Source: a virus | IMG/VR virus record: IMGVR_UViG_3300009132_000046 | Location: 1 to 22,010 of that record | DNA: 22,010 bases | Reading direction: 5' to 3' (one strand) | Translations under genes and position numbers: made by a program | The notes under the pieces: generated by a model | Databases searched by the model: none | Seen by the model: only the letters and a program-made list of their open reading frames with translations | Told to the model about the DNA's origin: nothing | In this document: piece by piece, positions 1-22,010 of the stretch | Numbering within the stretch: the first letter of the stretch is position 1 | Layout: each line of letters begins with the position of its first letter

Positions 1-1358
1 GTATCTAAGAATTGAAATGACTGTTGTGAGTTACTATGTCCAGCACCATTAAAAGATACTCGTTTATATACTACTAATTCCTCTGAATTTCTTACTAACC
101 TGACACTGTTATTTGCACTTGAGGAAGTATTCCCAAGTCCAGCACTAAAGCTTAACCATACTTGATTGTCTGCTGAAGCTGGAGTTATCTTGACTTCTAA
201 TCCTGTGTCTTCCCAAACACCTGTATTGGTTTGAGTAGTCCTTGTGCTATTCTTTGATGACTTAACTTGTAGCTTAGTGCCACTTCCTGAATTACCACCA
301 CCTGTTACCTCTGTCCATGCTTCATCTTGTCTTGCATATTGTTTACCATCTGCTGGTGCTTCTTCTACAGATGTAATACTATCTGCAATAGCTTGAGCAT
401 TCAGCTCATGTAACTCTGCTTTATCTGCTGAGTCACTAGCATCTGAGGCACTCTGTGCTGCATCATTGGCTGAACCTTGAGCAGCTAAGGCATGACCTTC
501 TGCTTCATCAACGAGGTCACCCACTTCTGCTACTACATCATTAACTGATTCTGCTGCAAGTTGAGCATCGGCTGCATGACCTTGAGCTTTATTTTCTGAT
601 TCTTTAGCATTAGTTTCAGAAGTCTTAGCATTATCTTCGGATACCTTAGCTGCATCTTCAGAAGCCTTAGCTTTTGTTTCTGATTCTTTAGCTGCACTCT
701 CAGATAACTTAGCGTTATCCTCGGATACCTTAGCTGCATCTTCAGAAGCCTTAGCTGCATTAGCTGCGTTCTCTGCTGCTACTGCATCATCATGAATAGA
801 ATCAGCCGCCGCTTCAGCTCTGTCTGCATCCGCTTCAGCTGCTTCAGCTGCATCCTCGGCTCTCTTAGCATAAGGCTCTAAGCTAGGTGCTAGAGCATCT
901 AACTGTCCTTTGTTGACTGCATCAGATGTAGCAGTCCCATTAGCTAGGTTAATTATCTTCTTACCTTCAGCATTCCAATTAACTCCATCACCCGGTTTAC
1001 CAGGACCGTCGGGACCATCAGGATCACCGGGGTTACTGTTTAGGGCATACTTAGCTGCATCTTGGGTTTCTTCGGCTACATAAAGTGACTGTACTGTAGC
1101 TATATCTAATTGATTTTCAGTCAATACTGAACCGTCAGTAAAGTCTACTAACGGCTCGGTAGGTGTTACTCGTATAATAGTTATATTACCTGTATAACCA
1201 GAATCTAATTGTATTGAGCTTTCAGTTATCCAAGTATATTCAGATGTCTCTTCGCCGTCCAATAACACATTAACGTGAGTTTTAGATAAGTAAGGGAACG
1301 TAACGGCGTATGTAGTCGTTAATCCGTCACCTTCGTATGTTACATAACTTTTTGCCAT
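1..1358 (-). CDS. Tail fibre protein, T7 gp17-like N-terminal part (runs off the left edge)
   Basis: Receptor-binding fibre of the podovirus tail; 452 codons are visible and the C-terminus lies beyond base 1. Residues 1-150 match the T7 gp17 tail-anchoring domain in pattern: a VDFTDGS box, then AEE-rich helix, then an EGKKIINLAN box followed by a DAV-x-x-GQL motif. Residues 108-123 form a Gly/Pro/Asp-rich linker with some collagen-like triplets. Residues about 160-330 are an Ala/Glu/Ser/Lys-rich coiled-coil shaft built of seven-residue units. From about residue 358 a beta-type domain begins, with a TGVWEDTGLEVKITP stretch like those in marine phage fibre tips. The ATG overlaps the stop of the gp16-like gene by one base (TAATG), implying translational coupling; this overlap decides the start. 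Fold assignment rests on remembered T7 sequence; the host receptor cannot be inferred. Confidence 0.93.
   Translation of the reverse strand, partial: MAKSYVTYEGDGLTTTYAVTFPYLSKTHVNVLLDGEETSEYTWITESSIQLDSGYTGNITIIRVTPTEPLVDFTDGSVLTENQLDIATVQSLYVAEETQDAAKYALNSNPGDPDGPDGPGKPGDGVNWNAEGKKIINLANGTATSDAVNKGQLDALAPSLEPYAKRAEDAAEAAEADADRAEAAADSIHDDAVAAENAANAAKASEDAAKVSEDNAKLSESAAKESETKAKASEDAAKVSEDNAKTSETNAKESENKAQGHAADAQLAAESVNDVVAEVGDLVDEAEGHALAAQGSANDAAQSASDASDSADKAELHELNAQAIADSITSVEEAPADGKQYARQDEAWTEVTGGGNSGSGTKLQVKSSKNSTRTTQTNTGVWEDTGLEVKITPASADNQVWLSFSAGLGNTSSSANNSVRLVRNSEELVVYKRVSFNGAGHSNSQQSFQFLD
624..755 (-). repeat. Internal repeat in the fibre shaft (two 48-base copies, 84 bases apart)
   Basis: Copies at 624-671 and 708-755 differ at only a few, mainly third-position, bases. 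They encode the heptad-type pattern AKASEDAAKVSEDNAK at residues 202-217 and 230-245. The 84-base offset equals 28 residues, or four heptads, so gain or loss of a unit would keep the coiled-coil register. The likely origin is recent internal duplication lengthening the fibre shaft. Confidence 0.8.
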
Positions 1359-4300
1359 TATTTATTGTTCCTTCTTGTTGATTTAATTAACATGCGTCTA
1401 AAGATTGCTTGGGCTTGTCTAAAGGCCCTGCTTCTATGTACATCACCTTTATCTTGAAGCCTATCTAAATCCATATAATTCTTATGGTCTTTACCAACTA
1501 TTCCATTAATATGATTACCGGCTTCTCGTTCAGCTTGTACCGCTAACGATCTTCCGCGACCATAGTCAACAAGTTCTAAACCTTTTGCATACGGTCTTTT
1601 TAACTTGTTTTCATAGGCATAACCATCAAGCAACATAAGTTGCATGCCTACTTTTTTACGCTTGTCGTATAGTTTTCCAATAAAGAATGCTTTACCTTTA
1701 GGGTCAGCCATTTTATATTGTCGTGATTTAAATAGTTTTCTGAATTCAGCATTCATATCTAAGCCACCTGCACTCTTATAGTTCTTCATAATCTTAAGCA
1801 AGTTGTATCTTTCTCTATTATCGATCTTGATACCTTTATACTGCTTCGGTACAGTTCCGAGTACTGGGTAGTTAGGTAGTGCTTGCTTAACTCTAAGTAT
1901 TTCTTTGTGCTCTTCTAGCTCAAAACCTTTAGCGGTCTTAATTGGGGTTGGTATTGCATTAATAGGATTAAACTTATTATCACTAATACCTGTTGCTTCA
2001 CCCAACATCTCAGGCTGTGGCTGTTGTACTTCATCTCCAAAAGAGTTTAAGTACGGCACAGGTTTATCTACAATACCTATATCTGATAGCAAACCACCAT
2101 AGCGTTGATCTATATGTTCACCAAGTGTTTCTGGTGCTCTTCTTATTTGATCTTCACCTAAACGTTGTCTTAACCATTTAACATGAGTTGAGAATACGGA
2201 TACCCAACCAGCTATATAACCTTTTAGCACTTTTTCAGTTCTGAGTCTTGAGCCTTCTTGTATAGTTGATAATGCTCTTTCAATACCTTGGAAGGCTGAT
2301 TTATCTTTAACATCTGATAATACAGACATCGTACTATCCCAAACTAAATGCTGAGATAGCTCTAATATCTGTTGGTCAGTTAGTTGATCGCCAGCATTAT
2401 GTATTAAACCCATCCATTGATGCATTAATGAAGCAGCTAATGAGAACATTTGTGAATGAGGTTCTAAACCTCTATACGAGGTTTTCTCGCCGGTTTCAGA
2501 ATCAATAGATGTAGTTCTTTCAATACCCATATCTCGGTATTCCATGCTGTCTTTACCTGATGCCGCGCCTAGTAGTTGATCACCTTGTTCAAAGGCATAC
2601 AGCATTGCGGCAGACCAGAGTGCACCGCCGATTGTCAAGTGGCCTAGTGCTCTTTCGGCTTCATATCCACCAGCTTTAAGTTGCTGGCTTATCTTAGAAC
2701 CTACTGGAGTTAAGTTAAGCCCAGGTGTCATACGACCCACGTAAAGGGCTGCATTAACTGGGGCACGAACAAATGGAAGTATTAGTACTGAACCTGGCGT
2801 TTGTCTAATAATTCTATACCAGTCTTCACCTTTTTTACCCCATGAGTTTGTGAATGTTGCCACGTGACCTTCTTCTAAACCTTCTTTATATAGAGCGTAG
2901 TTATCGCGGTCAGCTTGAGAACCATTCTTGGCTTTAAACTTATCTGTTGTACTTACTTCTTTAAACCTTTTTTCAAACTGTTTTTTGAATGCTTTAGGGT
3001 GCTTAACAGGATTAATTTCATTTGATACTTCTTGCATTAACTTACTGTATACGTGCGCCCTGTGATTCATAAGCTTAAACATTTCATCAGAGGCCATCAT
3101 GGATCTTACGCCACCTGGTAACCCTCTAAATAAGAAACCAACTGCGTTGATTGCTTTATTCATATACTCAAGTGGACTACCTGGATCTAGGTCTCTAAAA
3201 CCAAGATTATCAGCAGTAATGGCGGGTTTAGGAGTATATTCGTTTACAAACTTTTTATCTCTTGAAAAGTAAGCAGTCTCATCTGCATAAGATCTTGAGA
3301 ACATCTTTAGACCATCAAAGATTGAAGCTAGATAACCATATGTGTGAGCAAAGGCCATCTTGTGCGTTATCGCTTTTTCTCCAGCTTTACCTGTGGTATT
3401 TCTAAATGCTGCAGCGTGTATATCGGCTGTTCTTGCTAACATCACACCTATGTTGGATACAATCTGTAAACCAAATGTTGGAACACCTAGAATAGAACCT
3501 ACAAAGCCTTCACTACCAGCCGCTCTAAGTTTTTTACCCCATTCTCTACCTTTTGCAATTTCTGCAATATTGTCAGGTAAAGGCCCATTTGGATCAATTT
3601 TAGAAAGCTGTTCAATTGCGTCATCAAGTTTATCAAAGTCTTTTGTGACGTTCTGTATATTACTAAATGATGTCGTAAGACCCTTCTTGGCATCTTTACC
3701 ATTTACATACTTAGATTCTTTAATCATATTAAAAGCACGACCCATATCACTACGGGCATACCTAACATTTTCAGATATAAATGTACCTAAGTTAATTAAT
3801 TCTTGTAGTTCTTCTTTAGTCATCTTGCCAGCTTTAACAGCTCTGGCAGCATCAATATAGCGATAACCCATCGCCATATCAACTACACCAGCTTTAAACT
3901 CAACCGTGTCTAAATCTCTTGTTAGACTCTGGTAAGTTTCAACAACTCCTTGGTTTTCGTCGATTACTTGTTGAGGGTTAGCTATTGCATCTGCTTTTGT
4001 AGTACCGGCTTTAGCTGCAACAGCATTTTTAGTGCCTGCACTTCTAGCTTGAGCTTTAGCATTTAATATTAATTGATCTACAATATCATCAAAGTTTTGA
4101 ACAGTATTTAGACCTTTAATTGTCTGCATATGTGGTTTTAAAGCTCTAGCAAGTAGTTCCATTGCTTGGGCTTTATTACCTTCGTAGAATATAGTATTAA
4201 AGTTTTTTTGTAACTTAGGTGTTAACTCTACTTGTGGAATATCCCCAATTAACGAATCACCATCTTTAATTCCTGTTAATGCTTCTGTATTGTCTGCATC

Positions 4301-5086
4301 AGTAAGATTTTTTTCTGGCTTTTTAGGGTTTTTATCTTTAGCTCTTTGGATAACCTTGGCTCTACCAAGTAAGCCAAATACACTAAATAGTGCATTGAAC
4401 ACAGTACCAGCAAGTAGTCCTTCTAACGCTTGCTTGGTTCTGCCCATAAGTACGGTATCATCATCATCTAATTTAAGTGATTTAATCAATGAACTCGTCA
4501 TCGCCTCACCTACGGCCAGTTTAAAACTATCGAATGCCCCAGCATCCTCAGGATTCTCTAAGAACTTCTGGCGCGCTTCTGTAACTAACTCAGACCCAAA
4601 TTCGTCTGTAAAGTCAGCCAAGCGTTTCTCTGTATGATCCCATACCATAAAGTCTGTTACAGCTCCAGCAGTACCAGCACCAACCAGCTTCTTCATCCAC
4701 GGCATTATTTTGCCGGAACTTTGCATAACCTTCATACCTTTGATAAGAGGTATAAATCCTATAAGAAACTGTGAGGTTGATTTAAGTAATTTAGTACCTG
4801 TAGAATGATCTGTGTGCTTTTCTAACGCCTTAGCGAGTTCGGGTGATTGTACCTCAACACTTTTTGCTAAATTAAGAAAATAATTTGGATCTTCCATATC
4901 ATACGCAAGACCTACGGCGCTATCGGCTAATACCCCTACAGATTCCATTACATTCTCGGCTGCATCCCAGACTCCGTCAGTCACTGCTCCGGCATACGCC
5001 ACAGCGGATTTATAGCCGTCAGTTGAAGTAACATCACCTGTAAGCAAATCTTTATCATTAACATCAATGTTTTGCATAAAGCTCAT
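1358..5086 (-). CDS. Internal virion protein, T7 gp16-like (ejected core / DNA-translocation protein)
   Basis: A 1242-residue protein in the position and size class of T7 gp16 (1318 residues), the largest ejected core protein, which spans the host envelope during DNA entry. Hydrophobic stretches occur at about residues 107-117 (FLIGFIPLIKG), 223-241 and 812-835, suited to membrane insertion. The rest is helical and basic toward the C-terminus. No lysozyme/transglycosylase signature is recognised at the N-terminus, where T7 gp16 has one. The ATG at 5086 has only a weak AGG upstream. The same frame stays open and looks coding back to a TAA at 5192-5194, and the 80-codon frame beyond it is also in register, so this may be the 3' part of a longer gene. 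The stop overlaps the tail fibre start. Role is assigned mainly from gene order and size. Confidence 0.85.
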   Translation of the reverse strand: MSFMQNIDVNDKDLLTGDVTSTDGYKSAVAYAGAVTDGVWDAAENVMESVGVLADSAVGLAYDMEDPNYFLNLAKSVEVQSPELAKALEKHTDHSTGTKLLKSTSQFLIGFIPLIKGMKVMQSSGKIMPWMKKLVGAGTAGAVTDFMVWDHTEKRLADFTDEFGSELVTEARQKFLENPEDAGAFDSFKLAVGEAMTSSLIKSLKLDDDDTVLMGRTKQALEGLLAGTVFNALFSVFGLLGRAKVIQRAKDKNPKKPEKNLTDADNTEALTGIKDGDSLIGDIPQVELTPKLQKNFNTIFYEGNKAQAMELLARALKPHMQTIKGLNTVQNFDDIVDQLILNAKAQARSAGTKNAVAAKAGTTKADAIANPQQVIDENQGVVETYQSLTRDLDTVEFKAGVVDMAMGYRYIDAARAVKAGKMTKEELQELINLGTFISENVRYARSDMGRAFNMIKESKYVNGKDAKKGLTTSFSNIQNVTKDFDKLDDAIEQLSKIDPNGPLPDNIAEIAKGREWGKKLRAAGSEGFVGSILGVPTFGLQIVSNIGVMLARTADIHAAAFRNTTGKAGEKAITHKMAFAHTYGYLASIFDGLKMFSRSYADETAYFSRDKKFVNEYTPKPAITADNLGFRDLDPGSPLEYMNKAINAVGFLFRGLPGGVRSMMASDEMFKLMNHRAHVYSKLMQEVSNEINPVKHPKAFKKQFEKRFKEVSTTDKFKAKNGSQADRDNYALYKEGLEEGHVATFTNSWGKKGEDWYRIIRQTPGSVLILPFVRAPVNAALYVGRMTPGLNLTPVGSKISQQLKAGGYEAERALGHLTIGGALWSAAMLYAFEQGDQLLGAASGKDSMEYRDMGIERTTSIDSETGEKTSYRGLEPHSQMFSLAASLMHQWMGLIHNAGDQLTDQQILELSQHLVWDSTMSVLSDVKDKSAFQGIERALSTIQEGSRLRTEKVLKGYIAGWVSVFSTHVKWLRQRLGEDQIRRAPETLGEHIDQRYGGLLSDIGIVDKPVPYLNSFGDEVQQPQPEMLGEATGISDNKFNPINAIPTPIKTAKGFELEEHKEILRVKQALPNYPVLGTVPKQYKGIKIDNRERYNLLKIMKNYKSAGGLDMNAEFRKLFKSRQYKMADPKGKAFFIGKLYDKRKKVGMQLMLLDGYAYENKLKRPYAKGLELVDYGRGRSLAVQAEREAGNHINGIVGKDHKNYMDLDRLQDKGDVHRSRAFRQAQAIFRRMLIKSTRRNNK

Positions 5087-5194
5087 GTTGCCAATACCTG
5101 ACTCCTGGGCTAGAAAGTACTGTTCGTACTTACCGTCTTTAACATCTTGTACGTCTTGATCTGTTAATTCATTTTCATCAAACCCAGCTACTTA
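5087..5194 (-). other. In-frame TAA and 35-codon open stretch joining two coding frames
   Basis: Bases 5192-5194 read TAA on the minus strand. The following 35 codons are open and in register with both the upstream 80-codon frame and the downstream gp16-like frame. They translate to protein-like text: VAGFDENELTDQD, then KYEQYFLAQESGIGN, running into the annotated Met. The GF-plus-acidic pattern seen twice upstream (GFGGSSPEE, GFGDSDQND) appears a third time here as GFDENELTD. This suggests one gene interrupted by a stop. Mutation, sequence error and readthrough cannot be told apart here. Confidence 0.55.
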
Positions 5195-5434
5195 ATCAGC
5201 TGCGCCAGTTCCTAATTTATTGACTTGAGCATCATTTTGATCTGAATCGCCAAACCCAAGATCAACATCTTCTTCACTAGCTTGTTCTGTTAAGTCATAA
5301 GTCTGGTGGTCAGCTTCATGTGTTTGCGATAATTCTTCAGGAGATGAGCCGCCAAACCCGTGATCTTGAGGATCTGTGCCTTCCCACGCTGAGCCCTTAC
5401 TTCCAGCCATCATTTCTTTTATATCTTCAGCCAT
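5192..5434 (-). CDS. Small acidic protein, or N-terminal fragment of the gp16-like protein
   Basis: Eighty residues, strongly acidic and rich in Gly, Ser and Gln, with a twice-repeated GFG-x-S-acidic pattern. No known domain is recognised. It starts 12 bases after the gp15-like stop, with an AAGGAAT ribosome binding site close before the ATG. Its TAA is in the same frame as the gp16-like gene downstream and the separating 35 codons look coding, so it is probably the original N-terminus of that gene. The alternative is an independent small virion protein with the start of the next gene lying in its shadow. Confidence 0.6.
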   Translation of the reverse strand: MAEDIKEMMAGSKGSAWEGTDPQDHGFGGSSPEELSQTHEADHQTYDLTEQASEEDVDLGFGDSDQNDAQVNKLGTGAAD

Positions 5435-5446
5435 GTTATTCCTTGT

Positions 5447-7057
5447 TTATTTAGGGGTATCTTCTGTTTTAGTAGGTACAGAATCTGGGTCGGTTGTTGC
5501 CTCATTTAATATCTGATTAGCCACCTGGTTAGAAATGCTTGCTGCTTCTTTTGCTTTGCGCAATCTTGATTCTTCTTCAATAGCGAGCCTACGTCCTACT
5601 TTGTATAAGAACTTTTTATGTTGTGGCCCAAGTTCATTCCAGAACGAAATTCCTGTAGGTGACCCATCTACTTGAATACCATCATCACCCATAGTTAATT
5701 TTGATTTTTTATACCATTCGAGAATTATTGTCATACCTTGGGGGTTATTTTCTCCATCTTCTGTGCGAAGTAGAGACATCATTTTTGTATCTGCATTTAA
5801 GTTAAACTCAGCTCGTTTGCGTCTAGCTGCAACTAATTGCGGATCTAAGTCATTTAAGCGTCCCGCTTCATCAAGAGTTGCTTTCTTTGCAAACTCTGCA
5901 GCAGCTTTATAATCACCACCATTGCGCTTAAACTCGTTAGAATATTGCTCGTCATAATATGTTGCGTAGTCTTGATTCTTATAAGAGTCATCTGTCTCAC
6001 CAAATACAGAAGCAAATGGATTATCAGGTGAACCTAATTCTTTATTAATAAAACGTTTATTTTCATTATTTAAAGTCTTAGCTTTAGTTACCTGTGCTTC
6101 AGCATCAGCTTTATTCTGACGCTGTGCTGCTTCATTTTGCTTTACCATGGTTTTGTAAAGATCAGTTATTTTATCTGTATACTTATCATTATCTATAAGA
6201 GCAGGTAGCTTACCGTCTGGTCCACCTTTTTCCATAAGAATGTAAAGTAACTCTGGATCATTTGTTCTCTTAGCTAGGTCATACACAGTCTTAAATTTAA
6301 ACTCGTCCATTGTTGGGTTATCCCAAGCACTGGTCATCTGTACGTCTGCTTTAATCTGTTGCCACCAATTGTTATCAACAATAATGTCCGGATTGTTATA
6401 TGCTTCAGTTAAAGAGCGTCTAATGTTCTCTTGAGTAGCATTTTTAAGCTCTGTTTGTTCTATATCGTACAAACGCTGTGCGTCTTTTGCTTCTGCAACT
6501 TGTAACGATTGTTGAAATGATTTATTAAATTCTTCTAAGAACTCTGGGCGAACCATAGTCAACCCACGCTTATCCTTGTCTGCATACCACTCTTTGTACC
6601 ACTCAACATAAGGTTTATCTAAAGGTCTATTTATACTTTCAAGCTCTAACATACGGCCTAAGTCTTCGCCTTGCATATAAGCAGTTGTCTTATCGTAGCC
6701 ATACTTATGCCATTCATCTTCAAAGAATTTCTTATTACCTTCGCTTCTGGCTTCTTCTGCTAATGCTAGGCGTTTACCTTCTTCAATCTTAGCTTTGTTT
6801 ATATCAACTTGTTTGGTTGCTAAAGTCTCATTAATAGTAGGCACTACTTCAGATAAGCTTTCTGCTAACTTTTGTGACGCTACTTTTTCAGGAGTTACTG
6901 TCATGTTTAACTGGTCAGCAAATACACGCATAGTCCTGTTAGGTGGTAGGCGAAATCTATTAGCATCTAAATAAACTTGTTTTGTTTCTTTAGTTCTTTG
7001 CGTTACACCTGTATCTCTTTTTTGACTAAAGGCGTCAAATGCTGGTTCAGTAGCCAT
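5447..7057 (-). CDS. Internal virion protein, T7 gp15-like
   Basis: A 536-residue, highly charged, mostly helical protein with no membrane segment, lying between gp14- and gp16-like genes. This is the place of T7 gp15 (747 residues), which forms part of the internal core and the trans-periplasmic channel for DNA entry. Long Lys/Glu/Ala/Gln-rich stretches (about residues 85-115, 190-215, 290-330 and 495-525) look like coiled coils. It is shorter than the T7 protein and shows no motif I can name, so the call depends on order and size. It starts three bases after the gp14-like stop. Confidence 0.78.
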   Translation of the reverse strand: MATEPAFDAFSQKRDTGVTQRTKETKQVYLDANRFRLPPNRTMRVFADQLNMTVTPEKVASQKLAESLSEVVPTINETLATKQVDINKAKIEEGKRLALAEEARSEGNKKFFEDEWHKYGYDKTTAYMQGEDLGRMLELESINRPLDKPYVEWYKEWYADKDKRGLTMVRPEFLEEFNKSFQQSLQVAEAKDAQRLYDIEQTELKNATQENIRRSLTEAYNNPDIIVDNNWWQQIKADVQMTSAWDNPTMDEFKFKTVYDLAKRTNDPELLYILMEKGGPDGKLPALIDNDKYTDKITDLYKTMVKQNEAAQRQNKADAEAQVTKAKTLNNENKRFINKELGSPDNPFASVFGETDDSYKNQDYATYYDEQYSNEFKRNGGDYKAAAEFAKKATLDEAGRLNDLDPQLVAARRKRAEFNLNADTKMMSLLRTEDGENNPQGMTIILEWYKKSKLTMGDDGIQVDGSPTGISFWNELGPQHKKFLYKVGRRLAIEEESRLRKAKEAASISNQVANQILNEATTDPDSVPTKTEDTPK

Positions 7058-7060
7058 TCA

Positions 7061-7564
7061 TTAAGCTCCTTTACTTTGTGAATCAATAATAGTTTTATCT
7101 CTATAAATGTTTCCAGCTACTTGTAAGCCAGTATCAATGAAACCTGGTGCTTCACTGTATGCTGAATTAACTTGACTTTGCGTTCTAGCATGTTGAGATT
7201 TATTTTCTTGATTAGTTTGTTCAATAGCATTCTGTCTATTATTATTTATAGAAGCTAGATCAAATCCTTGTTGCATAAATGAATCTGCTATTAATCTATC
7301 TGTTGTAAATCCTAAAGCACCAGATTCACCAGCGGCTGTTGCCGATTCTGCCCGGGCTCGCTGGCGTTCTTTCCTAAGTTCCATTTCTTCAATAGCATAC
7401 TTTTCATTTATCTGTTGTTGCTTCATCGCTGTTTGTTCTTTATAAGCTTCATAGTTTGCGATAGCTGCATCAGATTGAGCATCAGCTTGTTGTTGTCCTC
7501 CAACAAAAGATGAGACGCCTTGGGCTATAGATAACCCCATCATAATTTGGCTAGGTTCGCACAT
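7061..7564 (-). CDS. Internal virion protein, T7 gp14-like
   Basis: A 167-residue protein with an N-terminal MC-x(n)-GLSIAQGV small-residue helix, then a long Gln/Ala/Glu-rich helical region. It ends in a Ser/Gln-rich segment and a short hydrophobic GLQVAGNIY stretch. T7 gp14 (196 residues) has the same start (Met-Cys, then an Ile/Ala/Gly helix) and the same composition. In T7 it is an ejected core protein thought to form the outer-membrane pore during infection. The position between gp13-like and gp15-like genes supports this. Confidence 0.85.
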   Translation of the reverse strand: MCEPSQIMMGLSIAQGVSSFVGGQQQADAQSDAAIANYEAYKEQTAMKQQQINEKYAIEEMELRKERQRARAESATAAGESGALGFTTDRLIADSFMQQGFDLASINNNRQNAIEQTNQENKSQHARTQSQVNSAYSEAPGFIDTGLQVAGNIYRDKTIIDSQSKGA

Positions 7565-7569
7565 AGTGT

Positions 7570-8034
7570 TTAATTCCTTTTAATATCGAATGGAAAGAAC
7601 AAGACATTTTTAAATTTGACTCGTTTATCTTTATGAATAGTAAAGCCAAGATGTTTTAACCATCGTTGACTGAGTACGTTTTTAGCACTCACATAGTTAT
7701 ATAAGTGCTTACGTTTACCAAACAACTTGTCTAAGTAGTCTGGCGTTTCTTTAACAAATCTTCGTTTGTACGTAGTGAAGAACTCTTGAGAGCTTAGCAT
7801 CCAAGGAATACCAGATTCCTCATCAACTATTGTCACGCCAAACAAAGCTATACAACCTAAGTCATCATCATAAATACAATAGGATTCACTAGATATTTCA
7901 AGACAAGTAATTAATATTTCTTCAATTGATTTATCTGGGTGAACCACGGTCACTTCCTCGATCTCATGAGGTCTCAACCGTGGTGCTAATTGTTTACAAT
8001 GTTCATTAGTTGGTTCAATTACATTTACTCCCAT
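7570..8034 (-). CDS. T7 gp13-like internal virion protein (GNAT fold)
   Basis: A 154-residue protein whose C-terminal part reads YNYVSAKNVLSQRWLKHLGF, close to the WNYV-x(n)-RFLK-x-x-GA pattern of T7 gp13. That pattern is the CoA-binding end of an acetyltransferase-like (GNAT) fold. The T7 protein is needed for correct virion assembly and no acetyltransferase activity is established for it. The position between gp12-like and gp14-like genes agrees. Eight bases separate it from the upstream gene. A genuine acetyltransferase acting on virion proteins cannot be excluded but is not indicated. Confidence 0.82.
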   Translation of the reverse strand: MGVNVIEPTNEHCKQLAPRLRPHEIEEVTVVHPDKSIEEILITCLEISSESYCIYDDDLGCIALFGVTIVDEESGIPWMLSSQEFFTTYKRRFVKETPDYLDKLFGKRKHLYNYVSAKNVLSQRWLKHLGFTIHKDKRVKFKNVLFFPFDIKRN

Positions 8035-8042
8035 ATATTCCC

Positions 8043-10088
8043 TTAATATGTCATGTGTTTCGAATGAGTAACTGACAATGCTTCATACTCACCGCCTTGA
8101 ATTGACACTGGGAACATTGAATCACTCGTGATTGTTATTTCTGTTTTCTCTCCATCACCTTGTATCGGAAAACGAAAGTTTCCTCTGGATATAGTCGCTT
8201 CACCAATAACTAAAGTTTCATCACCAAGTGTTGGGTTTAATACGTATTCATAGATAGTATCGGTAGCTTTAAAGTTAACTTGAACCTTAAAGAAACCTGA
8301 ATCATCGTAGAATAAGTGCATATTCTTAAGATTAAGCTTATAGTGAGGCACAGAGAGCTTTTGGCTATCTTTATAATAGATAGGGCTTAAAGTATATTTA
8401 AACGTGTAAGGACGTCCTATATAGACTTTACCTTCAGTCCAATCGCCTATCACAGATACTTCGGTACTAGATCTTGTTGTTAGATTTAATGTACCACCAA
8501 CACGACCTTCAAAGTCTGCACTAAGCACACCTTGCCATGTTGATCCTGTCTTGATAGGGTAACCAATATCAAACACAGTTATACCATTCGCCTCATCAAA
8601 CGTACCTGTAAGAGATTGTTTCTCATCTAGGTGAACCATGAACCCTAGGTCTCCTTCAGTTAACTTATAACTAAAGTCCATGTAGTTTAAGTAAGTACCG
8701 TCAGGTCTTCTAATAACTATATATAATCTATTATCAATAAAGTCTGCACTTAATATTGTATCTTCAGGAGACAATAAGAATTTAGACCATGAGCTTTGCA
8801 CTTTTTCATCAGGACTTGCCCAGTAATACCTATATACAAATAGAGCACTGCGCTCTTCTGTTGATAAAGCAATAATAGTATCTTCAATATCTGATGAAGC
8901 TAACTTATATACACCTGTTGGAACGTAGTTAGGACAATGAGCTGTTACATCTGCTGCATCATTGTTATACGTTAATGGTTGTACTTCATATTCTTTGATA
9001 CCTGTATGGTTGCCCATTGGCACACCAAAGTATAAACTTGTACCTGCTGACACAGGTTTAGCATCTGGTTCAATAGTAAACTCAGTAGTAGCATTGATCG
9101 CTGTTGTCTTCGGAGTTAAGGTATCTTTAGCTGTTAATTGGAACTGAGCTTGGTCAGCAAACAACATAAGAGAAGTATTATAAGAAGTAGCATGTTTTAA
9201 AGTAGCTACACTTGTATGAGATACTGCTACATCAATAGGGTCTGAATCTAATATATTAGTTACAGTCTCAGGAAAGAAGTTAAAGAAGTCACCAGCTCGT
9301 GAAAATATAACATTCTCATCTGCTAAGAATCCTAGTCTATTCCTGTGAAAGAATACATCTGCTATTAATCTATCAACAAAAGAAGGGAATGGTGCTGATA
9401 AGTCATCACCTACAAACCTGTTTTCCCAATCAATTTGTTTAAAATCAAAAGTACCATCACCATTATCTATTAATGCATGAGGCATAGTAGAGTTATCAAA
9501 GTCAATCTTTTGTCCTGGCTTAGTTGTTTCTCTCCAAACATCGCCTACTTTCTTAACATAGTAGTTATCAAAGTTTGAAGTATCATCACCAACTACCTCA
9601 TATATAGTTCCTTCAGCTGCATCATCAGGTAGATCAATAAAGTTTTGTACAGTGCCTGCTATTGAACCTGAGGCGTCTGTGCTTCCTTGTCTTACTCGTT
9701 TAGTTTTATTAACTACAAATGTATAGTCAGCTACAGTTACTGTTGAGAACTGTGTGCGTGCATTAGTAACACTTAAATAATCTTTACCATTTGGAAAGTT
9801 TACTGTTTGCTCATTGCCTTGTAGGTCATAAACATGTACGTCATCGTTTTTAAATATAGTTATATATCGACTTTGTTTATCTCTATTAATTAAATGAACA
9901 TGCGTATTGTCTTCTGTATCCGTTGATAGCTTTGCAATATGATTTGTTGGAGGTCTCTTTCTTAAACCGTCTACAACACTTGATAAACCATTCTCTTGAG
10001 TTTGAGCTTGGGAAGGTAAGCGTAGTGCAGGAGGCTGCTGCGAAACCCCGTTATACATATTTGGGATACTACGGTTAATCATGCCCAT
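8043..10088 (-). CDS. Tail tubular protein B (T7 gp12-like nozzle)
   Basis: A 681-residue protein forming the distal tube or nozzle of the short tail. The N-terminus carries the family signature: SIPNMYNGVSQQPPALRLP, followed by a Gln/Glu/Asn segment and a GLRKRPP box, matching the ISQQP and GLQKRPP motifs of T7 gp12 (794 residues). The rest is beta-rich, as expected for the propeller-like nozzle. It begins three bases after tail tubular protein A. An in-frame ATG two codons later could also serve as start. Confidence 0.95.
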   Translation of the reverse strand: MGMINRSIPNMYNGVSQQPPALRLPSQAQTQENGLSSVVDGLRKRPPTNHIAKLSTDTEDNTHVHLINRDKQSRYITIFKNDDVHVYDLQGNEQTVNFPNGKDYLSVTNARTQFSTVTVADYTFVVNKTKRVRQGSTDASGSIAGTVQNFIDLPDDAAEGTIYEVVGDDTSNFDNYYVKKVGDVWRETTKPGQKIDFDNSTMPHALIDNGDGTFDFKQIDWENRFVGDDLSAPFPSFVDRLIADVFFHRNRLGFLADENVIFSRAGDFFNFFPETVTNILDSDPIDVAVSHTSVATLKHATSYNTSLMLFADQAQFQLTAKDTLTPKTTAINATTEFTIEPDAKPVSAGTSLYFGVPMGNHTGIKEYEVQPLTYNNDAADVTAHCPNYVPTGVYKLASSDIEDTIIALSTEERSALFVYRYYWASPDEKVQSSWSKFLLSPEDTILSADFIDNRLYIVIRRPDGTYLNYMDFSYKLTEGDLGFMVHLDEKQSLTGTFDEANGITVFDIGYPIKTGSTWQGVLSADFEGRVGGTLNLTTRSSTEVSVIGDWTEGKVYIGRPYTFKYTLSPIYYKDSQKLSVPHYKLNLKNMHLFYDDSGFFKVQVNFKATDTIYEYVLNPTLGDETLVIGEATISRGNFRFPIQGDGEKTEITITSDSMFPVSIQGGEYEALSVTHSKHMTY

Positions 10089-10091
10089 TGT

Positions 10092-10682
10092 TTACCACCT
10101 ATTTAATGTTTGAAAGACTGGATTACTATCCGCTAGGTTGTACTCACTTGTCATAGCGTCATAATCTTCTAGTTGTGCTTTAGCTTCTAATTCTTCTTGT
10201 TGAGAAAACTTAGAGGTATAATCATCTGGTAACATTCTTAATTGAAATTTGCGAGCAGCTTTAATTGCTATAAGTTGTTTAGCTGGCTGCGGTAACTTAT
10301 CCCATTCTAAGAAAAATGTTACGCTTGCTGTTAACGGCTTTTCAAATTTATAACTATGATCTAAACCGTTATATAACTTATTACCGCGTGGCGTAGCATT
10401 AAGTTTCCAAAACTCTGGGTCTGGTGCTACAAATAGTGCGTTTTCTGGCAGCGGTATTTCTTTCTCTGCAGTTAATGCAAGCGGGTAGTTCTTATCAGTA
10501 TTAAAATAATATTGATAACTTTGTACTTCGCGTGAAGTATCGAATAGCATTTGTTTTGCTACTGACACATTTAAGTCTTTTGAATCCTCAATAGAAGAAA
10601 CTGGAGCGACCGATATTGTTCCGAGCATTATGTTAATAGCCTCGATCTCGGAGAGGCTCGTCATTGTAAATGGGGTTGCCAT
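10092..10682 (-). CDS. Tail tubular protein A (T7 gp11-like gatekeeper)
   Basis: A 196-residue protein, the same length as T7 gp11, which forms the ring joining portal to nozzle. The N-terminus has the typical helix pattern LSEIEAINIMLGTISVAPVSSIED, given here as two parts (LSEIEAINIMLG and TISVAPVSSIED), followed by an FDTSREVQSYQYYFNTD segment. The AAG GAA ribosome binding site precedes the ATG and lies just after the capsid hairpin. Its neighbours are capsid upstream and nozzle downstream, as in T7. Confidence 0.93.
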   Translation of the reverse strand: MATPFTMTSLSEIEAINIMLGTISVAPVSSIEDSKDLNVSVAKQMLFDTSREVQSYQYYFNTDKNYPLALTAEKEIPLPENALFVAPDPEFWKLNATPRGNKLYNGLDHSYKFEKPLTASVTFFLEWDKLPQPAKQLIAIKAARKFQLRMLPDDYTSKFSQQEELEAKAQLEDYDAMTSEYNLADSNPVFQTLNRW

Positions 10683-10705
10683 ATTAAGTTCCTTTTAGTG
10701 AGGAA

Positions 10706-10721
10706 CCTCCCCGAAGGGAGG
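10706..10721 (-). terminator. Hairpin with UUCG tetraloop after the capsid gene
   Basis: On the minus strand CCTCCC-TTCG-GGGAGG forms a perfect six-base-pair stem closed by a very stable UUCG loop, eleven bases past the capsid stop. Only TT follows, so it is a weak classical terminator. It may act as a partial terminator, like T7 T-phi after gene 10, or as a 3' mRNA stabiliser. Two GAGGAACC direct repeats (10700-10707 and 10718-10725) overlap it. Confidence 0.65.
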
Positions 10722-10731
10722 AACCAAGTTG

Positions 10732-11658
10732 TTACGCTGAAGCTAATTCAACAGCTGCCTCTGGTCTAAGCACACCATGGCCTACCGCGTACTTCGCTAC
10801 CATTAGTGTCCCTTGACGTCGAATGTCATATTCACTTTCGGCCGCAAGATCCATTAACTTAACTGTGCCACATGAACCTTTATGAGCTACTAAGCCGACT
10901 GTAGTTGAGAAGTCACCTTTGTATGCATCAGGTCCTGTAGTTACGTTAGTTTGTGGAATTGAATTAGTTTTGATGATAGGTAGTCCTGCAATTTTCAGGA
11001 TTGTACCTTCTGAGATTGAACCTTTACCATCATACCACTGATTAATTACAGTTGTATTTTGAGCTAGTAAGTAATACTGAGCTGGTAGGAAGAATGCATT
11101 TCTGTCATTCTCTGGAACATTCTTTTCATCTAGTGTTTGTTGAGCATCAAATAAACCTGCTGCTAGAACTGCTGAGTCAGTTGGATAGTCTGCATTAGTT
11201 AATGTAGTACCACCAGCTTGGCCAGTAATAGTAGAAGATTCGCGTGCTGTAAGAGCCATTACTTGTGCAATGTTCTCATCCATTTTCTTAGCTAGTTGGA
11301 AACCAATTTCGCTTGAATATGTAGAACGTACATCATAGTGGTTCATAGCTTCATCAATGTTAGCAATGAATGTAGATGATGTAAGTAGGTCGTCGATAGT
11401 TATTACTCTCTCAGCGTGATTGATTTCATCACCTAAGATTTCAGTACCTGGCGTATGGTATCCAGTTGTTGCAATACCTGTTGCAGGGAATTGTGCCGAC
11501 TTCCCGCTAGCAATTGTTCTTACGGTTGTTTTGTCTAAAAAGACATTGTGTTGTTGGAATGTAGCTAGAACTTCACCGGCAAAGACTTTAAGAAAGAGGG
11601 CTTTCTTGTCGCTTGCACCGTTGATAGACCCTAGTCTACTTGGATTTGCATCACTCAT
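10732..11658 (-). CDS. Major capsid protein (T7 gp10A-like, HK97 fold)
   Basis: A 308-residue shell protein, somewhat shorter than T7 gp10A (345). Family-typical elements are an N-terminal SDKKALFLKVFAGEVLATFQ helix, a TGYHTPGTEI segment, an RVITIDDLLTSSTFI box, a QLAKKMDENIAQ spine helix and a C-terminal YDIRRQGTLMVAKYAVGHG segment. The ATG is preceded by AAAGGAA at good spacing. The 435-base leader upstream contains a PqqA-like gene and hairpins. No slippery site or C-terminal extension like the T7 10B frameshift product was recognised; the gene is followed directly by a hairpin. Confidence 0.95.
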   Translation of the reverse strand: MSDANPSRLGSINGASDKKALFLKVFAGEVLATFQQHNVFLDKTTVRTIASGKSAQFPATGIATTGYHTPGTEILGDEINHAERVITIDDLLTSSTFIANIDEAMNHYDVRSTYSSEIGFQLAKKMDENIAQVMALTARESSTITGQAGGTTLTNADYPTDSAVLAAGLFDAQQTLDEKNVPENDRNAFFLPAQYYLLAQNTTVINQWYDGKGSISEGTILKIAGLPIIKTNSIPQTNVTTGPDAYKGDFSTTVGLVAHKGSCGTVKLMDLAAESEYDIRRQGTLMVAKYAVGHGVLRPEAAVELASA

Positions 11659-11676
11659 TTGTTTATTTCCTTTGTA

Positions 11677-11724
11677 TTAAATTATAAGATTAGTTACCAT
11701 CTCACATTTAAATACCCTTTTCAC
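11677..11724 (-). CDS. Possible 15-codon leader ORF before the capsid gene
   Basis: A GTG-initiated frame encoding MKRVFKCEMVTNLII starts nine bases after a perfect AGGAGG ribosome binding site and ends 18 bases before the capsid ATG. The same AGGAGG lies in a small CCTCC/GGAGG hairpin. The overlapping ATG in another frame is followed at once by TGA. It is too short to judge coding character; it may be a leader peptide or mere chance next to a strong ribosome site. Confidence 0.2.
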   Translation of the reverse strand: MKRVFKCEMVTNLII

Positions 11725-11733
11725 ATAGTTATT

Positions 11734-11745
11734 CCTCCTCGGAGG
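11734..11745 (-). promoter_or_regulatory. Strong Shine-Dalgarno inside a small hairpin
   Basis: The minus strand reads CCTCCGAGGAGG, in which AGGAGG, the strongest ribosome site in the window, can pair with CCTC just before it. It precedes the tiny leader frame at 11724. It could modulate ribosome loading or mRNA stability upstream of capsid; function is not shown. Confidence 0.35.
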
Positions 11746-11759
11746 GCTAAGTTAATCAT

Positions 11760-11783
11760 TTGATTTATAGTGAAAATCCCCCT
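11760..11783 (-). promoter_or_regulatory. Candidate phage RNA polymerase promoter for the capsid transcript
   Basis: The minus strand has TTTTCACTATAAATC; TCACTATA equals the core of T7-type phage promoters (T7 has CTCACTATAGGG). It lies about 110 bases before the capsid ATG, where T7 has phi10. The usual GGG start is replaced by AAT, and I found no second copy in the window, so this is only a candidate. Confidence 0.35.
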
Positions 11784-11814
11784 AAGAAGGGGTGATGCGC
11801 CTGTTTGCTAGGCG
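11779..11814 (-). terminator. Two short hairpins between the PqqA-like gene and capsid
   Basis: Read on the minus strand, CGCCT...AGGCG (11798-11802 with 11810-11814) is followed by CCCCT-TCTT-AGGGG (11779-11792) and then GATTTTC. The second is a compact GC stem with a short U-run, resembling a weak intrinsic terminator or an RNA processing structure. It would separate the PqqA-like message from capsid, directly before the TCACTATA promoter candidate. Confidence 0.45.
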
Positions 11815-11853
11815 ACTTTTGTTGATAAGGCATTGCCAAATCTAAACCTTTAC

Positions 11854-11934
11854 TTAGCGGTTGCAAACATACATTGTGACCTCAAAGCCAAAACGCATTT
11901 CGGTTACTTGAGGTTGTGTCCAGTGAGTTTTCAT
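11854..11934 (-). CDS. pqqA: PqqA-like peptide: precursor of the redox cofactor PQQ
   Basis: A 26-residue peptide. PqqA is the ribosomal substrate from which pyrroloquinoline quinone is made: the radical-SAM enzyme PqqE, with PqqD as chaperone, joins a Glu to a Tyr of the peptide, and later steps excise the fused pair. Here W5-T6-x-P8 near the N-terminus, R14-F-G-F-E18-V-T-M-Y22 in the core and C24-N25-R26 at the end follow the PqqA pattern (W-x-K/Q-P, then R-x-G-x-E-V-T-x-Y, ending NR), including the required E-x-x-x-Y spacing. Length fits PqqA (about 23-30 residues). AAAGGA lies nine bases before the ATG. It lies between scaffold and capsid on the same strand as all other genes. No pqqB-F genes are in the window, so host enzymes would have to process it. 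Identification is by motif from memory; activity is untested. Confidence 0.88.
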   Translation of the reverse strand: MKTHWTQPQVTEMRFGFEVTMYVCNR

Positions 11935-12093
11935 ATTATTGAATCCTTTACAGTTAATTATAAGAATCCAGTTCAATAGAGAGCTACGCAAGTCTATCTT
12001 GAGGTATATGCCACTAAAAAGCGGACATGCCTAGGCGAGAGGATGCCTAGGACTTTTTATCTAAAAGAGGTAGAGGGAGAAGCTACCAGTCTC
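11935..12093 (-). promoter_or_regulatory. Leader of the PqqA-like gene / scaffold 3' region
   Basis: No gene seen. Besides the hairpin at 12030-12051, a TATAAT hexamer lies at 11957-11962, but no -35 box stands at normal distance (TTGAAC is only eight bases upstream), so a host promoter is doubtful. AGTCTC and GAGACT flank the scaffold stop as an inverted repeat. The region may carry a phage promoter or processing site for late messages. Confidence 0.3.
12016..12058. terminator. Hairpin after the scaffold gene, possibly bidirectional
   Basis: CCTAGGC (12030-12036) and GCCTAGG (12045-12051) form a perfect seven-base-pair stem with an eight-base loop. An A-run (12016-12020) and a T-run (12054-12058) flank it, so the transcript ends in U's in both directions. 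The plus-strand version has the shorter stem-to-U distance (two bases). On the minus strand eight bases intervene. It may stop or process transcripts leaving the scaffold gene, or block antisense transcription. An ATGCCTAGG direct repeat is part of it. Confidence 0.5.
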
Positions 12094-12906
12094 TTAGATA
12101 TTTGAGACTGCTAGTTTTGCTGCTACTTGTGCTCTAAATGCCGAATCAGTTTGATATTCAGGTTTCTGCATATCTGCTAACATTTGAGCTCTTGATTCAT
12201 AACCAGAACCTTTAGTAGCTGAACCTTTACCCATTACTAATTGCTGGCCAGAACCTGAGTCACCAGTATATTGAGCATATAGTCCTCTGATTGCCAACTC
12301 TCTCGTGGTTTGATCTGGAGAATTAACAGCAGTATTATAACTTTGTAATGCTTCTGGACTCAGGTTGGCCTTAGCGTACTCTGACATTGCTTGATAGTTT
12401 TCTTTACCACCAGTAATTCCAAAGGCGTGCTCTTGTGCCTGAGCAACCAAAGCTTGTTGGCCTGCAATATATTTATCTACAGTGCCTCTATCTATACCTG
12501 CTTTTTCTAAAGCTTCATAAGACTTATCTGTTAATCCTTGGTTCTCATCATACTCAGCACTAAGTTGTGCCATATCTAAACCAGCTGTCTCAACAGCTTC
12601 ATTAGCTGTTTGTTCTACTGGTTTATCTGTTTCTTCTGCTTTAACATCCTTATTACCTTGCGATTGTTTCTTTTCCAACTCAGTATAAGACTTTGCCAAT
12701 GCATCATAATTTACCTCACCAGTCTCTGCATTATAGAATTTATCAGGTATGCCTTCTGGCTTTGCTGGTATTTCTACATTCTCTTGTATTGCTGGGTCGT
12801 CTGGTAATTTGTTAGCTTCATCAACTAACTTTGTCATTGCTTCATCGTGTCCTTCAGGTGTTTCTACCTGTTCAGACTTATACTGTACTTCATTTAAATC
12901 TGCCAT
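12094..12906 (-). CDS. Capsid assembly (scaffolding) protein, T7 gp9-like
   Basis: A 270-residue very acidic, helical protein between portal and capsid genes, as T7 gp9 (307 residues). It would guide capsid shell assembly and leave the prohead before DNA packaging. The first 110 residues are Glu/Asp/Lys/Pro-rich and low-complexity. A central NAETGEVNYDALAKSYTELE segment resembles scaffold proteins of related podoviruses, and the C-terminal helix QMLADMQKPEYQTDSAFR would bind capsid. A GGGAG ribosome site precedes the ATG. Confidence 0.88.
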   Translation of the reverse strand: MADLNEVQYKSEQVETPEGHDEAMTKLVDEANKLPDDPAIQENVEIPAKPEGIPDKFYNAETGEVNYDALAKSYTELEKKQSQGNKDVKAEETDKPVEQTANEAVETAGLDMAQLSAEYDENQGLTDKSYEALEKAGIDRGTVDKYIAGQQALVAQAQEHAFGITGGKENYQAMSEYAKANLSPEALQSYNTAVNSPDQTTRELAIRGLYAQYTGDSGSGQQLVMGKGSATKGSGYESRAQMLADMQKPEYQTDSAFRAQVAAKLAVSNI

Positions 12907-12929
12907 TCTAAATAGCTCCCTTATTTAAT

Positions 12930-13061
12930 TTATCTATCAATTCGTTTAGTACCTTTCTTTAACTCAGCTGGGTCTTTCTTAACTTTCTTAGCTGGTTTCT
13001 TTGGTTTAACGAGTTCTTCTTTAACTTCTTCTGCTTCTGGTTCTACATAGTCTTGCTTCAT
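12930..13061 (-). CDS. Small charged protein between portal and scaffold
   Basis: A 43-residue frame starting with an ATGA overlap on the portal stop, which implies translational coupling. The N-terminal half is acidic (EPEAEEVKEE) and the C-terminal half is strongly basic (KPKKPAKKVKKD, then LKKGTKRIDR). The charge segregation suggests binding to nucleic acid or to the acidic scaffold. I do not recognise the family. It ends 23 bases before the scaffold start. The tight overlap and biased composition support a real gene; its role is unknown. Confidence 0.7.
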   Translation of the reverse strand: MKQDYVEPEAEEVKEELVKPKKPAKKVKKDPAELKKGTKRIDR

Positions 13062-14701
13062 TGCATTTGTTCCTCTTGTTGTAATTGTTCTTGTGCACCT
13101 AGTTCTTGCTCTTGCATAATTTGATCTGACGCAATTTGTTCACCTTGCATCTGTTGGTCCATCATGCCCTTAACAGCATTAGGCGCTGCAGCTTGTCCCA
13201 TCTGCATCATCTGTTGTTGCTGTTGCATTTGTTGTGCTTCTTGTTGCTCTTGTTGTAATTGCTCACTTGTCTTAACTAAATCAGTATCATCAATTGATAA
13301 AGCAGCTGCTCTACGTTTAATATACTCATCTACATTAATATACTTAGCTAATACTTCTGGTCCTAAGACAGCTAAGCTCTGTGTAAACATATCTAGTTTA
13401 TTCATATCTGCGGTTCTTCCTAAGGCCTCAACACCTGTAGTAATTACAGGGTCAACCATGCCTTTAGGTAGTGCAGGTATCTTTGATTCTTTTTGCATTC
13501 GTTGCATCATCAACTTAGCAAACGGTAACTGGAACTCAGCACCAAGCACAGAGTAAACTCCGCCTAGCGTATCTTCAAGTTCATTAGCTACATATCTAAT
13601 CTCTTCAGCTGTAACTCTTTCAGCTTGTCTTGTAACTGCTGAGTTAAGCATAAAAGCAAATGATAATCTTTCAGTAATAGTATTAGCAGTTTGAAGCGCT
13701 ACACTAAAGTCTGAACCTTTCTCAACTTTAAATGCTGATACATCTTGAGCATTGCCTTCAACTACCGCTAGGTTTGAAGCTTCAGCAATTGTGCGTTTCC
13801 TAGTTGTACCATTTGGTGATACAAATATAAGTAGCTTAGCCGCAGCGGCACTACCTTCTACAATAGCTTTAGTTAAACCTTCAAGTGACTTAAGGTCACC
13901 TAAGTATTCTTCTACATATGAACGGCCATAAGACTCTCCATCAACTACAATAAGTCTTAAAGCTAAGAATGGACACTTATCTTTTGCATAACTAGACTTG
14001 GTTGACTCAATGATCTGACCTTCGATCTCTTGTTCAACGTCCCATTTCTTAGTTTCACCATTCCATTTAACGTGAGTATGCACGGTAATGTCTTCTGTTT
14101 TCTCAGGGAGTTCAAGCTCTGCCTTGACCTTGTCGGGTAATGTATCAGGCGAAAGATGTTCTTTAGTAACAATATGAAGAACATTACCTATTGCATCTCT
14201 GTCTACTACATATCTTTGTATTGGATATACTTTTAAAGTGTTCTCACCAGGAGGAAAGTATAGTAGAGCATTACCACCTATAATAAGATGTTTCAATGCT
14301 TCAAATACTTTAACTCTAATCTGACTTGAATTAACTTCTTTTAATACTCTATTCTCTATTTCTACTAAAGCTTTCTCTGCATCACCTCTAGCAGCACCAA
14401 GCTCATCTAATATTTTATTATCAACAGATAATCTAAAGAAAGATTGGTTAGCTGGTAGTAAAGCTAATAACAATTTACTTGCTATGTTGTTTACACCTCT
14501 AGCTCCAACACCTTGGTAAGGAGTAGGAAAGCGATGAGCACCATGTGAGTTTGCATTTGTGTCGTTATACCAAGGTATTAATGTTGGTATAGTTAACTCA
14601 GAGCAATCTCTAGCTCTGTGTAAGAATGGTGAGCGCACTGTCTCTAAGCTTTCGTAAAGCCCTTTAACAGTTGAGCCTTCATACTTTCCTGATTCTTCCA
14701 T
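13058..14701 (-). CDS. Portal (head-tail connector) protein, T7 gp8-like
   Basis: A 547-residue protein close in length to T7 gp8 (536), which forms the twelve-subunit ring for DNA packaging and tail attachment. Typical elements are the N-terminal YESLETVRSPFLHRARDCSE helix, an LTIPTLIP segment, a GARGVNNIASKLLLALLPAN box followed by FFRLSVD, and the VTAEEIRYVANELEDTLGGV helix. The last 70 residues are extremely rich in Gln and Met. Its stop overlaps the start of the 43-residue gene; the 67-residue gene lies 11 bases upstream. Confidence 0.95.
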   Translation of the reverse strand: MEESGKYEGSTVKGLYESLETVRSPFLHRARDCSELTIPTLIPWYNDTNANSHGAHRFPTPYQGVGARGVNNIASKLLLALLPANQSFFRLSVDNKILDELGAARGDAEKALVEIENRVLKEVNSSQIRVKVFEALKHLIIGGNALLYFPPGENTLKVYPIQRYVVDRDAIGNVLHIVTKEHLSPDTLPDKVKAELELPEKTEDITVHTHVKWNGETKKWDVEQEIEGQIIESTKSSYAKDKCPFLALRLIVVDGESYGRSYVEEYLGDLKSLEGLTKAIVEGSAAAAKLLIFVSPNGTTRKRTIAEASNLAVVEGNAQDVSAFKVEKGSDFSVALQTANTITERLSFAFMLNSAVTRQAERVTAEEIRYVANELEDTLGGVYSVLGAEFQLPFAKLMMQRMQKESKIPALPKGMVDPVITTGVEALGRTADMNKLDMFTQSLAVLGPEVLAKYINVDEYIKRRAAALSIDDTDLVKTSEQLQQEQQEAQQMQQQQQMMQMGQAAAPNAVKGMMDQQMQGEQIASDQIMQEQELGAQEQLQQEEQMQ

Positions 14702-14712
14702 AGGTTATATCC

Positions 14713-14916
14713 TTATACGGGTATTGATAGCCCAGTATCATGGGTCTTTAGTTTATCTTTGCCTGACTTACTGATATTGTCAGCAGTCATTGACATGTCA
14801 TCTAATTCAGAACCTGGGTTAAATACTGGTTCCGGATTCTCTATTTCTTCCGCTGCAATTGGTGCAGGAGGCGGAGCTACTTTAGGTGGCTTAGGAGCCA
14901 GCATTGAAGTACACAT
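14713..14916 (-). CDS. Small proline-rich protein upstream of portal, possibly T7 gp7.3-like
   Basis: Sixty-seven residues: an N-terminal MCTSMLAPKPPKVAPPPAP segment, an acidic middle, and a C-terminal SGKDKLKTHDTGLSIPV. The end resembles the Gly/Lys/Ser-rich tail with terminal hydrophobic residues of T7 gp7.3, a virion protein needed for tail function, and the position before the portal gene agrees. Similarity is weak, so the function is tentative. It starts one base after the stop of the previous gene. Met5 is an alternative start. Confidence 0.65.
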   Translation of the reverse strand: MCTSMLAPKPPKVAPPPAPIAAEEIENPEPVFNPGSELDDMSMTADNISKSGKDKLKTHDTGLSIPV

Positions 14917-14917
14917 T

Positions 14918-15124
14918 TTAGGGTTCCTTGTTTTGATTTAATATTTGTGGAAGCTCGTGGTCTTCCTCGTTTTGTTTCATTGATGCAAGTAACATATCTA
15001 CGACCGATCTTTGGCCAGCATTAAACCATATAGCCCTCTCTGTTTCTTCTAAATGAGGGTGTCTATTTGGTATTTGCTTGTCTAAATCGTCTATAAGATC
15101 TGCACTTAACTGTTTGATTTTCAT
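14918..15124 (-). CDS. Conserved small phage protein of unknown function
   Basis: Sixty-eight residues, helical and soluble, with a pattern DDLDKQIPNRHPHLEETERAI (two overlapping halves: DDLDKQIPNRHP and LEETERAIWFNAGQRS). The PNR/D-x(n)-ER-x-IW-x-x-AGQR-x-V layout is one I associate with small proteins found between metabolic and head genes in marine T7-like phages, but no function is known to me. An AGGAATATTATC element lies before the ATG. It lies between the ribonucleotide reductase and the proline-rich gene in the same operon. Confidence 0.7.
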   Translation of the reverse strand: MKIKQLSADLIDDLDKQIPNRHPHLEETERAIWFNAGQRSVVDMLLASMKQNEEDHELPQILNQNKEP

Positions 15125-15149
15125 GATAATATTCCTAGTCGAAGTGTTT

Positions 15150-17096
15150 TTACTTTACGGGGCATGCACCGCCCTCGCACTCTTGGTTTTCTATCTCACC
15201 TTTTGAGTCTTCTTCATCTAAAATAATAGGCTGAAGTTTGCTTACATACTCTTCATATACCTCTTTACTTACAACTTCTTGAGGTAGATATAGGTATCCT
15301 AGGTCTTCAGCAGACTTAGTTGGATCTGCTCTAAATAGGAATGAAACTCCTACATAAATATCCCAGTTATCTAGTAACCAGTCTATAATCTCAGGTACTT
15401 CTTCAGGTGAATAACTAACGGTACAACTTACATTTTGCTGACAGTAATTAGTTTGTATAAGTTTGTATCTGTCTAACTGAGTTACAGCTGATTCAACATT
15501 AACTTCTAACCCATTTACAGTATCAAACTTTACTGTATCCCATTTAACAGGGAAGCGTACTAATGTGCCTTCAGGATCGTTTGGATTCTCAAACACATGG
15601 TAACCAGCCGCTCTGCACTTAGCTAATAATGGATCATGAGCACCAAAGTTAACATTATTAAATACATATTTACCTAGAGGTTTATGTACTCCTTCGGTTG
15701 TATCCATTATCTTAGATAACGTTCCACTCGGTTTAACTGTAGTTACATTTTTAGGACGTGGTAACCCAAGTTCATCAGCCATTGCGTAAGCGCCGTGAGT
15801 TGCTGCGCGCTGCAAACTTTGGTACTCGTAAGAGTCCATGTCCGGTCTGGTCGCGATACCCGTAATTCCGACTCCACAGAGTCTGAGAAAACTGTTATTA
15901 AGATGCCACGCTTCTTGCAGTACGCCGTCAAGTAATGAGACACAGGTTTGTCTGTAGTTGGCTCTTGCAGCAATGTATATAGCTCTTTCCAATCCTGTGG
16001 TATTTCCTTTAAATTTTCCAATGTCTATCTCCACTAAATTACAGAAGGATTTATTACCTAGTAATATCTCAGCGCAAGGGTTACATCCTTTAAACCATGG
16101 GGCTCTAGCTGTTGCAGATGCTTGATTAATAAAACCAGGTTCACTACCACCTGAGTCAACCATGAGCTTAAAGATATTCTCTAGCTCTGCTTTAGTTGGC
16201 TTTGCTTTAAATAGTAATGAGTTATTTGATTGGGCTCGTTGCATATTCCCTTCCCAGAAGTTACGCTTTGCTACCGCAAACTCTTCCCATTCTGGTTCGT
16301 CATATGAGAACAAGGCAATCTCTGCTGATCTGCGTGAAGATAGAATAGTACCTAGCCAGTTAACTATATCTAATATATCCATACGAGATAGTAGTGATCC
16401 AGCTCTTCTATTCATTATCTTGCAAATAGCTACATATGCTTTAGCAATGGCAGTATCACCAGAGCTAATCCAACCGTAGCCTTTTAATCGCTCACCAGCT
16501 GGTCGTATTTGAGAGAAGTCTAAGATGATCTTCTTAGCTGGATGTTTCATAGCTAGTAACTTACCTATAGACTTAGCCCAAGCTTCAGCTGAGTCTCCAA
16601 CCTGCATGTACCATGTTTTAGTTTTGTTATTCCAATCTTCTTTGTTATTCTCTTCACCACCCGTCTTAGTTCTTTCAGAATTAATAACCTCTATTGTAGG
16701 AACCTTTTGAGTAAACCCGTTAAGCGTACCTACTATTGGTCGGAAACCGACACCGCAGCCTTGCATAAGTAACCAAAGAACATCAACAACATCTTGCACA
16801 CTCTCAACATGTGTGAATGCGCAATTAAATTGTGAAGCTTCTCTCTTTTTAGCTGTGTCAGTACCTCCTAGCCATAAAGTTCTACCTGAAGTAGATACCT
16901 TTCTGGTCAGCATTAGATCTCTAAGCTCTTCTAATTCTGCTTCATCAGGCGTACCTTCTCTTTTCCATAGCCACCTTTGGTGGTCAATGACTCTACCTAC
17001 TGTTTCTTCCCAGCTTTCGAAGCCTTCTTTTTTGGGACGTTGGTATGTTCTTCTTGCTATTAGTTGAGCTCTTAGACTCGGTGGTGTGTTGTTCAT
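15150..17096 (-). CDS. nrdJ: Class II (B12-dependent) ribonucleotide reductase, monomeric type
   Basis: Converts ribonucleoside triphosphates to deoxy forms using adenosylcobalamin, supplying dNTPs for phage replication. Numbered from the chosen ATG (648 residues): QFNCAF carries C92 of the active-site redox pair, MQGCGVGFRP follows, NPCAE carries radical C341 and E343, and SFC carries the partner C352. A TTVKPSGTLS box and a C-terminal CEGGACPVK swinging arm with two cysteines complete the set. It resembles the Lactobacillus-type monomeric enzyme. The ATG at 17096 has AAGGAAG directly upstream; a longer frame from 17138 lacks a ribosome site and adds 14 unlikely residues. The first about 100 bases overlap the preceding small gene in another frame. 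Common in marine phages; needs host cobalamin. Confidence 0.93.
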   Translation of the reverse strand: MNNTPPSLRAQLIARRTYQRPKKEGFESWEETVGRVIDHQRWLWKREGTPDEAELEELRDLMLTRKVSTSGRTLWLGGTDTAKKREASQFNCAFTHVESVQDVVDVLWLLMQGCGVGFRPIVGTLNGFTQKVPTIEVINSERTKTGGEENNKEDWNNKTKTWYMQVGDSAEAWAKSIGKLLAMKHPAKKIILDFSQIRPAGERLKGYGWISSGDTAIAKAYVAICKIMNRRAGSLLSRMDILDIVNWLGTILSSRRSAEIALFSYDEPEWEEFAVAKRNFWEGNMQRAQSNNSLLFKAKPTKAELENIFKLMVDSGGSEPGFINQASATARAPWFKGCNPCAEILLGNKSFCNLVEIDIGKFKGNTTGLERAIYIAARANYRQTCVSLLDGVLQEAWHLNNSFLRLCGVGITGIATRPDMDSYEYQSLQRAATHGAYAMADELGLPRPKNVTTVKPSGTLSKIMDTTEGVHKPLGKYVFNNVNFGAHDPLLAKCRAAGYHVFENPNDPEGTLVRFPVKWDTVKFDTVNGLEVNVESAVTQLDRYKLIQTNYCQQNVSCTVSYSPEEVPEIIDWLLDNWDIYVGVSFLFRADPTKSAEDLGYLYLPQEVVSKEVYEEYVSKLQPIILDEEDSKGEIENQECEGGACPVK

Positions 17097-17199
17097 TGTC
17101 TTCCTTATTATTATTAAATATGCGGTCCCAGTTATCATGAAGCCGCTGGTCTGTGACTAAGCTTGGTCGGCGCTTACTGCCTTTTCCTCCATCGCTCAT
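16993..17199 (-). CDS. Conserved small phage protein (GGKGSKRRP ... WDRIF type)
   Basis: Sixty-eight residues, basic and mostly disordered after residue 30. The N-terminus MSDGGKGSKRRP and the NWDRIF element at about residues 23-28 match a small protein family often seen in phages near nucleotide-metabolism genes; its function is unknown. The start forms an ATGA overlap with the 69-residue gene upstream. It overlaps the ribonucleotide reductase start by about 104 bases in a different frame, so both frames are constrained there. Its real end could be this long basic tail, or the tail may have grown by overprinting. Confidence 0.78.
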   Translation of the reverse strand: MSDGGKGSKRRPSLVTDQRLHDNWDRIFNNNKEDNEQHTTESKSSTNSKKNIPTSQKRRLRKLGRNSR

Positions 17200-17405
17200 T
17201 TAATGGTCCTAACTAATTCAAAGTTTTCTGGTAGATATAAGTAGTCTTCATGCAAACATCTATATCCTGTCCAGTTATCTTTCATTGAATATTCATTCTC
17301 AGCCCATTCAACTGCAGCTGTGCATGAACTAAAGTTACCCGCATATACTTCGTGCTCTATATGTAGGTCTCCTATAAAACTTACTAGTAATACATACTCA
17401 AACAT
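17196..17405 (-). CDS. Small phage protein of unknown function
   Basis: Sixty-nine residues beginning with a hydrophobic MFEYVLLVSFIG strand, then AGNFSSCTAAVEWAENEY and a C-terminal GYRCLHEDYLYLPENF. Two cysteines (C28 and C50) and many aromatic residues suggest a compact alpha/beta fold. I do not recognise a named family. Both ends overlap neighbours: TAATG with the hydroxymethylase stop and ATGA with the next gene, so it belongs to the same translationally coupled set. Confidence 0.72.
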   Translation of the reverse strand: MFEYVLLVSFIGDLHIEHEVYAGNFSSCTAAVEWAENEYSMKDNWTGYRCLHEDYLYLPENFELVRTIK

Positions 17406-18070
17406 TATTTATTTAACTCCTTAAAGTGTTGTTCATAGACGTGCAAGCTACCTACGTTCCAGTGAATATCTCCAGGAATAATTTGGAATCTGTAGAATAA
17501 ACTTAAGCTTGAAACTAATTTATCGAGTACAAACTTTTGCCAGGCATAGTCATTGTTATAACCAAACACAGCATCGTTAGATCTCATGTTTACAATGGCG
17601 TGTAGTTGGTTATCTCTATATAGATACTGCACACTGTTAGTACACATAAAGTCATTCTTACCTTCACTGTTGTAGTCATAGTGCATGCTTGGTCGGGTAT
17701 AAATCATTACAGCCCGACGACTATGTATATCTGAAATTAAGGTATCTAATACATTGTCATACTGATCGTGATTCTCTTTAGAATAGATACACCAACCGTA
17801 GTTAGAATTAATGTAACCATTGTCTGACGCAACATCTTTCCATATCTTTGGTACGGTACCTTCAATAGAATTAACATTAAGACTTTGTGATCGATACCAC
17901 TTGAGCTCTCGTCTAACATAGTCTTCGTTAGGTGCTCTGAGTAAGTAAGGCCTATCTGCTATAAAGTTAGCATTAATTATTTCTACTACCTTACCTCCAA
18001 GCTTATCGTTAACAAACTTCTCTTCTTGGTACAGCTTAGTTAACTTGTTGACTATCCCTTGTGTGTTCAT
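17405..18070 (-). CDS. dCMP hydroxymethylase, T4 gp42-like
   Basis: A 221-residue member of the thymidylate synthase superfamily that closely follows T4 gp42, which turns dCMP into 5-hydroxymethyl-dCMP with methylene-tetrahydrofolate. Shared blocks, from memory of T4: RRELKWYRSQSL, PKIWKDVAS, NSNYGW, SRRAVMIYTRPSM, FMCTNSVQYL, NMRSNDAVFG, NDYAWQKFVLDKLV and WNVGSLHVY. Key residues keep a constant five-residue offset to T4: E55 (T4 E60), catalytic C143 (T4 C148) and D174 (T4 D179). The Asp at the last place, instead of the Asn of thymidylate synthase, selects dCMP over dUMP. The C-terminus is about 20 residues shorter than T4's. It overlaps its upstream neighbour by four bases and its downstream neighbour by one. 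Confidence 0.92.
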   Translation of the reverse strand: MNTQGIVNKLTKLYQEEKFVNDKLGGKVVEIINANFIADRPYLLRAPNEDYVRRELKWYRSQSLNVNSIEGTVPKIWKDVASDNGYINSNYGWCIYSKENHDQYDNVLDTLISDIHSRRAVMIYTRPSMHYDYNSEGKNDFMCTNSVQYLYRDNQLHAIVNMRSNDAVFGYNNDYAWQKFVLDKLVSSLSLFYRFQIIPGDIHWNVGSLHVYEQHFKELNK

Positions 18071-18396
18071 TTTTTACCTCTATTTAAAATGTCCTTATCT
18101 TTTGTTTGCCCATCAAGCTTGCCTCGTGTATAGGCAATGCCGAATGATGCGTAGTTAATTAGATCTTTAAGTGAATCCTCTAGTGATTCAAACTTCGGAG
18201 TGTACTTAGGGTCATCTCTCATTTGTTCTAATATAGATCTAACTCTAAGCATCTTAGTGTTCAGCATGTCGTGAATAGAAATCATGCCGTTCGGATAGTA
18301 TTCAGCTTGTTTAACAGAGCCACCGTTGTACACGCTAGCTTTATCTAACTGTAGCTGTTTAACTTCATCTAATACTTTAATTGATTCCTTTGTCAT
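18067..18396 (-). CDS. Probable nucleotide-modification-associated domain 1 (DUF1599-like) protein
   Basis: A 109-residue helical protein. The middle and C-terminal parts read SIHDMLNTKMLRVRSILEQ and then FESLEDSLKDLINYASFGIAY. This fits the DUF1599/Nmad1 layout: a helix with K-x-x-R, then E-S-x-x-D-x-x-x-D-L-x-N-Y-A. That domain is reported near modified-base genes in phages; its biochemical role is unclear. It sits directly between a MazG-like gene (TAATG junction) and the dCMP hydroxymethylase (four-base overlap), which strengthens the reading. Family assignment is by eye and could be wrong. Confidence 0.6.
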   Translation of the reverse strand: MTKESIKVLDEVKQLQLDKASVYNGGSVKQAEYYPNGMISIHDMLNTKMLRVRSILEQMRDDPKYTPKFESLEDSLKDLINYASFGIAYTRGKLDGQTKDKDILNRGKK

Positions 18397-18773
18397 TACT
18401 CTGCTCCTATCACTTCACTAAAATCAGGTGCTACCCAACCTCTAGGTTTTTTAACTCCTAGTTTGTGCGTTTCATCTGGCACTGTTTCTTTACTCATGTT
18501 GGCTTTATGAACTTCATTCCAGCAAGCATGCCAATCTTCTTCAGTAATACCCATCATGTTTGCCGTGCCCATAACTATGTAAGTTAAATCTATTAGTGCA
18601 TCAACCTGACCATGTAAGTCTTTATCATTGTGTGCTTGCATAAGCTCATCTACTTCTTCTTGCATATGTGCTACACGATGCTTCATTAACTTAGTAGCTA
18701 ATCTGCTAGGCCTATCAGCTCTGTGTATCTTTAACTTCTTAAGGAAGTCATTTGTATCTGTATAATTACTCAT
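18396..18773 (-). CDS. MazG-like / phosphoribosyl-ATP-pyrophosphohydrolase-like NTP pyrophosphatase
   Basis: A 125-residue all-alpha NTP pyrophosphatase. The helix MQEEVDELMQA gives the metal-binding E39-E40-x-x-E43 cluster, and VDALIDLTYIVMG gives D58-x-x-x-D62. A KKPRGWVAPDFSEV tail is common in phage members. Such enzymes hydrolyse (d)NTPs to monophosphates. Next to a dCMP hydroxymethylase it could remove dCTP and feed dCMP, a job done in T4 by gp56, another all-alpha enzyme; the substrate here is inferred, not shown. The start overlaps the exonuclease end by eight bases. Confidence 0.82.
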   Translation of the reverse strand: MSNYTDTNDFLKKLKIHRADRPSRLATKLMKHRVAHMQEEVDELMQAHNDKDLHGQVDALIDLTYIVMGTANMMGITEEDWHACWNEVHKANMSKETVPDETHKLGVKKPRGWVAPDFSEVIGAE

Positions 18774-19551
18774 TGTTTATCCTCTCGGTTGGCTGCCAAG
18801 GAGTAACTTCTTTAGTATCAAAGTTATAGTTATCTGCTTGGAGAATTCGTGACACTTGGCCTTGAACTATTGCATCATCTTCTGTTAAGCCTTTAGCTTC
18901 ATAAGCTTCTACAATTGCCTGCCATTCATTACCTTTGTTGTTAGCCAAGATCTTCTCAGCTTTTATTGGCCCTATGCCTGGGCAACCTTTATATCCATCG
19001 GTAGTATCACCAGTTAATATTTGTAGATAGTGAAAGTAATCACCATCTTCTTTTGTTATAAGTCTTGCTTTAGTACTTTTGTCAGGGTTGTAGTACCACC
19101 CCGGTATTTGTGTTAAGTCTTTATCTATTGATATAATTATTTTCTTATCTTCTTTAGGTAAATAATCACCAGTAGAAAGAATGCCTAGTACATCATCTGC
19201 CTCAAGATCTGGTTCTATCTTGGTCGGATAGTTTGCAGCTAGATAATCTTTAATAGAATTTAATAACAGAGGTCTTACAACCGACTTGCGATTGAACTTA
19301 TATGTCTCTAAAATTTTCTTCCTGAAATTATTTTGGCCTGACAAACAGATAACTACGTGATCGAGGCTTAATAGATTAACTAATCTAGCTACCTGATAAT
19401 CGGCCTGTGCTTGCGCACCTTCTAAACTCATTGCATACTGTGATGGTTCTTCACCAGGTTCCCATGTGATTCTAGTCTCGTTAACTGCAGCAACCTCGTA
19501 TGCAACTATGTCTGCGTCTATCAGACCGATCGTTTGTTTTCTTTTAGCCAT
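18766..19551 (-). CDS. 5'-3' exonuclease, T7 gp6-like (FEN family)
   Basis: A 261-residue nuclease for primer removal, host DNA degradation and recombination. The acidic two-metal site is visible: D12 and D14 (GLIDADIVAYE), E117, D119 and D120 (LEADDVLG), D143 and D145 (SIDKDL), D182 and D185 (LTGDTTDGY). A helix-3-turn-helix DNA-binding motif follows (KGCPGIGPIKAEKIL, residues 188-202). Position after the polymerase matches T7 gene 6. The ATG has an AGGA ribosome site and overlaps the end of the 105-codon gene by 31 bases. Confidence 0.93.
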   Translation of the reverse strand: MAKRKQTIGLIDADIVAYEVAAVNETRITWEPGEEPSQYAMSLEGAQAQADYQVARLVNLLSLDHVVICLSGQNNFRKKILETYKFNRKSVVRPLLLNSIKDYLAANYPTKIEPDLEADDVLGILSTGDYLPKEDKKIIISIDKDLTQIPGWYYNPDKSTKARLITKEDGDYFHYLQILTGDTTDGYKGCPGIGPIKAEKILANNKGNEWQAIVEAYEAKGLTEDDAIVQGQVSRILQADNYNFDTKEVTPWQPTERINNE

Positions 19552-19838
19552 GCTAGTCCTCTCTCAGTAATCAGCCAACGATCCCAATAGGAATCTGACC
19601 CTATACCTTTAGTTGTGATGTAACCTTCTGAAGCAGCGAGTGCTACTACAAAAGGATTGTCTCTAAACATTTGTGATTGAAGCCACAGACCTTTAACCCA
19701 AGCTTCTGTTAAAATCTTAGTGAGTGTCGCTCCAATTCCTTCCGTCTTTAAACTCACCCGTAATTGGGCATTTGATTTCGAAGTATTCTCCGGCTCTTTT
19801 AAAGCAGTCAACGGCAAGTCTTCCGATTTTTCCTTCAT
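19521..19838 (-). CDS. Small protein with possible winged-helix fold; start uncertain
   Basis: An open frame of 105 codons between polymerase and exonuclease. The first 122 bases overlap the polymerase 3' end. From about residue 39 the sequence looks like one small domain: a helix (TKILTEAWVKGLWLQSQ), a second helix (NPFVVALAASEG), and a wing-like strand pair ending WLITERGLAWLKEN. This resembles a winged helix-turn-helix. GAGGA stands nine bases before the first ATG, but it lies within polymerase coding sequence and may be fortuitous. The next in-frame ATG (19670) would cut into the domain. A non-ATG start near the polymerase stop is possible. It could bind DNA as a regulator; no family is recognised. 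Confidence 0.6.
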   Translation of the reverse strand: MKEKSEDLPLTALKEPENTSKSNAQLRVSLKTEGIGATLTKILTEAWVKGLWLQSQMFRDNPFVVALAASEGYITTKGIGSDSYWDRWLITERGLAWLKENKRSV

Positions 19839-21504
19839 CTATATTTTCCTCATATTGAATTTGAAACTCATCGTGAATCCACAGTAGTAGTTGAACTCTG
19901 TCCTGCAGGTTGTGTTCTTTGAGTTTGTTGTTGAATAGGACTAAAGCCTTTTTAGCTATCAAAGCTCCGGCTGATTGTAGTAATACATTAAGTGCTCCGT
20001 GTTCTGATCGAACAGGTAACTCCCGTTTATCTAGTCCTGGTAAATAGCCGTGCTTGTTTGAATAATCAATACAGCCATCAATTAATTTCTTTAATGCTGG
20101 TATGCTTTTGAAGAACTTAGCTTTTAACTTAGCTCCGTCACTAGCAGAACCACCAATTACTTCACCTATCTTATTTGCGCCAGCTCCATAGATTAATGAA
20201 TATATAAATCGCTTGGCTTGATTTCTATCATCGAGTCCAGCAGCTCGTTGGTTATAGGTATGAATGTCACCGTCACATATCTGTCTGGTGTATTTGCCCT
20301 CATCAAATTGGCTAAGATAATGTGCAAGGCAACGCAACTCGAGTCCGGACAGATCAGCTCCACAAAGTTTGTACCCTGGTTCAGCACGGAAAAGTTCTCT
20401 ACACTCAGCTCCATAGCTTGCGCTGATTGCTGGAACCTGTGCCAAATTGGGGAATGCGTGTGAAGCTCGTCCGGTAACTGTGCCATTTGTATTAATAAAT
20501 CCATGTATCTTTTGGTCCTTCTTTAAATGGTTTAACCACGCTTGTTCTCCTTCTGCGAGCTGACCGAGTCTCTTGGAGATTGTAAGATACTCACCTATCA
20601 GCTTCGCTTCAGGATAGGGTAAGGCATTGATAATAGATTCATCGACTTTAGGTTGTCCACTGGGTGTGAAGTCTCTTGGCTCCCATTTATACAGTGCTAT
20701 TAACCTGTTAGCGATATGCTGTCTTGAACCTGGATTGAAGATAATAGTTTTCTTCTTAATGAATGGCTCACCCTTAACACGACCTGTCTTTTTGTTATTA
20801 ACCTTAGATATGACAGGTGGTTCTTCTACTACCCAAGGTTCAAATGTATTCTGTAGTTCTGTTTCTAGTTCTAACTTCTTAATCATCAACTCTTTCTGTA
20901 ACTCCAAAGCTTTGGGTTCATCAAAGTAAATACCTTGTTTCTGCATTTGTGTTGTTACAAGGGCTACTTCGTGTTCGAGTGTGATTGCTTCTTGAGAATA
21001 ATTTTTCTCATCAAAATGTTTTAGTAGTGCTGTAGTAACCTTACAATCCTGTATGCAGTAGTTGTGCATTTCAAGATTCCATTCTTGTCTGTTCTCTTCG
21101 AGCGTCATATCATAGTCGCCCTTAGGAAACCCAAGTCTTTGGCCCCAAGCTTTTAGTGAATGTGATCGGTATAGCTTTGCATCTAGTTTCTTCTGTGCAA
21201 TTAGCTTACCGTCCATGGTTGTTATGTCTGAATGAATAAGACGAGATAGTATTAATGTATCTACAATCTGTTCATCTTTTACTTTGAAATCTGGGTATAG
21301 CTTTTGTATAGCTGGTATATCAAAACCTATAATGTTATGACCACAGATTTTGTCTGCCTTCATTAACTTATCTAAACCCAGTTGTACGTTGTCTTCCTTA
21401 TAATCGTATACTGTGTTGTTGTTATCAGTATCTATAATGACTAAACAAAATATCCTTGTTAAATCATCTAGTAAATTGTCTGTTTCAATATCAAAAATTA
21501 GCAT
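19717..21504 (-). CDS. DNA polymerase, family A (T7 gp5-like) with 3'-5' exonuclease
   Basis: A 595-residue replicative polymerase. Exonuclease motifs: D5 and E7 (FDIETD), N57 and D62 (CGHNIIGFD), Y149 and D153 (YCIQD), all intact. Polymerase motifs: A with D384 (ADLSGLELR), B with R427, K431 and Y435 (RNQAKRFIYSLIYGAG), C with H544-D545-E546 (IHDE). Y435 corresponds to T7 Y526. A GRASHAFPNLAQVP box precedes motif A, as in T7. The protein is about 109 residues shorter than T7 gp5. About 70 of these are missing between the exonuclease and motif A, where T7 has its thioredoxin-binding loop. GAGG stands before the ATG, and the 14 first bases overlap a tiny hydrophobic frame. Confidence 0.95.
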   Translation of the reverse strand: MLIFDIETDNLLDDLTRIFCLVIIDTDNNNTVYDYKEDNVQLGLDKLMKADKICGHNIIGFDIPAIQKLYPDFKVKDEQIVDTLILSRLIHSDITTMDGKLIAQKKLDAKLYRSHSLKAWGQRLGFPKGDYDMTLEENRQEWNLEMHNYCIQDCKVTTALLKHFDEKNYSQEAITLEHEVALVTTQMQKQGIYFDEPKALELQKELMIKKLELETELQNTFEPWVVEEPPVISKVNNKKTGRVKGEPFIKKKTIIFNPGSRQHIANRLIALYKWEPRDFTPSGQPKVDESIINALPYPEAKLIGEYLTISKRLGQLAEGEQAWLNHLKKDQKIHGFINTNGTVTGRASHAFPNLAQVPAISASYGAECRELFRAEPGYKLCGADLSGLELRCLAHYLSQFDEGKYTRQICDGDIHTYNQRAAGLDDRNQAKRFIYSLIYGAGANKIGEVIGGSASDGAKLKAKFFKSIPALKKLIDGCIDYSNKHGYLPGLDKRELPVRSEHGALNVLLQSAGALIAKKALVLFNNKLKEHNLQDRVQLLLWIHDEFQIQYEENIDEGKIGRLAVDCFKRAGEYFEIKCPITGEFKDGRNWSDTH

Positions 21505-21583
21505 GGTATCCCGCCTCTATTAAAATGTACGAATGTAAATAGAGCAGGGCTATAAATAAAGAAATGACTAGTAATAGTCTCAT
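21491..21583 (-). CDS. Tiny hydrophobic (single-pass membrane) peptide before the polymerase
   Basis: A 30-residue frame with MRLLLVISLFIALLYLHSYI as a clear hydrophobic segment, then a short IEAGYHANF tail. GAGAGGT stands five bases before the ATG, a good ribosome site, and the stop overlaps the polymerase start by 14 bases, suggesting coupling. It fills the gap between helicase and polymerase. It may be a membrane-inserting phage peptide, for example an inhibitor or lysis helper, but no family is recognised. Confidence 0.5.
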   Translation of the reverse strand: MRLLLVISLFIALLYLHSYILIEAGYHANF

Positions 21584-21617
21584 TTGTTACCTCTCATATA
21601 TTGCCTACTCGCAACTG

Positions 21618-22010
21618 TTAGTTAAAATTTATTTTGTCGTTATCATTAGATATAGCTATTGGATCTGCTTCTAATAAACGACCTGTTGTTGAATCATATT
21701 TAAGTCTTGCAGCTTCACCTGTCTGACCGTTGTACCTAGACTTCAATACTCTTACTGTAGTTAAGTCTTTGTTATCTGCTTGTTGATCTCGCTCTAAGCC
21801 AATTACCATATCGGATAGCTGAGCAATAGAAGCTGAACCTCTAAGGTGAGCCAAGCTAGTTGCTTGCCCATCTTCGTGAGACTTATTACCTTCCATTCTC
21901 TTCAAGTGAGATACTAATACAAGCGATATACCTGTCTCTTCAACAAGAGTTCTTAACTTAGTAATAGTGTTATCAATTAATCTGCGTTCGTCACCTTCAG
22001 CTATACCTGA
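21618..22010 (-). CDS. DNA primase/helicase, T7 gp4-like, C-terminal part (runs off the right edge)
   Basis: The last 130 codons of the ring helicase. The frame is open to base 22010; the first visible residues (GIAEGDERRLIDNTITKLR, then GISLVLVSHLKR) match the Walker B-distal region and the VICH segment of T7 gp4. HLRGSASIAQLSDMVIGLERDQQ, given here as HLRGSASIAQ and LSDMVIGLERDQQ, is the DNA-binding H4 loop and arginine-finger region. The tail SNDNDKINFN is acidic with a near-terminal Phe, like the T7 tail that contacts polymerase. A TTG at 21905 is internal, not a start. In-frame upstream sequence would hold the primase and Walker A parts. Confidence 0.93.
   Translation of the reverse strand, partial: SGIAEGDERRLIDNTITKLRTLVEETGISLVLVSHLKRMEGNKSHEDGQATSLAHLRGSASIAQLSDMVIGLERDQQADNKDLTTVRVLKSRYNGQTGEAARLKYDSTTGRLLEADPIAISNDNDKINFN

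Follow-up and report, generated by a model that had tools for sequence, protein, structure and literature searches.

Among the known systems closest to the gene treated here is the ejectosome protein gp16 of phage T7, which, according to PMC8954989, has a length of 1318 aa and forms part of the ejected channel. The abstract of that paper describes the ejection proteins as required for infectivity. Closer to marine phages, the Pelagibacter phages HTVC119P, HTVC200P and HTVC041P, the Roseobacter phages CRP-114 and CRP-227 and others (Autographiviridae) share with the present locus a common gene position, flanked by a gp15-like gene and the next tail gene, and similarity in the protein core.

Here, we analysed a virus record of 22,010 bases, taken whole and referred to as the window. 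This podovirus-like (Autographiviridae-like) phage fragment carries all its main genes on the minus strand. Their products comprise DNA polymerase A, an exonuclease, a thymidylate synthase-like protein, a class II ribonucleotide reductase, portal, scaffold and capsid proteins, a tail protein, a gp13-like protein, an internal virion protein (at the gp14 position), a protein at the gp15 position, the product of an interrupted gene and a tail fibre. The interrupted gene is very probably a single gp16-like gene, 1358 codons long, into which a point nonsense codon has been introduced, by a real mutation or by an error in the consensus. The features concerned are as follows.

5447..7057, minus strand: gp15-like gene (536 aa) adjoining the interrupted gene upstream; its TAA lies 12 nt ahead of ATG 5434, and the order is the same in relatives
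1358..5434, minus strand: probable whole interrupted gene, encoding a gp16-like internal virion protein D; its length is 1358 codons including the stop position, plus the terminal stop; single register, synteny, homology to uninterrupted genes
5192..5434, minus strand: 5' segment of 80 codons with the likely gene start, ATG 5434-5432; AAGGA 5 nt upstream; 25% acidic, 4% basic
5192..5194, minus strand: in-frame TAA, absent in 15 of 15 relatives
5087..5191, minus strand: 35 open codons from the TAA to the next ATG, coding-like; 26% acidic; codon log-odds 0.546
1358..5086, minus strand: open frame of 1242 codons with the conserved core; the only ribosome-binding site ahead of its own ATG is a mis-spaced AGGAG at a distance of 15 nt

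The gene is a divergent new member of the internal virion protein D / gp16-like ejection family of marine phages, and its acidic N-terminal region is variable. It follows the gp14-like and gp15-like genes and precedes the tail fibre gene, an order that matches 10 phage records; in the two Roseobacter phages it is followed by a gene annotated as collagen-like or hypothetical. Using tblastn, we found matches to HTVC200P (E 2e-12) and to HTVC119P, where the gene is annotated as internal virion protein D (E 8e-10). Moreover, phrog_6651, 'internal virion protein', matches four of the seven members of the family alignment, and the window protein on its own gave no PHROG match. Pfam searches (E up to 1) with the 1242-aa and 80-aa frames returned no family above the cut-off and no transglycosylase domain, and nothing was found when the profile of the family was compared with solved structures.

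The 80-codon frame, the TAA at 5194-5192, the 35 open codons and the 1242-codon frame, which ends with a TAA at 1358, lie in one reading frame. The claim of the earlier note that these parts are in register was confirmed, as were its coordinates and lengths. The 35 codons from 5191 to 5087 contain no ATG, GTG or TTG and no stop. Such a stretch would be open by chance in ~5% of cases at the off-frame stop frequency, and its openness alone is weak evidence for coding. Coding pattern was scored using a codon log-odds model trained on the other listed genes of the window (21 of the 43 listed ORFs were chosen for start, stop and codon statistics). The mean log-odds reached 0.563 in the 80-codon part and the value listed above in the 35 codons, while the remaining five frames of those stretches ranged from -0.59 to 0.02. 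For comparison, 35-codon segments of the other listed genes averaged 0.327 in frame (n=182) and -0.194 off frame (n=910), and none of the 910 off-frame segments scored as high as the stretches flanking the TAA. On this measure, both sides of the TAA appear as coding-like as any gene in the fragment.

To start the gene, ATG 5434 is the likely codon: with its AAGGA it pairs at -5.4 kcal/mol and resembles the other starts in the window. These other listed starts have spacings of 4-11 nt, as read by eye and with the doubtful start at 17138 set aside. The latter belongs to the class II ribonucleotide reductase gene (15150-17138), whose first ATG is nearly devoid of a ribosome-binding site (-1.7 kcal/mol) and whose true start is probably an ATG further in. 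Beside this gene, a PRA-PH (phosphoribosyl-ATP pyrophosphohydrolase-like) and a thymidylate synthase-like protein (17405-18773) make up a nucleotide metabolism cluster.

The gene is whole in the relatives found. It forms one uninterrupted frame in all five IMG/VR relatives whose 5' end is complete (L069, L070, L071, L072 and L073), each time beginning behind AAGGA. Several handles denote the same contigs, which were counted once each (L002/L071/L076, L010/L073/L078, L069/L077, L070/L074 and L072/L075), and L068, a contig that begins inside the gene, was excluded from the N-terminus counts. The 10 phage records, matched with L070 as query, likewise show one frame with 0 internal stops. In all of them the gene starts -1 to 15 nt past the gp15-like gene, as compared with 12 nt in the window; the two genes lie 10 nt apart in L002 and 12 nt apart in L010. 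None of the 15 relatives that are complete at the 5' end has a stop at the corresponding place. The finding named beforehand as speaking against a single gene, namely relatives that share the stop and have separate starts, was likewise encountered in none of the 15. Furthermore, L071 has no other ATG, GTG or TTG before codon 131, and HTVC041P and S30C28 have none in 150 codons; since these three lack a start codon matching ATG 5086, they must start upstream.

The best IMG/VR relatives are about 29-35% identical over the gene (38% for one cut at its 5' end). Searches with the 1242-aa protein, the gp15-like protein, family alignments and DNA patterns around or beside the stop, as well as among phage records and plasmids, yielded no near relative, within collections from which near-identical records may be excluded. 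Because no relative is close (best about 34-38%), the N-terminus was compared across a large distance. Four matches from one DNA-pattern search lay in frames full of stops and were rejected as chance.

The N-terminal region resembles that of the relatives in composition and only weakly so in sequence. The shares of acidic residues before and after the stop listed above, with 4-6% basic residues, compare with 24-28% acidic residues in the first 100 residues of the IMG/VR relatives, and with 11-14% in the cores. When a profile of the relatives' N-termini was compared with the whole N-terminus of the window, 1 and 2 of 1000 shuffles were as good. With the 35 residues alone, 11 of 1000 (four relatives) and 38 of 1000 (five relatives) were as good; with the 80 residues, 264 of 1000 (four) and 20 of 1000 (five). 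As this homology is weak, the case for one gene leans more on the single register and the codon pattern, together with synteny and the place where the gene starts. Searches of PHROGs, Pfam and phage records with the 80-codon segment gave no match. A fold prediction for the first 413 read-through residues gave a mean pLDDT of 34.9 and was for that reason set aside and not searched against structure libraries.

A GF-plus-acidic motif had been reported twice before the stop and once after it, and we located it at read-through residues 26, 60 and 84 (stop position counted). Three GF[GD] in 115 residues occurred in 7 of 100,000 shuffles, a frequency to be read knowing that the motif was picked after being seen. 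GF motifs of the type found in the window's N-terminal region (5087-5434) are missing from the N-termini of four of the five complete IMG/VR relatives. For this reason, the three copies of GF[GD], which lie near acidic residues, may represent a repeat particular to this lineage or a motif used in docking.

We considered whether the locus could instead represent a real split, in which an 80-residue acidic protein would be made from ATG 5434 and a gp16-like protein that has shed its N-terminal region would start at ATG 5086, leaving the 35 codons as a newly untranslated leader. The AGGAG ahead of ATG 5086 keeps this from being dismissed, as its pairing amounts to -6.9 kcal/mol when 22 nt are allowed, which is stronger than at ATG 5434; in addition, four relatives differ more from one another in the N-terminal region (identity 0.59-0.61) than in the core (0.71). 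However, its 15 nt spacing falls outside the range of the other listed starts, and within 17 nt the pairing drops to -3.8 kcal/mol, a strength equalled at 22 of 133 internal ATGs (drawn from 19 of the listed ORFs, with the 80-codon frame and the tail fibre gene excluded). The supposed leader, moreover, retains the full coding pattern, and a separate small ORF between the gp15-like and gp16-like genes is present in 0 of 10 phage records, with none of at least 60 aa in L002 or L010. Translational coupling needs a short distance, and the 105 nt separating the stop from ATG 5086 are far for it. A split is thus unlikely. It is less probable still that the TAA is fixed in a real lineage, with the acidic region now a separate 80-residue virion or assembly protein and the core independent; a gp16-like gene would then have come apart into two only recently.

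Programmed readthrough of the TAA, yielding a minor full-length virion protein alongside the 80-residue product, would account for the single register and for coding on both sides, but a nonsense mutation does so just as well. Against it, TAA is the commonest stop in the window, where it closes 15 of the other 19 closed ORFs on the list, and UAA is recognised by both bacterial release factors, as stated in PMC5009743. No tRNA gene is present in the 22-kb fragment, the RNA fold after the stop is unremarkable (z -0.92; 35 of 200 shuffles as stable) and no Rfam match was obtained. A conserved stop with an extended downstream frame was seen in 0 of 15 relatives, and the large, presumably needed product would be the minor one. 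We therefore hold readthrough to be very improbable. Reassignment of the TAA to a residue, in the phage or its host, draws on the open frame only; as most listed genes, including the gp15-like and the interrupted gene, end at a TAA close before the next start, it is refuted by TAA at gene ends in the same window and is hardly conceivable. Of the explanations offered by the earlier note, the one that sees a single gene of about 1358 codons affected by a nonsense mutation or a sequence error is thus favoured by codon pattern, ribosome-binding site position, synteny and the 15 whole relatives out of 15, while stop readthrough is left unsupported.

In the favoured reading, that of one broken gene, the gene, which encodes a gp16-like internal virion (DNA-ejection) protein, would run from ATG 5434 to 1358, and the TAA at 5194-5192 would be a point nonsense codon within its acidic N-terminal region. 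The stop would be a recent lesion that arose either in this lineage or in the sequence as assembled. The lesion looks isolated, since the top matches of ten other window genes to relatives aligned without any stop in the matches shown. With a real stop, translation would yield an acidic peptide of 80 residues, and the core protein would arise only via weak initiation at ATG 5086. If infectivity depends on the ejection proteins here as in T7, fixation of the stop would carry a cost, and an error in the sequence or a rare allele would be likelier than fixation. The stop is most likely an ordinary lesion or artefact and not a new kind of gene expression. A literature search on premature stops in internal virion proteins in metagenomes found no report, and one on readthrough brought up mainly work on recoding. 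For annotation, both frames are best treated as one 1358-codon gene with the internal stop flagged, rather than as a truncated virion protein preceded by a small orphan gene. Should the stop prove real and fixed, it would demonstrate that the acidic N-terminal region is separable from the core.

The capsid protein (10732-11658) is 97% identical to that of L002 and 90% to that of L010, whereas the gp15-like and gp16-like proteins (region 1358-7057) share only about 28% and 34% identity, respectively, with those of L002. The ejection module is thus sharply mosaic. The gp15-like protein of L002 (6882-9572, 896 aa) has a Phage_lysozyme2 domain at its end. The window's gp15-like protein gave no Pfam match, and no peptidoglycan hydrolase was found in the gp15-like or gp16-like proteins of the window.

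Compared with known systems, the window resembles T7 in its gp14-gp15-gp16 order and in the size of the gp16-like gene; T7 gp16 begins with a transglycosylase domain, whereas none was detected here. Internal virion protein D of the Pelagibacter, Roseobacter and other phages named above measures 1181-1334 aa, a length similar to that of the window gene. Identity with the Pelagibacter and Roseobacter proteins is about 21-28% over the aligned parts, and their genes are uninterrupted, whereas that of the window is cut by the TAA. The IMG/VR contigs (L002/L071, L069, L070, L072 and L073/L010) have no internal stop and differ in N-terminal sequence, yet they have an acidic N-terminal region and an AAGGA start like the window, and they place the gp16-like gene after the gp15-like gene where the end of the latter is listed (L002 and L010).

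Follow-up and report, generated by a model that had tools for sequence, protein, structure and literature searches.

The cofactor PQQ is built from a short precursor peptide, PqqA, in which the side chains of a Glu and a Tyr are joined by PqqE with PqqD; it is then completed by proteases and PqqB/PqqC, and one PqqA peptide is spent for each PQQ. Viruses can supply a component of this kind, as in cyanophages, where psbA provides the fast-turnover D1 protein of a host energy pathway. The phage-borne pqqA described here resembles cyanophage psbA in that the virus provides the fastest-turnover component of a host energy pathway, but the two proteins are unrelated, and PqqA is a substrate spent stoichiometrically in biosynthesis, whereas D1 is a subunit of a photosystem. 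It is encoded in a 22,010-nt stretch of viral DNA (IMG/VR record IMGVR_UViG_3300009132_000046, positions 1 to 22,010), which we refer to as the window. The PqqA of Methylophilaceae has the E-V-T-x-Y core in common with the window peptide, but the latter carries three extra N-terminal residues (MKTHW vs MW), and its gene, unlike that of the bacteria, is phage-borne, lies in a capsid operon and is not accompanied by pqqE.

Coutinho et al. (2020) described PqqA alongside a methanol dehydrogenase in a single population of methylotroph phages from Lake Baikal, VP_266, and proposed that this phage-encoded PqqA is an auxiliary metabolic gene directed at a methylotroph host (PMC7678222). Our loci are alike in this respect, whereas PqqA is here usually alone (a dehydrogenase accompanies it in one of 80 records) and, in the window lineage, sits within a T7-like structural operon. 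The available part of a 2026 reservoir-sediment study lists viral pqqA, pqqD and pqqE and treats viral pqqA, found by search, as a phosphorus-cycling auxiliary gene, read as phosphate solubilisation, with no peptide analysis in that part (PMC13188868). The suggestion of an earlier note on this DNA that PqqA could act in a phage as an auxiliary metabolic gene thus has precedents (PMC7678222, PMC13188868). A literature search that covered few subscription papers and preprints returned no report of a general presence of pqqA in OM43 phages, nor of the capsid-operon position or the substrate-only pattern, and the spread of viral pqqA, this pattern and this position appear to be new.

A pqqA gene between the scaffold and capsid genes

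The window belongs to a T7-like (HTVC019P-type) podovirus, with structural genes for a head-tail adaptor, a head assembly/scaffold protein, the major capsid protein, tail proteins and internal virion proteins, followed by DNA polymerase A, a 5'-3' exonuclease, thymidylate synthase and a ribonucleotide reductase of the B12-dependent type. The pqqA region comprises the following features.

10732-11658, minus strand: major capsid protein (PHROG 267, E=1.3e-80), downstream of pqqA
11778..11792, minus strand: short hairpin CCCCTTCTTAGGGGG-ATTTT between pqqA and the capsid gene, with similar stems at the corresponding position in relatives
11854..11934, minus strand: pqqA-like gene, 26 codons plus TAA, encoding MKTHWTQPQVTEMRFGFEVTMYVCNR
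11944..11948, minus strand: Shine-Dalgarno AAGGA, 9 nt ahead of the pqqA ATG
12030..12051, strand not assigned: inverted repeat in the scaffold-pqqA gap, with a comparable element at the same place in relatives
12094-12906, minus strand: scaffold / head assembly protein (PHROG 1052, E=1.5e-51), upstream of pqqA

The pqqA frame opens with an ATG at 11934, its last codon ends at 11857 and its TAA occupies 11856-11854, which places the gene 159 nt past the scaffold stop and 195 nt ahead of the capsid start. The earlier note had read this ORF, from the letters alone, as a PqqA-like precursor gene with a good ribosome site, situated between scaffold and capsid, and on each of these points it was right. 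The ORF is real, the residues that the note named are all correct (W5, T6, P8, R14, G16, E18, V19, T20, Y22, N25 and R26), the flanking genes match the two PHROG families given above, and AAGGA stands 9 nt before the ATG within the ribosome site GTAAAGGATTCAATAATATG (the sequence preceding the ATG being GTAAAGGATTCAATAAT). In profile searches the peptide exceeded the curated cut-offs of both Pfam PF08042 (PqqA; 41.8 bits, E=1e-10, cut-off 21.1) and NCBIfam TIGR02107 (45.1 bits, E=6e-12, cut-off 20), and the latter model matched none of 14 control genomes. At 26 residues the peptide is of PqqA length (~22-29 residues, with the end close behind the Tyr), and its Glu and Tyr lie four residues apart in an E-V-T-x-Y arrangement, E18 and Y22 being what we take to be the positions cross-linked by PqqE. 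The ORF is almost certainly a PqqA by identity. A 23-residue consensus of viral PqqA peptides matched no solved structure by sequence.

Given its position in the operon, pqqA would be expressed late, together with the capsid gene. A repeated promoter motif was sought near the capsid gene and not found, sigma-70-like sites were at chance level and no sigma-70 promoter was found. The hairpin in the pqqA-capsid gap may be either a terminator or a processing site. Elsewhere in the window, the ribonucleotide reductase (15150-17138) has a B12-dependent (class II) insertion domain and adjoins thymidylate synthase, and an ORF of internal repeats (MQLRLLKMQLRYP...) at 533-760, without a Pfam match and close to the window end, may represent another reading frame of a repeat-rich structural gene.

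Conservation among close capsid relatives

Scanning IMG/VR with the window capsid protein returned 64 relatives. Where the capsid was at least 89% identical, PqqA lay upstream of the capsid gene in all 12 relatives with a readable gap; in one other relative at this identity (L130) the place of a readable gap is taken by an HNH-endonuclease-like ORF, after which the contig ends. At capsid relatives of about 43-54% identity we found no PqqA match. The frame, the Glu and the Tyr, on whose fate in relatives the earlier note had staked its reading, are retained in every close relative examined. Nine distinct coding sequences gave a pN of 0.17 and a pS of 0.67, and the resulting ratio of 0.25, with pS near saturation, indicates that the peptide is under purifying selection. 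Two marks of a viral auxiliary metabolic gene, a bona fide viral genome and selection, are therefore found, in the T7-like operon, the isolates described below and this ratio. Two close relatives (L130:1-420, and L139 upstream of the capsid gene) have HNH-endonuclease-like ORFs inserted between pqqA and the capsid gene, so this gap is a mobile-gene insertion site.

pqqA in isolated phages and uncultured viruses

A tblastn search of 50,697 phage records with the window peptide returned 12 records, nine of them Methylophilales phages (P19250A, Venkman, MEP301, MEP401, MEP402 and four Melnitz phages), one the environmental podovirus ctXG6705, and two labelled 'Acinetobacter phage' MD-2021a (CAKLQF020000010.1 and CAKLQH020000055.1). 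PqqA was present in every Methylophilales phage record returned (nine records, five lineages, five different neighbourhoods), a sample that leaves out the OM43 isolates MEP431-434, which the taxonomy places in the genus Pelagivirus. The MD-2021a pair we rejected as phage; it looks like bacterial DNA, with pqqB-E beside pqqA in the one record inspected, and its name looks wrong. No phage with a Methylorubrum-type PqqA was found in INPHARED. A related T7-like capsid occurs in 1,448 phage records, and none of the matches listed is among the PqqA-positive phage records. The earlier note had guessed that the gene might be overlooked in many phages, and this proved well founded: in six phage records inspected, the ORF falls in an unannotated gap or is overlapped by an opposite-strand hypothetical gene and is nowhere annotated as PqqA, PqqA goes unmentioned in the publications on MEP301, the MEP401/402 lineage and Melnitz, and IMG/VR holds many more copies.

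Searching IMG/VR with degenerate DNA patterns of PqqA brought the total of viral PqqA there to well over 150 sequences beyond the isolates. The FGFEVTMY pattern occurred in at least 120 stretches, with 120 of 120 among the matches listed encoding complete PqqA peptides that end in a stop, and the GFEVTMYF pattern in 64 stretches, all 64 encoding PqqA peptides, mostly of other types and on contigs of up to 340 kb; a GMEVT-type pattern gave seven matches, four of which resemble PqqA. Two further scans used the N-terminal half only, with patterns that exclude the reactive Glu and Tyr and so avoid selecting for them. Both residues were nevertheless kept, in 119 of 119 loci among the matches listed of the first scan (34 distinct peptides) and in 25 of 25 loci of the second (6 distinct peptides). 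The viral copies scored are 23-26 residues long, and a Shine-Dalgarno at 3-12 nt precedes all 155 viral pqqA starts scored, compared with 310 of 3,258 random ATGs (9.5%).

The 157 viral loci sort into 22 to 70 gene neighbourhoods, depending on the threshold, a spread which indicates that phages have acquired pqqA, or exchanged it among themselves, on many occasions. The window, P19250A, MEP301, MEP402 and Melnitz occupy separate neighbourhoods, and Venkman groups with ctXG6705. We also observed a second viral PqqA group (L349-L412, 64 contigs), whose peptides often end in KNR, KNS, KAV or KQV and differ from the Methylophilaceae type, so that hosts other than Methylophilaceae are likely for it. 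Two very large viral contigs, L358 (340 kb) and L407 (217 kb), carry a terminase and share one PqqA peptide, and pqqE is absent from both.

The likely host and the substrate-only pattern

The window PqqA matches MWTQPQATEMRFGFEVTMYVCNR of marine Methylophilaceae (L213, L275, L285) at 21 of 22 residues (W to R) and is nearer to it than to any other viral peptide sampled; in a search with one genome per species, the exact pattern EMRFGFEVTMYV matched records named as Methylophilaceae or as broader groups containing them. With a peptide one residue from marine Methylophilaceae PqqA, the window phage likely has an OM43-type methylotroph as its host, an assignment drawn from the peptide and its relatives. 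The window and L129 have capsids that are 97% identical, but 4 of the 22 residues of PqqA differ between the two; that the window peptide is nearer to the host one despite this capsid identity suggests replacement by host-like sequence at the window pqqA site.

Three OM43-type genomes (G042, G043 and G044) each contain pqqE, three pqqA copies and a PQQ alcohol dehydrogenase. The likely host type, as far as the host can be inferred, therefore has the pqqE whose absence the earlier note had raised as a possible objection. Host pqqA is itself multicopy and unlinked to pqqE in OM43-type genomes; in all three, two of the copies lie about 200 bp apart and, where the contigs show it, distant from pqqE.

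The earlier note had also supposed that the phage carries the substrate and nothing else of the pathway, which agrees with what we found across the viral records. In 47 PqqA-bearing viral records searched over their full length no PqqE exceeds the cut-off, and a further 33 have neither a PqqE above it nor a PQQ alcohol dehydrogenase, giving pqqE in 0 of 80 records. Many of these are fragments, so that the absence is not certain for each of them, but the isolates among them are complete genomes. A PQQ alcohol dehydrogenase occurs in one of the 80, a 72 kb viral contig (L043, G010), where the dehydrogenase gene (34049-35731) and a lone pqqA (41890-41952) are about 6 kb apart; like the Baikal phage VP_266, this contig thus combines a dehydrogenase with pqqA.

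Discussion

The explanation with the least to recommend it is that the viral contigs are contaminated with bacterial DNA or misassembled, a chance we regard as negligible. The bacterial-looking MD-2021a pair speaks for it, but the window pqqA lies inside a T7-like structural operon and other copies are in complete genomes of isolated phages, which refutes contamination for the window and the isolates; moreover, no relatives of pqqB-E were found near pqqA in the viral loci examined, and 27 of the 50 longer PqqA-bearing viral records have a terminase. It is also highly improbable that a small host gene was acquired by chance and is carried unselected. The gene is short and cheap to carry, and the closeness of the window copy to the host peptide would fit a chance acquisition, yet pqqA is kept in all readable close relatives though synonymous sites are near saturation, many lineages without pqqE carry it, and its ribosome site is always present.

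If the peptide is made and used, it could in principle act as a decoy or inhibitor that occupies PqqD/PqqE, lowers PQQ and slows host methanol oxidation or frees SAM, as the earlier note had offered by way of alternative. It retains the N-terminal and central region generally expected for PqqD recognition, strong late expression could flood PqqD, and pqqA copies are already present in the host. This alternative is nevertheless weakened, and we consider it very unlikely, because in 63 of 157 viral loci the peptide is letter-identical to a sampled host PqqA and hence must be a substrate, and because the Glu and Tyr, needless for a decoy, are kept in 34 of 34 (among the matches listed) and 6 of 6 distinct peptides. 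A different possibility is that the peptide is processed normally and the benefit lies elsewhere, with PQQ acting as a redox protectant or serving sugar or aldehyde dehydrogenases in non-methylotroph hosts. The second PqqA group, for which other hosts are likely, points in this direction, but the likely host of the window lineage is methylotrophic, with the PQQ enzyme xoxF, a methanol dehydrogenase, as the most abundant OM43 transcript (PMC5120137), and pqqA occurs together with a PQQ alcohol dehydrogenase on L043 and with methanol dehydrogenase in VP_266 (PMC7678222), so we judge a benefit of this other kind unlikely.

We consider it quite probable that the window encodes a functional, Methylophilaceae-derived pqqA, carried alone by a T7-like phage, that serves as a substrate for host PQQ synthesis during infection. 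The gene would have been acquired from a Methylophilaceae (OM43-type) host without the pathway enzymes. Late in infection, PqqA would be made from the capsid operon and enter the host PqqD/PqqE/PqqB/PqqC pathway, where host PqqE would link E18 to Y22 and the remainder of the phage peptide would be cut off and lost. After shut-off of host transcription the enzymes would persist and be reused while the peptide supply stops; because each PQQ spends one PqqA, the phage would need only pqqA, and replacing this consumable alone could keep PQQ, and hence the very abundant PQQ-dependent methanol dehydrogenase, supplied. That the gene is translated in infection, that host PqqE processes its product and that the phage benefits by way of PQQ are predictions, as are raised PQQ and dehydrogenase activity in infected cells.

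The supply of PqqA does influence PQQ in other bacteria: overexpression of pqqAB in Acetobacter increased PQQ by 29% (PMC7936290), and PMC6520949 quotes less PQQ upon pqqA disruption in Methylorubrum, as well as several pqqA copies in Methylovorus. A weak point of the substrate reading is that dehydrogenase turnover does not use up PQQ, which makes the need for new PQQ less than obvious, and a second is that host-type genomes already have three pqqA copies. We also count against it that OM43 strain H5P1, a laboratory phage host, was cultivated with added PQQ, and its phages can therefore propagate on externally supplied PQQ (PMC9004378).

More broadly, we lean towards the view that phages of PQQ-dependent bacteria, above all those of methylotrophs, have on repeated occasions taken up the consumable precursor of a host cofactor and nothing else, which would sustain cofactor supply after host shut-off. 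Because lone pqqA occurs in every OM43-phage type examined and in well over 150 other viral sequences, these viruses probably help control methanol oxidation. If this is true, a gene that annotators have overlooked is present in nearly all known phages of an abundant marine methylotroph clade, PQQ supply would be marked as a limiting step during infection, and a virus could steer a pathway via a used-up substrate peptide instead of an enzyme. Auxiliary genes of this 'substrate-only' kind would then form a general class, of a length below what gene callers pick up, and short RiPP precursors would be worth seeking in other phages. Through such genes, viruses would be able to affect how methanol is oxidised in coastal and fresh waters.

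Follow-up and report, generated by a model that had tools for sequence, protein, structure and literature searches.

Large T4-like phages are the classical carriers of hydroxymethylated cytosine. The dCMP hydroxymethylase (HMase) of T4, gp42 (PDB 1b49, 1b5e, 6a9b, 6l18), has its catalytic cysteine, glutamate, cytosine-selecting aspartate and folate-site residues in common with a protein encoded by the viral DNA analysed here (hereafter the window, a fragment of 22,010 bases; Table 1). Judged by its sequence, the window HMase is a member of the gp42 family; it would work like a part of the T4 hydroxymethylcytosine (hmC) pathway, with a different supporting set: unlike T4, the fragment shows neither gp56 nor a kinase or glucosyltransferase among the ORFs scanned. 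In the T4-like Serratia phage Muldoon, a DUF1599 gene lies directly upstream of gene 42, as in the window, but Muldoon keeps gp56, gp1 and annotated glucosyltransferases and has no MazG-like profile match. The order of the replication and structural genes is that of the Roseobacter CRP and Pelagibacter HTVC019P-type phages, of which eight isolates differ from the window in lacking an HMase; seven of these eight avoid GC-rich palindromes (observed/expected 0.08-0.58), the other being Eistla (0.92). DR2231, a MazG-like pyrophosphatase of Deinococcus radiodurans, has the fold predicted for the MazG-like enzyme of the window (E 1e-5, TM up to 0.72), with ~24% identity over the aligned residues. 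Finally, gp64 of Stenotrophomonas phage AXL_1 (vB_SmaS-AXL_1) is a natural MazG-DUF1599 fusion encoded beside a thymidylate synthase (TS)-like protein, gp63, with an aspartate at the cytosine position; the fusion, this D-type gene, a dCMP deaminase and a dihydrofolate reductase stand in a row (L171, 5491-8151). Unlike the window HMase, the TS-like protein of AXL_1 is a more distant relative, and the adjoining deaminase and reductase fit methylation better than hydroxymethylation, so that this locus may be a dCMP methyltransferase system. Set against these systems, the window locus is probably (about 0.7) a T4-type cytosine-modification cassette in a small autographivirus, operating by the whole pathway set out below.

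The window is a 22-kb piece of a CRP/HTVC019P-type autographivirus. For its head, tail and portal proteins as well as its DNA polymerase and exonuclease, the closest relatives belong to the Autographiviridae of the Roseobacter CRP and Pelagibacter HTVC019P type, which bears out the original prediction of a T7-like podovirus; compared with CRP-804, these proteins and the helicase show 31-65% identity, with the gene order kept. In these relatives, the single-subunit RNA polymerase gene sits in a region that lies beyond the ends of the fragment. The typical genome size for such phages is 40 kb, about half of which is absent here. A search for a completely sequenced close relative was unsuccessful: the exonuclease led to one locus at 35% identity, and the polymerase profile yielded nothing nearer than clade members at 41-50%. 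Two large proteins (1242 and 536 aa; 1358-5086 and 5447-7057) occupy the place of internal virion proteins and have no PHROG match. Between the HMase and reductase genes lie two small genes (69 and 68 aa; 16993-17405) whose homologues precede the reductase in L002 and L004; as these are otherwise different phage contigs, the exchange may have extended beyond the cassette.

Table 1. Annotated features of the window, with the evidence for each assignment
Feature	Size	Positions	Strand	Evidence
Window (IMG/VR record IMGVR_UViG_3300009132_000046; fragment only)	22,010 bases	1-22,010		
Portal (head-tail joining) protein		13058..14701	-	PHROG 8e-179; 45-51% identical to CRP-804, CRP-171, Eistla
Adenosylcobalamin-dependent ribonucleoside-triphosphate reductase (class II)		15150..17138	-	TIGR02505 597 bits (cut-off 340)
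dCMP 5-hydroxymethylase (T4 gp42 family)	221 aa	17405..18070	-	PDB phmmer, Pfam, residue map, tree
DUF1599 (Pfam 'nucleotide modification associated domain 1')	109 aa	18067..18396	-	Pfam E 1e-4; PHROG 3e-12
MazG-like all-alpha NTP pyrophosphohydrolase	125 aa	18396..18773	-	Pfam PRA-PH 60 bits (cut-off 21.3)
5'-3' exonuclease		18766..19551	-	Pfam 1e-11; PHROG 1e-68; overlaps MazG-like gene
Family A DNA polymerase		19717..21504	-	Pfam 2e-43; 48-49% identical to CRP-804, CRP-171, Eistla

In phmmer searches of the PDB, the HMase matched T4 deoxycytidylate hydroxymethylase (dCH; 1b49) over residues 14-217 with an E value of 6.1e-79, well ahead of the CMP hydroxymethylase MilA (3e-8) and of thymidylate synthases (1e-5); it is therefore closer to T4 dCH than to either of the other two. 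Identity with gp42 is ~55%, the Pfam Thymidylat_synt profile is matched at 55 bits, and a tblastn search of 50,697 phage records returned 984 matches, the 60 best of which are T4-like phages at 56-57% identity. The catalytic cysteine C143 corresponds to T4 C148 and the pyrimidine-selecting D174 to T4 D179, while T4 Glu60, His216 and Tyr218 have their equivalents in E55, H210 and Y212. Altogether, 27 of the 31 active-site and folate positions checked, taken from passages of PMC6400193 and PMC6841964, are identical, the four differences being M143>K, S144>N, R177>N and R220>Q (T4 numbering). Both the assignment to a T4-type dCMP hydroxymethylase and the presence of C143 and of D174 in place of the asparagine of thymidylate synthase, which had been predicted from the DNA, are thus confirmed by the alignment to gp42. 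The C-terminus stops ~20 residues short of that of gp42. This early end appears natural because it is common to homologues (three of the five aligned end similarly) and because no T4-like tail was found in the frames downstream; a frameshift or truncation was ruled out on the same grounds. In the tree, the window HMase groups with those of L007 and of the cassette carrier L004 (support 98/85), on long branches and apart from T4 gp42.

It could be argued that the enzyme is a thymidylate synthase or a dUMP hydroxymethylase giving dTMP or hm-dUMP, with the MazG-like protein as the dUTPase that feeds it and ordinary cytosine in the DNA. The protein does belong to the thymidylate synthase superfamily and its homologues are so annotated in many T4-like records; moreover, autographivirus relatives carry thymidylate synthase genes, and the closest structural match of the MazG-like model is DR2231, termed dUTP-exclusive in the title of a paper cited by PMC10014863. 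However, T4 dCH leads thymidylate synthases by more than 70 orders of magnitude in the PDB search, and the decisive residues are those of a cytosine enzyme: besides D174 in place of asparagine, the window protein keeps V80, D140 and D166, equivalent to T4 Val85, Asp145 and Asp171, which according to a passage of PMC6400193 distinguish dCH from thymidylate synthase. In addition, avoidance is lost at GC-rich and not at AT-rich palindromes (see below). We consequently regard this alternative as highly improbable, thymidylate synthase identity being ruled out by the residues. Sequence, residues and tree support membership of the gp42 family and a D-type, i.e. cytosine, specificity.

An HMase was said at the outset not to be typical of T7-like phages, and our survey agrees. 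Among 89 clade stretches (80 polymerase-anchored loci, the best 80 of 576, one further locus and eight isolates; the loci are fragments, whereas whole records were searched for the isolates), a single one, L217, has a match to the HMase profile at E<=1e-5, and this match is divergent (51 bits). No HMase was found in the whole records of the eight CRP/HTVC019P-type isolates, CRP-171, CRP-125 and Eistla included. The 'thymidylate synthase' of Alteromonas autographivirus R8W was considered as a known case and set aside, having no match to the HMase profile. Two HMase-bearing contigs, L007 and L008, carry genes resembling the single-subunit RNA polymerases of autographiviruses and a family A polymerase, so that the window has company among phages of that type. 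The open-licence literature searched yielded no paper on an HMase or hmC in podoviruses or autographiviruses.

The HMase is one member of a three-gene unit, an aspect absent from the original prediction. The MazG-like gene comes first, DUF1599 second and HMase last, in an overlapping run in which MazG-like and DUF1599 share one base and DUF1599 overlaps the HMase start by 4 bases. In the first seven viral-contig relatives, a MazG-like gene lies near the HMase in all seven and DUF1599 also in six; in L002-L004 the triple is contiguous although the genes around it are for the most part unrelated. We extended this comparison by two profile searches, retaining the best 80 of 578 HMase and the best 80 of 558 DUF1599 candidates and removing near-duplicates; since only the best 80 of the 578, 558 and (for the polymerase) 576 confirmed candidates were kept, the co-occurrence figures describe nearest relatives. 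Among the HMase-anchored loci so obtained, 45 of 51 have DUF1599 (27/29 where the flank is sufficient), and among the DUF1599-anchored loci 45 of 47 have an HMase (31/31 where the flank is sufficient). A MazG-like gene is present in 39/51 and 41/47 of these two sets of nearest relatives, respectively, and the strand is always the same. Over the 99 de-duplicated loci, again nearest relatives, the order MazG-DUF1599-HMase is found in 73, followed in 61 of the 73 by a dCMP deaminase gene, which is missing at that place from the window and from L002-L004. DUF1599 occurs in 92 of the 99 loci, and in 68 of these 92 it overlaps or abuts the HMase from upstream. The domain is far rarer than the enzyme in the phage records at large (43 matches in 50,697 versus 984 for HMase). 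It is present in Serratia phages PS2, Muldoon and SP1 and in Cronobacter phage VP8, whereas classical enteric T4-like phages are without it. Between exonuclease and reductase, CRP-171 and CRP-125 carry small ORFs (in CRP-171 a glutaredoxin) and an annotated MazG-like/nucleotide pyrophosphohydrolase gene; that of CRP-171 does not match the profile of the window MazG-like protein.

The MazG-like protein belongs to its family by both profile (PRA-PH) and fold: its AF2 model (pLDDT 89) recovered 37 DR2231 chains in Foldseek at E<=0.001. Its substrate is likely a deoxypyrimidine, as far as the model tells. Given the dUTP-exclusive character ascribed to DR2231 by that title, the window enzyme may be a dUTPase; in T4, gp56 has dCTP as well as dUTP as a substrate (record note; a passage of PMC8056088). 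Across 16 records, made up of 11 HMase-carrying contigs and the phages T4, Muldoon, AXL_1, Kolga and Schubert, the two enzymes are distributed in a complementary way: T4 and Muldoon alone have a gp56-type dCTPase, and precisely the 14 records lacking it match the MazG-like profile, with the reservation that many of these contigs are fragments, which makes single absences weak evidence. No gp56-like gene is present among the window ORFs scanned. Profile comparison detected no homology between the MazG-like family and gp56, and a MazG-type Pfam profile matches Muldoon gp56 weakly, below the cut-off. MazG-like genes are also common in phages and bacteria generally, being found in 14/14 control genomes. 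The class II reductase gene lies between the HMase gene and those for structural proteins, and its product shares 61.5% identity with the CRP-171 enzyme. Class II reductases of this type work on triphosphates, so that a step from dCTP to dCMP would be needed ahead of the HMase; the pyrophosphohydrolase encoded nearby is thus a sensible partner.

The second gene of the unit is DUF1599. Its Pfam score (23.1 bits) is just under the curated cut-off of 25, and it is homologous to a wider phage family. Foldseek searches with its AF2 model (pLDDT 94) gave human and mouse dCTPase as the top eight rows, weakly (E 0.7-1.6), and the VIA-align Z score (6.6) does not exceed that of unrelated helical proteins. 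Profile comparison with MazG gave no homology, and the DUF1599 profile matched the PDB at chance level only. DUF1599 is probably a dedicated partner of the HMase, and possibly a second, divergent fold of the NTP-pyrophosphatase kind.

As originally noted, the window contains no hm-dCMP kinase and no glycosyltransferase among the main ORFs scanned of this 22,010-base fragment. In the 16 records mentioned above, a gp1/DNMK-type kinase occurs in two, the same two that have gp56, a thymidylate kinase in none, and neighbourhood clustering of the relatives disclosed no recurrent kinase family. In the clade mate L217 (2792-4511), a TS-family protein, a small P-loop kinase and a MazG-like protein are encoded in overlapping or adjacent frames; the TS-family protein has an aspartate at the cytosine position and MilA as its nearest PDB relative, and the kinase that the window lacks may be of the kind seen in this module. 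TET-associated glycosyltransferases (TAGT) are present in 4/16 records, and in L005 (6825-8186) a dCMP deaminase and then a TAGT lie downstream of the HMase. Other glycosyltransferase-like families, named by eye except TAGT, recur near the HMase in relatives. These observations are relevant to a reading in which hm-dCMP is made but cytosine is replaced partly, or in which hmC is a precursor for a group added by enzymes encoded off the fragment, as in glycosyl-hmC. Such a reading is a real possibility, somewhat short of even odds: it is favoured by the recurrence of these families, by the absence of half of a typical 40-kb genome and by the two-G/C palindromes of the window, which are still partly avoided (0.79), while it is disfavoured by the lack of a glycosyltransferase among the window ORFs scanned and, as judged by eye, in L004, the nearest cassette.

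Modification of cytosine should ease the selection that acts against GC-rich restriction sites. We therefore compared observed and expected counts of six-base palindromes with at least four G/C, using a maximum-order Markov expectation; this test was picked after a first look at four measures in ten sequences and was then widened, loci below 8 kb being dropped and L217 removed from the 57-member HMase-less control. The window has 63 such palindromes for 69 expected (0.91), whereas the 57 HMase-less clade loci (>=8 kb) have a pooled ratio of 0.38 and a median of 0.34, with Eistla alone (0.92) at or above the window. The ratio for four-G/C palindromes is 0.90 in the window versus 0.51 in nine clade loci whose GC content is similar, and the signal of the window extends beyond the cassette, the ratio at positions 1-15100 being 0.86. 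Relaxation is partial in the window at two-G/C palindromes, where the ratio is close to that of GC-matched clade mates (0.79 versus 0.77), and four-base palindromes give a weaker contrast than six-base ones. Matched non-palindromes stay near 1 in 12/12 sequences tested (0.97-1.05). The 81 HMase-positive loci, window included, have a pooled ratio of 0.99; as they are mostly T4-like and the HMase-negative set is T7-like, comparisons were made within the clade and within the T4-like phages. Among the latter, those with HMase do not avoid GC-rich palindromes (T4 0.96, RB69 1.02, Muldoon 1.04), in contrast to those without (RB49 0.30, RB43 0.36, S-PM2 0.69, P-SSM4 0.60). RB69, whose hydroxymethylase matches the profile weakly (48 bits), was scored as positive from its annotation and a passage of PMC6024577, while RB43 and RB49 can transduce canonical DNA and are without known modification genes according to a passage of PMC8056088. 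In L217, GC-rich palindromes are not avoided (1.01) and AT-rich ones are still depleted (0.61); in AXL_1, the GC-rich ratio is 0.98 and the two-G/C ratio 0.55.

The link between palindromes and modification is correlational. The same signal could reflect a host devoid of restriction systems rather than DNA modification, with an HMase that is perhaps recent or idle, as the Pelagibacter phage Eistla (L010) might suggest, being relaxed with no HMase in its whole record. Yet among the 57 HMase-less clade loci none but Eistla reaches the window, HTVC019P from the same Pelagibacter host strain is at 0.08, and within one host species, E. coli, RB69 and T4 part from RB49 and RB43 according to their HMase. 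This explanation is in our opinion unlikely, and another modification or a different host history are possible reasons for the behaviour of Eistla. The suggestion that cytosine is modified in the window genome, made originally from the HMase gene, thus gains support from two sides, the conserved MazG-like/DUF1599 cassette and the lost avoidance of GC-rich palindromes.

The preferred reading, a T4-type cytosine-modification cassette, can be laid out as a pathway. The class II reductase would, from its family, convert CTP to dCTP, which the MazG-like enzyme, in the job of T4 gp56, may hydrolyse to dCMP (perhaps also dUTP to dUMP). The HMase would then hydroxymethylate dCMP at C5 with methylene-tetrahydrofolate as the donor, a reaction strongly indicated by ~55% identity and by the preserved active site. 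A kinase from the host, or encoded beyond the 22-kb fragment, would bring hm-dCMP to the triphosphate, and the family A polymerase of the phage, having to use the modified triphosphate, would put hmC into the DNA. Cytosine-containing restriction sites should be protected in the resulting genome, in keeping with the relaxation observed at GC-rich palindromes. Against this pathway stand the lack of an hm-dCMP kinase among the window ORFs scanned and the scarcity of gp1-type kinases (2/16 records), the possible dUTPase nature of the MazG-like enzyme, its lack of profile homology to gp56 and its ubiquity in the control genomes, as well as the relaxed palindromes of the HMase-less Eistla and the residual avoidance of two-G/C palindromes in the window. 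A bolder proposal, which we put forward tentatively and with more doubt than confidence, is that MazG-DUF1599-HMase is a mobile, self-contained cytosine-modification unit. MazG would stand in for gp56, DUF1599 would be an obligate partner of the HMase (e.g. binding or channelling dCTP/hm-dCMP), and at least one small T7-like lineage would have a largely hmC genome with neither a T4-type kinase nor a glucosyltransferase, the lost avoidance of GC-rich palindromes being a readout available from sequence only.

To conclude, a compact cassette in an autographivirus of the 40-kb class makes a minimal gene set for base replacement testable, and it offers a concrete biochemical context for DUF1599. 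Besides, the avoidance of GC-rich palindromes, or its loss, is suggested as a way to guess from sequence data which uncultured phages may contain modified cytosine.
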